From assembly GCA_947564735.1 (NCBI GenBank), contig CANOEC010000024.1:1-59767 (forward strand): DNA of 59,767 nucleotides, in the 5' to 3' direction. Shown in pieces: positions 1 through 59,767 of the stretch. The translations under genes and the position numbers were made by a program. The notes below the pieces were generated by a model that was given only the letters and a program-made list of their open reading frames with translations, was not told the origin of the DNA and did not search any database. The stretch comes from an uncultured Lachnospiraceae bacterium. Lineage in GTDB: Bacteria; Bacillota; Clostridia; Lachnospirales; Lachnospiraceae. Numbering within the stretch: the stretch's first letter is position 1; each line of letters starts with the position of its first letter.

Positions 1-1
1 T

Positions 2-48
2 AGTACTTCTCCACGAAACAGCCTCTGCTGTGAGTGGCTAGAAGTACT
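2..48 (-). terminator. Imperfect hairpin just past the SGNH gene
   Basis: The outer arms at 2-10 and 40-48 are exact reverse complements (agtacttct / agaagtact). Inside them ccac pairs with gtgg and acag with ctgt, leaving small bulges. It lies directly downstream of the minus-strand SGNH gene that stops at 56, so a 3' end structure or terminator is likely. The window edge hides whether a T-run follows. Confidence 0.4.
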
Positions 49-55
49 TCTCACA

Positions 56-1174
56 CTATTCTTGCGGATAGAAATCAGCCATAATCAGTCTGACTAAAAG
101 GTCGGAATACATTTTCGCTCCCGTCTCCGATAAGTGAATCCCGTCTATCATATACTCATCGGAATTATATGCATTAATCCCGCTTTCCTCCATCGCATTA
201 TAGAAGATTACGCCGTCTTCCTTATGCTGCTCCGCCACATACCCGCATACTCTTGCATAGGATACCATAGAACCGTATCCGTAGTCTATAGAATAACTGT
301 CGCCTACAAATGTTTCCCCATCAAATATCTGGCAGAAATGTGGTGCGATCATGATAATCTTAGCATCCGGATATGCATTGTGCAACTGTATCACCGCCGA
401 ATCAAGCGCTCCCGCATAAGTCCGTATGGCATCCACATCCCTGACTCCGCCGCCTTCCATATACTTGCTGATGGGCACCTGCGAAAGAAAATCGTTAATC
501 CCATATTCTATCACAAAATAATCGGTTTTACTGAAATCACATTCCTTCAACACTTTTCCCGCGTTGTAGCCTTCAAAAATATCGGGCTTGATATCTCCTT
601 TCATCGCATGGACAACGCCGAGCAGCGAACGCGATTCCCACATGTCATAACCTGCCGGTTCATTCGCAAGCAGCGCTGCCGTCGTTCCTCCCATCGCCAT
701 ATTATAAACCTCGGCGTTACAGGCTGCTCCTACTAGGTCAGCCACCCCGACCGTATTGACATCCTCTTCCGTAATGCTGTCGCCCAAGAACACAATCTGC
801 ATTGCACGGGCATCGCCTGCCGTATTATCCGAGACAACCGGCGCCAAATCCGATGCTGATACACTGTCCGGGGCTTCAACTGTATTGGTCAGCGTCTTAT
901 CCGGTTCCGGCTCCGCCGCCTGTTCCACGCCTGCCGTGGGAATTGTTTCCGTTCCCACATCCGGTTCCCCCTTTAACTCATTCCATTCCGCCTTCAGTTC
1001 CTGCACGGTCTGATGATTCTCTTCTTCTAATGCCAGCCGCTCCTTTTCAACCCGCATCTGCGCCTGCCCATAGATAATCTCTATAATCGCCAAAATGCAG
1101 AATCCGATCAGCACGGTAAGTAATAGTACACTGCTGTTATGACTGTTTCTCCTTGCACTTCTTCTATTGTCCAT
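56..1174 (-). CDS. Membrane-anchored SGNH/GDSL esterase or acetyltransferase
   Basis: A 372-residue protein with a short basic N-terminus, one membrane segment (about 15-36), a charged probable coiled coil (40-70) and a low-complexity Pro/Glu/Thr linker to about 120. The SGNH domain follows: GDS at 131-133 (nucleophile Ser133), block II Gly near 162, block III GxND around Asn227, and block V DGIH with Asp344 and His347. All catalytic blocks are present, so it should be active on the outer face of the membrane. SGNH proteins of this layout often remove or transfer acetyl groups on polysaccharides. The neighbouring MBOAT genes support a role in O-acetylation. It is divergent from the membrane protein at 1396. 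The exact substrate cannot be read from the sequence. Confidence 0.85.
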   Translation of the reverse strand: MDNRRSARRNSHNSSVLLLTVLIGFCILAIIEIIYGQAQMRVEKERLALEEENHQTVQELKAEWNELKGEPDVGTETIPTAGVEQAAEPEPDKTLTNTVEAPDSVSASDLAPVVSDNTAGDARAMQIVFLGDSITEEDVNTVGVADLVGAACNAEVYNMAMGGTTAALLANEPAGYDMWESRSLLGVVHAMKGDIKPDIFEGYNAGKVLKECDFSKTDYFVIEYGINDFLSQVPISKYMEGGGVRDVDAIRTYAGALDSAVIQLHNAYPDAKIIMIAPHFCQIFDGETFVGDSYSIDYGYGSMVSYARVCGYVAEQHKEDGVIFYNAMEESGINAYNSDEYMIDGIHLSETGAKMYSDLLVRLIMADFYPQE

Positions 1175-1284
1175 CTCTCAATCCTGCCTTTCTGAAATAC
1201 TGATAAACATATACTTCTATGGTCAGCATATCACTTTTTCATCGCTTTGGGGAAATTCTTTTTCATAATTAAGAAACCTTTCAA

Positions 1285-1298
1285 AATTCTTAAGAATT
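1285..1298. other. 14-bp perfect palindrome upstream of a promoter
   Basis: The sequence aattcttaagaatt is self-complementary and sits 16 bases before the predicted -35 box of the gene at 1396, in the 221-bp divergent gap between that gene and the SGNH gene. It could be a regulator binding site. It is AT-rich and chance is not excluded. Confidence 0.25.
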
Positions 1299-1313
1299 GG
1301 GGATGATTTCTAT

Positions 1314-1343
1314 TTGTAACCAGTCCCTGTTATAGTATATAAT
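1314..1343 (+). promoter_or_regulatory. Sigma-A type promoter for the gene at 1396
   Basis: TTGTAA (1314-1319) and TATAAT (1338-1343) are separated by 18 bases, followed by an A-rich start region about 50 bases before the ATG at 1396. The match to vegetative promoters is good. No mapped transcript supports it. Confidence 0.5.
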
Positions 1344-1395
1344 AAAAAAAACAGAAATATGCACTACATACCGATACAAAAGAAAGGAATCCCTT

Positions 1396-3231
1396 ATGTC
1401 ACTTGTTGTTCAAGGCTCGCAGCCCTCTCCCGCCACACCGGTTCTGTCCGATGTCCTAACGCGCAGAAGATATGAAAATAACGGTTCTTCCTCCTCCACA
1501 TGGCAGTGGCGGCTTTTTTTTCTTTTGTTCGTCATTGCATTTTACGGCATAGAACTATTATGGGTTCATCCGGTAGACGGCATCAACGATGACTGGGGCA
1601 TGTACAGTACCTTGTCAGGCGCCTATCTGGGCTATCCCGAAGCGCATGTTCTTTTTTTCCTATATCCTTTGTCATGGCTGCTCGCCAAGCTGTATGGGCT
1701 TTGCAGCTTTATCCCATGGTTCGGCATTTTCCAGCATGCCGTTCAGATACTCAGCCTCTATGCGGTCTATCATCGCAGTATGCAGATATGGTACCGCCAC
1801 AACAGCCCTGACAAGCTATGGAAACCGGCGCTTACGCTTACCTGTTTTCTATTCTTTCTTGTCAACCTCAATGTGATATCCGAAGCGCAGTACACTACGA
1901 CCGCCGGGCTTTGTGCCGCTGCAGCCGTATTCTGTTTTGTGACGACAAAAACCGCTGCTTCCACGGCTTCTTTTTTGAAAAACTGTATTCCGACATTTCT
2001 TTTTGCATGGATTTCTTACAGTATGCGCCAGAACATATTTTATCTGATGCTTCCAATGGCGGGAACCCTCTGGATTGCCAAGTGGATTAACGCATACTGG
2101 AACGGTTATAGGCAGATAGCCCGCAAGCTTCTTTGTTTTGCGCTGATTCTGCTTGCCGGTATGGGGATTCTGTACGGGCTTCATGCCGTAGCGTACTCTG
2201 AACAAAAATGGTCCGATTTCCGCAAGATCAATCACTACAGAGAACGGGTCGGCGATTTCTATACATGGCCGGAATACGAGGAGTGTTCTGCCGCACTGGA
2301 AGAACTGGGCATTAGTGAAACCGAATACAGTTACCGCAAAGGCGGCGCGCCCCACATCGGCTACAACATGTCCGTGGAAGACTGGAAGCAGATGCACGAT
2401 ATCGCAAGGGAATGTTATCTGGCGCGCACCGATACCGTTTCCCGTTTAAAGAACATTGTAAAGGGCAGCATTATGGTCTTTATCTATAAAGACGGCATGC
2501 AGCCTGCCAATCTGCTCGCACTGTTTCTCATGCCCTTGACCCTGCTGCTCATTTTCATGCGCCGCAATCTGCGTGCACTTATGGTATTTATTCTATATTT
2601 TGCCGGACGCATGGTCAGTTGGGGGTATGTTCTGTACGAGGGACGTTTTCCGAAACGCATCATACAGCCGCTCATCACAATGGACTGCCTTGTCCTGCTC
2701 GGCATCCTGCTAAGCTTCAATCTGCTGCGCGCCGAACGTGCCAAACGCTATCTTGTCGTCTTGCCGGTCATTCTGCTCTTGAGCGCAGTCTCGCTGCTCA
2801 TTACCAGACATGATATCGACAGAAACTACCGCGTGCATGAGGATACATGGAAGGAACTTAAGGCATACTGCCACTCCCATCCGGAGAATCTCTACATATG
2901 GACTTATAGTTCCGGCACATTGGAGAATTATTGCGAATCGCCATTCGATATGACATTAGACACCTACAATAATTTTATCTATACAAACTGGGGCGTTGTC
3001 TGCAATCCGAATACCAAGACCAAGCTGGAGCAGTACGGCGTTGAAAACTTCGGGCAGGATTTGGCGGACAGCAACAACACCTATTTTATCTTACAGGAAG
3101 CGCCTCATAACGATGAACATCCCGTACTTATGTACTTCCGGCACACTTACGATAAGAAATGTGAAATCATAGATACATTCACTGCAGGGGATACGGTCTA
3201 TGCGGTGTATCAGCTACAGCCCACAAACTAA
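1396..3231 (+). CDS. Polytopic membrane protein, GT-C glycosyltransferase-like
   Basis: A 611-residue protein with a Ser/Pro-rich cytoplasmic N-terminus, then about eleven hydrophobic segments and a C-terminal soluble domain from about 475. An Asn-Asp-Asp-Trp motif follows the first membrane helix in the first outer loop (near residue 69). An acidic pair at this place is what lipid-linked-sugar GT-C enzymes use. The neighbours are polysaccharide genes, so transfer of a sugar from a polyprenyl carrier is likely. AAAGGA lies 7 bases before the ATG. No close family was recognised by eye, and a structural role in the locus without catalysis is possible. Confidence 0.7.
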   Translation: MSLVVQGSQPSPATPVLSDVLTRRRYENNGSSSSTWQWRLFFLLFVIAFYGIELLWVHPVDGINDDWGMYSTLSGAYLGYPEAHVLFFLYPLSWLLAKLYGLCSFIPWFGIFQHAVQILSLYAVYHRSMQIWYRHNSPDKLWKPALTLTCFLFFLVNLNVISEAQYTTTAGLCAAAAVFCFVTTKTAASTASFLKNCIPTFLFAWISYSMRQNIFYLMLPMAGTLWIAKWINAYWNGYRQIARKLLCFALILLAGMGILYGLHAVAYSEQKWSDFRKINHYRERVGDFYTWPEYEECSAALEELGISETEYSYRKGGAPHIGYNMSVEDWKQMHDIARECYLARTDTVSRLKNIVKGSIMVFIYKDGMQPANLLALFLMPLTLLLIFMRRNLRALMVFILYFAGRMVSWGYVLYEGRFPKRIIQPLITMDCLVLLGILLSFNLLRAERAKRYLVVLPVILLLSAVSLLITRHDIDRNYRVHEDTWKELKAYCHSHPENLYIWTYSSGTLENYCESPFDMTLDTYNNFIYTNWGVVCNPNTKTKLEQYGVENFGQDLADSNNTYFILQEAPHNDEHPVLMYFRHTYDKKCEIIDTFTAGDTVYAVYQLQPTN

Positions 3232-3253
3232 ACCCATTCCAATATCAGAACAA

Positions 3254-3370
3254 AATGCCTTCGGCATTATGTTCGGAAGAACCTTCGGTTCTTCCACTTT
3301 TGTCGAAGTTTCCTAATCCTACAAGAAAAAATCGAGCAAGCTCGATTGCGAGATTCGCTTCGCGAACTCG
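3254..3370. repeat. Cluster of four short hairpins
   Basis: Four back-to-back inverted repeats lie between convergent genes: 3254-3268 (6-bp stem), 3275-3295 (9-bp stem), 3330-3347 (8-bp stem, loop aa) and 3349-3370 (9 bp with one bulge). Three of them close on the same ttc triloop. No T-run follows them directly. They may act together as a transcription barrier between the two genes, or be a mobile intergenic repeat. The rest of the 258-bp gap holds only an imperfect stem (gcccttgac / gtccaagggc) near 3430-3465. Confidence 0.6.
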
Positions 3371-3489
3371 TGCACAAATGAAACATTCTTCCACTCTTTG
3401 GCGAAATTTCCTATTATATAAAGACGAACGCCCTTGACACTGTGCTGCAATTGTCCAAGGGCATGTTTGCGCCGTTCCAGTAATCCTGC

Positions 3490-4449
3490 CTACTCCGTTT
3501 TATTGACTCGTCTGGTCACCAGCATCAGACGGTACTCGAAATCCCTTCTGTTCTTTAACGCCATATTGGACAAAATCAAGCCCGCAAACAACGACTGTAT
3601 CGCTGCGAGTCCGATAAATCCGCAGACGAAAAGCGTCGGGAAGCGCAGTACAAGCCCTGTCTCAATATATGCAATCAAAATCGGGATAAACAATACCACC
3701 GCGATAACCGCCAGAAAAAGCGAACATACTCCGAAAAATCCCAGTGGTTTATAATCCCTGTATAATTTCAAAATCGTATGCAGCACCTTAAAGCCATCGG
3801 AAAATGTATTAAGCTTCGATTCGCTTCCCTCCGGTCTGTCACGGTAATCCACGATGACATTCTCAATCTGCATATTGTTGTAGACGGCATGAATCGTCAT
3901 CTCCGTCTCTATCTCAAATCCCGTGGACAACACAGGGAAGGTCTTCACAAATCCGTAACTGAATGCCCGAAATCCGGTCATAATATCCTTAATCTCACAG
4001 TGGAACAGCCGGTTGATACTGCTTCTGACAATGGTATTGCCGAAATTGTGGAAGGGCCTTTTATTTTCCGTAAAATAGGTGGAAGAAAGCCTGTCACCCA
4101 CCACCATATCAGCATTGTGGCACAGTACCTTCTCCGCCATTTCCCCTGCATACTCCATCGGATAAGTGTCATCGCCGTCCACCATGATATAGCACTCCGC
4201 CTCAATCTCGCGGAACATCCGGCGTATCACATTCCCCTTGCCCTGCATATGCTCATATCTGATAACGGCTCCCGCTTCCCTTGCAAGCTCCACGGTCCGA
4301 TCCGTAGAATTGTTATCATAAACATACACCACGGCGTCAGGCAATGCGGTTCTCGCATCCCTCACCACCTTGGCAATCGTTTTCTCTTCATTATAGCATG
4401 GTACCAAAACAGCTATCTTATCCATCTCATTATCCAACTTTCCGGTCAT
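3490..4449 (-). CDS. Family 2 glycosyltransferase, DPM1-like, with two membrane helices
   Basis: A 319-residue protein. The GT-A domain occupies roughly 10-230, with the PCYNEEKT start typical of polyprenyl-phosphate glycosyltransferases, a DNNSTD segment and DGDDTYP as the metal-binding DxD region. Two hydrophobic segments (about 238-262 and 270-293) end the protein. Such enzymes load a hexose from a nucleotide sugar onto undecaprenyl phosphate at the inner membrane face. The start at 4449 has AGGG four bases upstream; the Met eight codons further in (4425) would start just before the domain and is also possible. Next to a GT-C-like protein, it may supply the lipid-linked sugar donor. Confidence 0.88.
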   Translation of the reverse strand: MTGKLDNEMDKIAVLVPCYNEEKTIAKVVRDARTALPDAVVYVYDNNSTDRTVELAREAGAVIRYEHMQGKGNVIRRMFREIEAECYIMVDGDDTYPMEYAGEMAEKVLCHNADMVVGDRLSSTYFTENKRPFHNFGNTIVRSSINRLFHCEIKDIMTGFRAFSYGFVKTFPVLSTGFEIETEMTIHAVYNNMQIENVIVDYRDRPEGSESKLNTFSDGFKVLHTILKLYRDYKPLGFFGVCSLFLAVIAVVLFIPILIAYIETGLVLRFPTLFVCGFIGLAAIQSLFAGLILSNMALKNRRDFEYRLMLVTRRVNKTE

Positions 4450-4471
4450 AATCCCTGTATCACTTCAGCAA

Positions 4472-4514
4472 GAATTACAGAGTAATTCCTGCTGCGCAAG
4501 CCGTTTGGCTTGTG
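4472..4514. other. Two adjacent hairpins between GT2 and MBOAT genes
   Basis: The first hairpin is gaattac-aga-gtaattc (4472-4488). The second is a caagcc-gttt-ggcttg stem (4497-4512), extendable by two pairs and followed on the plus strand by tatattttat. Both flanking genes are on the minus strand, so the T-run faces the wrong way for a simple terminator of the MBOAT gene. Confidence 0.4.
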
Positions 4515-4555
4515 TATATTTTATCATACTATCTTATTCTTTACTATCTGTTTTC

Positions 4556-6127
4556 CTAAAATCCCTGATAGATAAATTCTCCTGCACTGTATCCGGGACC
4601 ATAGCAGCCAAGTAAAATCACTGCAAACAACAGTGCATACCAGACAATCCAGCGCACAAGCAGCGGCTTGTCCGCTATCCTGTCCCTGACGGTGCCTTTG
4701 CTTTGCGCTATAGACACGGCATACAAGACAAACAACGCCGCTACGACAATCACCGCCTCAATCGGGTCAAGTCCCAGACTAAGCAACGAACCGTCCCACA
4801 ACACAGAAGGGTTCCAGACACATACCGCACCCCGAAGCATCTTAAAAGCGTCTCCCACCGATGCGGCGCGGAAAAATAAATCTCCGATACATACGAGGAA
4901 AAATGTCCGCACAATCCGAATCACTCTGACCGCCTTCCCACCGGCGTCTATATGCCATCGCTCCATCAGACGCGCACAAGGCGGCGCTAAAAGCTCCTCC
5001 ATCACAATATAGAACCAGTGGAGCAGACCCGATCCAATCACGAACTTCCAGTCGCCTCCATGCCAGATTCCAACCGTCAGCCAGAGCACGAACATTGCCG
5101 CAAACGTTGCATACTGCTTTCCCTTTTTCTTACCAAACTTTTTCTTCCATGACTGATTCAGATTCGTAAAAAATTTTGTGCGCAGCACAGGATAGAACAC
5201 ATACTCCTTCATCCACACGCCGAGCGTGATATGCCATCTGCGCCAATACTCGGCAATACTGCCCGCAAAAAACGGCGTCTGGAAGTTCTCCGGCAGCAGA
5301 ATGCCGAAGCTCTCCGATATGCCCAGAACAATGTCCATGCATCCCGAAAAATCCGTGTAGAGCTGAAAGGCATAACATGCAGTAGCAACCCAGATGAACA
5401 TACCCGGATAACCGGCATACCCGCCATAAACCGTATCCACCAGCATTCCCAGCCGCTCTGCAATCACAAGTTTCTTAAAAAATCCCCACAGCATACGCTG
5501 CAGTCCTCTCGTCACTCTTCTGTAATCAAAGGGATGCGGCTCAAAAAACTGTTCCCCGTGCTCTCTGTATTTGAGAATCGGTCCCGAAATGATAACCGGA
5601 AAGTACATGCCGTACAGCATCAGTTTGAAATAATTCTTCTGCGGCTTGGCAATTCCATAGTATACGTCAATCACATATCCGAGCAGAGAAAAGGTATAGA
5701 ACGACACACCCAGCGGAACCAGGAAATCCACGCTCTGAATCAGTTCTTCGTTACTTCCGAATAAACGTGCAATACCGTCAATCGTATAAATACCAAAATT
5801 AACATATTTGAGCGCCACCAGAATGCCGATGTTGACCAATATAGTCACTATCAATATCCGGCGCCTCCTTTTTTCACTTAGGCAGTTTCCCTGCCCGTTC
5901 TCCTCTTTTTCTTCCCGAACGGAAGAAGCCGTCAGCAGACGAATCCCCACATAGCACGCCGTCACGGAAACAATCGGATAGAGAATCAGCATACCGTTTC
6001 CGCCAAGAAGATAATACGCAATACTACACACTAACAAAAGCCCCCACTGCATTTTGCCGGGGAGCACATAATATAACAGTAATAAAACTGCAAAAAAACA
6101 CAAAAAATAGAATGACGTAATTCCCAT
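4556..6127 (-). CDS. MBOAT family O-acyltransferase
   Basis: About 523 residues with roughly twelve membrane segments. The family signature is visible: the RRWHITLGVWMKEYVFYP stretch and the GIWHG motif carrying the invariant membrane His. AlgI/PatA-type MBOAT proteins move acetyl groups across the membrane for attachment to extracellular sugars. The reading frame opens further upstream at a TTG (6163) and an ATG (6157), but family members normally begin at the stretch MGITSFYFLCFF, so the ATG at 6127 is preferred; its ribosome site is weak (GGA). It is divergent from another MBOAT gene at 6355. No SGNH partner is adjacent, and the one at 56-1174 is the nearest on this strand. Confidence 0.88.
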   Translation of the reverse strand: MGITSFYFLCFFAVLLLLYYVLPGKMQWGLLLVCSIAYYLLGGNGMLILYPIVSVTACYVGIRLLTASSVREEKEENGQGNCLSEKRRRRILIVTILVNIGILVALKYVNFGIYTIDGIARLFGSNEELIQSVDFLVPLGVSFYTFSLLGYVIDVYYGIAKPQKNYFKLMLYGMYFPVIISGPILKYREHGEQFFEPHPFDYRRVTRGLQRMLWGFFKKLVIAERLGMLVDTVYGGYAGYPGMFIWVATACYAFQLYTDFSGCMDIVLGISESFGILLPENFQTPFFAGSIAEYWRRWHITLGVWMKEYVFYPVLRTKFFTNLNQSWKKKFGKKKGKQYATFAAMFVLWLTVGIWHGGDWKFVIGSGLLHWFYIVMEELLAPPCARLMERWHIDAGGKAVRVIRIVRTFFLVCIGDLFFRAASVGDAFKMLRGAVCVWNPSVLWDGSLLSLGLDPIEAVIVVAALFVLYAVSIAQSKGTVRDRIADKPLLVRWIVWYALLFAVILLGCYGPGYSAGEFIYQGF

Positions 6128-6262
6128 GTCTGCATCCATTCTGATAGACTGATACATCCGCAAACTTTCCCTATATCAGAATGCGGAATTATTTAAATTT
6201 TATCACAGAAACAACCGAAAAGAAACCTCTTTTACATCTCTTTTACGGACAGGATTTTCAAT

Positions 6263-6291
6263 TTGCATATTTCATATAAATAGAGTAGAAT
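6263..6291 (+). promoter_or_regulatory. Sigma-A type promoter for the MBOAT-SGNH pair
   Basis: TTGCAT (6263-6268) and TAGAAT (6286-6291) are spaced by 17 bases and lie about 64 bases before the ATG at 6355, in the divergent gap between two MBOAT genes. Confidence 0.5.
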
Positions 6292-6354
6292 TGCTATAGC
6301 CAGCATACGGCACGTCATGCAGCGCAGGAAATCTGCCGCGCGAGGAGAATGTTT

Positions 6355-7809
6355 ATGTTATTTAATTCTGTATCTTTCGGAATATTTATCATTATCGTAT
6401 GGATACTTTACTATCTTGTACCACATAAATACAGATGGATTTTTCTGCTTGCCGCCAGCTATGTATTCTATATGAATCTTCATATCGGCTACGGCATTTT
6501 GCTGTTTGCAGCAACGGCATTGACCTATCTGCTTGCCCGCAGGCTGGAAGCGGCGCAGACAGACGCCGCCAAAAAACGCTGTCTTTTGGGAGGCGTTCTG
6601 CCACTCGTGCTGATACTGCTCTTCTACAAGACTGCGAGTCCCGTAATCGAACGGCTGAATCTGCTGATCGACGCAGGACGTCTTTCCATCCAGCCCCTCA
6701 CCGTGAGGATTCTTCTTCCCGCCGGCGTCTCCTTCTACTTTTTCCAGTCAATGGGGTATCTGATCGACGTATACCGTGGCAAAATAAAAGCGGAGCGTCA
6801 CTTCGGTTATTATGCTCTTTTTGTATCATTTTTTCCCCAGCTTCTGGCAGGACCCATCGGCAGGGCAGACAGCCTGCTGCCCCAATACAAGAAGAAACGC
6901 CCCTTTGATTATGCCAGCGCCACTTACGGCTTAAAGCTCATGACGTGGGGATATTTTAAGAAGCTTGTGATTGCCGACGTCTTCGCCGGCATCGTCAACA
7001 AAATATATGATAACGCGCACGCCTATGTGGGACTTGTCTTTCTCATTGTTACGGTCATGTTTGCCATCGAAATCTACTGCGATTTCTCAGGCTATTCCGA
7101 TATCGCAATCGGCTGCGCCAAGCTGTTTGGCATCGATCTGATGACCAATTTCAAGAGTCCCTATTTTTCCTTCTCCATCAAGGAATTCTGGAGCCGCTGG
7201 CATATCTCGCTCTCCTCATGGTTTCGGGATTATGTCTACATTCCTCTCGGCGGCAACCGGGTGCCGCGATGGCGCAACTATCTGAATCTGCTGCTCACCT
7301 TCTTGGTGAGCGGCTTCTGGCACGGAAGCAGCCTCACCTATCTTCTCTGGGGCGGCATCCACGGCATATTACAGATTATCGAGACATTTATCTCGACCTC
7401 CTATTACAAGGAAAAGAACAAGGAATCCGTTAAGCGGCAAAAACGCTGGTGGCAGCTTCCGCTTACATTTACTCTTTTATGTTTTACATGGATTTTCTTC
7501 CGCGCTAACACGATAGAGGACGCCATCTGGGTCATCTCGAGGCTTTTCTGGAATCTGTCCGATTTTGGAAGCTACCTGCAGACCGCCATTATCTGTCTTG
7601 GCGTCTCGCCGGCTGCGGCAATGGGCATGATACTGTCTGTCCTCGTACTTGCCGTCTATGACTTTGCCGCCCTAAAATGTGACGTAATCGCCGCCTTCTC
7701 GAAGCAAAAATGTTTCATCCGCTGGCCGGTGTACGTACTGTTCTTGGTTGTCATTGTCCTGTTTGCCCCCAAAGGCGTTGCCACTGAATTTATCTATTTT
7801 CAGTTCTGA
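6355..7809 (+). CDS. MBOAT family O-acyltransferase (AlgI/DltB-like)
   Basis: A 484-residue membrane protein beginning MLFNSVSFGIF, the usual MBOAT N-terminus. It carries DFSGYSDIAIG, FWSRWHISLSSWFRDYVYIP and GFWHGSSLTYLLWGGIHG, which contain both conserved His residues of the AlgI group. Length and order fit intact family members. There are two in-frame ATGs: the second (6355) has AGGAG seven bases away, while the first (6349) overlaps the ribosome site. The SGNH-like gene 90 bases downstream is the likely periplasmic or extracellular partner, as AlgI works with AlgX/AlgJ and PatA with PatB. Predicted role: export of acetyl groups for polysaccharide O-acetylation. Confidence 0.92.
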   Translation: MLFNSVSFGIFIIIVWILYYLVPHKYRWIFLLAASYVFYMNLHIGYGILLFAATALTYLLARRLEAAQTDAAKKRCLLGGVLPLVLILLFYKTASPVIERLNLLIDAGRLSIQPLTVRILLPAGVSFYFFQSMGYLIDVYRGKIKAERHFGYYALFVSFFPQLLAGPIGRADSLLPQYKKKRPFDYASATYGLKLMTWGYFKKLVIADVFAGIVNKIYDNAHAYVGLVFLIVTVMFAIEIYCDFSGYSDIAIGCAKLFGIDLMTNFKSPYFSFSIKEFWSRWHISLSSWFRDYVYIPLGGNRVPRWRNYLNLLLTFLVSGFWHGSSLTYLLWGGIHGILQIIETFISTSYYKEKNKESVKRQKRWWQLPLTFTLLCFTWIFFRANTIEDAIWVISRLFWNLSDFGSYLQTAIICLGVSPAAAMGMILSVLVLAVYDFAALKCDVIAAFSKQKCFIRWPVYVLFLVVIVLFAPKGVATEFIYFQF

Positions 7810-7899
7810 TAAGGTCTGACATCCGTGAAACAGCCCGGCACAGACAGGTAGACCGCTGACAGAATTTGCGCAGAATCAAAGAAAGGAATTGCCATAGCT

Positions 7900-8865
7900 A
7901 TGAAAAAACAATATGACATGTTACGTTTCGTATTAAAATGCATCCTGCTCCCGGCAGCGGCTGTGCTCATCATCTGCCTGCTGAACAAGCCTTACAAGGA
8001 AATCAATGAGCAGAAGTATGCAGACATTGCCAAATTCGGTATGCTCGGACACACGTACCCGGAAGTCCATCTGGGTAATCTCGGAAGCTCCCACGGCGCC
8101 TATGATTTCGTCTATGACAACATTTCCGTCATGGGCTACGCCTGCTTCAACTTCGCCAACACCAGCCAGAGTTATGATTATGACTACGCGCTTTTAAAAG
8201 AATACGGGCATTATATGACTGACGGAAGCGTCCTGTACATTCCCGTATCCTACTTTTCCTTCAACAACGAAGTCGTAACCGAAGAGGAGGCGGAAGCATT
8301 GAGCGTCCGCTATTACCACTGTCTTTCGCCGGAAAACATTCCCGATTACGACCCCTATATAGACCTGATCACCAACAAAATGCCGATTCTGTCCGCCGGG
8401 CAGGATATTCTGAAGCTGTTTCCTGCCTTAGATACCGCGTTGACTGCCCATGCAGCCAATGATGGAGTTGACGTGGAAGAATTTGCCAGAAGGGCGAAGG
8501 AACGTTACAGCAGACATTTTGACAACAAAGACGAGTATTTCATGCCCGAACGAATTGAAGAACTGTATGCCATTATCAATTATTGTAAAGAAAACAACAT
8601 TACACCGGTTCTGATTACCACACCCTTTTCCCAGTACTATACGGAACTGATTTCGCAGGAATTCCTGCAAGAGTTCCATGATACCGTCACTAAAATTGCA
8701 AGTGACACAGGTGTCAACTATTATGACTATTCCCATGACGAACGCTTCGGTACACATCTGGAATGGTTCTCGGACTCCGACCATCTCAATGAGGCAGGCG
8801 CCGCATACTTCTCACAGATACTGTGGTCCGAAATCGAAGAAATAAAACGCTACCACCCGTCATGA
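7900..8865 (+). CDS. SGNH-like O-acetyltransferase partner protein
   Basis: A 321-residue protein with one N-terminal membrane segment (about 9-27) and an outside SGNH fold. The nucleophile motif is GSSHG (62-66), and the C-terminal acid-His pair is Asp292/His295 in the DSDHLNEAGA stretch. Although its motif is GSS rather than GDS, this pattern is usual for proteins that take acetyl groups from an MBOAT partner (AlgX, AlgJ and DltD type). AAAGGAA lies upstream of the ATG. It follows the MBOAT gene at 6355 in the same direction with no promoter seen between, so they are probably co-transcribed. The accepting sugar is unknown. Confidence 0.8.
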   Translation: MKKQYDMLRFVLKCILLPAAAVLIICLLNKPYKEINEQKYADIAKFGMLGHTYPEVHLGNLGSSHGAYDFVYDNISVMGYACFNFANTSQSYDYDYALLKEYGHYMTDGSVLYIPVSYFSFNNEVVTEEEAEALSVRYYHCLSPENIPDYDPYIDLITNKMPILSAGQDILKLFPALDTALTAHAANDGVDVEEFARRAKERYSRHFDNKDEYFMPERIEELYAIINYCKENNITPVLITTPFSQYYTELISQEFLQEFHDTVTKIASDTGVNYYDYSHDERFGTHLEWFSDSDHLNEAGAAYFSQILWSEIEEIKRYHPS

Positions 8866-8941
8866 CATCGGACAAATTGTACAGCGCTGCCGCCCGTCAT
8901 GGTCCCGGACAGCCTGCTCGGAGCCGCTCCACCTTCTGCGT

Positions 8942-9871
8942 CTACAACGCGCGCAGCCGGGAAACCGCATCCATCTCCACATGGCGGTCGTCCCGCAGAT
9001 AAAAGTCTTCCGCCGCCTCTTTTCCAATCTCCGCCGATACTTCCTCCGGAAGTGTCAGACCGGGATGAAACAGAATTTCCAGCGTCCTGCCGTCGCTTTT
9101 TGCTTTGGCAGCTATCTTCGGATACAATCTGACAATCCTGTCATAATCCATGTGCCCGCTCATGACAAGCCCCCAGAGATACATCTGCTCCATATGATGC
9201 GCTTTCGCGTAACGGTCCGCCTGATGGGAATAGATAAAAAGCAGTCTGTTCTTCACAAAATTAATGGGACGATAGGTCTTCCACAAGGAAATCTCCGTCA
9301 GAAATGCCCCCAGCATTTCCTTGGAATTGCGGATATACTCCACTTCATACCGCTCCTGTGCAATCACCTCGCACAAAGCCTCCCACACCACCGGAATCAT
9401 ATGCGCGTGCTGGTGGGAATCAATGCGGATACCGCTCTGCAAACAGGCAGTGCCGCTCTTTTTTGCTATCTCCATGGCGTTCGTAACAGCATGGTTCACC
9501 CTCTCAATCTGCGCCTTGATTTCCCTTTTCAACTGTTCCTTCGCTGCACGTCTCTTCCATGGCAGATAAGACAACAAAAATACACCGCCCCATGACAGTC
9601 CCATCAGTCCGCTTCCATCCGCAAGCAGAGGAACCTTTCCCGCTCCGGCAAGACTGCGCCCTTCCACAAAATCTAAATGCACCGACATCTTCGGCAGAAA
9701 TGGCAGCGAAGGAATCGATGCATACAATAATTCCATGCATTCATCAAAACAGGACATGTTTGGCACAATGCTGATACTGTCCAGCTCTCCTTTTTTCATG
9801 CAGGAAAGCATATCCTTTGACGTATTGACCGTCAGGGCATAATCATCGGCGTGAATATCTATTTCAGGCAT
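8942..9871 (-). CDS. YdjC/ChbG-family carbohydrate deacetylase
   Basis: A 309-residue protein that starts MPEIDIHADDYAL. The HADD motif supplies the metal-binding and catalytic Asp, and the RIDSHQHAHMIPVVW stretch gives the two metal His residues. This is the YdjC family, which removes N-acetyl groups from amino sugars. The ATG at 9871 is chosen because GGAGGAGAAAG precedes it and the family core begins there; the open frame extends 31 codons further without a ribosome site. It overlaps the stop of the GtrB-like gene by 8 bases, so translation is coupled. It may de-N-acetylate a lipid-linked sugar made by that enzyme (inference). Confidence 0.85.
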   Translation of the reverse strand: MPEIDIHADDYALTVNTSKDMLSCMKKGELDSISIVPNMSCFDECMELLYASIPSLPFLPKMSVHLDFVEGRSLAGAGKVPLLADGSGLMGLSWGGVFLLSYLPWKRRAAKEQLKREIKAQIERVNHAVTNAMEIAKKSGTACLQSGIRIDSHQHAHMIPVVWEALCEVIAQERYEVEYIRNSKEMLGAFLTEISLWKTYRPINFVKNRLLFIYSHQADRYAKAHHMEQMYLWGLVMSGHMDYDRIVRLYPKIAAKAKSDGRTLEILFHPGLTLPEEVSAEIGKEAAEDFYLRDDRHVEMDAVSRLRAL

Positions 9872-10901
9872 CTTTCTCCTCCGTTTCACAATCAGCCTTC
9901 CACACAACCGTATCAATGATATAACGCGGTCTGTGCTTCGTTTCCATATAAATCTTACCGACATACTCGCCGATAATTCCCAATGACAACAGCGTAATCC
10001 CGCCTATCAGCAACGAAACAATCATGGTAGTCGTATAGCCGGGGACATTTTTCCCCTGCATCCAGTCAACCAGACTGATGATACTCATAACGAAACTGAA
10101 AACAAACACAATGAAGCCAAGCGCACTAATCATGCGCAGGGGTCTGGTACTCATGGAAGTAATCCCGTCCATTGCCAAGGTCATCATCTTACTCAGGGTA
10201 TACTTGGAATGTCCAGCCTCTCTCGCCTTCACATCAAAATACACAACGTCTGAGGCAAATCCCATCGTTGGAATCAGCCCGCGCAGAAACAGATTCGTCT
10301 CCTTATATTCCGCCAGCGCGTCCAGTGCTTTTCTGGACATCAGGCGATAATCCGCGTGATTGGTAATCACCTTGCTGCCAAGAAGATGCATCAGATTGTA
10401 GTACAAGGTAGCGCTGCCTTTCTTAAACACACCGTCGGAATGTCTGTCATTGCGCACGCCGTACACCACTTCACTGCCATCCATATAACTTTTCAAAAAT
10501 TTATCAAGCGCCTCGATATCCTGCTGCAAATCTGCGTCAATCGTAACGACTGCGTCCGCATACTGTCTCGCCGTCATCATCCCGGCAAGAATCGCGCTCT
10601 GATGCCCATAATTGCCCGAAAGGCTGACCACGGAGAAAATCCTGTCCTGTGCCGCCGCCTTATGCAAAAGCTCCAATGTGCGGTCCTTACTGCCGTCGTT
10701 GACAAACATCACTTTACTGCCAGCGGCAATCTGACCGGCATTCATCAGCCGCCGAATCTTGTCTCCAAGCACCTGCGCCGACTTCTCGATCACTTCTTCC
10801 TCGTTATAGCAGGGTACCACCAGATATAAAACCGGCACTGTCCTTTTCTGTACTGTGTCGTTTGCGCAATCCTGCCTGTTATCTGTTTCTTTTTCAGTCA
10901 T
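9864..10901 (-). CDS. Polyprenyl-phosphate glycosyltransferase (GtrB/ArnC-like GT2)
   Basis: A 345-residue protein with the order typical of GtrB/ArnC: a GT-A domain opening with LVVPCYNEEEVI, the DGSKDRT stretch, the metal-binding DADLQQD, and a late GHSKYTLSKM motif, then two membrane helices (about 255-280 and 290-315). These enzymes load glucose, GlcNAc or a related sugar onto undecaprenyl phosphate at the cytoplasmic face. The ribosome site is weak. It is downstream of the UDP-glucuronate genes across a gap with a tandem repeat, and translationally coupled to the deacetylase. An ArnC-like role with a deacetylase mirrors the ArnC-ArnD pair in logic, though here the deacetylase is of the YdjC family. 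Confidence 0.9.
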   Translation of the reverse strand: MTEKETDNRQDCANDTVQKRTVPVLYLVVPCYNEEEVIEKSAQVLGDKIRRLMNAGQIAAGSKVMFVNDGSKDRTLELLHKAAAQDRIFSVVSLSGNYGHQSAILAGMMTARQYADAVVTIDADLQQDIEALDKFLKSYMDGSEVVYGVRNDRHSDGVFKKGSATLYYNLMHLLGSKVITNHADYRLMSRKALDALAEYKETNLFLRGLIPTMGFASDVVYFDVKAREAGHSKYTLSKMMTLAMDGITSMSTRPLRMISALGFIVFVFSFVMSIISLVDWMQGKNVPGYTTTMIVSLLIGGITLLSLGIIGEYVGKIYMETKHRPRYIIDTVVWKADCETEEKDA

Positions 10902-10920
10902 ACTTCTATCATGCCTCTCT

Positions 10921-11063
10921 ACATGTCATTCGCTCTGCCAGCGTTCGTCTGCCGCACCTTCTTCACATGTCATTTCCTTCACTGCCATTTGCCTGTCGTG
11001 CCTTCTTCGCATGTCATTTCCTTCACTGCCATTTGCCTGCCGTGCCTTCTTCGCACTGCGCTT
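10921..11063. repeat. 44-bp tandem repeat, about 3 copies
   Basis: Two nearly identical 44-bp units (10957-11000 and 11001-11044; 2 differences) are followed by a partial third from 11045. An older, degraded copy lies upstream from about 10921. It occupies most of the 173-bp gap between the GtrB-like gene start and the epimerase stop. One unit reads ccttcttc[a/g]catgtcattt and continues with ccttcactgcc. No start codon with a ribosome site was found inside it. Confidence 0.75.
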
Positions 11064-11074
11064 ACGCCTAAAAG

Positions 11075-12070
11075 CTATACCCGATAGTATTCGCGGTACC
11101 ACTCCACAAATCTGCCAAGCCCCTCTTCGATTGTGGTATCCGGTTTAAAATCATAATCCCGCATCAAGTCCTCGACATCGGCATATGTCTGATACACGTC
11201 TCCCGGCTGCATCGGAAGAAATTCTTTCTTAGCTTCCCTTCCAAGACACCTTTCCAAAGCCTCGATATAATCCATCAGTTTCACGGGCTTATTATTACCG
11301 ATATTGTAAAGCTTATAGCTTACGCCCTTGTCATTCTGAACCGGCGGGTTACAGAGAATGTTCTCCACACCCTTTACAATATCATCTATATAAGTAAAAT
11401 CCCTGTACATATCGCCGTTGTTATAAATCTGGATTGGCTCCCCGGACAGAATCTTCTGGGTAAATTTATAATATGCCATGTCCGGTCTCCCGAAAGGACC
11501 ATATACTGTAAAAAACCGCAGTCCCGTCACCGGAATATGATACAGCTTGCTGTAGGCATGCGCCAGCAGCTCGTTGGACTTCTTCGTTGCCGCATACAGA
11601 CTCACCGGTTCGTCCACCTTATCCTTTGTGGAAAAAGGAATCTTCTCGTTACCGCCGTACACGGAACTGGAAGACGCATAGACAAGATGTTCCACCGGAA
11701 AATAACGACACCCCTCCAATATATGGAAAAATCCCATCATATTCGACTGCATATAGGCATCGGGATTATCAATGCTGTACCGCACGCCCGCCTGCGCTCC
11801 CAGATTCACTACCACCTGCGGCGCATATTCCTGAAAAAGCCTGAACACATCCGACTTATCGCTTAAATCGCCTTTGATAAATGTATAGTTTTCCCACTGC
11901 TTCAATATCTGCAGCCGGTCTTTCTTAAGCTGCACGTCATAATAGTCGTTGAGATTGTCGAAACCGATCACTCGTGTGCCTTTTTCCAAAAGACTTTTCG
12001 ACAAGTGGAACCCTATAAATCCGGCGCCGCCTGTAATCAGATATATTTTGTCGGTATTCAGTGTATTCAT
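11075..12070 (-). CDS. UDP-glucuronate 4-epimerase-like SDR enzyme
   Basis: A 331-residue extended short-chain dehydrogenase. TGGAGFIGFHL near residue 13 binds NAD, SSSSVYGG holds the catalytic Ser, and YAATKKS gives the Tyr/Lys pair. NLGAQAGVRYSIDNP and TVYGPFGRPDMAYYKF are characteristic of UDP-glucuronate 4-epimerases (CapI, LpsL and GAE type), which make UDP-galacturonate. The product of the next gene upstream, UDP-glucuronate from Ugd, is its substrate, so the two form a two-step path. AGGAGAGGAC precedes the ATG. A related role such as UDP-GlcNAc epimerisation is less likely given the motifs. Confidence 0.87.
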   Translation of the reverse strand: MNTLNTDKIYLITGGAGFIGFHLSKSLLEKGTRVIGFDNLNDYYDVQLKKDRLQILKQWENYTFIKGDLSDKSDVFRLFQEYAPQVVVNLGAQAGVRYSIDNPDAYMQSNMMGFFHILEGCRYFPVEHLVYASSSSVYGGNEKIPFSTKDKVDEPVSLYAATKKSNELLAHAYSKLYHIPVTGLRFFTVYGPFGRPDMAYYKFTQKILSGEPIQIYNNGDMYRDFTYIDDIVKGVENILCNPPVQNDKGVSYKLYNIGNNKPVKLMDYIEALERCLGREAKKEFLPMQPGDVYQTYADVEDLMRDYDFKPDTTIEEGLGRFVEWYREYYRV

Positions 12071-12090
12071 GTCCTCTCCTATCTATGCCG

Positions 12091-13401
12091 TTATCGTCCG
12101 ATGCTGTAGTATTCCACGCCTGCGTTTTTCATCGCTTCTACGCCAAAAATATTGCGCCCGTCATATACAAGCGGTATCTGCATCTTCTCTTTGAATGTCT
12201 TAGGCGCAACCGCTTTGATTTCTCCCCACTCCGTAAAGATAAAACAAATATTTGCGCCATCGAGCGCTTCTTCAGGGGTCTGCACATATTGTATGGTACC
12301 CTTTTCTATCTGCCCCTGCGGATATTTCTTTCTGAAATTATCTTCCGCCACCGGGTCATAGGCATAAATATTCGCACCACTCTCCAATAATAGCTGCACG
12401 TTATCTAAGGAAGGCGCTTCCCGCAAATCGTCCGTACCAGCCTTGAACGCCAGTCCCAGCACTGCAACCTTCAGATTCTGGAAGGTAATCATACGGTTGC
12501 TCGCCTTGTGAAACAGTTTCGTCTTCTGTTCCGCATTCACGTCCACCGCCGCCTCCACGGTACGCAGGCGGTATCCGTTCTGTCTCGCCAGATATTTCAG
12601 CGCCTTGGTGTCCTTCGGGAAACAGCTTCCGCCGTAACCCACACCCGCATTCAAAAATTTTGCACCGATTCTCGCGTCGTAACTCATCCCCTGTGCCACA
12701 GCGTCGATATCCGCGCCGACCAGCTCACATAAGTTGGCGATATCATTCATATAGGAAATCTTTAATGCCAGAAAATCGTTGCAGGCATACTTAATCATCT
12801 CTGCGGAACGTCTGTTTACGGATACAATCGGCAGTCCGAACGGCTCATAAATCTTCTTTAACTTCTCCTCAGCCTCCTTGCTCTCCGTTCCGATAATGAT
12901 TCTCGCCGCATGAAGCGTATCATGCACGGCGGAACCCTGTGCCAGAAATTCCGGGTTGGAAGCCACTTCAATCTTCACATCCCTTGTTAGGAAATCTCGG
13001 ATAAACTGCTCCACCTTATCATTCGTCCCTACCGGAACCGTCGATTTCACGACTACCAGACAGTCCTTCTCCACGGATTCTGCAATCTGCCTCGACACCG
13101 TAGCGATATAGCTCAAATTCGCGGAACCATCCGGCTGCTCCGGCGTTCCGACCCCGATAAAGATGGCGTCAGCGTCCTTATAAGCGCTCTTATAGTCTGT
13201 TGTATAATGCAGTCTTCCCGTTGCATTGTTCTTCTGCATCAGCTCTTCCAGACCTTCTTCATAGATTGGAGACTTGCCGCCCTCCATCATTCTGACCTTT
13301 TTTTCATCCACATCCACGCAGGTAACGTCATGTCCGTTCTCTGCAAAACACACCCCCGCTACCAGACCTACATACCCGGTTCCTGCTACCGCTATTTTCA
13401 T
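12091..13401 (-). CDS. ugd: UDP-glucose 6-dehydrogenase
   Basis: A 436-residue protein of normal length for the family. It has the N-terminal NAD site GTGYVGLVAG, substrate-binding and catalytic stretches, the nucleophile Cys in GYGGSCFPKDTKAL, and the C-terminal GLAFKAGTDDLREAP motif. It oxidises UDP-glucose twice to UDP-glucuronate in the cytoplasm. GGAGG lies 9 bases before the ATG. It sits 20 bases upstream of the UDP-glucuronate 4-epimerase gene and 21 bases downstream of the GT8 gene, consistent with one operon that makes and uses uronic acids. Confidence 0.95.
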   Translation of the reverse strand: MKIAVAGTGYVGLVAGVCFAENGHDVTCVDVDEKKVRMMEGGKSPIYEEGLEELMQKNNATGRLHYTTDYKSAYKDADAIFIGVGTPEQPDGSANLSYIATVSRQIAESVEKDCLVVVKSTVPVGTNDKVEQFIRDFLTRDVKIEVASNPEFLAQGSAVHDTLHAARIIIGTESKEAEEKLKKIYEPFGLPIVSVNRRSAEMIKYACNDFLALKISYMNDIANLCELVGADIDAVAQGMSYDARIGAKFLNAGVGYGGSCFPKDTKALKYLARQNGYRLRTVEAAVDVNAEQKTKLFHKASNRMITFQNLKVAVLGLAFKAGTDDLREAPSLDNVQLLLESGANIYAYDPVAEDNFRKKYPQGQIEKGTIQYVQTPEEALDGANICFIFTEWGEIKAVAPKTFKEKMQIPLVYDGRNIFGVEAMKNAGVEYYSIGR

Positions 13402-13422
13402 TTCACTTTTCCTCCATACCTG

Positions 13423-14361
13423 CTATATTTTTTCTTTACTGACAAGCTTTTTTATTTTTCGGACACCCCGTTCCCAAAGGGTTGGTCCGTGATATTTCCT
13501 TGCCCTTTCTTCATCAAACATCCCTGTCAGTTCCGGGTGACTGTTGACACAATCCCACCAGAGATAACCCAGATTCGCATCATAATATTTCCACGGTTTA
13601 TCCCCGGCATAATGGATAATTGCCGGCTTATCGAGGGCTTCCCGACACTCCGCCTGTGTCAGGATCCCTTCACTGACAAACCTGTCATAATCTTCCTCCT
13701 TCATATTGGCAAGACGATTGTATCTGGGTGACAGATAGCGTATCGCATCCTGACAGGTAAGATTTAAAATATCCTGATCCTGATAATACAATTTCTCTTT
13801 CGTCCACCTGCGCCATTGCTCTTCCAGATTCCTCCTGCGGATTTCGGCAAGATTTAAAAGCGTCACGCCGGCGTTGATATATCTTCCCTTCATGCTCTCC
13901 AAAGCTTTCCAGTAGGGTCTGTCGCTGTTCCACTCCCATTTATCCGAAAAATTTACCGCGCCCTTGACCGCCGCAAGCACATATCCTTCCATCGGCGTCC
14001 GCCAGATTTCTTCCGGGCTGTCCACAAAAAGCACATCCACATCCGTATAAAGTATCTTATCTATTTCCGGCAAAATCCGGTGAAGCGCAAGCCGCAAATA
14101 GGTTCCCGCCGAAACGCCCCTGACTTCATAGGCATCCTGATAAGGATTCTCCACCGCCCTCATTGTCAAAACTGCTCTTTTGCCTGCACCTGCAATGATA
14201 CGCCCAAGCTTCGGCTCAATGTATGCCGCCTCTTTTGTGCAAACACAATAAATGTGGTACTCCTCATCACCATCCGCCGCACAATCCAGCAATGAAGCCA
14301 GCGCCACCTGCACCTGCTCGGCTATCTTCCGGTCAAAACAAAATGCTATATTCATGCACAT
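13423..14361 (-). CDS. Family 8 glycosyltransferase
   Basis: A 312-residue GT8 enzyme. The metal-binding DxD is in LYTDVDVLFV (about 100-109), YINAGVTLLNL and YYQDQDILN are family stretches, and HYAGDKPWKYYD near residue 265 is the conserved C-terminal His motif. It transfers galactose, glucose or a uronic acid from a UDP-sugar with retention of configuration. It is the first gene of the minus-strand operon leading to Ugd and the 4-epimerase, so a galacturonosyl or galactosyl role would fit but is not shown. AGGAAAT precedes the ATG at 14361; a second ATG two codons in is also possible. Confidence 0.9.
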   Translation of the reverse strand: MCMNIAFCFDRKIAEQVQVALASLLDCAADGDEEYHIYCVCTKEAAYIEPKLGRIIAGAGKRAVLTMRAVENPYQDAYEVRGVSAGTYLRLALHRILPEIDKILYTDVDVLFVDSPEEIWRTPMEGYVLAAVKGAVNFSDKWEWNSDRPYWKALESMKGRYINAGVTLLNLAEIRRRNLEEQWRRWTKEKLYYQDQDILNLTCQDAIRYLSPRYNRLANMKEEDYDRFVSEGILTQAECREALDKPAIIHYAGDKPWKYYDANLGYLWWDCVNSHPELTGMFDEERARKYHGPTLWERGVRKIKKLVSKEKI

Positions 14362-14414
14362 ATCAATTTCCTGTTCTTGCTTTTATCTACACCTGCACTC
14401 GTTCTCCACTTCCC

Positions 14415-14528
14415 ACGCGCAAGTTTGCGTAGCAAACCTTGCAAACGAGCTCCGTGAGGTTTTTCTACTCCATCGTCTCTCGTTCTCCACGCGCAAGTTT
14501 GCGCAGCAAATCTTGCAAACGAGCTCCG
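14415..14528. repeat. Two copies of a 40-bp hairpin-forming repeat
   Basis: Copy 1 (14415-14454) and copy 2 (14489-14528) differ at only two positions and lie 74 bases apart. Each carries a near-palindrome gcaagtttgcg...gcaaaccttgc. After copy 2, aaacgagc-tcc-gctcgttt forms an 8-bp stem followed by tattat, which could end plus-strand transcription. They fill much of the 312-bp gene-free stretch 14362-14673; the rest holds an AT-rich region and AAGGAG before the next gene. I see no small gene there. Confidence 0.7.
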
Positions 14529-14673
14529 CTCGTTTTATTATAGCAGACTTTCCTCTCCATTGCGACATTAATTTACGAGTGATTCATTCTTCGCAATTCT
14601 TGCGCTTCGTCTAAAAATCAGTTAAGATAAGATTGTTATTTATTAATTTTATCATTTATCATAAGGAGCAGCC

Positions 14674-15714
14674 ATGAACGAAACCCCTTTGTTAAGCGTC
14701 ATCATCCCGGTTTATAATGTAGAACAATATTTGTGCCAATGCCTTGACAGTATTCTGGCACAGGATTTTGACGACTACGAGGTTATTCTGGTAGACGACG
14801 GCTCCACAGACAAAAGCGGCGTCATCTGCGACCAATATGCCAGAGAGCATACCGCATTCCGGTGTATTCACAAGGCAAATGGTGGACATACCTCTGCCAG
14901 AAAATGCGGCTATGAAGCCAGCCGGGGAGAATATATTTCCTTCGTTGACAGCGATGACTGGATTGCACCCGATATGTACCACAAAATATGTCAGGTCATC
15001 CGTCATACACATGCAGACATCATACATTTCGGTTATATTGCCGCCATGCCGGACAAAGAAGAAACATGGCAGATACCCTTTTCTTCCGGATGCTACGATA
15101 AAAAACGCCTTGAAAAAGAAATATACCCGCGTATGCTTTACGCCGGTACCTATTTTAAATATGGTATTTCACCCAATCTCTGGAATAAAATATTCCGTCG
15201 TGAGCTGCTTAGGAAACATCTTTTCCAAGTTCCAAATGAAATTACTGTTGGTGAAGATGCCCTCACCACCTATAGCTGTATGCTGGAAGCATCTTCCATG
15301 TATTTTATGGAGGAAGCCTTCTATTATTACCGCAGCAATGACAGCTCCACAAGCCACAGTACGGTGCCTTTTAGCCGCTTATCGGTAAATCACAGAATGT
15401 TTGATACGCTTCACAGTACAATTGATATCTCTTCCTATCCATATATGGAACAGCAGATATATTATTTCATTGTATATCAATGCCTTTTGACCTATGTACT
15501 TGTTTTCCAGAACATGACACGCGCGTCACATAATTTCCAACCGGAAAACAATTTCCGGCAAGCCTTTCTGGAAGAATGCAGATATCCTTTGATTCATAAG
15601 GCATTCAGCAGTATACCAGTCAAAGCGATTGGCGGTATGCATAATAAGCTGTATGCCCTCTGTGTCCGTCACGGGCTTGCCGGGTTATTCAGATTTTTAT
15701 TAAAGCGACAGTAA
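14674..15714 (+). CDS. Family 2 glycosyltransferase (GT2, WaaA/EpsJ-like domain)
   Basis: A 346-residue protein. The N-terminal GT-A domain starts LLSVIIPVYNVEQYL, has DDGSTDKSG for nucleotide binding and FVDSDDW with the DxD metal site. The C-terminal part has no membrane helices and a helical end. This is the common capsule or teichoic-acid glycosyltransferase layout (EpsJ/CpsJ group), acting in the cytoplasm on a lipid-linked chain. AAGGAG is 6 bases before the ATG. It is a single plus-strand gene between minus-strand operons, so it may be transcribed separately. Its sugar specificity cannot be told from the sequence. Confidence 0.9.
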   Translation: MNETPLLSVIIPVYNVEQYLCQCLDSILAQDFDDYEVILVDDGSTDKSGVICDQYAREHTAFRCIHKANGGHTSARKCGYEASRGEYISFVDSDDWIAPDMYHKICQVIRHTHADIIHFGYIAAMPDKEETWQIPFSSGCYDKKRLEKEIYPRMLYAGTYFKYGISPNLWNKIFRRELLRKHLFQVPNEITVGEDALTTYSCMLEASSMYFMEEAFYYYRSNDSSTSHSTVPFSRLSVNHRMFDTLHSTIDISSYPYMEQQIYYFIVYQCLLTYVLVFQNMTRASHNFQPENNFRQAFLEECRYPLIHKAFSSIPVKAIGGMHNKLYALCVRHGLAGLFRFLLKRQ

Positions 15715-15818
15715 TTATCAGTATTAACGTTTTTTGACACAAATACGAAGCTATACAGGAAACCGCCACACAAAATATTGTGCTTTTTCATATTTTTTTC
15801 TATATTATACGCTATATA

Positions 15819-15847
15819 TTGACAATTTATCTGTCCTATCCTATACT
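15819..15847 (+). promoter_or_regulatory. Near-consensus sigma-A promoter for the ImmA-like gene
   Basis: TTGACA (15819-15824) is followed after 17 bases by TATACT (15842-15847), with the predicted start of transcription about 20 bases before the ATG at 15875. It is one of the strongest promoters in the window and gives a very short leader. Confidence 0.75.
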
Positions 15848-15874
15848 GATAATAAGTATGGGAGGCTGTTAGTA

Positions 15875-16288
15875 ATGACAAAAGAAAACATCATTTTATA
15901 TGCCAGATTGCTGCGCAGCATCTTCGAGACTACAAATGCACTGGAAATTGCCCGTCAGTTACAGTATGAAGTACATTTCGTTGATGCAGATATCCGTTCT
16001 ATCAAGGCAAACACGTACCGATATGAAAACGGAACCAAAGCAATATTCATAAACAAAAAATACGATGATATCTCCCGGAACATCCTATGCGCCCACGAGC
16101 TTGGACATGCGGTTTTTAATCATGAATACAAGCATAATTATAAAGATAAAAATCTGAAAAACGAATATGACGTAAACCTTTTTGCAGTCGCTTTATTATT
16201 TGATGATTCTTTCAACATTCCTCTTGTGAAAATGAGCAATTACACCCTGCAAAGCATACTTGATAAAAATATTAATCCCCCTGCATAG
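15875..16288 (+). CDS. ImmA/IrrE-family metallopeptidase (small)
   Basis: A 137-residue protein with the zinc peptidase motif HELGH (His74, Glu75, His78) and a downstream Glu in the EYDVNLFAVALLF stretch (about 97) as the third metal ligand, the typical ImmA/IrrE arrangement. Such peptidases cleave repressor proteins in mobile elements or stress control. The ATG at 15875 has GGAGG 9 bases away and a strong promoter. No HTH repressor partner is present next to it, so its target must be elsewhere or its role has changed. The stop codon lies inside the stem of the following terminator. It may be a relic of a mobile element. Confidence 0.85.
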   Translation: MTKENIILYARLLRSIFETTNALEIARQLQYEVHFVDADIRSIKANTYRYENGTKAIFINKKYDDISRNILCAHELGHAVFNHEYKHNYKDKNLKNEYDVNLFAVALLFDDSFNIPLVKMSNYTLQSILDKNINPPA

Positions 16289-16300
16289 GGGGATTATTTT
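16274..16300. terminator. Intrinsic terminator between convergent genes
   Basis: A perfect 9-bp stem aatccccct / agggggatt (16274-16282 and 16287-16295) has a gcat loop and is followed by atttttat. The stop codon of the ImmA-like gene is part of the stem. A short T-rich run also lies on the other strand, so it may serve both convergent genes. Confidence 0.8.
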
Positions 16301-16356
16301 TATCCTGTTTTGCCATGTTACTGTTCTTCCCTTCCACTTACAGAACCGGCGTCTCT

Positions 16357-17295
16357 CTATGGTATCTGCGTCGAAGAAAGGACACCGTTTTCATAAATAT
16401 CTGTCCGTTCCAAAACGCTGCTGTTTGTGGCTTCATCATAATGATATATATTCTCCATATAGGAGTTGGTATTACTGTCAAAGCCTGTAACGCTCGAATA
16501 CTTAATCAGCTGATTATTATCATCATAATATTCGACACGCAGTAAAGTCGATTCATCATTATCATATATAGACGTTGTATGATGATAGCCGTTATTATTG
16601 CTTACAGGAGCATTGTTTTGACTGACAGCCGCACTGTTATCAACCTGCGCTGCATTACCGTTTCCCTTGACGGTATCGACAACATTGACACCATTATCAC
16701 TGTTCAATCCAATAGCGGCTGTCGGAGTATCATTTACAGGACTTCCCTTTTCAGTATCAGCATAAACTGTCCTGCTTCCATCATTTGTCTGCACGCTGCC
16801 TGCTGTATCGGCGCCCGGAGTCTGCATACTTCCGCTGCCTTCTCTGCGAACATCAGAACCCAAAACGCCAGCCTTTTCAGCCGCTGCAATATCACTATAT
16901 CCCTGTGCCGTTCCCTGTGTACGGTTCTCTTTCATACCAAACTTAATATAGTGCTCAACGATGGACGAGATATCATAACCATAAGCGTCTTTTACATCAC
17001 CATATGATTCCGTATACATGATAGGGTCAAAAAGAACGCCCTTCATTCTTCCCTCAAAAACTCCTATCGTCAGATAGTGGTTTACATAGGCATATTTATC
17101 ATTTCCAAAAGCCTTCGCCAAATCATCATACGCTGCCTTGTATGCTTCCACGTCAATAACCAGACTCTCCTGCTGATTCTCTATCAATGCTCTTGCACAA
17201 TCATTTGAATATGGCTCTGCAGCCGATACATTCATCATATTGCCAAACAATACGCATACTGCTGCTCCTGCCGCAATTTTCTTTCTGATTGCCAT
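16357..17295 (-). CDS. Secreted protein with two Lachnospiraceae-type repeats
   Basis: A 312-residue protein starting MAIRKKIAAG with a signal peptide that probably ends after VSAA near 26. Two repeats of about 35 residues follow (roughly 45-80 and 85-120), with the pattern Y-x2-x-Y-x-D-[LV]-x2-A[FY]G and ending H-Y-x3-G-x2-E-[GN]-R. This repeat is common in surface or secreted proteins of Lachnospiraceae. The rest is low in complexity and rich in Asn, Ser and Asp, ending in a Tyr/Asp-rich region without a clear wall anchor. GGGAGG precedes this Met; seven codons upstream there is another ATG with no good site. It has its own promoter. The function is unknown. Confidence 0.75.
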   Translation of the reverse strand: MAIRKKIAAGAAVCVLFGNMMNVSAAEPYSNDCARALIENQQESLVIDVEAYKAAYDDLAKAFGNDKYAYVNHYLTIGVFEGRMKGVLFDPIMYTESYGDVKDAYGYDISSIVEHYIKFGMKENRTQGTAQGYSDIAAAEKAGVLGSDVRREGSGSMQTPGADTAGSVQTNDGSRTVYADTEKGSPVNDTPTAAIGLNSDNGVNVVDTVKGNGNAAQVDNSAAVSQNNAPVSNNNGYHHTTSIYDNDESTLLRVEYYDDNNQLIKYSSVTGFDSNTNSYMENIYHYDEATNSSVLERTDIYENGVLSSTQIP

Positions 17296-17323
17296 TCTTA
17301 CATCCTCCCGCCCCATTTTTTTA

Positions 17324-17353
17324 ATTGTATCTTACTATAATTTATTTCGTCAA
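17324..17353 (-). promoter_or_regulatory. Promoter for the secreted repeat protein
   Basis: On the minus strand TTGACG (17353-17348) and TACAAT (17329-17324) are 18 bases apart, about 30 bases before the start codon at 17295. This separates the secreted protein from the long polysaccharide operon that ends at 17443. Confidence 0.55.
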
Positions 17354-17442
17354 TTTATTTTTTTTCTTTAGTCCGACACACGATTACAAAAAAATTCTCT
17401 TCCGCAATCCCTTGGCGATTCGTGTTACTTTATCATGCTGCC

Positions 17443-18234
17443 CTAAAACTGCCGCAACACCCGAAACGTCCTTTTCACCGTAATCAGAAAAGGATGCGGC
17501 ACCCCGTTTTTCTTAAGCGCCATATATCCTTCCTTGAACGATACCAGATAATTGCCAAGTCCAGCATTGCTTGTCCCGCCATAGAACATGGCAACGAGCA
17601 CTTCCGGCACGTATGCTAAACGATTCTTCCCATCTTTCAAAAAACGAACCATAAACTCATAGTCCGCGGCACAACGGTAACTGATATCGTATGTGCCATA
17701 CTGCTCGTAGACCTGCCTTTTTAGAAACAAGGTAGGGTGCCCCGGCATCCACCCGTCCGCCAGCCTTCCCTCGCCCATATGCCAGCTTCTCACAACACGT
17801 TCGCCATCCGTATATACCAAGTCGGAATGGGCGCCGATACATCCTGCCCCGCCCTGTTCTATCGCACGCACCAGCTTCGTGAGTGCATCCGGTGCACACA
17901 GTCTGTCATTACAGACTGCCACGATATCTCCGCTGCACATGAACCATGCCTTGTTCATGGCATCGTAAAGTCCTCTGTCCGGTTCGGATATCCAGCGGAC
18001 GCTGATTGCATGGTTATCCGCACCTGCAGCCTGCATGGGGATAACCTTCCCTCCGGCTGCATCCGGATACTGCGCTGCAAACTCGCGGATAAGTTCAACC
18101 GTCCCATCCGTAGATCCTCCATCCACGATAACCACCTCTATTGGCGTATAATCCTGTTCCTGAATGCTTTTTAAAGTGACCGCCAGATGCTCTTTTACAT
18201 TATATGTCGTTATGAGTAAAGATACTTTCTGCAT
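17443..18234 (-). CDS. Family 2 glycosyltransferase (WcaA-like)
   Basis: A 263-residue protein, nearly all one GT-A domain: VSLLITTYNVKEHL at the start, VDGGSTDGT for the nucleotide, EPDRGLYDAMNKAW and GDIVAVCNDR for the metal site region, and a late ADYEFMVRFL stretch. No membrane helix. It is the last gene of the long operon and overlaps the reductase gene upstream by 35 bases. The Met at 18234 is preferred since GAGG lies 6 bases before it; another lies at 18246. It may transfer the CDP-linked deoxysugar produced by the enzymes encoded just before it, judging only from position. Note that the usual third Asp of the metal motif reads CND here. Confidence 0.87.
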   Translation of the reverse strand: MQKVSLLITTYNVKEHLAVTLKSIQEQDYTPIEVVIVDGGSTDGTVELIREFAAQYPDAAGGKVIPMQAAGADNHAISVRWISEPDRGLYDAMNKAWFMCSGDIVAVCNDRLCAPDALTKLVRAIEQGGAGCIGAHSDLVYTDGERVVRSWHMGEGRLADGWMPGHPTLFLKRQVYEQYGTYDISYRCAADYEFMVRFLKDGKNRLAYVPEVLVAMFYGGTSNAGLGNYLVSFKEGYMALKKNGVPHPFLITVKRTFRVLRQF

Positions 18235-19192
18235 ATGCGTCCTCATTCTGCTTCAAAATAGAGCGTATACCGCTACAAAAATCCGTATGCTCAAGCCTGC
18301 CGATATGCTGTTCCAAGAGCGTGGTATCTGCGCACAAATACATTACCTGTTTTTCACCGTAAGGAAGCTGCCCAATCCCCAGCTTTTGTTCCAGTTCTTC
18401 ATTATCCTCCGGCATCTGCCCGTCCTGATACTCCTTTACCACCCGGTAAATATCTTTGATGTAGCTGCGAAGCTCCCGCGCCTTGCCGCTCCCCACACAA
18501 TAAACTTCCCCGTCTGTTCCCTTTGTTCCAAGCGCATAAAAAATTGCTGCTGCATCCTTGCTGTACAAATAATCCCACATCTGCTCTCCGGGCGTAAATG
18601 CAGTAGGTTCATCGTTCCAGATTTTATGCACCGCACTCATAACCATCGTTCCGGCGCCATCATAAGGACCATATACACTTAAGATTCTTGTCCAGATATG
18701 TTTCATCTTCTTCTGGCGACAAATAACGCGGCTCATCTGTCCTGCGCACAATTTCGCCATACCATATCCGTTCTCCGGATTCACCGGAGTATCCGGAGAA
18801 AGCTTTCCTTCTTTTCTACCATATTCTGCCTGCGAACCTGCCCCGATAAACGTATGGCATCCTAACCGCTGCGCCAATTCCACCGCATCCATCGTGAACA
18901 TGATATTATCCGTCTGCAGATGCATATCATTTCTTGCATCCCCCACAGTTCCGTTCCATGCAAAATGATAAAAAACATCATAGGCTTCTGCCGGGCTGTT
19001 CTCCACAAACAGCTTTCGATACTCGGATAAATCCGCCTCCATCACCTCAACATAGGGTGAAGCAGGGAGATACTTGATTCTTGCAGAACCTCTATGACAG
19101 ATTGTCAGCACCTGCGTCTTTTCCTCTATACATTTCGCAATCAGAGCCATGCCGATTGCGCCGGTCGGTCCGGAAATTACGATTCGTTTCAT
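18200..19192 (-). CDS. SDR-family NAD-dependent epimerase/reductase, possibly a CDP-sugar ketoreductase
   Basis: A 330-residue extended SDR protein: GPTGAIG (8-14) for the cofactor, GAGSQAEYG holding the catalytic Ser, and YGMAK for the Tyr/Lys pair, followed by RILSVYGPYDGAGT. It lies directly after RfbF, RfbH and RfbG genes. In known clusters for 3,6-dideoxyhexoses and yersiniose this position is held by a 4-ketoreductase or a side-chain reductase (CDP-abequose or paratose synthase, YerF). A role in reducing the CDP-sugar ketone is therefore likely but inferred from context. The ribosome site is weak. Its C-terminus overlaps the following glycosyltransferase gene. Confidence 0.82.
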   Translation of the reverse strand: MKRIVISGPTGAIGMALIAKCIEEKTQVLTICHRGSARIKYLPASPYVEVMEADLSEYRKLFVENSPAEAYDVFYHFAWNGTVGDARNDMHLQTDNIMFTMDAVELAQRLGCHTFIGAGSQAEYGRKEGKLSPDTPVNPENGYGMAKLCAGQMSRVICRQKKMKHIWTRILSVYGPYDGAGTMVMSAVHKIWNDEPTAFTPGEQMWDYLYSKDAAAIFYALGTKGTDGEVYCVGSGKARELRSYIKDIYRVVKEYQDGQMPEDNEELEQKLGIGQLPYGEKQVMYLCADTTLLEQHIGRLEHTDFCSGIRSILKQNEDAYAESIFTHNDI

Positions 19193-19279
19193 CTTTATAT
19201 CTTCGTCTTTCTTACTTCATCATATTTTAAAAGCCACTCGTCCAGCCAGACGCACTATCCTAAAAATTCATGCACCACT

Positions 19280-20377
19280 TCAGGCACCCAGAAACTCCCG
19301 TATCTGTTTCTCCATAACCTCCTGTACGGATTCCCCGTCGCGATACGCCACAGTCCACTCGATAATCATTTCCATCGCCTTCCCCACATTCCAGACTGGT
19401 TTCCATCCATACATTTTCTTCAATTTTGCGCAGTCTAATTTCAAGAAATTCGCCTCATGCGGACCACCGTCATACGCTTCTTTCCATGTAACCTGCTCTC
19501 CCGTTGCCTGATTCCACTTTTCACAAAACAGCGTCACAAGCTCTCCTGTCGTGTAACAGTCCGTCTCATCCGGTCCCACATTATAGCTGCCCTCATAATC
19601 ACGGTTGCCATACTGACTCGCCGCAATCATCAGATAAACTGCTATCGGCTCTAACACATGCTGGTAAGGACGCGTGGAGTACGGGTTCCTTACGATAATC
19701 TCTCTTCCTTCCAGCGCTGCCCTGATGCAGTCCGGAATAATTCTGTCAGCCGCAAAATCTCCGCCGCCGATGACATTTCCCGCCCGCGCAGTCGAAATAG
19801 CCGTCGGATACGCTTGGTCTTCGTCTCGGCACGCCAGTCCTCCGAAAAAGGAATTTCTGTAACTGCCTGTCACAAGCTCCGAACATGATTTAGAATTTGA
19901 GTACGGGTCATAACCGTTTAATTCTTCATTCTCACGATATCCCCACTCCCATTCTTTATTAAGATATACCTTATCCGTCGTCACATTGACAAAGGAACGC
20001 ACACTGGAATGCGTGCGGACACACTCCAGCACATTGACCGTCCCCATCACGTTAACTTCATAAGTATAAACCGGATTGCGATATGATTCACGTACAATCG
20101 GCTGTGCCGCCATATGAATCACAATCTCCGGACAGACTTCATCAAACACCTTCTGCAGATGCGCCAAATCTCTGACGTCGCCTATGACTGAGTGGATTTT
20201 CGCATCTATCCCGCTCAGTTCATAGATGCTTGGTCTGGTAGGCGCTTCTAACGCGTATCCTGTCACCTGCGCACCTGCCCTTACCAGCATGGCACACAGC
20301 CAAGTTCCCTTAAAACCCGTGTGACCGGTCACCAGAACCTTCTTCCCCTGATAAAATTCTAAACCGAAATCAAACAT
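19280..20377 (-). CDS. rfbG: CDP-glucose 4,6-dehydratase
   Basis: A 365-residue SDR enzyme of the normal RfbG length. GHTGFKGTWL (18-27) binds NAD and is highly typical of this family, then VIHMAAQPIVRESYRNP, NVTTDKVYLNKEW and the catalytic YDPYSNSKS stretch (Tyr/Lys). SARAGNVIGGGDFA is another family mark. It converts CDP-glucose to CDP-4-keto-6-deoxyglucose. GGAGG lies 4 bases before the ATG. RfbH lies 8 bases upstream and the reductase about 87 bases downstream, so the three act in order on the same intermediate. Confidence 0.95.
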   Translation of the reverse strand: MFDFGLEFYQGKKVLVTGHTGFKGTWLCAMLVRAGAQVTGYALEAPTRPSIYELSGIDAKIHSVIGDVRDLAHLQKVFDEVCPEIVIHMAAQPIVRESYRNPVYTYEVNVMGTVNVLECVRTHSSVRSFVNVTTDKVYLNKEWEWGYRENEELNGYDPYSNSKSCSELVTGSYRNSFFGGLACRDEDQAYPTAISTARAGNVIGGGDFAADRIIPDCIRAALEGREIIVRNPYSTRPYQHVLEPIAVYLMIAASQYGNRDYEGSYNVGPDETDCYTTGELVTLFCEKWNQATGEQVTWKEAYDGGPHEANFLKLDCAKLKKMYGWKPVWNVGKAMEMIIEWTVAYRDGESVQEVMEKQIREFLGA

Positions 20378-20385
20378 GCTGCCTC

Positions 20386-21741
20386 CTACTGCCTTAATGC
20401 TGCAATCAGCGTCTTCGACATATAGTCAATCATCTCATCTGTCATCCCCGGATAGACACCAATCCAGAATGTATCTTTCATAATACGGTCTGTATTGGTA
20501 AGCTCACCTACGACACGGTATCCTTCCCCGGAAGCGCGCAGTTCGTCAAAACATGGATGTTTCGTCAGATTGCCAGCAAAAAGCATTCTCGTCTGAATGC
20601 CGTGTCCTTCCAGATACTGTACAATCTGATTGCGATCCACGCCATCTTTACAGGTAATCAGGAAACCAAACCAGCTCGGTTTGGCATTCTCACATGCTTC
20701 CGGCAAAATCAACTTGTCCGTTATATGTTCATTTTCATCTACTGCCAGCAGATTTGCTTTCATGCGGTCAAAATTGTGTCTTCTCCGCTCCACAAAAGAA
20801 GGGAACTTCTCAAGCTGCGCGCAGCCGATTGCCGCCTGCATATCCGTCGCCTTTAAGTTGTATCCAAAATGTGAATATACATATTTATGGTCGTATCCAA
20901 GCGGTAATTCACCGTACTGTCTGTCAAAGCGGTGTCCGCATAGATTATCATGCCCGGACGGACACACACAGTCCCTTCCCCAGTCACGGAAAGAACGAAT
21001 ACATTTGTTGAGTAACGGGTTATCGGTATAGACTGCCCCGCCTTCACCCATCGTCATATGATGTGGCGGATAAAAGCTGGATGTCCCGATATCACCGACA
21101 GTTCCCGTCAGCCTCCTCCTGCCGTCAATGGTATACTCCGAACCGAGCGCATCACAGTTGTCCTCTATCAGCCAGAGATGATGCTTCTTACAAAATCCGC
21201 TGACCGCCTGCAAATCAAAAGGATTGCCCAGCGTATGCGCAATCATGACCGCCTTCGTCCTATCTGACAATGCCTGCTCCAGCATATGCACATCAATATT
21301 GTACTGTGGGATTGTCACATCCACAAATACCGGCACGGCGCCATACTGAATGATGGGAGCAACCGTGGTCGGGAACCCTGCCGCCACCGTAATGACCTCG
21401 TCGCCTCTCTTTACACTGCGCTCCCCCAGCAGGGGCGATGTCAGCGCCATAAAAGCGAGTAGATTCGCGGAAGAACCGGAATTGACAAGGGCGCAGTATT
21501 GCACGCCCAGATAGTCGGCAAGCTGCTTTTCAAACTGGTCGGTATACCTTCCGGACGTCAGCCAGAACTCGAGTGCACTGTCCACCAGATTGACCATCTC
21601 TGCACTGTCGTACACTCTGGACGCATACGGAATACGCTGCCCTTCCTCAAAGGGGCGCTTCACATTATGATACGTCTCACAATAATCTCTGACCAAATCT
21701 AAGATTTCCTGTTTTGCCTGTTGCTCGGTTTTCTGACTCAT
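20386..21741 (-). CDS. rfbH: CDP-6-deoxy-4-hexulose 3-dehydrase (E1)
   Basis: A 451-residue protein of the aminotransferase fold with the two features that set E1 apart. The usual PLP lysine is replaced by His in SFYPPHHMTMGEGG (His227-228). Cys196, Cys258, Cys260 and Cys268 (C-x61-C-x-C-x7-C) would bind the unusual [2Fe-2S] cluster. With PMP it removes the 3-hydroxyl of CDP-4-keto-6-deoxyglucose to reach 3,6-dideoxy sugars. The ATG at 21741 has GGAGG close by and overlaps the RfbF stop by 4 bases; a longer frame opens at 21783. No E3 flavin reductase gene (DdhD/AscD) is seen in the window, so electrons must come from another protein. Confidence 0.94.
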   Translation of the reverse strand: MSQKTEQQAKQEILDLVRDYCETYHNVKRPFEEGQRIPYASRVYDSAEMVNLVDSALEFWLTSGRYTDQFEKQLADYLGVQYCALVNSGSSANLLAFMALTSPLLGERSVKRGDEVITVAAGFPTTVAPIIQYGAVPVFVDVTIPQYNIDVHMLEQALSDRTKAVMIAHTLGNPFDLQAVSGFCKKHHLWLIEDNCDALGSEYTIDGRRRLTGTVGDIGTSSFYPPHHMTMGEGGAVYTDNPLLNKCIRSFRDWGRDCVCPSGHDNLCGHRFDRQYGELPLGYDHKYVYSHFGYNLKATDMQAAIGCAQLEKFPSFVERRRHNFDRMKANLLAVDENEHITDKLILPEACENAKPSWFGFLITCKDGVDRNQIVQYLEGHGIQTRMLFAGNLTKHPCFDELRASGEGYRVVGELTNTDRIMKDTFWIGVYPGMTDEMIDYMSKTLIAALRQ

Positions 21742-22529
21742 ATTTCCTCCCATACTTTCCAAGGCGCCTGTCCACTGCTCCACAAGCCTTCCAGATACGC
21801 CCTGTCATGCACCGTATCCATCGGCGACCAGAAGCCCATATGTTTATATGCCGCCATCTGATTGTCTGCTGCAAGTTTCTCGAATGGCGCCGCCTCCAGC
21901 ATCTGCGACCCGTCTCCTAAATAATCAAATATCTCACGGTTGAGCACCATAAACCCGGCATTTACCCACGACTGGTCTTTTCTTGCCTTCTCCTTAAAAC
22001 TCTCAATTATCCCGTTGCCGTCAATCTTAATGGCGCCAAACCGTCCTGCAGGCTGGGTCGTTGTAATCGTTGCAATTCTGCCATGTTCTCTATGAAATGC
22101 AAGCAATGCCGGAATATCCACATCCGCTACCCCGTCACCGTATGTCAGCATAAATGTTTCATCCTCACCGATGTAGTCCCGGATTCTCAATATTCGTCCG
22201 GCAGTCAATGTTTCAAGCCCAGTATTTGCAAGCGTAATCCGCCACGGCTCCGCGGCAGAATTGTGGTACTCTTTCAGCTTATCCTTCAAGTAAAAAGTGG
22301 CATCCGACTGATACATGTAATAATGGACAAAATAATCTTTAATCATATGCCCCTTGTACCCACAGCATATGATAAAATCATGATATCCAAATGCTGAGTA
22401 TATCTTCATGATATGCCATAAAATCGGCTTATCGCCTATCTCGACCATCGGCTTCGGCTTCAACACCGATTCTTCACTGATTCGGCTTCCCTTGCCACCC
22501 GCTAAAATCACTACCTTCATCTCATTCAC
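21738..22529 (-). CDS. rfbF: Glucose-1-phosphate cytidylyltransferase
   Basis: A 263-residue nucleotidyltransferase with the RfbF signature AGGKGSRISEES and then KPKPMVEIGDKPILWHIM. YGDGVADVD holds the metal Asp, and the NTTEQ-type loop appears as TTQPAGRFGAI. It makes CDP-glucose from CTP and glucose-1-phosphate, opening the CDP-sugar route. The start is either GTG at 22529 (AAGG six bases upstream) or the ATG three codons inside (22520), where family members normally begin. It lies 2 bases after a divergent paralogue and overlaps RfbH by 4 bases. Confidence 0.92.
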   Translation of the reverse strand: MNEMKVVILAGGKGSRISEESVLKPKPMVEIGDKPILWHIMKIYSAFGYHDFIICCGYKGHMIKDYFVHYYMYQSDATFYLKDKLKEYHNSAAEPWRITLANTGLETLTAGRILRIRDYIGEDETFMLTYGDGVADVDIPALLAFHREHGRIATITTTQPAGRFGAIKIDGNGIIESFKEKARKDQSWVNAGFMVLNREIFDYLGDGSQMLEAAPFEKLAADNQMAAYKHMGFWSPMDTVHDRAYLEGLWSSGQAPWKVWEEI

Positions 22530-22531
22530 GA

Positions 22532-23314
22532 TTATCCTTCTTCGCTATCCTTCTTCACCCACGGCGCAATGCCGGCGTTCCAAAGATTTTCCATATTTAC
22601 CCTGTCACGATAGGTTTCCACCGGCGTCCAGAAGCCTTTGTGCTTATAGGTCACTAACTGCCCCTTTCCGGACAGATTATCCGTCAGTAGTTTTTCCAGC
22701 TCGTAATCGCCCTGCAGACTGTCAAAAACTTTCTCATCCAAGACATACAGCCATGCGTTCGTCCACGCCTCATTCACCGGCCCATTTCTTTGTATCTTCT
22801 GAATCAGACCCTCTTCGTCAATATCCAGCGCTTCGTTTCGTCCCGTCGGTCTGGCAACCGCCATGGTTGCGATTTTACCACGTTCTCTATGAAACTCTAT
22901 CATTTGTTTTACATCGATATCAAACAGACAGTCACCCGAAGCAACGATAAACGTATCTTCGCTAATATGCTCCTTTATCCGCGCGACACGCTGCCCCGTG
23001 GAAGAATACAGTCCTGTGTCCACAACCGTAACCTTCCAGTCCTCGGTACGGTTCTTGTGAATCTCCACCGTATTTGTCCTAAGATCCACCGTAATATCCG
23101 ATTGATAGATATAAAAATCCATGAAATACTCTTTGATCATATCTACCTTATATCCGCCGCAAATGATAAACTCATTCAGTCCATATGCAGAAAAGCTCTT
23201 CATAATATGCCAGAGCATCGGCTTTCCGCCAATCTCCGCCATCGGTTTCGGAATCCCTTCCTGTTCATTGCTGATTGTACTTCTCTGTCCGCCTGCTAAA
23301 ATTACTACCTGCAT
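22532..23314 (-). CDS. RfbF-like nucleotidyltransferase with altered signature loop
   Basis: A 260-residue paralogue of RfbF: KPMAEIGGKPMLWHIM, YQSDITVDL and the late YKHKGFWTPVETYRDR are shared. The glycine-rich triphosphate loop reads AGGQRSTISN instead of AGGKGSRIS, so the third Gly and the Arg are replaced, and the metal site reads SGDCLFDID. It may have another sugar-phosphate or nucleotide as substrate, or be a partner subunit. It lies 2 bases before RfbF, so a tandem duplication followed by divergence is likely. The same loop form may mark a whole subfamily; I cannot check this here. Confidence 0.8.
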   Translation of the reverse strand: MQVVILAGGQRSTISNEQEGIPKPMAEIGGKPMLWHIMKSFSAYGLNEFIICGGYKVDMIKEYFMDFYIYQSDITVDLRTNTVEIHKNRTEDWKVTVVDTGLYSSTGQRVARIKEHISEDTFIVASGDCLFDIDVKQMIEFHRERGKIATMAVARPTGRNEALDIDEEGLIQKIQRNGPVNEAWTNAWLYVLDEKVFDSLQGDYELEKLLTDNLSGKGQLVTYKHKGFWTPVETYRDRVNMENLWNAGIAPWVKKDSEEG

Positions 23315-23401
23315 GTTGTATCTCCCTTACGAAAACCTTTCCCATAATGCACTCGATTATGATTCAGTATACCATAATAAATATTAAAAAGCATTAGGAT
23401 T

Positions 23402-24895
23402 CTATTTTTGCCATAACCATTCTACATATTCCGTAATCTTATTGTTGTTCTTTGTCTTCCTTTTTCTTTCCATATAACTAATCTGGCTTTCTATCATATC
23501 CCGAACATCTTTCTTTTGATCTTTGTTTATTTGCCTAATTGTTTCTTTTAAATATTTCAACTTATTTGTATCAGATTTCATGTCATCTTCATCATCCCGT
23601 AACCCAAATAATCTATAACCCATTATCCAGATAGGCAATAATCGTACTAATGTACTACTCTCTTTCTCCATACCATTCACGCATTTTTTTAATTCATCAT
23701 TTATACAATTCAGCGAACTTTTTTTATCAATCGCAATATCTACAAATGCAATCCAACTATTCATAACCCGAATATAATTTGTATACTTCCGTTCCCACGG
23801 CATCCACGTTTCTTCTACAATAAATCGGTCTTTTCCTTTCTTATCATATAATTTATAGCCAGCATTATATCCATATGTCTTAATCAGCAATTCCTCTACG
23901 TATTTGGAAGGTATATACGCTATAGCAACATCTGCAATAAAAAACATAATTTGAGCAATTCCTTCTTTATTTATTTGAACCATCAAATAGCTACTATAAT
24001 AAATACCAATCCATGCAAACAAAAAAAGAAGAATAAAAAACAAATACCTTTCCCTTGCCTTTACTAAAGCTTTCTTCTGATTCTCACCATTATCAATCCG
24101 TGACAAATAGACAATTTTGCACATCTTGCCAACTTTTATTTTTTTACTATACTTTTGATACATCTTTTGTAAATACATAAAATTCATTCTAATTGCATTA
24201 TCATCATGCCAATTTTCCTTCATATGTGTTGCATCCACATTCGGTATCATATAATACTGATATAATTGTCTCAACAACTTTAGTTCCTTTCCCTCCGAGG
24301 AAAACATAATCTGTTCTATAATCCAAAAAGCAATAATCATACATAAAATATTAAATATAAAAATTTCTTGTAAAAGTATAAATCTAATGACATCAAATGC
24401 AGAAGAAAATATTCCGCCCAATAGAGAAACAACTAACAAACTAACTAATACACAACTAATAAACAATGCTTTCATCCAAAAATAAAAATTATATTTTTCC
24501 AAAACATCTGATAGAGAAAATACTAAATAATAATTCCTTTCTCTCAATATCAGCACAAATGCCATTGCAAAAATCATAGCTGTAAATGTCATACTAATAA
24601 TACACAATGTATCGACATGCCCAACCATATTTGTAATCAATTCTACATGCGCACTATATACAAATAATAGGCAAATAAAAAGCAGCGGTGCAATTACAAC
24701 TATAATTGAAATTACTATACTTTTATCGCGTTTATAAGAAATTCTTTTATATTCATAATTGTTATTTTTTATATCCGATATTTGATACCCACGAGATTTA
24801 AAAATAATCAATCCAATCGCAAAAAGAAACAGGGGCAATAACGGATACACAAATCCTAAAACAGTAAAACTCCAATCAAAAACAGAATCATACAT
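23402..24895 (-). CDS. AT-rich polytopic membrane protein of unknown function
   Basis: About 498 residues. Roughly seven hydrophobic segments are visible, at about 10-32, 55-80, 92-118, 143-165, 170-192, 285-305 and 315-333. A charged loop separates the fifth and sixth, and a long soluble tail rich in Lys, Asp and Glu ends the protein. No known motif was recognised. Its codons are visibly more AT-rich than the genes on both sides, which suggests separate acquisition. AGGAG lies 8 bases before the ATG at 24895 (another at 24901 is too near the site). It interrupts the CDP-sugar genes, but has no obvious enzyme feature; transport, sensing or a conflict function are all open. Confidence 0.7.
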   Translation of the reverse strand: MYDSVFDWSFTVLGFVYPLLPLFLFAIGLIIFKSRGYQISDIKNNNYEYKRISYKRDKSIVISIIVVIAPLLFICLLFVYSAHVELITNMVGHVDTLCIISMTFTAMIFAMAFVLILRERNYYLVFSLSDVLEKYNFYFWMKALFISCVLVSLLVVSLLGGIFSSAFDVIRFILLQEIFIFNILCMIIAFWIIEQIMFSSEGKELKLLRQLYQYYMIPNVDATHMKENWHDDNAIRMNFMYLQKMYQKYSKKIKVGKMCKIVYLSRIDNGENQKKALVKARERYLFFILLFLFAWIGIYYSSYLMVQINKEGIAQIMFFIADVAIAYIPSKYVEELLIKTYGYNAGYKLYDKKGKDRFIVEETWMPWERKYTNYIRVMNSWIAFVDIAIDKKSSLNCINDELKKCVNGMEKESSTLVRLLPIWIMGYRLFGLRDDEDDMKSDTNKLKYLKETIRQINKDQKKDVRDMIESQISYMERKRKTKNNNKITEYVEWLWQK

Positions 24896-24950
24896 CTCCA
24901 TATCTCCTCATATGTCCTTTCCCTATGCCGTTACTATGACATGTCTATAA

Positions 24951-24986
24951 AATAAGCAGAACCCCTACTCCTAAGCTCTGCCTATT
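24951..24986 (-). terminator. Weak hairpin after the thiamine-diphosphate enzyme gene
   Basis: An imperfect stem pairs aataagcagaa with ctctgcctatt across a 14-base loop, followed on the minus strand by ttattttata. It may reduce read-through from the thiamine-diphosphate enzyme gene into the AT-rich membrane protein gene. Confidence 0.35.
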
Positions 24987-25006
24987 ATAATCTGTTATTT
25001 TATATT

Positions 25007-26830
25007 CTACCTCAACTTATTCCTCTCGTACTCTTCTCTCGGCAAAAACGGGTACATGTCATCAATTTCCGGTGACACGATTCTTCCATCCGACAGTATT
25101 TTGGACGATAACTTGGGTTCAAAATTCTGCTCCGGGTCAACCACTACCTCACATATGACCGGACCATCCATACCTAATACCTCCCGCGTTTTCGCGGAAA
25201 TATCTTCCAGCACATCTATTTTTACATAAGGGATATCATATGCATACGCAATTCGGTCCATGTCTGGAAAGCTCAACCCATTCCCATCACAAACGCCCAC
25301 TAAAGGCGGTTCAAAAAGATTCGTCTGCGTTTGTCTGATGGAATGATATCCGTTATTATTTAATATGAATATCTTGAGATTCAACTTATTATATACTACC
25401 GTCTGCAATTCCTGAATATTCATCTGAAAACTGCCATCGCCGTCTATACAGATAACTCTTCGTCCTTGCTCCGCCACGGCGCAGCCAACTGCCGCTGGAA
25501 ATCCGTATCCCATCGCCGCACAGCCGGAATTGGTAAACAGACGCTGTGATTTCTTCACCTGCATCGCTTGAAAAGTAACAACACAGGCGCTGCCGTTACC
25601 GCATATGACTTTATCTCCTTCTGCAAGATTTGCAGAAAACTCATGAATAAATATATACGGATTAATCGGGCTTTTCTTCTCGTAATAAGAGGACAACACC
25701 GCGGGATATTTCTCATTAATCTCCTTACACCATTGCAGCCATTTTGCATGTTCTCCTGCATCCAGCTTTCTGACATTAATGTCACACATCACATCAGCGA
25801 CATCCGCATGTATCTTCATATCGACACCGACTGTCGGTTTATTCAATTCCGCCTCATCTATATCCACTACAATCTTATATGCGTTCTTCGCAAACTCTTT
25901 ATAATTGTAACTAATCTGCCGGATGTTCAGCCGACACCCCAGTACCAACAACACATCGCTGTTCTGAACGACAAAATTGCCACCTCTTGTACCTACACTC
26001 CCCGGTCTTCCGCAATAAAGCGGATGTTCATCCCATAACAGATCATGCGCATTCCACGCAGTCACTACCGGAATCTGCAGACAATCAACACATTTCAAAA
26101 ACTCCTCATAGGCTCCTGACAGTCTTACTCCTGTTCCTGCCAGAATCACCGGTCTTTTTGCTTTTTTTATCTTCTCGACTATCTGCTCCGTCAGCCGTCT
26201 GTCATACGCCGGATTCTCACATACATCTATCATTTCACTGCCATGCATCGTTTCCGCAGTCTCTTCCGCCGCTAAAAACCCCCGCAATTCCCTCGTTTCT
26301 ACAACTGATGCCTGCACATCCACCGGAACATCCAGCCATACGGGACCTTTCCTGCCATGATTACACAGATACCACGCCTTCTCCAGATGATATCTGATTT
26401 CTGTCGGTTCTGTGATCATATGGGCATACTTTGTCATGCCTCGCACACAATCCACAATCTGGAATTCCTGATCGCCAAGCTGTCTAAGCGGTACAGACGT
26501 AGACCACGTAGTAGTTTCCCTTTTCACCTGTCCCGAAATGACAAACATCGGAATCGAATCCTGCCATCCGCCCAATACTCCGGTAATGGCGTTCGTACCG
26601 CCGGGACCGGATGTTACACATACTGCCGCCACCTTCCCTGTCAGTCTGGCATACCCTTCTGCTGCAATTGCACATGCCTGTTCATGATGATTATAAGTAC
26701 AGTGTAATCGTTCATGATGCCCGATTGCATCATTCAAATGCATCGCCCCACCGCCTGTAACGGTAAATACATCCGTCACGCCGTGTTCAGACAAAAATTG
26801 TGCTATATAATTTGATACTTTAATTTTCAT
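25007..26830 (-). CDS. Thiamine-diphosphate carboligase, acetolactate synthase-like
   Basis: A 607-residue protein with the three domains of the acetolactate synthase family. Glu50 in NHHEQACAIAAEGYAR is the cofactor-activating Glu. The central domain contains RPVILAGTGVRLSGA. The C-terminal domain has the diphosphate motif GDGSF (from about 464) ending in NNNGYHS about 27 residues later. The ATG at 26830 fits the family start; the frame opens 21 codons earlier. Beside RfbF/G/H genes it resembles YerE, which adds a two-carbon unit from pyruvate to CDP-3,6-dideoxy-4-ketoglucose. A role in branched-chain amino acid synthesis is unlikely in this operon. The donor keto acid is not known. Confidence 0.85.
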   Translation of the reverse strand: MKIKVSNYIAQFLSEHGVTDVFTVTGGGAMHLNDAIGHHERLHCTYNHHEQACAIAAEGYARLTGKVAAVCVTSGPGGTNAITGVLGGWQDSIPMFVISGQVKRETTTWSTSVPLRQLGDQEFQIVDCVRGMTKYAHMITEPTEIRYHLEKAWYLCNHGRKGPVWLDVPVDVQASVVETRELRGFLAAEETAETMHGSEMIDVCENPAYDRRLTEQIVEKIKKAKRPVILAGTGVRLSGAYEEFLKCVDCLQIPVVTAWNAHDLLWDEHPLYCGRPGSVGTRGGNFVVQNSDVLLVLGCRLNIRQISYNYKEFAKNAYKIVVDIDEAELNKPTVGVDMKIHADVADVMCDINVRKLDAGEHAKWLQWCKEINEKYPAVLSSYYEKKSPINPYIFIHEFSANLAEGDKVICGNGSACVVTFQAMQVKKSQRLFTNSGCAAMGYGFPAAVGCAVAEQGRRVICIDGDGSFQMNIQELQTVVYNKLNLKIFILNNNGYHSIRQTQTNLFEPPLVGVCDGNGLSFPDMDRIAYAYDIPYVKIDVLEDISAKTREVLGMDGPVICEVVVDPEQNFEPKLSSKILSDGRIVSPEIDDMYPFLPREEYERNKLR

Positions 26831-26919
26831 CTCTGTACCCGTACCTTTCCTGTAATCTGGCTTGCAAATAACAGCCCGGACATTTATATCCATGTACTTT
26901 ACCTATGGCTTCTGGTTTT

Positions 26920-28530
26920 CTACCGATACAACGTATCTGTAATATATTCCATCTCAAATCCCAGTTCTCCCAACCGTTCCAGACTGCTTATCACATCATT
27001 ATTTATCTCCTGCGCTTTCTCTCTGCTGAACGAATAATCCATGTTCGGATTCACATAATTCGGCGCTGCCGCTTTTACATATCCGTCAAAACCTGCCAGC
27101 GCCACATGCGCAGCCTCTGCCTCTTTCAACAATTTCAAAAACATAATCATCGGGTTATCTACAATGAGTGCCTCCTCGTCCAGAAGCGCACTATAATTGA
27201 ATACATAATCAAATGTTCCTGACGCTCTTGTTACGTTTGAAGTGGCAAGCGTCGTCAGCCTCCCGCTGCTTTGGCTGAGTCTGGTCGAAAGCGGCACATA
27301 CCTTTTTGCATTGCTGATAAAAACAGCATCTATAGGAATATCAGCAGGGACAAAATTAATCGCAATCTTTACCACTTCCTCTTCATTCTTTGCCTCCAGA
27401 TAACTGTTAATCTTATCACTCTGTTCCACGACATTCTTGCCCGGCGCAAGCAACAAAACATCCTTGCCCTGCAGCCAGCCTCTCAAATTCCTTCTGTCCT
27501 TAACATCATCACACTCACACTTCTGATACTCTACATAAAGTCGTTCCACATATTCCACATCATAGAAAAGTTTCTTAGAATCATCCAATTTATCCAATAT
27601 TTCATTAATTGATTTGACGGAAAGCTTCTTCTTATCCATCAGATATGTAACATAATTGGGGTGACAGTCTTTTGACGCCGACAGGAAAAATTTAAAAGAA
27701 TATCCCCATGGAATCTGCTTGTATATCTCCATCATCGTCACATCAATCGCCTCCAGAATCTGGCTGCAATGATAATGCTTGCCGAGGTTATCGTTCATGT
27801 ACATTGCAAGCAGCTCAAGCGGAGCGTTTCCAGCGCTTTTACCCATTCCGTAAAGTGTCCCGTCAATAATGACTCTCCGTTCTATATGCGGAAGCTCCAT
27901 CACTTCAATACAATTGGCATAAGCAAGCTGAAAATTATTATGCGAATGATAGCCTAAACCAATCTCTGCTTTCATATGCCGGTTTGCAAACTCAAAATAA
28001 TGCATCAATTGGTTTTTGTGCAAAAGACCATAGGTATCTACCAGTGAGAAGGCATAGGGTTCCAAGTCATTCACCAGTCGTATCAAGTCCATCAGCTCCT
28101 CATCGTTGTAGCTGGTGATGGAAACTGCCTGCGCAAAGACCTGATACCCTAATTCCTTAATCTGCCTGCAAAATGCAATGGCTCCCTCCTTCTTTTCTTT
28201 TTTAAAAATGACGCGGATACCATCCATAAAGCTCTCCGCTGCCGGAATCATCTGTTCAATACTGCACGTCCCGTAATCTATCATCCCGACAATCATGGAT
28301 TGCCCCTTCAAAAGTCCTGCATAAGTCCTGTTTACAGATACAGCATCCGGGAAAATCGTTCGATTTGCATCATATTCTCTCGATTCATTGATAAAACCGA
28401 TTTCTATAATATCAAGTTCTGCACTGACCAGCCGTTCAAAAATATTCACGATATTATCGTGCCCGAACTCCCAGTCATTCAGATAACCGCCATCCCGCAG
28501 GGTGCAGTCCAACAGACTGACTATCGACAT
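26920..28530 (-). CDS. HMG-CoA-lyase-like aldolase with an extra C-terminal domain
   Basis: A 536-residue protein. The N-terminal 280 residues form a DRE-TIM barrel: LLDCTLRDGGYLNDWEF gives the Arg-Asp pair and metal Asp, GLGYHSHNNFQLA the metal His residues, and IDGTLYGMGKSAGNAPLE the family's late signature. This is the group of 4-hydroxy-2-oxovalerate aldolases and homocitrate or isopropylmalate synthases. From about 340 a second domain begins with KDVLLLAPGKNV; I do not recognise it. AAAGGAG lies 9 bases before the ATG. It is next to the thiamine-diphosphate enzyme, so the two may share a keto acid: one releasing or making it, the other transferring its acyl part to a sugar. This link is inference. 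Confidence 0.83.
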   Translation of the reverse strand: MSIVSLLDCTLRDGGYLNDWEFGHDNIVNIFERLVSAELDIIEIGFINESREYDANRTIFPDAVSVNRTYAGLLKGQSMIVGMIDYGTCSIEQMIPAAESFMDGIRVIFKKEKKEGAIAFCRQIKELGYQVFAQAVSITSYNDEELMDLIRLVNDLEPYAFSLVDTYGLLHKNQLMHYFEFANRHMKAEIGLGYHSHNNFQLAYANCIEVMELPHIERRVIIDGTLYGMGKSAGNAPLELLAMYMNDNLGKHYHCSQILEAIDVTMMEIYKQIPWGYSFKFFLSASKDCHPNYVTYLMDKKKLSVKSINEILDKLDDSKKLFYDVEYVERLYVEYQKCECDDVKDRRNLRGWLQGKDVLLLAPGKNVVEQSDKINSYLEAKNEEEVVKIAINFVPADIPIDAVFISNAKRYVPLSTRLSQSSGRLTTLATSNVTRASGTFDYVFNYSALLDEEALIVDNPMIMFLKLLKEAEAAHVALAGFDGYVKAAAPNYVNPNMDYSFSREKAQEINNDVISSLERLGELGFEMEYITDTLYR

Positions 28531-28612
28531 AGAATCCAACTCCTTTCCATACTTCCTGACACTTCACAATTCCTGCCATTCTATTTTTCTTACATATCCA
28601 TACCATCCGTTT

Positions 28613-30238
28613 TTACTCAGCATCCGGCATTTTAATCACCAGCACCCCGTCAATATATCTCATACTGCCATCCTGCGGATATGCCGGCATCTCTTGAAAT
28701 TCCTCTGTTTCAGCCAATTCCTGCCATCTATCTTTTTCTACCAGCTGCATGTCATAACCATGGTAATATTTACAAAAATCTGCAATATCGTCTGCTTTTT
28801 TTACAAACGTATATGGTTCACCGCCAACCATATCAGCCAGATAATCAAAGTATTCCATTTCCTTCGGATATTTATTTAACATAATTTTAAGACGCGCATT
28901 ATCCGGCATATTCTCATTAATCATTGCAACCTGCGCAGAAGAATCATATTCTTCCATAGACTCAATTCTCGAAACCAGCCTGACCGTATATGAGTAGGTT
29001 GCCTCATAATTTAACTGCTGTCTGAAATAAATCGCATTATCTGTCAGAAACCCATTGTAGGCAACAAGAAACAGTAAACCGCATACTACATAACACAGTA
29101 TTCTGTTCATAACCACACTTTTTGCGCCATCTTGTGGCACTGTTAAATCAGAAACAGACTCTTGCTTCCTTTCTTTTCCTATATTTTGATCCACAAGCAT
29201 AAGACACATCAGATACGGCATGAGAAACGTATACTGCATCAATACATGCGTCTGATTCCTGCTGACCACTGAAATCAGATTATACACTAATGGAATCAAT
29301 CCGGTCAGCAACATAAGCATGACCCACCAGCCTATAGGGCGCTTATACTTCTTTGCTCTACGGATTACCAAAAAAATGACCAGTAACGTCAGAATAACAT
29401 TGACAATCACCATCATACGGGAAGATGTAAATCCACCCTTCAGATAAAAAAACTGCACAAACTCATAATACGCATAAATAACAATTTTAATGAAATCCCG
29501 CACACTGCCAAACTGCCCCATTGCGGACAAACCCTGATAGTCTGTCGCCCCGTAACCAGTAGCAGTCTGTATCACTTTATTGATTACAAGATATAAAATC
29601 AGCGATACAGCCGCCCCGCCAAGGCATTTCCCTACCCTGACAGCATAGACTTTCCACTCGGCTTGTGTATCTACATAATCCATAAAATAGTATAAAAACA
29701 GCAACGCAATTCCCATACACCAGAATGCCTGATAGCATCCACATGACAATACCAACAATATAACACCACAGACATTGGCTGAAATTTTCTCCTGTACCAG
29801 CAACCATGCCCCCCATACTGCCAGAAACATGCTGATAAAATACGCATCCGCTATATAACCATACAGAAATATATTTGCCGCCACCGGAAAAGTACACAGC
29901 AAACCGCACAAAAGTGCAATAGACAACCTATGTTCCATCCGAAGCAACGATATAAGTACGACAGCCGTTCCGGCAAACGCCAGAATCGATATCACGCCCA
30001 TTACATACGGAATGCTGACCGAATTGCCGCTTACACGATCCAAGATAACGCCTGCCCACCTTCCATGCTGTATCTTGACCTCGTCCGTATCTCCCACTAA
30101 AAGCCTGTTCACATCATCATGATTCGGAAGCTTATTGGTAAAAATATATAAATGCGTCACCAACATCGTTATCACGCCGACAAAAAAAGCCCATTTCTGC
30201 CTCGATTCAATTTTAGGAAAATAAATATTTGGGTTCAT
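28613..30238 (-). CDS. Membrane glucosyltransferase-domain protein (GtrII-like)
   Basis: A 541-residue polytopic protein with about eleven membrane segments. NHDDVNRL after the first helix gives the acidic pair of a GT-C enzyme, then KIQHGRWAG and FLYGYIADAYF, which match the pattern of the glucosyltransferase GtrII domain family. The last 120 residues form an outside domain. These enzymes take a sugar from undecaprenyl phosphate and add it to a chain on the outer face. Its start overlaps the stop of the upstream GT-C-like gene by 4 bases (ATGA), so both are translated together. The GtrB-like enzyme at 9864 or the GT2 at 3490 could supply its donor. Confidence 0.78.
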   Translation of the reverse strand: MNPNIYFPKIESRQKWAFFVGVITMLVTHLYIFTNKLPNHDDVNRLLVGDTDEVKIQHGRWAGVILDRVSGNSVSIPYVMGVISILAFAGTAVVLISLLRMEHRLSIALLCGLLCTFPVAANIFLYGYIADAYFISMFLAVWGAWLLVQEKISANVCGVILLVLSCGCYQAFWCMGIALLFLYYFMDYVDTQAEWKVYAVRVGKCLGGAAVSLILYLVINKVIQTATGYGATDYQGLSAMGQFGSVRDFIKIVIYAYYEFVQFFYLKGGFTSSRMMVIVNVILTLLVIFLVIRRAKKYKRPIGWWVMLMLLTGLIPLVYNLISVVSRNQTHVLMQYTFLMPYLMCLMLVDQNIGKERKQESVSDLTVPQDGAKSVVMNRILCYVVCGLLFLVAYNGFLTDNAIYFRQQLNYEATYSYTVRLVSRIESMEEYDSSAQVAMINENMPDNARLKIMLNKYPKEMEYFDYLADMVGGEPYTFVKKADDIADFCKYYHGYDMQLVEKDRWQELAETEEFQEMPAYPQDGSMRYIDGVLVIKMPDAE

Positions 30239-32346
30239 TTAATCAATGCTCCATAGTGTTCTACCTGATTGTTTTTTATACTCGGATCCAATTGCAGATA
30301 ATAGACATTCCAATACCAATCTTCATCAAAATCCAAATTCCAAAACTCTTTTATCGTAATCGCTTCATCTTCAAATCCGTAGTTTCTCATATAATCGAAC
30401 GCAGTCTTTCGTTCTTCTGTTTTCCTGCTTCGATAACAGAGCACGCACTCGTTTTGTTGTGCCGTTTCTACCACAAATGTCGCCAAGGAGTCTCCTCCGG
30501 TACAATCTATCGCCATAAAATCAGTCACATGACTCTGTGTATCCCAGCCAAGTTCCGCATAAATTTCCTGTATCCCCATCCCTATAGCATAGGTATCTTT
30601 CGGAACCTTCTTCTCGATATCTTCCGTAATTGCATGAAACTGTGACATGTCATAATAGCCCGCCGCTATTCTTTCCGATATGCGGAAACGAGTCTGCCAC
30701 AAAGTCAGCATCGATAAGATGGACAAAAGTGCGACAAACAGAAATTGCGTCCCTCTCACCCCATAGGCAAGCCCGCTTACACGATTCCACTGTCTGTCCG
30801 CAACGATAGCCATAATAAAAACCGCCTCAAAAAAAGCAATCGACAGATAATCAAAACAAGGTCTGTTGACAAAATACGTCAGATGACCAAATGCAAAAAC
30901 AGCCGCAATCCCCATAAGATAATCATTGACCTGCGTCCGGTGGTACAACTCTCTCACAACATATAAGAGTATTGCCGCTCCCATAAGCAGGAACACAAAA
31001 TACCAGTAACTAATCTGCACCGGAAAAAAAATCGACAGTCCCGTAACAAATCCGCCACGCCATAACGCCGATACGCCGCCTGTCAGAGCAGTCCCACCTG
31101 CTGCCACCTGTACCGCCTGCTCCGCTGCCTGCGCTACAATCGTCTCGGGCATATCCCATGACGCCATCGGAAACAGCAAAAAACGCAAACCATGGAACGG
31201 CTCACCCAATGACATATTGTATACATTAAATATCCCGACAAAGCCTGCAATCGTAAAAACAGCATACATCAGATTCCTCAGTATGCTTGCAACGAAATGT
31301 TTCCGGTTCCGTTCCGATCTCACATAAAATTCTTCGTATATGATACATACACCAGCCCATACACCAAGACAAACAATCCCCGTCTCCACATTCCAAAGCA
31401 GAGATAAACAGCACACAATATAACCTATTAACTGAATCCCTTTTCTTTTTTTATAAAAGAGCGCCGTCATTAAATATAATTCTATCCCGGCAAAAAAAAC
31501 CCGATGCGGAAACATCTGCCAATGATTAAACTTATAATATAAGAACATGACCGGTACCGCCCCTGCCGCAATGACAGAAATAAAATGATTTTTAATACAC
31601 AAATCCAGCGCCAGCGCAACAAAAAACAGACTTAATCCGCCAACGACCGCTATCACAATATTAAAAGCCTTATAGTCTCCCCCCAGCCACTTGACCGGAT
31701 ACTTTAACAGTATCGCATAATGTCCGTAAATACTCTGGTTGCTGTATGTATACGGCTCATTCATTAAGGCATTGTAAACCGATACATAATATGCACTTCC
31801 ATGCATTCTGTCATTCGCCGTCCAGTTCGGCGCATACATGGAAAATCCTGCGATTGCCGATGCCAGTAAATAAGCCGGGTAACGAAGTAGCTCTACAATT
31901 TTGCGCCGCTTTCCTGTCCACACAAATGCGGCAATACCGGCAATACCAGTCCCTATCATCAGACAGAATACTTTCCAATCCGTTTTACCATGCCACGGAA
32001 ACCACTCTCCACTCATGGCAGGATATACAGTCGTTGAATTTAAATAGCATTTTGCCAGCAAAAAAATATGTGCAGCAAATAACAGCGCACCCACACTATA
32101 TAAGGCAGCTTTGGAAATCTTTATTTCTTTTGCATACCTCATGCATAATAACATGGAAAAAAGAAGAAATATAAGAAAAACACATCCCGTCACGAAATAA
32201 ATCCTAAAATTATTTGTCTCTCCTGCCATGAAATCCTGAAACACTTGAAATACCAGCACGCCAAAGGTCGGCACTAATGTCATTGCCAGCATTCCAAGCG
32301 CACTGACCTCATATTTATTTAGTACGACTTTAACAGGCTTCCCCAT
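30235..32346 (-). CDS. Large polytopic GT-C-like membrane protein
   Basis: About 703 residues. Some fourteen hydrophobic stretches cover residues 15-590, with a loop after the fifth containing NWTANDRMHGSAYYVS. The motif has an acidic residue in the place where GT-C glycosyltransferases keep theirs, and SNQSIYGHYAILLKYP follows. The last 120 residues are soluble with several Cys. No family was named with certainty. The ATG at 32346 avoids overlap with the CBS gene and has GGAGG 12 bases away, with AGGAGA closer. It is translationally coupled to the GtrII-like gene downstream, so the two likely act on the same polymer. Confidence 0.68.
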   Translation of the reverse strand: MGKPVKVVLNKYEVSALGMLAMTLVPTFGVLVFQVFQDFMAGETNNFRIYFVTGCVFLIFLLFSMLLCMRYAKEIKISKAALYSVGALLFAAHIFLLAKCYLNSTTVYPAMSGEWFPWHGKTDWKVFCLMIGTGIAGIAAFVWTGKRRKIVELLRYPAYLLASAIAGFSMYAPNWTANDRMHGSAYYVSVYNALMNEPYTYSNQSIYGHYAILLKYPVKWLGGDYKAFNIVIAVVGGLSLFFVALALDLCIKNHFISVIAAGAVPVMFLYYKFNHWQMFPHRVFFAGIELYLMTALFYKKRKGIQLIGYIVCCLSLLWNVETGIVCLGVWAGVCIIYEEFYVRSERNRKHFVASILRNLMYAVFTIAGFVGIFNVYNMSLGEPFHGLRFLLFPMASWDMPETIVAQAAEQAVQVAAGGTALTGGVSALWRGGFVTGLSIFFPVQISYWYFVFLLMGAAILLYVVRELYHRTQVNDYLMGIAAVFAFGHLTYFVNRPCFDYLSIAFFEAVFIMAIVADRQWNRVSGLAYGVRGTQFLFVALLSILSMLTLWQTRFRISERIAAGYYDMSQFHAITEDIEKKVPKDTYAIGMGIQEIYAELGWDTQSHVTDFMAIDCTGGDSLATFVVETAQQNECVLCYRSRKTEERKTAFDYMRNYGFEDEAITIKEFWNLDFDEDWYWNVYYLQLDPSIKNNQVEHYGALIK

Positions 32347-32350
32347 TCTC

Positions 32351-32704
32351 CTATCTGTCCTCCAAGTATTCATAGATATCGTCAATTGTAATAAAATCAA
32401 TCAACTTATTGCTATGGTCAATAACTGGTAACAGACTAATTCGTTTCTTCCTAAAAATCGGGTATGCCTTTTCCATATCTTTTTCATATAAATGCAGAAA
32501 AGAATTCTTGATAATCTGCTTGACCGGCGTATACAGGTTCTGCCCTGCAGATAATGCCCTCAAAATGTCTCCCTGACTCACAACACCTATTACCTTATCT
32601 GAATCGCTCGTTACAATCGCCACTCTGTTATTATAGCTTTCAAACTGCTCCAATACTTCTTTGATTGTATATTGTTCTTTCACACAATAACGCGCTAATT
32701 CCAT
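32351..32704 (-). CDS. Free-standing CBS-domain pair protein
   Basis: A 117-residue protein consisting of two CBS motifs only (VIGVVSQGDILRAL for the first and LIDFITIDDIYEYLE for the second). CBS pairs bind adenosyl ligands and regulate attached enzymes. In several nonulosonate loci a CBS pair is fused to a sugar nucleotidyltransferase (PtmE type). Here it is alone, 89 bases after the NeuC-like gene. AGGTGG lies before the ATG at 32704. It may regulate one of the NeuA/RfbF-type enzymes or be the remaining half of a split gene; no nucleotidyltransferase follows it directly. Confidence 0.8.
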   Translation of the reverse strand: MELARYCVKEQYTIKEVLEQFESYNNRVAIVTSDSDKVIGVVSQGDILRALSAGQNLYTPVKQIIKNSFLHLYEKDMEKAYPIFRKKRISLLPVIDHSNKLIDFITIDDIYEYLEDR

Positions 32705-32793
32705 TTTGCACAGCACCACCTTTCTATGTCTTGATATCATTGCTATAGGATAAATTTTCTGTATCGTTCATATAACCATTTTAATGGTATACC

Positions 32794-33936
32794 TTAGTAC
32801 GTCAGCTGCTTCACGAGTAACTTCTGATCAATCGGCGTATTGACAAGCAAATCCAGTATTCTCTCTGACGAGTGCCCATCCCCATACGGATTTACACATT
32901 TCTCCTCAAGATATTCCCGAAACTCTCTGCTGATTGCTTTCTCAATAGCTGCTGTTACCTTGTCCAATTCAAACGGAACATCAATTACATTAATGCCTCT
33001 AAAACGCAGATTCTGCCGTCTTCCAATATTGACCGCTGGAACTTTGAAGGTAGGCGCCTCAAGCAATCCCGAACTGGAATTTCCTACTACGCATTTCGCA
33101 TTCTTTAAAAGTCCGAGATAATCTTCCCTTTTCAAGTTGGCATACATGTAGTATTCACCCTCACGGTACTCCTGAATCGCATACTTAACTCCGTTTGACC
33201 CGGCATCATTGTTCGGCAGGATAATCACTTTCGGATAAGGAAAATTATTTAATGCCTTGATAAAGATTTCCGCCTGCATTTCCGCCTTGTCTGCCTCTTC
33301 CGTAACCGGATGCATCACGCCCAGCAGATATCCGTTCCGCAAATGCACGCAGAGCTTATCCTCAATCTCATCCAGCTCCGTATATTGGGCGGAAACCATC
33401 TCGTCAATCTGCGGTGCCCCCACGTTGTGTACGCGAAATGCTTCTTCTCCAAGTTTAATTAATCGGTCCGCCGCGTCCTGATTGGAAGCAAAATGCATAT
33501 GCACCAGTTTACCGATGGCATGGCGGGTCATATTATCAATATTTCCCGAAACCTCTCCTGCCTGAATATGTGCAACGGGTGTGTAAGTATAAGCCCCTGC
33601 AATCGCACCCATAAGCTGTTCTCCGCGGTCACCTGCCAGAAGAATCCAGTCAGGCTTTTCATTCTCAATAATATCCGGCATGGACGACAGAAAAATTCCC
33701 AGCGACTTTGCCTGTGTCACATGACTGTAACCATCCAGAGACATATGCACCTTATAATCAATATGGAAACCGTCATTCTCAATCTCTTTATAAGAATTCC
33801 CATATGCAGGAAGCAGATGCATGTTTGTGACAACCAATACTGCCTCTACATCCGTCCGCTCCTCAATCAATCGCAGAATCGGACGGATATAGCCCCACTC
33901 TCCTCTGGAACCGGTTATAATCATAATTTTCTTCAT
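32794..33936 (-). CDS. neuC: UDP-GlcNAc 2-epimerase (hydrolysing), NeuC/LegG-like
   Basis: A 380-residue protein of the epimerase_2 fold (GT-B like). It starts KIMIITGSRGEWGYIRP and has LLAGDRGEQLMGAIAGAY, HIQAGEVSGNIDNMTRHAI and VGNSSSGLLEAPTF, which match NeuC and LegG. It would produce ManNAc (or its 2,4-diacetamido-6-deoxy form) from the UDP-sugar, giving the acceptor for NeuB. It follows NeuB in the same direction with a 130-bp gap. No LegB/LegC dehydratase and aminotransferase genes are nearby, which leans towards the sialic acid route; but the CBS neighbour is more usual in legionaminate sets, so the sugar remains open. Confidence 0.9.
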   Translation of the reverse strand: MKKIMIITGSRGEWGYIRPILRLIEERTDVEAVLVVTNMHLLPAYGNSYKEIENDGFHIDYKVHMSLDGYSHVTQAKSLGIFLSSMPDIIENEKPDWILLAGDRGEQLMGAIAGAYTYTPVAHIQAGEVSGNIDNMTRHAIGKLVHMHFASNQDAADRLIKLGEEAFRVHNVGAPQIDEMVSAQYTELDEIEDKLCVHLRNGYLLGVMHPVTEEADKAEMQAEIFIKALNNFPYPKVIILPNNDAGSNGVKYAIQEYREGEYYMYANLKREDYLGLLKNAKCVVGNSSSGLLEAPTFKVPAVNIGRRQNLRFRGINVIDVPFELDKVTAAIEKAISREFREYLEEKCVNPYGDGHSSERILDLLVNTPIDQKLLVKQLTY

Positions 33937-34067
33937 GTTCTATCTGTTATTACACTCGCCGCATCAAATCATCTCTCCGGCTTATGCATTTCCTCTCTCA
34001 ATAATCCGCACCATTTTGCAGCAGCTCTATGATACTGCTGTCTTCATCTCTCAAACGCTTATTTTAA

Positions 34068-35099
34068 CTATATATCCAAGTCTTCCCACTTTAGCAGCAC
34101 ATTTTCATCAATATCCCTGACTGCCTTCCTGCCGATCACTTCCGACATACGGTGTGACGGAATGCCTGTACCCGGACGCTTGGACCAAATCATATCCTGC
34201 GTAATCTCCTCGCCTGCTTTAATCTGTCTCAGAGATACAATACTTCTGAATGCCCATGAACGGATTGAGTCCTCATCCTTATGAACGCGTTTCTCACTGC
34301 CGGATGCCAATTCAATCTTACGGATTCCGTCCACCAGACGATACAAATCTTCAAAATCAATGGAAACCGTCTGGTCAGGTCCCGGCGTCTGTTTGCTCAG
34401 GATAACATGCTTTTCGATAATGGACGCACCCAAAGCAGCAGCCGCATAACATGTATATAAATCCGGCGTATGATCTGAATGCCCGATGACCGCCTTCGGA
34501 AAGGCTTCCTTCATCTTTGCAATCACGCCCAGATTCACGTCTTCATATTTGGGCGGATATTCGGATAGACAGTTCGTAAACGCGAACTCCACACCAGTTT
34601 CAGCAAGGGCATCATAAGTTCTTTTGATTTCATCCATGGTACACATACCAGTTGATACAATCATTGGTTTGCCTAATTTGGCTATCGCCTGTAACGTCGG
34701 CACATCCGTCATCTCACCGGAACCAATCTTGAACGCTGATACGCCTATTTCATTCAGCTCATATGCCGCCTTCAGACTAAAAGGCGTACACAGATACATA
34801 ATACCAATTTCCTTACAATAATTCATCAGCTCCACATGCTGGTCAAGTGTCAGCGCATGTAACTTCAAGAAATCATAGAGCGGGATATCAAAGTTCGATG
34901 ACATCGGCACGTCTTTTAACATCTCCTCATCGGGAAGATGATGCTGGAACTTGATACAGTCCGCTCCCGCCAGCTTTGCCTGCCGGCACATTTCTTTCGC
35001 TGCATCCATATTTCCCATATGGTTATCGCATCCCTCCGCAATAATAAACACCGGCTGTCCTTCACCAATGACTCTGTTCTCAATCGTGATTGTTCTCAT
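34068..35099 (-). CDS. neuB: N-acylneuraminate/legionaminate synthase (NeuB-like)
   Basis: A 343-residue protein with the NeuB TIM barrel (about 15-260) and a C-terminal SAF (antifreeze-like) domain (about 280-340). FIIAEGCDNHMGN, GADCIKFQHH, FKIGSGEMTDVP and IIEKHVILSKQTPGPDQTVS are conserved for binding PEP and metal. It condenses PEP with ManNAc or the related six-carbon sugar to make the nine-carbon acid. The usual IAEIGxNH reads IAEGCDNH here, a deviation near the active site. GGAGG precedes the ATG at 35099, which overlaps the NeuA stop by 20 bases, so translation is coupled. Confidence 0.92.
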   Translation of the reverse strand: MRTITIENRVIGEGQPVFIIAEGCDNHMGNMDAAKEMCRQAKLAGADCIKFQHHLPDEEMLKDVPMSSNFDIPLYDFLKLHALTLDQHVELMNYCKEIGIMYLCTPFSLKAAYELNEIGVSAFKIGSGEMTDVPTLQAIAKLGKPMIVSTGMCTMDEIKRTYDALAETGVEFAFTNCLSEYPPKYEDVNLGVIAKMKEAFPKAVIGHSDHTPDLYTCYAAAALGASIIEKHVILSKQTPGPDQTVSIDFEDLYRLVDGIRKIELASGSEKRVHKDEDSIRSWAFRSIVSLRQIKAGEEITQDMIWSKRPGTGIPSHRMSEVIGRKAVRDIDENVLLKWEDLDI

Positions 35100-35784
35100 T
35101 TTCTCCTCCATTTCTAATCAGCTCTTCTGCCAGCAGGATATCAATCGGTTCGTTAATATCTAAACCTTCTCTCTCCGGAATCACATAGCCGTTCACATGA
35201 TGTCCCAGAACAGATCCCGTCTCTATAAGCGACTGCCTGTCCGTAATATACACCGCACTGTTCTCGATATAAATCGGCTCCCTGTCCTGTCTCCTTCTGG
35301 GGGCGTCTGGATATAACCTGCGGTAACGATCTGCGCCTTCCTTAATCCAATAGTCGGTTCTTGTCTCTGTCAGCGTCAGGAGCGCGTCATATTTCTCCCT
35401 GTCCTCTTCATATTTCTCGAAACATGACTTGACAGTATGCGCCTTGCGAAGAGGTGATGTCGCCTGCAAAGTCACAACAGCATCGTAAGTATAACCTTTT
35501 CGTTCTTCCATCACATGCAGCGCATGAATCAATGCCGACTCCGTGCTTGCCTTATCACCGGAAATATCCTGCGGTCTGTCCACCACCCCGATTCCCTGCG
35601 TGCAAAGCGCAACCGCTTTAATCTGCTCCGAATCGGTACTCACCACTACGTCGCCGTCAAATGCCACATCATTCATCATCTCCAGCGAATAGGTCAATAA
35701 CGGTTTGCCGTTTACCGGGTATATATTTTTCATCGGTATTCCCTTGGAACCGCCCCTCGCGGGGATCACTACCAGAAATTTCAT
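35080..35784 (-). CDS. neuA: CMP-nonulosonate cytidylyltransferase (NeuA/LegF-like)
   Basis: A 234-residue protein beginning VVIPARGGSKGIPMKN, the CTP-binding motif of the CMP-sialic acid synthetase family. It also has LQATSPLRKAHTV with the Arg that contacts the sugar acid, and a late DINEPIDILLAEE metal motif. It activates the nine-carbon acid as CMP-sugar. It has no fused esterase or CBS domain. NeuB and NeuC follow at once, giving the complete path from UDP-GlcNAc to CMP-nonulosonate. No sialyltransferase of families 38, 42 or 52 was recognised in the window. Confidence 0.92.
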   Translation of the reverse strand: MKFLVVIPARGGSKGIPMKNIYPVNGKPLLTYSLEMMNDVAFDGDVVVSTDSEQIKAVALCTQGIGVVDRPQDISGDKASTESALIHALHVMEERKGYTYDAVVTLQATSPLRKAHTVKSCFEKYEEDREKYDALLTLTETRTDYWIKEGADRYRRLYPDAPRRRQDREPIYIENSAVYITDRQSLIETGSVLGHHVNGYVIPEREGLDINEPIDILLAEELIRNGGENENNHD

Positions 35785-35836
35785 ATTGTTTTACCTCGTC
35801 TTCTCATTTATACTACCACATTTTATCATAAAATAC

Positions 35837-37201
35837 CTAATATTTTATCTCTAACATCCCCAACTGCTCCGTCTGCCCCTTCATTCTAGAAATGATTGTC
35901 AGCATACCCTGTTCATCTTTCTGCAGTGCAAATCCTTTGTTCACAGAAAAGTCCTGAATCATCCGCTCCTCTCCTTCTTCCGTAACTGCTATAACCTTAT
36001 ACTCTATTTCTGTTTCTCTGTTAGATACAATCGTATACTCCCGCATGTCATCATTATAAAGATAGTATAGTCCGTATGTTTCCGGTGCATCCAGCAATAT
36101 CTTTTCTTCATATGACTGACAAAAATATTTTTGATTTAACTCAGAATCCCCCGACAAGACTTCCCACAAAAACGGAGTAAACATCTCTGCCCCGACGCTG
36201 TTCAGATGTCCGGCATCTGCAAAATTCTCCCTGTGCATAATATCCAGATACTCCGACTTACACAAATTAAAGTCATAAAAAGGCAACCCGTATTCATCCG
36301 CTATCGCTAATATCTGTCTGTGATAAGCGTCATACTCTATTGTAGATAAAATCTGCGTCTCATAGATTGGATTGATAAACAATGTAATGTGAATGTTTTT
36401 CTCTTTGCAATACTCGATAATCTTCCTCAGATACCCCTCCGTGTTGGACGGGATATCGCCTTGCGTCTGCAAATCAATCTCCTGCAGATACGCAAGCGTG
36501 TATTCCGGCATCACTCCCAGATTATAGTGGTACCCTTTGTCACGGTACCAAAGAGTAGGCTCCCCATTTCCATTTTCATACCGCAATCGGTAATTTCTAT
36601 AATCATCGGATGTTTTCAGTTGAACCAGCTCTGAAATATACGGTGTATCAAAGATATGTTCCCTGTACCTTATAAAAGGAAATAATGTATCTAAATATTT
36701 ATCTCTTCTGCTCATAGAAAGCATAAACTGCAGCTTATTGAGTGATGGTCGCATATGGTCCGTAATATACCAATTCCACTGCAGACTAATCTCAGACATT
36801 ACATCGCCCTGCTCACCTGTTGAAGGGATATAGTATAACTCCAAATATACATTTTTTAAATCATGATCCGCCGTCATTTCCTTAAGCACATAATATGCCC
36901 CATTCATTCTCATAAACGGTATCGACATATTAAAATTATCCATTCCATTCATCTCGTCAAGAATAAATGGATCGATATCGCAGTGTACATGCGATGACCC
37001 AAGAAACACATTGTCAATATTCTCGGTTTTATAATAATTATGCCATAAGATTCTTGTCCAGTTATCTTCTTTAACATACAAGAAATCAAACACCCGGAAA
37101 ACTGCAAACAATACAAGCACTGCTGCCCCAACGGTAATCATTCTTTGTAAAAACCTTACTATTGACTTAGAATTGAAAGTAAATAAACTGTTGCGTATCA
37201 T
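35837..37201 (-). CDS. SGNH-like O-acetyltransferase partner protein
   Basis: A 454-residue protein with one membrane segment (about 18-42) and an outside SGNH-like domain: GSSHVHCDID with Ser69/Ser70 (68-77) and Asp329/His332 in DAGHLNSVGAE. A C-terminal extension of about 100 residues follows, probably beta-rich, of a kind often used to bind polysaccharide. The ATG at 37201 (GGGGAG upstream) overlaps the MBOAT gene by 35 bases, so the two are coupled and should act as a pair in O-acetylation. Nearness to the neu genes suggests acetylation of a nonulosonate-containing chain, which is inference. Confidence 0.8.
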   Translation of the reverse strand: MIRNSLFTFNSKSIVRFLQRMITVGAAVLVLFAVFRVFDFLYVKEDNWTRILWHNYYKTENIDNVFLGSSHVHCDIDPFILDEMNGMDNFNMSIPFMRMNGAYYVLKEMTADHDLKNVYLELYYIPSTGEQGDVMSEISLQWNWYITDHMRPSLNKLQFMLSMSRRDKYLDTLFPFIRYREHIFDTPYISELVQLKTSDDYRNYRLRYENGNGEPTLWYRDKGYHYNLGVMPEYTLAYLQEIDLQTQGDIPSNTEGYLRKIIEYCKEKNIHITLFINPIYETQILSTIEYDAYHRQILAIADEYGLPFYDFNLCKSEYLDIMHRENFADAGHLNSVGAEMFTPFLWEVLSGDSELNQKYFCQSYEEKILLDAPETYGLYYLYNDDMREYTIVSNRETEIEYKVIAVTEEGEERMIQDFSVNKGFALQKDEQGMLTIISRMKGQTEQLGMLEIKY

Positions 37202-38690
37202 ATATCTCCCCGTAACATCCAAGCAGCATACATACGGCTATCAAGGTAACAAAACATAATATCTTAAACCATTCGCCCTGTCTCAGTACAAGTTCAGCAA
37301 CGTCTTTTCCTTTGTACTTCAAGTAATCCACTATCATCAATATCACAATTCCACAGAATAAAACATGTGTATATTCCCGTCCCACACCGAGCGTATACAG
37401 TGAACCGTCAAAGAAAATCTCCCAGTTAAAAACACTGAATAGCTGTTTTATAATTTTCAAGGCAGTTTTCATCTGGTTTGCCGCAAAAAATATCCATGTA
37501 ATCGTAATCAGAATAAATGTCATAATTGTACGCAATAGTTGCCGGCTAAAAGTAGTGCTTTGATGCGGCTCATTCGCACTGACCCATGAACATCTTTCAT
37601 TTAAAATCTGTTTGAATCTGCTCTTCCATCTCATAAAAACATCACTTATTACCTGATAAAGTCCGTTGAGGAATCCCCAGACAACAAAACTGATCGAGGC
37701 ACCGTGCCATAATCCGCTTACACCGAACACAAACAACAGATTTCCTTCTTTACGCAATTCTCCCTTTCTGTTTCCGCCCAATGGAATATAAAGATAATCC
37801 CTGAACCACGAGGACAACGAAATATGCCATCTTCTCCAAAATTCTTTCACACTTCGCGAATAATACGGTGCATTGAAATTATCCGTCAGCTTTATGCCAA
37901 GCATCAAGGATGATCCCCGCGCAATGGTTGAATATCCGTAAAAATCACAATAAATCTGAAACGAAAAGAGAACCGCGGCATATGCAATATACAATCCGGG
38001 ATATGAAGTGTAATCGTCATAGACCCTGTTTACTATAATGGCTATCCTGTCGGCAATGACCATTTTACAGAATAACCCATATAAAATAAGTAAAAGACCT
38101 TTCCCAAAATCATGCCACGTAATCTTTGCCGGTTTTGCAAGCTGTGTCAGCAGATTTCGGGAGCGCTCGATAGGTCCTGCAACCAACTGTGGAAAAAAGG
38201 AAACAAACAACGCATACTTTAAAAAATTCTTCTCCGCATATACCTCACCGCGATAGACATCAAACACATATCCCAATGCCTGCAGGATATAAAATGAAAT
38301 CCCCACAGGGAGCAGTACACTGAATCTTCTGTTGACCGGTCCAATATGGAAGACTGCCAAAAATTTATTAAAATACGCCAGAAAGAAATCGTAGTATTTA
38401 AAATATCCCAAAACGCTCAACAGAACAAGAACACACACAATAAGTACAGCCCTGCTGCAATGTACCGAACCGTCTTCCTGCACCTTATGGTCGCGTTCAA
38501 TCAGCCTCGCCGCTATATAAGTAGTCATCGTACATCCAATCAGAAGCAAAATATACCATGGATTCCATCGCATATAAAAGCAGTAACTTGCAGCCAACAG
38601 CCAGATATATCTTACTTTCTTCGGAATCATATAATAAACCAGAAAAACAACCGGAAAGAAAATTAAATAGTCTGTTGAGTTAAATAGCAT
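37167..38690 (-). CDS. MBOAT family O-acyltransferase
   Basis: A 507-residue membrane protein starting MLFNSTDYLIFFPVVF. It carries QLVAGPIERSRNLL, QIYCDFYGYSTIARG, FWRRWHISLSSWFRDYLYIP and GLWHGASISFVVWG, the full AlgI-group pattern with the catalytic His in WHG. The second late His of WGGIHG in the copy at 6355 is Asn here (WGFLNG). It moves acetyl groups across the membrane and pairs with the SGNH protein it overlaps. It lies 77 bases downstream of the pyruvyltransferase-like gene, in the same operon. Confidence 0.92.
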   Translation of the reverse strand: MLFNSTDYLIFFPVVFLVYYMIPKKVRYIWLLAASYCFYMRWNPWYILLLIGCTMTTYIAARLIERDHKVQEDGSVHCSRAVLIVCVLVLLSVLGYFKYYDFFLAYFNKFLAVFHIGPVNRRFSVLLPVGISFYILQALGYVFDVYRGEVYAEKNFLKYALFVSFFPQLVAGPIERSRNLLTQLAKPAKITWHDFGKGLLLILYGLFCKMVIADRIAIIVNRVYDDYTSYPGLYIAYAAVLFSFQIYCDFYGYSTIARGSSLMLGIKLTDNFNAPYYSRSVKEFWRRWHISLSSWFRDYLYIPLGGNRKGELRKEGNLLFVFGVSGLWHGASISFVVWGFLNGLYQVISDVFMRWKSRFKQILNERCSWVSANEPHQSTTFSRQLLRTIMTFILITITWIFFAANQMKTALKIIKQLFSVFNWEIFFDGSLYTLGVGREYTHVLFCGIVILMIVDYLKYKGKDVAELVLRQGEWFKILCFVTLIAVCMLLGCYGEIYDTQQFIYFQF

Positions 38691-38767
38691 CTGTAAAGAC
38701 CTTTCTTGTCATATTTTACTCTGTTTCTGCGCTGCTTTACTGCGCCCATACGTAATATTTTCCTGAT

Positions 38768-39877
38768 TTACTTCAATACATTCTCAAGCCACGTCTTCAT
38801 TCCGGTCTGATAGCATTTCCTGATAATCCGGAATACATCTCCATAGTCAAGCCGCCCCTGCGTCTCCATCTGCTCCAACAGAACCGTAAGCTGTGCCGTC
38901 AAATACGGGTTTGCCACGAAGTCATCCGGCTTGCTGTGCTCTGCATACGCCGTGATGTGCGGCAGACATAACGTCTCATTCATACCATACCCTCTGATAT
39001 CCTCCTCTATCAGAAGACTCGGAATCATACGGCTGACGCAGTAAATATGGGTATGAACGCGAAAACCGACATGCATGTCAATTTGGTTGAGTGCCTTAAA
39101 TTTCTCTGCATCACCGGATAAATCGACACAAGTGACACCATGCTCTTGCGCCCAATCTTTCAGCATCAGATTATAGTTCTTGGAATATTTCGTGACATAA
39201 CCGTCATTGAATGTCAGAAATACCTTTGCACCGGGAAACCGTCCCTGTAAAAATTCAATCAGCCCTTCTATCTGTGCCAACTTTTTACCATGGTCGTGTG
39301 CATTCTTCGTAAGTCCATGATTTGAGACCGCAATCGTTTTCACTTTTCTTCCGGCGAAACTGTCTTGAAAAACAGCGTCGTCTTCCGGCTTCTCCAGCAA
39401 TTCGAGGTTATACCACGCCGGACATCCAGCCATAATCACACCCTTGACGCCACTGTTACGAAGGATTGTGTCTACCGTCCAGTCTCTTGACGCAAGCTGT
39501 CCGCCCTGTTCCACTACTTTATTAAAGTAGGCAATCATCTCATCAGAATAAGGATACCCGTACAGCGTCGCATCTTCACCGTCCGCTCCATACAATCCGG
39601 TTCCCATATAATGAACCGGCGTCGTAATTTCATCAATATGCTGATAAAAAAAGCTTGTCCTTACATATGCTTCCGCAAACTGCGCACCCCCACCGCCAGT
39701 AACAATTGCATCGTATTTATTAAGTTCCTCAATTTGGAACTGGGCATCATTATCCAGACTTAATTCAACAGCAGCTTCCGGATAAGTTTTTTTTAACATC
39801 CTGACCATCCTGTCATAAATCAGAAAATCTCCACCATTACTATATGGTCTTCCGGCAATCAAAATTTTTTTCATCAC
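38768..39877 (-). CDS. Polysaccharide pyruvyl transferase family protein
   Basis: A 369-residue protein. KKILIAGRPYSNGGDFLI at the start, DAIVTGGGGAQF, SRDWTVDTILRNSG and the late HVGFRVHTHIYCVSRMIPSLLIEEDIRG stretch (about residues 280-305) match the pyruvyltransferase family (CsaB/WcaK type). These enzymes put a pyruvate ketal on a sugar; some members have other roles. Start: GTG at 39877 or ATG at 39874, with AAAGGA upstream. A good promoter at 39927-39955 makes it the first gene of the long operon. It borders the island. Confidence 0.82.
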   Translation of the reverse strand: MMKKILIAGRPYSNGGDFLIYDRMVRMLKKTYPEAAVELSLDNDAQFQIEELNKYDAIVTGGGGAQFAEAYVRTSFFYQHIDEITTPVHYMGTGLYGADGEDATLYGYPYSDEMIAYFNKVVEQGGQLASRDWTVDTILRNSGVKGVIMAGCPAWYNLELLEKPEDDAVFQDSFAGRKVKTIAVSNHGLTKNAHDHGKKLAQIEGLIEFLQGRFPGAKVFLTFNDGYVTKYSKNYNLMLKDWAQEHGVTCVDLSGDAEKFKALNQIDMHVGFRVHTHIYCVSRMIPSLLIEEDIRGYGMNETLCLPHITAYAEHSKPDDFVANPYLTAQLTVLLEQMETQGRLDYGDVFRIIRKCYQTGMKTWLENVLK

Positions 39878-39926
39878 TTTATTTGCTTTCCTTTAACATT
39901 ATACTAATATACAAAACCATAGCTAC

Positions 39927-39955
39927 ATGATAACTTTATTTGTCGGTTTTTTCAA
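39927..39955 (-). promoter_or_regulatory. Promoter of the long polysaccharide operon
   Basis: On the minus strand TTGAAA (39955-39950) is followed after 17 bases by TATCAT (39932-39927), about 50 bases before the start at 39877. It separates the operon from the HD-ATPase gene of the island, whose stop is at 40111. The 233-bp gap holds nothing else I can name. Confidence 0.55.
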
Positions 39956-40110
39956 GTATGAGCAGTAAAGAAAAGCGTCGAATATCGAGTACAGATTACT
40001 CCTTTATCTGACGCCTTAGGTAAAACAATACGAATTTGTTAAAGTTCCATCCATATGCGGGCTGCCGCTTCATCATCCGTTTCCTTTTCTGCCTAGTTCT
40101 GTCCAACGGA

Positions 40111-43100
40111 CTACCGTAAGCTGTTTTGCTCCCCCTCCTTCGTCTGGAACTGCTCCCGCACCAGAAGTCTGTGTTTCTTAAGAAGTTCATACATATTTCT
40201 TATGAACTCCTCATATTCCTTTATAACCATCTGTTTCATCTGCTCCGAATCGCTTTCATTGGCATAGCGTTTTATCAATACATACCTTACGCACTTTTGA
40301 AACTGCGCGCTTTTCTTTATGGCATCCATAAGCTCTTGCAGAACATCTTCGTCCTTTTCAACGGCTCGTTTGAGTATATTTGCCGTATCAATATCAAACG
40401 GAGAGAGAATATACCCGACAATGCAGCAGTCTATGTACGATGTAAGATTCCTGCCGCGCCTAAAAGTAAGTGGATGACACGGGAGCGCCAGATGCGAATA
40501 TTTCTGATCCGGCTTAAATAATTTCTTCTGCATGGAAACAAACTCTATCTTTTTGGGCTGGTTCTCATACGGATCAAATACCTGCATATAATCTAACAGT
40601 CTTGCAACTTCATTCATGTTAACCGTATAAACCGTTTTCGTAGAACCGAAATGAAAACGGTATATCAGTTTCATGTCCCGTGTACTGCTTATGGAATCTA
40701 TTTTCACTAAATAATACGGAAAGTGACTGAGCGTCTCCATCCCGATTTTGAGCATGTTTCCACACGATACATCCGGTACATCCGTTTCAAACGCCACAAA
40801 CTTTCCGGGCAGTTCCAGTTCCGTCTGAAACGATTGGGCAGAATCCCACAAACGGGTAATCGGTATCTGCTCCGTACCTACAAAAAAATGCGCGGATTCC
40901 AGATATTCCTGATAATGACCGACAAATTTCCGGAACAACTGTTCCGGTACATTCTGGAAAAACAGCATAATCAGCGAAATCAATATCCCGGGGGTTTTCT
41001 CAAAACGGTTTTTTTCCTGCTTATCCGCATCCAGACTGCAATAATATGCACACCATTTTTCCAGAATGGGTCTGCGCACTTTCAACAGTTCTTCTTCCGA
41101 AATCGCATCTTCCCTGAGACGTTCCCTGTCGATGTTTAAATAGCGTGTAGGATTATCATCCAGAATCATGATATCCCACTCAATAAATCCTGCCCGAAGA
41201 TTTTCCGCATAATTTCTTGAATGGTAAATAGTCTCCGTATTTGAAATGGCATTAAATTTATAGCTGACATGATACAAATTCTGCGTGGCATCAGGAAGAA
41301 ATACCTGCTTTGCCTCTTCCCCTATTTTAATTGTGCACGGACGTATTTTCAAACAATAAAAGCGGCAATGTTTTTCATCCCAGAAATACGCATTGCTGTC
41401 GCTAAAGCGATAAGGTTTATCCTGACTTGTCAGAAGAAGGTTGAATGTCTCGTTTAAATCGATAAGAGAATATTTCCTCTTGTTTTTTGGATCAATGTAA
41501 GGATCAAAGTAGCTTCTGCGCAAAACATGGGGAACCGGTTTGATATCTTCCCCTTTTCTCACATGGATGATTTCCTGATATTTAATATTGAAATAATCGC
41601 ATTTTACGCTTCTTATCCTGTCTTTACATATCCTGCACATTTCTGCATAGACAATCTCGATATCCGATTCCGCATCGAATTCCGTATCATAGTAAAGGAA
41701 ACGCTTACTGCCTCCAGAATGTCCTGAAGACATCAGTTTCGCCGGGTCGATTGTAATTTTGGTGTTTGTCCCGGGCACTGTGTTATCAAAATAGATATCG
41801 TCTTCACAAGGCGGAATCTCTCTCACATCAATTTTACCCTTATTTCTGCCATAGGAGTAAAATGTGATCAGACGCTCCGGCTGATTGGGCAGACGCGTAT
41901 AGAACTCAATGCAATCGCTAAGCTGGAAAACCGATTGCAGCCCGATACCGAAAATACCGGAAGGTTTCATCCATGCGGGCATTTTCTTCATAAGCTTCTG
42001 CAGTCGTGGATTACTCTCCTTGTTGGAACCGATATTGGCAATATATTTCATATCCTCGAGAGAAATTCCAATCCCCTTGTCCTTTACGATAAGCAGAACC
42101 TTATTAATCTCCAAATCTTTGATGACTTCCACGGTGATATTATAATTAGAAAAAATCTTGTATCGGTCCTCCTTGGTCAAATCAGTTAATTTCAATCCAT
42201 TTTTCGCATTATCCTTGGAGAGCTTATAGTTCAGATAGCGGTTATGTATAATGTCTTCCCACATCTGGAGCAGGGATGCGTCAACGGCATTCTGAATTAC
42301 CTCCCGGATACCCACATACTTATCCCGATAAATACTGGTTCCTTTCAGAAGATTCATTACACGCTCCTGCGACATCTGCATTTGCATTTCCTTGTCTATA
42401 GAACAGTAAGGTTTATTGTCCACATAGATCTGAATGTCCGGATCCGCTGGCGGCGTGCGGAAATTCTCGGGCGCAACCTCATCCCAATGGGAGCGGAGCT
42501 GCCGGCATTCTTCCTGAAGGCTGTCCGTCCACTGACAGACAATACGCGCCGTCTCATATCCATCCTGTGACGAGTCGCAGTCAGCCCTGATGGCAATCTT
42601 TTTCTCGGTAATCAGAAGATGGGAAATCGACTCATGCTTCTGGTAATGCAGCCGAGATAATCTTGGAATCATCGACTGGTTTTTGACAGCTTCATGCACA
42701 AACCAGAGCGGAAACCTGTCATTGTCAATGTCAAGTAAATCGCCTAACCTCAACATTGCGGCGATGAACCGTGGGTGGAAATCATCGTTGATAATTCCAG
42801 TGATGCCGTCCGCCAAGGGAGACAACTGAAACAAACTGTGAAAATCCTTACCATGGCACATACATATCTCGGCAATCCCTTCCGAGCCGCACAGGAACCG
42901 CGCCTTTAAGTGGCTTTCAAATAACCCCTTAAAATCAGTATTTAAGTCAATCACTTTCAGCCAGTGATCTGAACGAAGATATAACTGGATTGCAAGCGAA
43001 ATCGACCAATAGATATCCTGCAGCGGAATAGAAGCCTTCTCCTGCGACAAATATTTCATAAGATTTTTTACCGCCGCCTCGTCCTCTTTTTCCAAAGAGG

Positions 43101-43494
43101 AAAGTTCCCTCGCCTGCTTTCTCAAGAAATTTTCAAACTGATTGCTGCCGAGGATATCATAAATCTTATTGTAAGAATATGCCATTCCGTAATCATGTGC
43201 GTACGCACAGATTAACAGCATAAAAGTATCGGTGGGCGAAAGCGCACAGATACGTTCCGCTCCAAGAAATCTCTCCACGGCATGGATGACTGACCGTGAG
43301 TGGCTTGCATCATGCAGACTATAATTTGCAAAGGTACTTCGAGACGTAAGCATTCTGTCCTCAAGACGTTTCTTGAGAAGCTCATACAGACTATACAGTT
43401 CTTTGATAGAATTATCATTTTGCGACTGGAGATCTCTGAAATGGCTTTCAAGACTCATCGAAGTCTTGTAAATATTTATTTTGGTTTCAATCAT
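40111..43494 (-). CDS. HD domain and GHKL (Hsp90-like) ATPase protein
   Basis: A 1127-residue cytoplasmic protein. N-terminal HD-type phosphohydrolase region (about 50-300): HDASHS and CAYAHDYG supply the metal His/Asp residues, with the late RLGDLLDIDNDRFP stretch. A GHKL ATPase follows: N-box EVIQNAVDA (about 398-406), DKGIG (472-476) and SGIFGIGLQSVF (512-523). Residues 560-1127 show no motif I know. The HD plus Hsp90-like ATPase combination occurs in predicted nucleotide-sensing conflict proteins. GGAGG lies 6 bases before the ATG at 43494. It is downstream of a SLATT-like membrane protein (47-bp gap), so the two likely form one unit: ATP-driven sensor plus membrane effector (inference). 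Confidence 0.8.
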   Translation of the reverse strand: MIETKINIYKTSMSLESHFRDLQSQNDNSIKELYSLYELLKKRLEDRMLTSRSTFANYSLHDASHSRSVIHAVERFLGAERICALSPTDTFMLLICAYAHDYGMAYSYNKIYDILGSNQFENFLRKQARELSSLEKEDEAAVKNLMKYLSQEKASIPLQDIYWSISLAIQLYLRSDHWLKVIDLNTDFKGLFESHLKARFLCGSEGIAEICMCHGKDFHSLFQLSPLADGITGIINDDFHPRFIAAMLRLGDLLDIDNDRFPLWFVHEAVKNQSMIPRLSRLHYQKHESISHLLITEKKIAIRADCDSSQDGYETARIVCQWTDSLQEECRQLRSHWDEVAPENFRTPPADPDIQIYVDNKPYCSIDKEMQMQMSQERVMNLLKGTSIYRDKYVGIREVIQNAVDASLLQMWEDIIHNRYLNYKLSKDNAKNGLKLTDLTKEDRYKIFSNYNITVEVIKDLEINKVLLIVKDKGIGISLEDMKYIANIGSNKESNPRLQKLMKKMPAWMKPSGIFGIGLQSVFQLSDCIEFYTRLPNQPERLITFYSYGRNKGKIDVREIPPCEDDIYFDNTVPGTNTKITIDPAKLMSSGHSGGSKRFLYYDTEFDAESDIEIVYAEMCRICKDRIRSVKCDYFNIKYQEIIHVRKGEDIKPVPHVLRRSYFDPYIDPKNKRKYSLIDLNETFNLLLTSQDKPYRFSDSNAYFWDEKHCRFYCLKIRPCTIKIGEEAKQVFLPDATQNLYHVSYKFNAISNTETIYHSRNYAENLRAGFIEWDIMILDDNPTRYLNIDRERLREDAISEEELLKVRRPILEKWCAYYCSLDADKQEKNRFEKTPGILISLIMLFFQNVPEQLFRKFVGHYQEYLESAHFFVGTEQIPITRLWDSAQSFQTELELPGKFVAFETDVPDVSCGNMLKIGMETLSHFPYYLVKIDSISSTRDMKLIYRFHFGSTKTVYTVNMNEVARLLDYMQVFDPYENQPKKIEFVSMQKKLFKPDQKYSHLALPCHPLTFRRGRNLTSYIDCCIVGYILSPFDIDTANILKRAVEKDEDVLQELMDAIKKSAQFQKCVRYVLIKRYANESDSEQMKQMVIKEYEEFIRNMYELLKKHRLLVREQFQTKEGEQNSLR

Positions 43495-43541
43495 AGACAC
43501 CCTCCTCATCCGGAAACTTAATATTATGAAACTGTCCGATG

Positions 43542-44030
43542 CTATTTCCCATCGCTGCCATCTTTATCATTTTCTATTTCAGCCCATCTGTCGTTTTCAT
43601 TTGCTCTGATTTCGGTAATCCTTTTCACAAACAAAATATCTCTTTCTTCTCTTTTATATATTTCCGCCCCTTGAATATAAAGCGCCGTCTCGCTCTTGAT
43701 ATTTTCTGCTGCAATACGATAGGCAATTCTTTTGTCGTGAAGCTTCGAAAATGCTTTGGCAGATGCCGCAAGTGTACCTGACACCGCCGTAAGTAACTGA
43801 CCTGCCACACAGTTGGTCTGCACACACTGGTTAAGCACTACAAGAATCGACGGCACTATAAGCGTCACCGCATTCAAGGCATACTCAAACAGCCTGTATC
43901 TACCTGCCTTTATTACATACCATTGCAGTGCATTGTTGACCAGCTCCCTCGTATGGACATCTTCTATTGCATTTACTAATTGTTCTATGTAATCCCACTC
44001 TACTTTGCTTGCCAAATATCTTCTCTTCAT
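43542..44030 (-). CDS. SLATT/DUF4231-like two-helix membrane protein
   Basis: A 162-residue protein. A basic N-terminal helix ends in RYRLFEYALNAVTLIVP, two membrane helices follow (about 45-65 and 70-92), then a long charged helix with AYRIAAENIKSETALY and DRWAEIE. This order (a W/Y-x-x-R-rich helix, two helices, and a helix with an AExxK pattern) matches SLATT-superfamily proteins such as DUF4231. These are proposed to form membrane pores as effectors in nucleotide-dependent conflict systems. It is the first gene of the left-hand unit, transcribed from the divergent promoter. The family call is by pattern only, without a profile search. Confidence 0.62.
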   Translation of the reverse strand: MKRRYLASKVEWDYIEQLVNAIEDVHTRELVNNALQWYVIKAGRYRLFEYALNAVTLIVPSILVVLNQCVQTNCVAGQLLTAVSGTLAASAKAFSKLHDKRIAYRIAAENIKSETALYIQGAEIYKREERDILFVKRITEIRANENDRWAEIENDKDGSDGK

Positions 44031-44090
44031 GTTTGTTCTCGCTTCCTTTCTGCGTTCGCCTTCATTATATTAAATACTGTTCACCTAAAT

Positions 44091-44119
44091 ATTATACCCC
44101 AATAAACTACATGCATCAA
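44091..44119 (-). promoter_or_regulatory. Leftward promoter of the SLATT/HD-ATPase unit
   Basis: On the minus strand TTGATG (44119-44114) and TATAAT (44096-44091) are spaced by 17 bases, about 60 bases before the SLATT-like start at 44030. It lies back to back with a rightward promoter 45 bases away. Confidence 0.6.
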
Positions 44120-44163
44120 TTATCTATATAAATAATTATGTATGATTAATTCTGAATTTTTAC

Positions 44164-44192
44164 TTGCAAATTTTCTGAATATTAATTATTAT
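44164..44192 (+). promoter_or_regulatory. Rightward promoter of the Ig-like/LamG-like unit
   Basis: TTGCAA (44164-44169) and TATTAT (44187-44192) are spaced by 17 bases and lie about 48 bases before the ATG at 44240. Together with the leftward promoter it fills the 209-bp AT-rich divergent region, so both halves of the island could be controlled at one place. Confidence 0.5.
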
Positions 44193-44239
44193 TTTAGTAC
44201 TACATTTTAAGTAGAAAAATCAAAAGGAGAATACACAAT

Positions 44240-45250
44240 ATGATAAACCAGCACCCCTCTATTCTTGACGAATCCCTGCCAATCCTCATTCGCGAAAGCC
44301 TCAGTGACCATGGAACCCAGAAACACACAAACCAGTCCCCTGACATTGTCATAGTAAAATTCGAACTTACTAATCCTCTAAAAGATCTTACCTCCAATTA
44401 CGACAAGGAAGATCCCAGCAAAGACGGAGATGGCAGCGGCAATATGTATATTTACGTGCGGTTTAAAAATACTTCCTGCGAAACAATAAATGGATTCTAT
44501 ATCCACTTGTACCGCAATCATCTCGGTCTCTATAATGACCCAAAGGACTGGACAAAATACGAAATGAAGACCACATCCAAACAATCCGTATATATCGAAT
44601 CCCTTAAACCGGGAAGCATTGGCGTGACAGAGCCTTTCATTTACGACAGCAGCCAGCTTGGAGCACATCCTAACTGTTTTGTAGCCGTTGCAACCCGCGA
44701 CAAAGACCCTGACTATTCTTCCATTAATTCGTTTGAAAGATATGTCAAATGGATTGACAAGCCAAATGTCGCCGCCCGGAATGTCTGTGTATACCCACGC
44801 TCTGTCCGAAATATGTCATCGCGTATATACTTTAAAAATCCTCACACCGATCGTGAGGCGCTGCTGTCATTTTATATTAAAGTACATGAAAAAAATACAT
44901 CGTCGGGAATCCAATACGGAATATCACACCAAGAACTCAATATTAATGTCGCAAAGACATATACTGTCGGTGCCTATGACTCAAGTTTTATTTCCTATGT
45001 CGTTACGATTCCCGCCGGATATTCAAGCAGCCTTCTCCTTTGGTATCAGGCATTAGAGGACGACCATGTAGACATACAAGGCACCTATTTGGTATATGAG
45101 GATTCAGAACAGGAACATGCCCTCTTTGACCGCTACGGCATTAACTTAAGGGAAAATTTCAACAATATTCTTGAATCAATACCCGCTACTGCGAATCCTC
45201 CAATGCGTGCGATTGTACTCGGCGGCTGCAGGATAAAATATAACGTTTAG
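44240..45250 (+). CDS. Unrecognised protein with two probable beta-sandwich domains
   Basis: A 336-residue protein with no signal peptide and no membrane helix. It seems to hold two Ig/Fn3-like beta-rich domains. The first (about 34-150) contains MYIYVRFKNTSCETINGFY and IESLKPGSIGVTEPF. The second (about 172-280) starts NVAARNVCVYPRSV, and contains RIYFKNPHTDREALLSFYIKV. The two halves share the theme of a strand followed by Lys-Asn-x-Thr. A short tail ends in GGCRIKYNV. AGGAGA lies 9 bases before the ATG. The large LamG-like gene follows after 31 bases, so the two probably act together. Function unknown. Confidence 0.65.
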   Translation: MINQHPSILDESLPILIRESLSDHGTQKHTNQSPDIVIVKFELTNPLKDLTSNYDKEDPSKDGDGSGNMYIYVRFKNTSCETINGFYIHLYRNHLGLYNDPKDWTKYEMKTTSKQSVYIESLKPGSIGVTEPFIYDSSQLGAHPNCFVAVATRDKDPDYSSINSFERYVKWIDKPNVAARNVCVYPRSVRNMSSRIYFKNPHTDREALLSFYIKVHEKNTSSGIQYGISHQELNINVAKTYTVGAYDSSFISYVVTIPAGYSSSLLLWYQALEDDHVDIQGTYLVYEDSEQEHALFDRYGINLRENFNNILESIPATANPPMRAIVLGGCRIKYNV

Positions 45251-45281
45251 ACATACATCTTTGAATGAGGAAAGGAACACT

Positions 45282-48200
45282 ATGAATTTCAACGCATTTT
45301 ACACACTCTGCTGTACACAGAACGGGTATGCCCAGATTCCATGGATTACCCCTTCCGATAGCCATTATTCAGTATGCATCCGTTTTTTGCCGGATACTAT
45401 CACGACATGCGGGACGCTCTTATCCTTTGGTTCCGATTTTCATATCGGCATCTTTGCCGGTCATATACAACTAGATGAAAACAGCCCTGCTTCCACATCA
45501 GATAATATGATACTGCCGCGCTGTCAAAACACTGTAACCGTAATCTGTAATGGCACAAGCTTATTGGTTTATTGTAACGGCACCCCCATTATACAACAGA
45601 GCATGCCCTCCGGTCTCAAACAAATAAATTATCTAAGAGTCGGCGAAGCTTTATCCGGCGTTTGTATCAATCAGGTTACAATATTCCATCGGATTCTTAC
45701 ACAATCGGAAATACAAGCCAGTCAAGTGAAAAATTTTTCCGATTATTACAGGCAAATTGATTTTACATCAACTTCTATTCCTGCAGATATCACCCTACAG
45801 CAGTGTCGCATCGAGAACTGTGTCTATGCGCTTGACTGCCGCAAAGGCGGATTTACTATGCCTTATGTGCATTTTCCAAAAAAATATACCTTAAATTTTT
45901 CCGTCTATCTCTTTAAACAGAGAGAGTCAGAACTTACTTTGTTCAAATCTCCCGCTATATGTATCAAACTATACTGCCCCGGCTATGGTTCCGGCTCTCC
46001 TCATATCAAAATTGATTTCAATAGCAAAGAACATTCTTACACCCCTCATGCCATTAAAACAGAACAATGGGCAAATCTGACTGTCGTATTCAGCGATTCA
46101 TGCATAAGCGTCTACTTTAATGGAAACCACCAAATTGACAGCGATTATGTTCCTTCTCCCACAACGGGCACTGTAGAATTTGGACAATTTGAAGGTTATC
46201 TGGACAACTGTGCGATTATAAACCGCGCACTGAATCAAAATGAAATAGCGGACTATATGAATCAGCCGCCCAATGTGTTTGCGAAAAATATGTTATATCT
46301 TTTTAATTTTTCTGATAAACTTTGGCAGGAAAGCTGTTACGGAACAGCATTGACTTCTTCCGGTGCAGAAATTACTCTCATTACGGGAACCAACGCAACC
46401 ATCCGTACGGACAGGAGCAGACAGGCTCCGCAAAGCAGCCGGATCTACAGCGATTTCGTCAACTGGCAGATTAACCTGATTCTTCGTCTGTTGGTCTGCT
46501 GGATTCACGAGCAACTCAGTATCTATCCCAACAAGGGCGTACAGACGGACTGCGATCCTTGGAAAATTGACGTCAGTTTACACCATTTTATACATAAAGA
46601 GATTCTCTCCATGAAAGAAGCGCAGGACATTCTATGTCATTATGACAATATCACTGCCAATAAACTGCTCGCCCTGATTCAGGCAATGAAACAGAATGGA
46701 ACCCTTAAAAAGCTGATGGACTATTTATATCAGGAAGATGACGCGCAGACCCCCGTTTCGGATATCCTCCTTGCACTGCTTGCCGCCGCAGCGTTTCTCG
46801 CCGCGTTACTTGCAGCGCTTGGTAAGGTAGTTACGGGCATAGGTCCGATTCCCAGACCGCCCAAAGCACCGCAGGATGATTCTGATTACGATGATGATGA
46901 CGATGACAATGAAAAAAAGAAAAAAACATATGTTTCTATCAGACAGACCGCGCCTAAAAGCCGCCTGCACATAGAACTTGAACACAAAGACATCTCGCAG
47001 GACAATGAAGAAACAACTGTCTTATTCATGCACGGCGCCTCTTCAGCAGACAACGTCATAGAGACAACCCTTACCTACAAAGGAGATGGCGGGGACTTTG
47101 TTGTTTATGCGGAAAACCAAAATGGCAGGATGATTCCCTCCGCTCAAAAATCCATCTCATTCAAAGGGAACGCTCCTGCTCATATTTCACTTGACATACA
47201 GCTCCAAAATTTTCAGAATAGGTATGGTGACTGTACAGAGACAGTGCGCTGGCGCTGCGAATCCAAGGACGGCAGGCAGGAGCAGTTTCTCGGTGAGAAA
47301 ACCTATCATTTCTACATTCTGGAAAATGCCCCCTGCAAATTGTGGGGTAAGACAGTACACATAGAATGCCTCAAACTGTGCGCGGACTGCGCCGAATATG
47401 CCGGCGGCAAATCGGAAGGCTTCGTCTTAGACTTTGCCCGTTATCTCCGACAAGAGAATGGGAATACACAAAACAAATATATGGCGGTTCATCCATCCAC
47501 TGATGCAGGCTCTTTACAACCTTACCGAAAAACCTACTCCAAACCTCCCGTAGCGGGAAAGGCAGGATTTTCTTTTGATGCTGTCAATTTTGCCAAAGAT
47601 TATCGCCGTGGCAACCGTAATATTTCACATGACGACCTTATATATGCAAATGTTATTTTTGGATATCTGAACGGACACAGTAATATGAGAGTTCTATGGA
47701 TTTCCTCTAATATGACATATTTGTCACAAATCACAGGTAAAAATGTTCTTGTAAATCTTCTTCTGAAAAATATTTCTGATGATGGATTTTCTGTCATGGA
47801 AGGCTGTCTGCACTGTGTGATGGCAGATTCTGATAATAAAATATATGACTCAAAGCTGAACTCTTATGGTCTTCCGTTCTCTGATAATATGACGCGAGCA
47901 ATAACCGGAACTGCTAATCCAAACTACTATCGAGAGAATAACTATGTTACCGGCTCTTACTGTGAAATCGTTTCTACAATCCCTGTGGACGCATGGGCAC
48001 TGGCTGATATGTCGAATTCTTCCCCTGACTCATGGTCGTTAACCGGTCTGTCTGTTTCTTCTCCTTACATAGACAGACTCCACAGATGGGACGATTGGTC
48101 CGATGCTCCTTCCGTCGGCTTGGTAAGACCCGTGGGTGGTGGCAGATACGAACCTTGCGGGCGGACAAACGACGATTCATCCGTATGGCATTATGTCCGT

Positions 48201-48956
48201 ACCCGCGACAGAGAGCATGTACCTCCTGCATTCAACACGGTCTGCCACAGCATCAGTTCCCATGAAATCGATGATGCCATTGCCCGTATCTGCACCGGAC
48301 ATCAAGCGGAGCAATTACAGACTCTTATAGATGCCCTATACCCTGCGGTGGCTCCTTTGATTGACATAACCGCTGATTATCACCGGCTTACTTTGCGAAT
48401 GATGGCAACGCTTCAAAGATGTCTCCTGCATAGAAATGACTATACCGACGTAGTCATCAACCATTTTTGCCGTCTTGCAGCAAATTCACCTGCCAACCTC
48501 CGGCTGGGAATGGGAGACTGGAACAGCGCGATTGGCGCAAACTTTGACCCCGAGTCATGGTTCTATTGTTTTCACCTCAATGACGCAGTCGTTATCAGCA
48601 ATTACGCCATTGATGAGGAGCGTGGAAACAGAGAATTACATCAAATATTAGTAGAACGGTATGGTATTAATACTCCCATTCCTATAAACAACCAACAGGG
48701 ATTTTACCTGCCGAATCCCGCCGACGGCATTCGGATTCAGAAGATGCTTATATTAGAACAACCCGTAAGCATCGTCATGAAATGTATTCAGAATTTTGGA
48801 CCTGTATTCTATCCACTGATTTACAGTTCCAGCAATCACTTTCGTATGCGAGCCGAGAGAGATGAATATATCAATCTTCCCAAAACGGTCTTTCCCGACA
48901 TACACATCTATTATCGTTCTCCTGATGCGCCTTACCGATGGATTGAACTATATTAA
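45282..48956 (+). CDS. Giant LamG-like protein with a central membrane helix
   Basis: A 1224-residue protein without a signal peptide. Two LamG/concanavalin-like lectin domains are suggested at about 5-155 (YCNGTPIIQQSMPSGLKQIN and ILTQSEIQA) and 185-325 (SVYFNGNHQIDSDYVP and ALNQNEIADYM). A helical region with one Ala/Leu-rich membrane segment (about 494-518) follows, then an Asp-rich linker (about 531-545) before KKKK. The last 670 residues include two Cys-rich stretches and no known motif. AAAGGA lies before the ATG at 45282. It could be a membrane-tethered sugar-binding protein, with unknown topology. No homologue is recognised. Confidence 0.6.
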   Translation: MNFNAFYTLCCTQNGYAQIPWITPSDSHYSVCIRFLPDTITTCGTLLSFGSDFHIGIFAGHIQLDENSPASTSDNMILPRCQNTVTVICNGTSLLVYCNGTPIIQQSMPSGLKQINYLRVGEALSGVCINQVTIFHRILTQSEIQASQVKNFSDYYRQIDFTSTSIPADITLQQCRIENCVYALDCRKGGFTMPYVHFPKKYTLNFSVYLFKQRESELTLFKSPAICIKLYCPGYGSGSPHIKIDFNSKEHSYTPHAIKTEQWANLTVVFSDSCISVYFNGNHQIDSDYVPSPTTGTVEFGQFEGYLDNCAIINRALNQNEIADYMNQPPNVFAKNMLYLFNFSDKLWQESCYGTALTSSGAEITLITGTNATIRTDRSRQAPQSSRIYSDFVNWQINLILRLLVCWIHEQLSIYPNKGVQTDCDPWKIDVSLHHFIHKEILSMKEAQDILCHYDNITANKLLALIQAMKQNGTLKKLMDYLYQEDDAQTPVSDILLALLAAAAFLAALLAALGKVVTGIGPIPRPPKAPQDDSDYDDDDDDNEKKKKTYVSIRQTAPKSRLHIELEHKDISQDNEETTVLFMHGASSADNVIETTLTYKGDGGDFVVYAENQNGRMIPSAQKSISFKGNAPAHISLDIQLQNFQNRYGDCTETVRWRCESKDGRQEQFLGEKTYHFYILENAPCKLWGKTVHIECLKLCADCAEYAGGKSEGFVLDFARYLRQENGNTQNKYMAVHPSTDAGSLQPYRKTYSKPPVAGKAGFSFDAVNFAKDYRRGNRNISHDDLIYANVIFGYLNGHSNMRVLWISSNMTYLSQITGKNVLVNLLLKNISDDGFSVMEGCLHCVMADSDNKIYDSKLNSYGLPFSDNMTRAITGTANPNYYRENNYVTGSYCEIVSTIPVDAWALADMSNSSPDSWSLTGLSVSSPYIDRLHRWDDWSDAPSVGLVRPVGGGRYEPCGRTNDDSSVWHYVRTRDREHVPPAFNTVCHSISSHEIDDAIARICTGHQAEQLQTLIDALYPAVAPLIDITADYHRLTLRMMATLQRCLLHRNDYTDVVINHFCRLAANSPANLRLGMGDWNSAIGANFDPESWFYCFHLNDAVVISNYAIDEERGNRELHQILVERYGINTPIPINNQQGFYLPNPADGIRIQKMLILEQPVSIVMKCIQNFGPVFYPLIYSSSNHFRMRAERDEYINLPKTVFPDIHIYYRSPDAPYRWIELY

Positions 48957-48970
48957 ACACGCAAAATATT

Positions 48971-49009
48971 CAGCAAAAACGACTCCATCTGCAGGAGTCG
49001 TTTTTGCTG
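48971..49009. terminator. Strong bidirectional terminator
   Basis: A perfect 16-bp stem, cagcaaaaacgactcc (48971-48986) with its complement (48994-49009), encloses a 7-base loop. The arms carry A and T runs, so it works on both strands. It separates the LamG-like gene from the convergent metallopeptidase gene that stops at 49022. Confidence 0.85.
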
Positions 49010-49021
49010 TTCCCTTTAATA

Positions 49022-50386
49022 TTATATTTCTCCGACACGTACCTCATAAATCATTCTTTCATGCATTTTATTAACGATGCAGCTTTTTCCACACAAAAAC
49101 AGATGCTCCATCAACTCTGTATCATATAAATGCCGTTCAATATATTTCCACACCTGAACTACTCCGTTATAATATATAAGATCTTTATGATTAGGCAAGT
49201 CACCAGTTCCCCTAAAGGTACGCTGCACAGAATCAAAACAGCGCCCTGCCGGCTCCCCTCCCGTAAGATGTTCAAGGCGAAGCTGGATTTCATATACTTC
49301 CCTAAAATTTTTGCCGAGTATGGACGCCAGCCCGATACTTATATAATGCAAAAGACCAATATCTTCATATTGATGGTTGACTGCCTGATCCGCCGCTTTC
49401 GCAACTCCCTCCTCAAAAGCCTCATATCCCGGAAGCCCTTGAGAAAAGGCTTTTATCTCACAATCCTCATAAGGCAATGCACGAAGCGCATGGACACCTA
49501 ACTCGTGTATGATAATCGCTTTCAGTTCCTCCCTTGTATAGGCGCCTCTGCTGCGTTTCCCCGGAAAATAAATTTTCTTTTGTCTGCATTCCGTAGACGC
49601 CACTGCACCATCGGGAATCACTACGGCCTTCCACCCGGTTAAGTCCCCACATCTATCTGCTGCCGTATCTTCCCCAAGTTCTGAACTGATAATTTCATTT
49701 GTAATTGCACACGCGTCTTCTATTGAAAAGCTCTGTCGTCCGGGCGGAATATGCGATAAGAAACCAGCATAAAACTGTTCTATCACATAAGAAAACCAGT
49801 CTATTGTCTCCTCCTTTGGTCTGAAAATCCCGTTTGCAGAGTCAAGCAGAGGTCCAATCATTTCGAGCAATTCACCATACATTACTTTGTCTTCTTTTGA
49901 AAGACTTCTTACGGGGATTGCGGAAAGCTTGTCTCCTAAAGCAGCCCAGAATATATCCCCGTTCGGTTCTCCATACAACGCTGCATTGGTTTTTTGATGT
50001 TCTTTTACTGCTTTCTCTCTGCTGTCTGACGCCGAATGATTATAGAGATAATTCGCATATACAAACCGGTTCTTTTTCAGATTATACTCTAAACTTACCG
50101 CTGCCATGGTTCTTTTCTTTTCCGTGATTTCTAAGGATTCCAGTTCATTTTGTAGCGAAATAATTGCGTCAATATTCTTCTCAATCTGTCGGATATCCAT
50201 GTGTCCATAACTATTTCGCGGTTTGAGGAGCTCATTATTTGCAAGAAATTCATCTTTTGCACCCGGATTTGTATTGTTGAGCACATCTATGACATCTATG
50301 TCAGTTTCATTCATAATTCTAACAATCGCTGCCCACTCCATTTCGCCTCCTGTTCTGTAAAACAAATCTTTCCGGCTATCGTACAT
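49022..50386 (-). CDS. DUF1704 (MATCAP-like) metallopeptidase
   Basis: A 454-residue protein. The zinc motif is HELGVHA (His294, Glu295, His299; HExxxH), with a later EEGVAKA (325-331) in place of the family's QEGLA. ALYGEPNGDIF (136-146) is another mark of DUF1704, whose eukaryotic members (MATCAP) remove C-terminal tyrosine from tubulin. All expected catalytic residues are seen, so it should be an active peptidase; the substrate is unknown. GGAGG lies 6 bases before the ATG at 50386, which overlaps the TPR gene stop, so the two are translated together. A carboxypeptidase that modifies the partner or is unleashed by it is one idea. Confidence 0.78.
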   Translation of the reverse strand: MYDSRKDLFYRTGGEMEWAAIVRIMNETDIDVIDVLNNTNPGAKDEFLANNELLKPRNSYGHMDIRQIEKNIDAIISLQNELESLEITEKKRTMAAVSLEYNLKKNRFVYANYLYNHSASDSREKAVKEHQKTNAALYGEPNGDIFWAALGDKLSAIPVRSLSKEDKVMYGELLEMIGPLLDSANGIFRPKEETIDWFSYVIEQFYAGFLSHIPPGRQSFSIEDACAITNEIISSELGEDTAADRCGDLTGWKAVVIPDGAVASTECRQKKIYFPGKRSRGAYTREELKAIIIHELGVHALRALPYEDCEIKAFSQGLPGYEAFEEGVAKAADQAVNHQYEDIGLLHYISIGLASILGKNFREVYEIQLRLEHLTGGEPAGRCFDSVQRTFRGTGDLPNHKDLIYYNGVVQVWKYIERHLYDTELMEHLFLCGKSCIVNKMHERMIYEVRVGEI

Positions 50387-50387
50387 A

Positions 50388-53300
50388 CTAATCCTCCATG
50401 TCCTGCATCCTCTCCTGCAGCTTTGCCAAATCCGCCTCTGCCTCCTCAAGTTTCGATTTATAAACCTTCGGACACTGTTTCACTAAATAGCTCCATCCCT
50501 TCACTGCCTCTTCATAGTATTTTTCCGCTTCAGGATACTTTCTGAGGCGTTCGCTTAAAAGACTGGCAAAACTGCTATAAATCTCTGATATTTTATCCAT
50601 ATCAAATCCTTCATTTTCTTTGGAATAGTCTTTGCATTTCCTGCAGGCTTCTTCCATTTTTTCTTCTGCATCCCTATAATATTGCATTTCAAAAAAAGAA
50701 TCACCCATTCGCGCCAGCAAGACGCCATACTTGCAATATGTTTCCGCCAGATTCAGTCCATATATCACCTTATCCTTCTTAGCCAGCTCTTCTCTTATTT
50801 CAGCCGCTTCCTTAAAATATCTTTCTGCATCCGAATATTTACTTTCGCCGGCGTCCATCAGGATAATCCCATACTCATGCAGAGTATTGGCAAGTTCTGC
50901 CCTATAAGATGGATTTGTCTGCGCAAGCTCTCTTCGTATAGTATATGCCTTCTCACATATCTCCTGCGCTTTCTTGTTATCTCCATTTAAGTTCAGCACT
51001 ACCGCATAATTGCTGTATACCAGCGCCAATGCCGGGCGGAAAGCAGATGGATTTCTCTTTGCATTTCTCATGCGTATCTCTATAGCTTTTTTGTAATACT
51101 TCTCCGCTTCCTGATATTCTCCCCTTTTTTTATACACGAACCCAAGATTATTATAGGTACTTGTGAGATCCATTAACGGCTGGTAATTATAAGAAGAACT
51201 CTTCTCCGCCAAACGCTCACGTATTTCTAGAGCCTCCCGGTGATACCCTATCGCCTTATCCAGCTGGTTCCTTCTATTTGCCAAAATCGCTCTTGTATTA
51301 TAGGCGTCCGCCAGTACCGGCTCGTATATTTCCGGATTGCGCTTTGCAAATCCTATTAAACTTTTACTACTTGTTTCTATTCTTTCTTCTGCACGTTTAA
51401 GCTGATTGGTTTTCCAAAGCAGTCTTGTCAAATCACTAAACACTTTAGCACGTAGTTCTTCGTTCTTACAAGTACCCTTTTTCAAGATATCCAATGCGTC
51501 TCTGTAATTCTTTTCACCACTTTTATACTTTTTATCCCTATAATATAAATCACCCAGCAGCATTAACAGCTTGATTTTGTCCTCATCCGAGGCGTTCGCC
51601 GATAATCCATATAAGCATTTCAGTTCCTCGCCAACTTTAATACCTTCCTCGTACTTCCGCTGATTCAGTAAGAAACTTGCATATTCATACATCGTAACAT
51701 ATTCTATCTGCCATTCTTTAGATAGATTTATGATACGTTCATATATTTCAATAATTTCATTCTCCAGATCGCTGCTTATCCCCCTCGTCTTTAAATTGGA
51801 GATCAGTGTTCTCTGGGCTGACACATATTGTCTCAATAGTTCCTTTTTGTCCTTCATCCACTTTTCTAAGTCGGCAATGTCCTGATTCCACTCTTGACTG
51901 CGCAGAATCTCTTCCGCCTTTCCATAGCTGCCATATTCAATGACATCTTCAATCGCCTCCTCTTCTCTTCTATGCATGCTGCTTTTGTCCTGAACTTTGC
52001 CGCTCAACAGTTCCAGATTATCCCAGATATCCTTTTCCATTTTTACAATAATCTCTTCCTGCTCCTTCAGTTCCTCTCCCAGCAGTTCCAGATTGTTTTT
52101 CTCTTCCGCACTTTTGTAAGCGTCATAAATATCTCCAGCATCTTCATATTGTTTCTGTAAATCATCCCTCTTTCTACATGCCTCTTCAAAATACATATTA
52201 TTCTTAAACTGCAGAATAGAAGCTGTCGAAAAATTGACTTTCGGCGCCACACATCTTAAATTTTGTAAAATATCTACTTTCACCCGGTTAATATCCTTAA
52301 ACCCAAGGGGTAGACCATTGAAATCCTCGTTGTACCTTTTTTGCAATTCCTCTCTGCCGTTATCGCCAGCCTGTACTATTTCGGCGTCAGACAATGTTTT
52401 AAAACACACGCGCAAGCGTGCGGCTTCTACATCATGTCCTTGATTGGAATAGTGCCGGTATGCCTGCTCATAGGTTTCCTGCATCCATTGTTCTACCGTA
52501 GTGCCAACCAGAATATAACAATATTTACACTGCTGAACATCCTGTAACCCTTCACCAATATGGCACTGTAATTTTAAATGGACTTCATTCTGACTGTGAT
52601 TCTGTTCTTCTATAAACTCCTGCAGACTATTGATATCATCTTGAAACTCCTCCGGCGAAGCTGCGAGGCATATCGCAATCTCATCCGGTAAAATTTCCTC
52701 TATGTCATCTGCGCCGTGTTGCGTTGCATCCAGCCGCTCTGTATTCTCCTGTGCAGCTTCCTTCCCTTCCGGTCTATGTACTGCCTGTCCTTCCATGCTG
52801 CCTTCCTTCTCCTTATTGCCTACAATGTATGGAAGCATTTGGTCCACTGCATTTTGCACATTATCTACTTTTCTTTCTATACGCTCTTCATGCGCTAAGA
52901 TATCGCTGCTCTTGCCATCTATTCTTTTTAAAAATTCTATACACGACTTTACACTCTCTTCCGTCGATTCATTCCATGCTTTTGCAACAACAAACAGCCC
53001 CTTTTTCAAATCGTTTTCATACTCTTGATAGATACTTCGTTCACTACCCTCGCAATACTTGCACCATAATACATCAGCCAGCTCCATATTATCATAATGG
53101 CATTGACTGCGTATTTCATCCGTAATTTTTCCTGCAATCCTGGCAAGGAAAATCTTTATTTCTTTAATTACAACATCGACATGCTTTTCTGAAACGCCTT
53201 CTGACAACATGTGCTCTCTGGACATGGCTTTCTTTAATTTAAGGCTTTCGCCCGCAATATACTCTTCGAGCTTATCAATGTTCTGTCTGGGAACCTTTTC

Positions 53301-53390
53301 TTTCAGCAAAGTAAATGTTTCCAGTAAGATTTTAACTGTGGGCATGCCGCTTACGACAGCACAGCTAATAAGCAAAAATAATACATACAT
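50388..53390 (-). CDS. TPR protein with a TIR/DUF4062-like domain and N-terminal membrane helix
   Basis: A 1000-residue protein. A hydrophobic N-terminal segment (about 2-16) is followed by a helical region with several Cys. A domain near 236-378 has AICLAASPEEFQDDINSL, a later CKYCYILVGTTVEQWMQET and LRVCFKTLS: the strand-helix pattern of TIR-like DUF4062 domains fused to TPRs. Coiled coil follows (about 400-560). From 590 to 970 come roughly nine TPRs (for example YNNLGFVYKKRGEYQEAEKY). AAGGAG precedes the ATG at 53390, 17 codons inside the open frame. It is coupled to the metallopeptidase gene. The TPRs would sense or bind a partner. NADase activity by the TIR-like part is a guess. Confidence 0.68.
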   Translation of the reverse strand: MYVLFLLISCAVVSGMPTVKILLETFTLLKEKVPRQNIDKLEEYIAGESLKLKKAMSREHMLSEGVSEKHVDVVIKEIKIFLARIAGKITDEIRSQCHYDNMELADVLWCKYCEGSERSIYQEYENDLKKGLFVVAKAWNESTEESVKSCIEFLKRIDGKSSDILAHEERIERKVDNVQNAVDQMLPYIVGNKEKEGSMEGQAVHRPEGKEAAQENTERLDATQHGADDIEEILPDEIAICLAASPEEFQDDINSLQEFIEEQNHSQNEVHLKLQCHIGEGLQDVQQCKYCYILVGTTVEQWMQETYEQAYRHYSNQGHDVEAARLRVCFKTLSDAEIVQAGDNGREELQKRYNEDFNGLPLGFKDINRVKVDILQNLRCVAPKVNFSTASILQFKNNMYFEEACRKRDDLQKQYEDAGDIYDAYKSAEEKNNLELLGEELKEQEEIIVKMEKDIWDNLELLSGKVQDKSSMHRREEEAIEDVIEYGSYGKAEEILRSQEWNQDIADLEKWMKDKKELLRQYVSAQRTLISNLKTRGISSDLENEIIEIYERIINLSKEWQIEYVTMYEYASFLLNQRKYEEGIKVGEELKCLYGLSANASDEDKIKLLMLLGDLYYRDKKYKSGEKNYRDALDILKKGTCKNEELRAKVFSDLTRLLWKTNQLKRAEERIETSSKSLIGFAKRNPEIYEPVLADAYNTRAILANRRNQLDKAIGYHREALEIRERLAEKSSSYNYQPLMDLTSTYNNLGFVYKKRGEYQEAEKYYKKAIEIRMRNAKRNPSAFRPALALVYSNYAVVLNLNGDNKKAQEICEKAYTIRRELAQTNPSYRAELANTLHEYGIILMDAGESKYSDAERYFKEAAEIREELAKKDKVIYGLNLAETYCKYGVLLARMGDSFFEMQYYRDAEEKMEEACRKCKDYSKENEGFDMDKISEIYSSFASLLSERLRKYPEAEKYYEEAVKGWSYLVKQCPKVYKSKLEEAEADLAKLQERMQDMED

Positions 53391-53548
53391 AGACGTTTTC
53401 TCCTTCGTAGTTAAAATTTCTCGAAAGCTTCCGCGGGACATCCAAATATTTTTTTAGTTTATTTGACTAGACTAATATCAAAAATTTTCTTTTGCTTGTC
53501 ATACAGCCCATCATCTAAACTGAAATATGCTGCATACAATTATCCCCC

Positions 53549-54142
53549 TCAATACATCTCCAAATGATTCAGCCCGCACAAATGCTTGTAGAACACGCTC
53601 ACCATCAAATGGTCAAAAATCATATGCACATCCTCTGTCACCTGCATACTGTTCACGGGAACATGGAGCGATACATCCGCTTCTTCCATCAGCTTACCAC
53701 CCTTGATACCGGTCAAACCTATCACTTTGTTGCCCTGTTCTTTGGCATACCTAACCGCATTCATAATATTAGCTGAGTTTCCACTCCCGGACAATGCAAT
53801 CACCAAATCGCCTTCCCGGATTCTTCCCTGTAGCTGATAACGGAATACCTCTTCAAACCCCATGTCATTTGCAATTGCCATCAGAGTCGCCGTATCATTG
53901 TTCAGACAGACAAACTCGAACTTTGTCTCCAAAGTCTCCGACAATCCTTTATTGAAATCATTCTGATAATGGGACGCTGTTGCAGAGCTGCCTCCATTAC
54001 CAAAAATATATACCTTTTTGCGGTTTCTGTAAGCCTCCTCAATCAACTGCATCGCCTCGTTCAATGCCTCTATATCCAGCTTACTCAAAACCTCTCTTTC
54101 AAGCTCAATATACTCTGTGATATCTTTTCTGTAATCCATCAT
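53549..54142 (-). CDS. gmhA: Sedoheptulose-7-phosphate isomerase
   Basis: About 197 residues, one SIS domain. FGNGGSSATASHYQND near 50-65 and LSGSGNSANI near 116-125 are the sugar-phosphate binding loops of GmhA, with TEDVHMIFDHLM late in the sequence carrying metal and acid residues. It converts sedoheptulose-7-phosphate to D-glycero-D-manno-heptose-7-phosphate. The GAGG site is 5 bases before the ATG at 54142; an adjacent ATG (54139) or a GTG (54148) is possible. It follows the fused HddC-GmhB gene with little or no gap, and HddA lies further upstream, so the pathway is complete. Confidence 0.93.
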   Translation of the reverse strand: MMDYRKDITEYIELEREVLSKLDIEALNEAMQLIEEAYRNRKKVYIFGNGGSSATASHYQNDFNKGLSETLETKFEFVCLNNDTATLMAIANDMGFEEVFRYQLQGRIREGDLVIALSGSGNSANIMNAVRYAKEQGNKVIGLTGIKGGKLMEEADVSLHVPVNSMQVTEDVHMIFDHLMVSVFYKHLCGLNHLEMY

Positions 54143-54149
54143 GAACACC

Positions 54150-55457
54150 TCAATTTTTCAATGCGAGAATGCGCTCTACCGCCTCCAGCAGATTGTCACA
54201 TGTCAGCTCAATCTCCGCCTGATATTTTCCATCCCTGCCTGCATCTCCGGTCAACACAAGCGCCGTATGCGTTCCTGCATTGTTACCCGTCAGCATATCC
54301 CTTGTCGTATCACCTATCATCCAAGATTCTCGCAGATTAATGTGATATTGCTCAACAAACCGGGTCAGCAGTCCCGTCTTCGGTTTTCTACATTCACAGT
54401 CAAATTTATATTCGGGACGCTCTCCGGGAAATCCCTTATCGGGATGGTGGGGACAAAACGCAATATCATCAAGAAAAGCGCCTTCCTGTCCCAGCAGCGT
54501 CGTAAGTTTACGATGAATATTACGTACCTCTTCCATGGTGCACATGCCCTTTGCCACCACTGGCTGATTTGTCACTAAAATCGCCAGATAACCGGATTGA
54601 TTAATCTTCTTGACCGCCTCTGCCGCACAGTCCTCCAGCATCAATTTGTCTTCTGTATCTACCAGACCGTTCTTAACATTCACGGTACCATCTCTATCGA
54701 GAAAAATACACTTCTGCTCCCGTAGCAGATTACGGGATGCCGTATAGCCGGAATGGACTTCCGCTTCTACTACAGACAATCTCTCCACCGTCCCCGCATC
54801 TTTAATATATTCCGGCGACCTATAACCGTAAATCGCCTCTCCGTCTTCTATCATCTTACGGAAAATCTGCTTCTCTAAATCAACTTTCTCCGGTTTGGCA
54901 ACCCTGTCACATACTTGTCCATTTATCACATAAAGCCCGGCATTAACAAGGTTATCGTACCAGTAATCTCTCTCATTATGTTTGGAATCAATCCCCGTAA
55001 TGCGTCCCACTTCATCCTGCCTGATCAAATCTGAATCAAACGGATGGGTATTCGGATGTACAAACAGCGTGCACAAGCTGCACTTCTCACGATGGTATTG
55101 CAACATCCTATTGACATCAATATCCCAGAATACGTCTCCATACACCATAAGGAAATCTTCATTTCCTACCATATCTTTCAGAAAGAAAAGAGCACCTGCA
55201 GTACCGAGAGGCTCTTTCTCTTCCACATAAGAAATAGAGACATTCCATGCTGTCCCATTTCCAAAATAATCTCTAATACAACTGCCAAGATGACCAATAA
55301 TCAATATAATCTCTGTAATTCCGTTCTCTTTACACTTCTCAATCTGCCACTCCAAAAGAGGTTTCCCCAGAATGGGAATCATCGGTTTGGGAATCTCGTC
55401 TCTGGTAATATCCCGCAGCCTCGTTCCTTTGCCGCCTGCCTGTATCACTGCCTTCAC
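54150..55457 (-). CDS. hddC-gmhB: Fused HddC-type nucleotidyltransferase and GmhB-type phosphatase
   Basis: About 435 residues from a GTG start (55457), chosen because AGGAGAGGTAAGG is upstream and the domain begins directly; an open frame extends 61 more codons without support. The N-terminal part (1-235) is a nucleotidyltransferase: IQAGGKGTRLRDIT, KPMIPILGKPLLEW and YGDVFWDID. The C-terminal part (about 248-430) is a HAD phosphatase: FLDRDGTVN (about 252-260), LVTNQP, and the GmhB zinc loop with CPHH and CECRKP. The two perform the last steps to GDP-D-glycero-alpha-D-manno-heptose after HddA. The fusion keeps both activities in one chain. The GDP specificity is inferred from the pathway. 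Confidence 0.9.
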   Translation of the reverse strand: MKAVIQAGGKGTRLRDITRDEIPKPMIPILGKPLLEWQIEKCKENGITEIILIIGHLGSCIRDYFGNGTAWNVSISYVEEKEPLGTAGALFFLKDMVGNEDFLMVYGDVFWDIDVNRMLQYHREKCSLCTLFVHPNTHPFDSDLIRQDEVGRITGIDSKHNERDYWYDNLVNAGLYVINGQVCDRVAKPEKVDLEKQIFRKMIEDGEAIYGYRSPEYIKDAGTVERLSVVEAEVHSGYTASRNLLREQKCIFLDRDGTVNVKNGLVDTEDKLMLEDCAAEAVKKINQSGYLAILVTNQPVVAKGMCTMEEVRNIHRKLTTLLGQEGAFLDDIAFCPHHPDKGFPGERPEYKFDCECRKPKTGLLTRFVEQYHINLRESWMIGDTTRDMLTGNNAGTHTALVLTGDAGRDGKYQAEIELTCDNLLEAVERILALKN

Positions 55458-55467
55458 TGTAATTACC

Positions 55468-56436
55468 TTACCTCTCCTGCACTCCTGACACCCCAAGTAC
55501 ATGTCTGACTGTTCTACGTACAGCATCGTCAGATTCACATTCAGCCGTCCAACCTGCGCGATGCACTTTATCAAGGCAATATGTGAATCTGGGCACATCG
55601 CCTTTCCAGCCCCCGGCTCCTCCGGTAAAATGATAAACAACGTGCTCCAGTTTCATTTCTTCACAAATAATATCCGCAATACGTTTCACGCTCGTTGCCG
55701 TATTGACGCCTATATTGTACAATGTGACCGGATTCTGTGCATCCTCAATTTCATTCATAAAATATAAAATGGCTTCCACCAGATCCGCGACATAAATATA
55801 CGGTTTCGTCTGATTACCATCCCCCAGAATCTCCAGATTATCGGAATCATTCTGCAGCTTCCTGACAAAATCAAAGATAACGCCATGTGTAAGATGGGGA
55901 CCAATCACATTTGGAAAGCGGAATATCAACGCTTTAAAATCATTCATATAGCTAAACGCACTAATCAACGCCTCACTTCCTAATTTCGCAGCGCCATAAT
56001 AGGAAATCGGTTCCAGATTCGGCGTATTTTCATCCAACAGTATTCCCGGCTTGTCTCCATAAACTGCAGAAGTTGACGCGAAGAAAAATTTCTTTACTCC
56101 ATATTCCCTCATGACGGAAAGAAGATTAAATGTCGTCGTATAAGTATTACGGTACTCCACATCCGGATTTTTTGCACTTGCCTGAATATCTGAATTTGCA
56201 GCCAAATGAAAGACATACTCCGGTTTCTCCCTTTTAAAAACTTTGGACAAAAAATCTCTGTCACAAATGTCGCCTTCATAAAGTATAAAAGAGGGATGAG
56301 CCATTGCCATATTCAAGTTATCCGTGTTGCCTAAAGACATGTTGTCAATACACACAACCTGATGTCCCTTGTCCAAAAGCGCTTCTATTAAATTACTGCC
56401 TATAAATCCGGCGCCGCCGGCTACTAATACTTTCAT
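55468..56436 (-). CDS. NAD-dependent epimerase (GalE-like SDR)
   Basis: A 322-residue extended SDR: VLVAGGAGFIGSNL (3-16), HLAANSDIQAS, ASTSAVYGDK and YYGAAKLGSE with the catalytic Ser, Tyr and Lys, then RFPNVIGPHLTHGVI. The motifs match the UDP-glucose 4-epimerase group. It lies within the heptose genes (HddA upstream, HddC-GmhB 10 bases downstream), so it may act on GDP-heptose or another nucleotide sugar of this polymer rather than on UDP-galactose. AAAAGGG lies just before the ATG. Confidence 0.88.
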   Translation of the reverse strand: MKVLVAGGAGFIGSNLIEALLDKGHQVVCIDNMSLGNTDNLNMAMAHPSFILYEGDICDRDFLSKVFKREKPEYVFHLAANSDIQASAKNPDVEYRNTYTTTFNLLSVMREYGVKKFFFASTSAVYGDKPGILLDENTPNLEPISYYGAAKLGSEALISAFSYMNDFKALIFRFPNVIGPHLTHGVIFDFVRKLQNDSDNLEILGDGNQTKPYIYVADLVEAILYFMNEIEDAQNPVTLYNIGVNTATSVKRIADIICEEMKLEHVVYHFTGGAGGWKGDVPRFTYCLDKVHRAGWTAECESDDAVRRTVRHVLGVSGVQER

Positions 56437-56466
56437 ATCCCTTTTCCTTTTCCATTCCTATTTACT

Positions 56467-56495
56467 ATAATATCTGAATATAATCTGACATACAA
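56467..56495 (-). promoter_or_regulatory. Possible internal promoter before the GalE-like gene
   Basis: On the minus strand TTGTAT (56495-56490) and TATTAT (56472-56467) are spaced by 17 bases in the 86-bp gap after HddA. AT-rich sequence raises the chance of a false match. Confidence 0.35.
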
Positions 56496-56522
56496 TATAA
56501 TCAACTCCTTATTTCCTGTCTA

Positions 56523-57506
56523 TCACCAATACCTGTCGCCAATATACACGACTGAAGTACCATCATATTCAAAACGGAAATCAAAACGTTTAAGTCCCAT
56601 CGCCTCTTCCAATGCAGACTGCCTTTCTTTCTCACAATAAAACAATAAAAATCCACCGCCGCCGGCTCCCAGAAGCTTTCCCCCCATCGCACCATTCTGC
56701 ATTGCACGCTCATACATCTCATCAATTGCCTGTCCGCTGATACCGCTGGCAAGCTGCCTTTTCAACTGCCAGCCTTCATTTAGGATACGCCCAAATTCGG
56801 ATGTATCATTCTTCTCCAATGAGGTCTTCATTTCACGAGCCAGATTACACATTTGAAGTAAATTATTCGTCTTGTCCGCCTGTGAAATGCTTTGCTTCTG
56901 CTCCGCGAGAATCTTATTTGCATCATGTGTAATTCCTGTATAGAACATTACTAAATTATCTTCCAATACATGATAAGTGTCCCTGCTCATAATAATCGGT
57001 TCAACCGTCACCATGTCATTCTGATGAAACGTAATCAAATTCAGACCGCCGCATGCCGCCGCATATTGGTCCTGTTTTCCAATAGGCGCCCCCAGCTTTT
57101 CAATTTCGACCTTACATGCTTCTTCCGCCAGTTTTGTCTGTGACACATACTTTCCTTTGTAGCAGTTCAGTGTATGTAACAACCCAACCGTAAACGCGCT
57201 GGAGGAACCAAGACCTGTCCCACTTGGAACATCCGCAGTCGAAACGATCTCCACGCCACTCACATCCATATCTGTCAACACCTGCTTCATAATTCTGTGC
57301 TTAATCTGACTTACATCATCCACAATCTCATTCTGGGAATACTTGAGTGCTGTCTGATTCTCATTAAAATATGGATGAACTGAGATATACATATATTTAT
57401 TGATAGAGGTGCTCAACACGCACCCACCATGTTTTCTGTAGAAATCTGCCATATCACTTCCGCCGCCACAAAAGCTGACGCGAAAAGGGGTTTTTGTAAT
57501 AATCAT
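56523..57506 (-). CDS. hddA: D-glycero-D-manno-heptose-7-phosphate kinase
   Basis: A 327-residue GHMP kinase. It starts IITKTPFRVSFCGGGSDM, has the ATP loop PSGTGLGSSSAF near 92-103 and the late GAMGGKLLGAGGGGFLLFY motif. Among GHMP kinases this N-terminus is that of HddA, which phosphorylates the anomeric position of the heptose. The ATG at 57506 has GGAG six bases away and lies 2 bases after the stop of the acyltransferase gene, so they are coupled. It connects GmhA with the fused HddC-GmhB protein. Confidence 0.93.
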   Translation of the reverse strand: MIITKTPFRVSFCGGGSDMADFYRKHGGCVLSTSINKYMYISVHPYFNENQTALKYSQNEIVDDVSQIKHRIMKQVLTDMDVSGVEIVSTADVPSGTGLGSSSAFTVGLLHTLNCYKGKYVSQTKLAEEACKVEIEKLGAPIGKQDQYAAACGGLNLITFHQNDMVTVEPIIMSRDTYHVLEDNLVMFYTGITHDANKILAEQKQSISQADKTNNLLQMCNLAREMKTSLEKNDTSEFGRILNEGWQLKRQLASGISGQAIDEMYERAMQNGAMGGKLLGAGGGGFLLFYCEKERQSALEEAMGLKRFDFRFEYDGTSVVYIGDRYW

Positions 57507-57508
57507 AC

Positions 57509-58549
57509 TCACTCCACCAATCTTTTGCAAATTTTCAAGGGTATTTTAGAAATTAAAAAAGCAACTGTATATGAAATTATCCAGATTACCAAACACTGTG
57601 TAAAAGTTCCTGTTTTCCCCCTTAATTTAAGGAGATTTCCTATGCCATAATGAATACAAAAAACTCCCGGTGTATATCGGGCAAACCATTTTATCAGTCC
57701 TAAAACCTTAATTGGAAGCCATCCAAATGGAACTGCCATAAACAAAATCACTATTGTTGCTGCCATACATATATAATACAAACCACCATAACCAAAATGC
57801 TGCTCAAGCATATAAAATACTGAAAATTTCAACAAAAAAATCAGAATGCATACACAACCAATCACACAAATCCATCTGGCAGATATTCTTTCTCCTATTC
57901 TATAATAGGAAAATACCATTCCAATACAAGCATATGGTATCATCTCCGCAATTCTGCCACAAGAGTATCTGCATTCATATGCCCATTCTCCAAATATATT
58001 ATAATTTATTCCCGAATATTGCATCCATAAGGCAAAAAAAGTTATACCTATTAAAACCGTGAATGCTCTATTTGATGGTATAAAATAAAAAACAGCAAAA
58101 ACAATACAAGTTAATATAATAAGGTCGGTCTGAAACCATAAAGGTGGAATCAGATTTGCATTGCATCCAAACATCAACTGCCATACCAAATCGCGAATGC
58201 CATAAACTAATTTCATATCAAAAACTAAATCTAATATAAAATATACCAAATAATATATGAGTGCCCATCCTATATATGGAATAAGCAATCTCACCACCCT
58301 TGCTTTAAATATGCCAATATTCTTTTTCAATATACCATTCGTTAAAAAATAAAACGACAAAATCATAAACACAGGAACTGCCAATAATTGTAATTTGACA
58401 AAAACCTTTAAACAAACCGGAATGTCTGAAATATCTTCAAATAACCAGTAGTGGCATAAAACAACCTCAAATGACATAATAATTTTTAAGGCTGCCGCCC
58501 CATAATGATAGCCATCATCTATCTTATTACTGCACTCACTTGTGCACAT
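57509..58549 (-). CDS. Acyltransferase family 3 membrane protein
   Basis: A 346-residue protein with about ten membrane helices. Near the start LKIIMSFEVVLCHYWLF holds the conserved His, then VPVFMILSFYFLTNGIL and RVVRLLIPYIGWALIYYL follow, typical of Acyltransferase_3 proteins (OafA/WecH type) that O-acetylate cell-surface sugars. The usual R in the R/K-x10-H motif is not clear here. GGAGG lies 7 bases before the ATG at 58549. It has its own promoter and begins the unit that runs through HddA to GmhA. It would be a fourth O-acyl transfer system of the window. Confidence 0.85.
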   Translation of the reverse strand: MCTSECSNKIDDGYHYGAAALKIIMSFEVVLCHYWLFEDISDIPVCLKVFVKLQLLAVPVFMILSFYFLTNGILKKNIGIFKARVVRLLIPYIGWALIYYLVYFILDLVFDMKLVYGIRDLVWQLMFGCNANLIPPLWFQTDLIILTCIVFAVFYFIPSNRAFTVLIGITFFALWMQYSGINYNIFGEWAYECRYSCGRIAEMIPYACIGMVFSYYRIGERISARWICVIGCVCILIFLLKFSVFYMLEQHFGYGGLYYICMAATIVILFMAVPFGWLPIKVLGLIKWFARYTPGVFCIHYGIGNLLKLRGKTGTFTQCLVIWIISYTVAFLISKIPLKICKRLVE

Positions 58550-58597
58550 GAACCAACCTCCATCAACCCTGTCTTGCAACTCCAGTATTATTTTTCT

Positions 58598-58626
58598 ATC
58601 ATAAACTTATTTTATCACTTTTTCAA
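58598..58626 (-). promoter_or_regulatory. Promoter of the acyltransferase-heptose operon
   Basis: On the minus strand TTGAAA (58626-58621) and TATGAT (58603-58598) are spaced by 17 bases, about 50 bases before the acyltransferase start at 58549. The same -35 hexamer and spacing occur at the promoter of the long operon (39927-39955). Confidence 0.55.
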
Positions 58627-58644
58627 GTATAGAAGTGGTACTCT

Positions 58645-59475
58645 CTACATCCGCAGCCACCCTTTACACCATATATCTTTCGTGGAATGATTCACTTCCC
58701 ACTGTTTCGGTGCAATCACTATCTTCTCCGGATTTAGATTCAGCCATGCCCCCCACCAGCTAAAGCTGCTGTTCGCTACGATATTATCTTTACATGCCGC
58801 CATCAATGCCATATCCAGATTGTCCGTTGCAGGAACCCCACTATCCTCTATGATGAAAATATTTTCTCCTTGGAAATTTTTCATCGCCCATGGAATATCG
58901 TTGGTAAATATATAGAAACACACATTTTCTTTTCTTTCCTGTATATACTTCATTGCCCGCATATAATATTCCATCGTTATCGTTCCATACAATTCTTGAT
59001 GTTCCAGATAATCCCCCCTGCGTATATGCATGGAAACCGACTGCTTACTTTTAATCTCTTCTAATATCTTCTTCTGATAAACGGTAAACTGCTTAGGGAA
59101 TCTATACATCTGCCGTACTTCTTCTTTCACATCTGCAAAATACTTCTCTGATTGCCAATAACCATTCAAATATACGTCGTCCAGTCTTAAAACTTTCTTA
59201 TCAAATACACCAGTCGCTTTCTCTTCGTAACACCGACATCGCTTTGGAAAAATACGATACTCCCATCTCTTTATAATATTCCTGTTCTCTCTGTCCCTCA
59301 AATATTCTAATGCTATCTCTTTATCAATTACATCATATTGAAAACCAAAAAAGTCTATAAGAGGCTCGTGGGAAAAATCTACATAAACCTCTTTACCCAT
59401 TTTAATCAATTGCCTGTATAGGGCAAATCCAAACATTTGATTCCCCAGTTGTCCCTGTATATTAACCACTACCAT
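58645..59475 (-). CDS. Family 11 glycosyltransferase (alpha-1,2-fucosyltransferase-like)
   Basis: A 276-residue protein with the GT11 landmarks: GQLGNQMFGFALYRQL at the start, VSMHIRRGDYLEHQ (the donor-binding HxRRxDY motif, about 146-159), and the late ANSSFSWWGAWLN. These enzymes transfer L-fucose from GDP-fucose in alpha-1,2 linkage. No GDP-fucose genes (gmd, fcl) are in the window, so the donor is either made elsewhere or is another GDP-sugar such as the heptose from the neighbouring genes. The ribosome site is weak: GGAG lies 18 bases before the ATG. Confidence 0.92.
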   Translation of the reverse strand: MVVVNIQGQLGNQMFGFALYRQLIKMGKEVYVDFSHEPLIDFFGFQYDVIDKEIALEYLRDRENRNIIKRWEYRIFPKRCRCYEEKATGVFDKKVLRLDDVYLNGYWQSEKYFADVKEEVRQMYRFPKQFTVYQKKILEEIKSKQSVSMHIRRGDYLEHQELYGTITMEYYMRAMKYIQERKENVCFYIFTNDIPWAMKNFQGENIFIIEDSGVPATDNLDMALMAACKDNIVANSSFSWWGAWLNLNPEKIVIAPKQWEVNHSTKDIWCKGWLRM

Positions 59476-59679
59476 AGTCAGTTGCTTAGCTACTCCTTCT
59501 CCCCCTTGACAACAAAATGCAAATAAACAGATTTTTCTTGCCGATGCGGAAATGTTATTTTATTTTAATTATAACATCATCACCGCCGTTTGGGGAATGA
59601 TTTTTAACGCTTGATTCTTTCACAATAATAACTCATATATAATTTTAACCGTGACACAAAATTAAGTAAGACAAAATAA

Positions 59680-59740
59680 AATAACATCGATATAAATGGG
59701 CAAGAGACTATTTCTCTTGCCCATTTATATCGATGTTATT
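59680..59740. terminator. 28-bp perfect inverted repeat, probable terminator
   Basis: The arms 59680-59707 and 59713-59740 are exact reverse complements of 28 bases, with a 5-base loop. On the minus strand it is followed by ttattttattttg. The loop and right arm overlap the end of an open frame that enters from the right edge. The perfect length exceeds what a terminator needs. The 204-bp stretch from 59476 to 59679 is AT-rich and holds no gene I can see. Confidence 0.65.
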
Positions 59741-59767
59741 CACTTCAAGATATTCCTTAAACATACT
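59708..59767 (-). CDS. C-terminal end of a gene running off the right edge
   Basis: On the minus strand the last 60 bases read in frame as 19 codons (SMFKEYLEVNNIDINGQEK) ending in TAG at 59708-59710. The amino-acid make-up is normal for a protein C-terminus, and the terminator-like hairpin lies at its end. With this little sequence the product cannot be named, and chance is possible. Confidence 0.35.
   Translation of the reverse strand, partial: SMFKEYLEVNNIDINGQEK

Follow-up and report, generated by a model that had tools for sequence, protein, structure and literature searches.

Peptidases of the MATCAP family are known mainly from eukaryotic tubulin processing, and LamG is a fold of the sugar-binding type. 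In the DRT10 system a SLATT protein is needed for phage defence, and SLATT proteins are predicted to form pores, according to two published accounts (PMC12632851; PMC7159879). In the open-licence literature nothing was found on a system of HD-CE, HSP90 and SLATT, or on DUF1704/QEGLA combined with TPR in defence. Relatives of these families stand side by side in a contig of an uncultured Lachnospiraceae bacterium, where six large ORFs (A-F, 40111-53441) lie amid polysaccharide-type genes; the whole analysed stretch of 59,767 nucleotides is referred to as the window. Some of these genes resemble immune or conflict genes. Seen in a single genome, their close spacing invites a reading as one system, whereas comparison splits the block into three. 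In the reading that we favour and regard as fairly probable, a variable slot of the polysaccharide cluster is filled by three independent units, of which A-B and E-F would act by the mechanisms proposed below.

Layout of the block and its flanks

To the left, the block is bordered by a polysaccharide pyruvyl transferase gene (38768-39877, minus strand; PF04230 33.6 bits, cut-off 25.3) and to the right by a SIS-domain sugar isomerase-type gene (53549-54148, minus strand; PF13580 74.1 bits). Further flanking genes on the minus strand encode NeuB, a cytidylyltransferase, Epimerase_2, an epimerase, a GHMP kinase, an acyltransferase and a glycosyltransferase 11. Family searches of A-F matched no sugar enzyme, and the picture given by the initial annotation, six large genes lacking sugar enzymes between polysaccharide genes of one orientation, was borne out. 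The GC content of A-F (0.409-0.441) lies inside the range of nine measured flanking genes (0.393-0.485), so that base composition does not point to an island or to foreign origin. An Rfam search of the window gave 0 matches.

The pairs B-A and C-D are separated by a divergent intergenic region (44031-44239), and a convergent terminator-like hairpin with a perfect 16-bp stem and a 7-nt loop (48971-49009; folding z-score -7.93, 0 of 200 shuffles as good) is located between D and E. Promoter-like matches were detected on both strands of the divergent gap (44119-44091 and 44164-44192), but overall they were not above chance, with 39 matches over the block and 32.9 (sd 5.8) in shuffles. The proposal that two coupled units share this region and the terminator holds insofar as both elements exist here and the terminator is real; a second genome joining these units was not found.

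Distribution of the units and the variable slot

Homologues were surveyed in 78 genomes of the genus, the window's genome included. D was found in 4 of 78, with C directly upstream in all three others (L022, L023 and L036), and E in 3 of 78, with F adjoining in the two others. The operon order of E-F is kept in 3/3, and the pair is known from three species only. Besides the window, full-length A was detected within the genus in G302 only, where B is missing. Against independence, two genomes have both D and E; p is 0.0059 if the window's genome is counted and 0.077 if it is left out. None of the 33 other HD-CE loci examined carried homologues of C, D, E or F, and in the compared neighbourhoods of other genomes the units were nowhere side by side. 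As judged by these homologue comparisons, C-D, E-F and A are demonstrably inherited apart. The single undescribed six-gene system suggested at first is rejected in view of this distribution: the pairs C-D and E-F recur across genomes, whereas the six genes together were found nowhere else. The outcome named by the initial annotation as refuting one system, homologues found only as unlinked single genes, is seen in part: the pairs are unlinked from each other, but within them the genes, A alone excepted, do not stand singly.

As a rival explanation, the same proposal would be that of one six-gene conflict system of which parts decayed or were lost in relatives. The compact block, the divergent gap and the shared hairpin would suit it, as would the presence of both C-D and E-F in G351; however, the G351 pairs lie on different contigs, a further genome that unites the units did not turn up, and G311 has E-F alone at the same site. 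We consider this explanation highly improbable.

In G311 both flanks are kept (88% amino acid identity for the pyruvyl transferase, 98% for the SIS gene), as is E-F, while the stretch from A to D (40042-49031) is replaced by a different one of 11.8 kb with other unusual genes; the blastn alignments end at window position 40041 (L018 3173) and resume at 49032 (L018 14987). Since flanks and E-F are the same and the remainder differs, this place is a variable slot, and by alignment its content clearly differs between relatives with common flanks. Sparse occurrence, in 3 to 4 of 78 genomes, and location at several different sites would also suit selfish or passenger cassettes, such as modules of the addiction type, that bring the host no benefit. 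Against this, a toxin-antitoxin pair, an integrase or a transposase was not recognised beside C-D or E-F in an unsystematic look at neighbour lists, and we judge it improbable that the units are such cassettes.

Features of the three units

C (44240-45250, plus strand, 336 aa) had no match in Pfam, NCBIfam or PADLOC, which leaves its earlier description as Ig-like without support. Hint matches below cut-off were obtained for C relatives in G886 (PF05203 31.3 bits, cut-off 32.1) and G082 (PF14890 25.6 bits, cut-off 35.8) and were absent from the window's C. These two relatives were assigned by position and by the Hint-like extension; as blastp of both against C gave nothing at 1e-3, their homology to C is something that we infer. 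D (plus strand, from the ATG at 45282 to 48956; the ORF is listed from a TTG at 45261) is the LamG-like protein that had been predicted, exceeding the cut-off for Laminin_G_3 (PF13385 46.2 bits, cut-off 27.6) and matching lectin-like domains among solved structures. It harbors one strong hydrophobic segment (residues 495-513, hydropathy) and a C-terminal half to which no family could be assigned. Across the phylum, 14 of 299 genomes matched D at E values up to 1e-4; apart from the window's genome, G886 was the only one to match in two long stretches, and the other 12 matches were short and chiefly to LamG. Four loci were found in the contig collection (G319, G351, G366 and G082), while D was not found in plasmid and phage collections and neither D nor E in viral contigs.

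A transglutaminase-like core (Transglut_core) in the C-terminal half of D was considered and rejected: the best comparison, with the G886 copy alone, reached an E value of 0.053 and a probability of 1.0 (control 100), and it weakens as further D sequences join the profile. In the G886 copy a Cys motif aligns at the expected transglutaminase place, where the window's group has His or Tyr, and such a core is a lead only.

C-D forms the third unit, a rare one that perhaps is bound to the membrane and binds sugar. The LamG domain and membrane segment of D, together with the slot inside a polysaccharide cluster, could point to a cell-surface role in which C-D, and perhaps E-F, assemble, display or monitor the polysaccharide of the surrounding cluster. 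The C-D pair of G319 also adjoins acyltransferase- and epimerase-type genes, but that of G351 adjoins replication genes and those of G366 and G082 metabolic genes (by eye); E-F of G351 lies outside any visible polysaccharide cluster, and neither C nor D has a signal-peptide-like N-terminus in a simple hydropathy scan. We regard a cell-surface role as unlikely, though less so than selfish cassettes.

Among the independent units that we favour, A-B holds the conflict-type parts that were expected of the block. A (40111-43509, minus strand, 1132 aa) matched HD-CE (PF24391) with 126.8 bits (cut-off 27). The metal-binding H and HD are present and aligned in 7 of 8 sequences (G324 is gapped there), the D residue in 8 of 8, and all 8 aligned sequences carry the N-box, DxGxG and FGxG motifs of GHKL/HSP90-like ATPases. 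HSP90-like ATPase profiles stayed below cut-off (PF13589 15.7 bits, cut-off 25; HSP90 NCBIfam models 40.7 and 33.2 bits, cut-offs 455 and 371), so that the reading of A as HD plus GHKL ATPase stands for the HD part and the motifs but not at profile level. Full-length relatives of A are found in G302 (60%), G163 (43%) and G183 (45%). B (43542-44030, minus strand, 162 aa), located 32 nt upstream of A, was confirmed as a SLATT/DUF4231 membrane protein (PF14015 38.6 bits, cut-off 24.7; NCBIfam SLATT_1, NF033634, 56.6 bits, cut-off 41). When two transmembrane segments were looked for, its hydropathy profile gave peaks at residues 47-65 and 57-75, which overlap each other.

HD-CE was matched in 28 of 299 genomes of the family Lachnospiraceae. 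At the 34 loci (window included), SLATT was found in 4, RTas1808 in 6, an RTas1299-like gene in 5 and an M78/CapP-like gene in 3, the neighbour identities being backed by PADLOC matches; SLATT is missing at 30 of 34, and the SLATT profile itself was built from the four positive loci. The repeated presence of SLATT, DRT-associated or CapP-like genes at HD-CE loci of the family makes it likely that A-B has a conflict role. The link between A and B is weak, since B is missing beside the closest relative of A. In the proposed mechanism, the HD-CE/HSP90-like ATPase part would allow A to sense stress or an invader; A, once triggered, would release B, which may make the membrane leaky and halt the cell.

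E (49022-50386, minus strand), annotated as a DUF1704-type peptidase, exceeded the cut-off for MATCAP (PF08014 51.1 bits, cut-off 27; L020 copy 46.2) and is a predicted metallopeptidase of the MATCAP/QEGLA type. TIGR02421 was matched with an E value of 8e-15, yet with only 54.9 bits against a cut-off of 338.65. The zinc motif, HELGVH with FEEGVA, is invariant in three sequences; comparison of E with solved structures gave nothing of worth (best E value 0.15). The ATG of E lies 1 nt past the stop of F (50388-53441, minus strand), for which an alternative ATG at 53390, where the initial annotation ended, may be the true start.

F combines an N-terminal domain with a middle part to which no family could be assigned and with C-terminal TPRs (TPR_12 96.9 bits; other TPR families also matched), and only TPR proteins were matched among solved structures. 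Of its earlier description as TIR-like TPR, the TPR part held; for the middle of F a TIR domain was rejected, as Pfam and NCBIfam gave no match and hhalign against 19 TIR_2 domains gave a probability of 0.2 (E 0.29), compared with 99.9 for control halves and at least 97.2 for eight single-sequence controls. The N-terminal domain of F also heads a NACHT-pentapeptide protein of another genus (G022, E 9e-21), and a NACHT NTPase domain in F itself was not matched in Pfam or NCBIfam. A hydrophobic stretch (residues 20-38) argues against reading F as a sensor, as one of the plain cytosolic kind could do without it. The E-F pair of G351 is adjoined by an MBL gene similar to LmuA/RTasMBL. E-F is possibly an undescribed immune pair, a sensor controlling a predicted peptidase: F, with its NLR-type N-terminal domain, would detect a trigger and switch on the zinc peptidase E, which may then cut a cell or phage protein.

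Comparison with known systems

PADLOC gave no convincing match to A-F; apart from a generic TPR model that F matched (3e-9), all matches were weak. It is conceivable, if somewhat doubtful, that E-F (an NLR-type TPR sensor activating a MATCAP/QEGLA-type peptidase) and A-B (an HD-CE/HSP90-like ATPase gating a SLATT pore) are two undescribed immune systems in one exchangeable slot. Two testable leads follow: a bacterial MATCAP-peptidase relative that has an NLR-like TPR protein as its partner, and, in gut Lachnospiraceae, a family of HD-CE/HSP90-like ATPases with SLATT, CapP-like and DRT-associated neighbours. If E-F defends against phage, the MATCAP peptidase family would gain a bacterial immune branch.

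With HD-CE/HSP90-like proteins, A shares the ATPase motifs and an HD-CE domain that scores far above the cut-off; in the window A has SLATT, encoded by a gene of its own, as its neighbour, whereas elsewhere it is RTas1808, RTas1299-like, M78 or no recognised partner. DRT10, a UG17 reverse transcriptase with SLATT, is presumed to act on the membrane through its SLATT protein (PMC12632851). Relatives of A adjoin DRT-associated gene families. Unlike in DRT10, no reverse transcriptase was matched next to B among A-F (Pfam, NCBIfam, PADLOC), and the controller here would be an HD-CE ATPase. E resembles the MATCAP/QEGLA peptidases (TIGR02421, PF08014) in family match and both motifs, but the match covers only the C-terminal third of E, TIGR02421 is far under cut-off, and F always adjoins E. 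F differs from bacterial NACHT/STAND (NLR-related) proteins in carrying TPRs and matching no NACHT, and resembles them in its N-terminal domain, the same that heads the NACHT-pentapeptide protein of G022.

Arrangement and independent occurrence of the six genes

By ORF listing, all six reading frames of the block were found at 40111-53441 as described in the initial annotation, and the flanking genes were confirmed to be of the polysaccharide type on the minus strand. Starting from a 209-nt gap, B (a SLATT membrane protein, 43542-44030, minus strand) and A (HD-CE plus HSP90-like ATPase, 40111-43509, minus strand) run leftward and C (336 aa, 44240-45250, plus strand) and D (a LamG protein, 45282-48956, plus strand) rightward, while F (a TPR protein, 50388-53441, minus strand, alternative start 53390) and E (a MATCAP/QEGLA-type peptidase, 49022-50386, minus strand) run leftward and meet D at a perfect 16-bp hairpin. 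Profile searches placed five of the six (A, B, D, E and F) in families, while C had no match. In GC content the six genes resemble their flanks; a low-GC stretch (0.32-0.34) lies at 23001-25500 within the polysaccharide cluster.

In a genus sample of 78 genomes, D was matched in four (E up to 1e-8; the window's own, G319, G351 and G366), and a C homologue was located directly upstream of D in all three others. E was matched in three (the window's own, G311 and G351), with F directly upstream in both others. Matches to A were detected in six of the 78 genomes (E up to 1e-20), among which only that of G302 was full-length (60% identity); the gene upstream of this relative differs from B, and B was not found on the 4,615-nt contig by tblastn (E up to 10). 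The two pairs lie on separate contigs in G351, C-D on contig 10 and E-F on 14. Since the units separate in relatives, and no other unit was present in any of the seven neighbourhoods of C-D or E-F that were compared (L005, L018, L020, L022, L023, L036, L089), the idea of a single six-gene system was rejected. D and E co-occurred in two genomes including the window's (p = 0.0059) and in one without it, a figure from a small sample (p = 0.077) that was not taken as linkage. The proposed role in conflict was retained in part: A-B is likely and E-F possibly a conflict module, but not as parts of one joint system.

The slot in a related genome

Comparison with G311 revealed 78% nucleotide identity in the left flank up to window position 40041, and the match restarts at 49032, with 73% identity over E-F and 83% over the right flank. 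As G311 harbors 11.8 kb of other sequence between the end of the flank match and E-F, A-D are replaceable as a block, E-F having stayed. On these sequence comparisons, three independent units occupy one changeable slot. The G311 insert contains a gene with a DUF2971 score of 21.3 bits (just below the cut-off of 22), genes of 169 and 2111 aa without Pfam match, two genes akin to those of SGNH and MBOAT type in the window and, adjoining E, an M78-type gene that shares 92% identity with a window gene at 15734-16288. This window gene (plus strand, M78/IrrE-type peptidase) adjoins a family-2 glycosyltransferase gene. In the fetched G311 slot (L018, 4346-11200), the 169-aa gene is receiver-like by eye and stands with the 2111-aa gene, which is without family; a small gene similar to the former precedes an HD-CE ATPase in L097.

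The C-D and E-F pairs

The LamG matches of D lie within its N-terminal third; a single strong hydrophobic segment is present, and the C-terminal half shows conserved residues without a family match. D was matched in 2 of 299 genomes in the family scan, and in the phylum scan the only wide match besides the window's genome was in G886. In more distant C-D-type pairs of G082 and G886, the upstream gene carries a Hint-like extension, which the window's C lacks, ending close to where Hint begins in those genes.

The family match of E spans the C-terminal third with the motifs HELGVH and FEEGVA, both invariant in three E sequences. The E-F pair is rare, as a scan of 391 genomes in the class matched E only in the window's genome, and the first 200 residues of F were matched in only 2 of 250 family genomes. 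A profile test showed no TIR domain in the middle of F, a protein initially labelled TIR-like; a hydrophobic stretch covers its residues 20-38. Over its first 200 residues, F matches a G022 protein of 924 aa (profile E 9e-21; blastp of the N-terminal part, 36% over 103 aa), in which NACHT scored 31.7 bits against a cut-off of 26.7 and pentapeptide repeats are also present; no E homologue was seen beside this protein. Since the effector domain of bacterial NACHT proteins is positioned N-terminally, as described in PMC12169576, the N-terminus of F may hold an effector or adaptor domain; the TPRs would act as sensor and E as partner peptidase. Next to E-F in G351 (L020, 83-4843) stand two further genes, one an MBL gene similar to LmuA/RTasMBL/Avs1a, the other 1191 aa long and unmatched in Pfam.

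A-B and known defence systems

A harbors the H, HD and D residues as well as N-box, DxGxG and FGxG motifs, and HD-CE matches were present in 28 of the 299 family genomes scanned. The second HD-CE/HSP90-like gene of the window's genome (L006, 2872-6078) is unaccompanied, with no SLATT neighbour. Thirty-four HD-CE or A-like loci, the window's among them, were compared (for some the flank was just 1.5 kb), and blastp to A gave matches in 30. SLATT was detected in 4 of the 34 (window, L040, L060, L096), RTas1808 in six, RTas1299-like genes in five and M78/CapP-like genes in three; these counts are of lower quality, because the profiles were built from members and only L107 (RTas1808) lay outside the profile-building set. 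Independently of these profiles, PADLOC matches at HD-CE loci were obtained for RTas1808 (5.5e-69 to 5.2e-111, five loci), RTas1299 (9.2e-31), CapP (3e-8 to 5e-13) and SLATT (3.9e-6 and 3.9e-4). HD-CE loci with RTas1808, some also RTas1299-like, are L094, L096, L103, L105, L040 and L107; PADLOC lists these gene families under reverse-transcriptase systems.

L060 (G276, 786-2937) contains an operon with overlapping ends that reads STAS-like, RsbW-like ATPase-like, HD-CE and SLATT, the first two being labelled by eye. Among these overlaps is that between the HD-CE and SLATT genes, and the latter is 26% identical to B (E 1.6e-16). That the nearest A relative, in G302, occurs without B is a weak point of a model in which A gates B. 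Such gating is nevertheless suggested by the SLATT genes at HD-CE loci, together with statements in PMC12632851 and PMC7159879 that SLATT is predicted to be pore-forming and can be essential to phage defence, as in DRT10.
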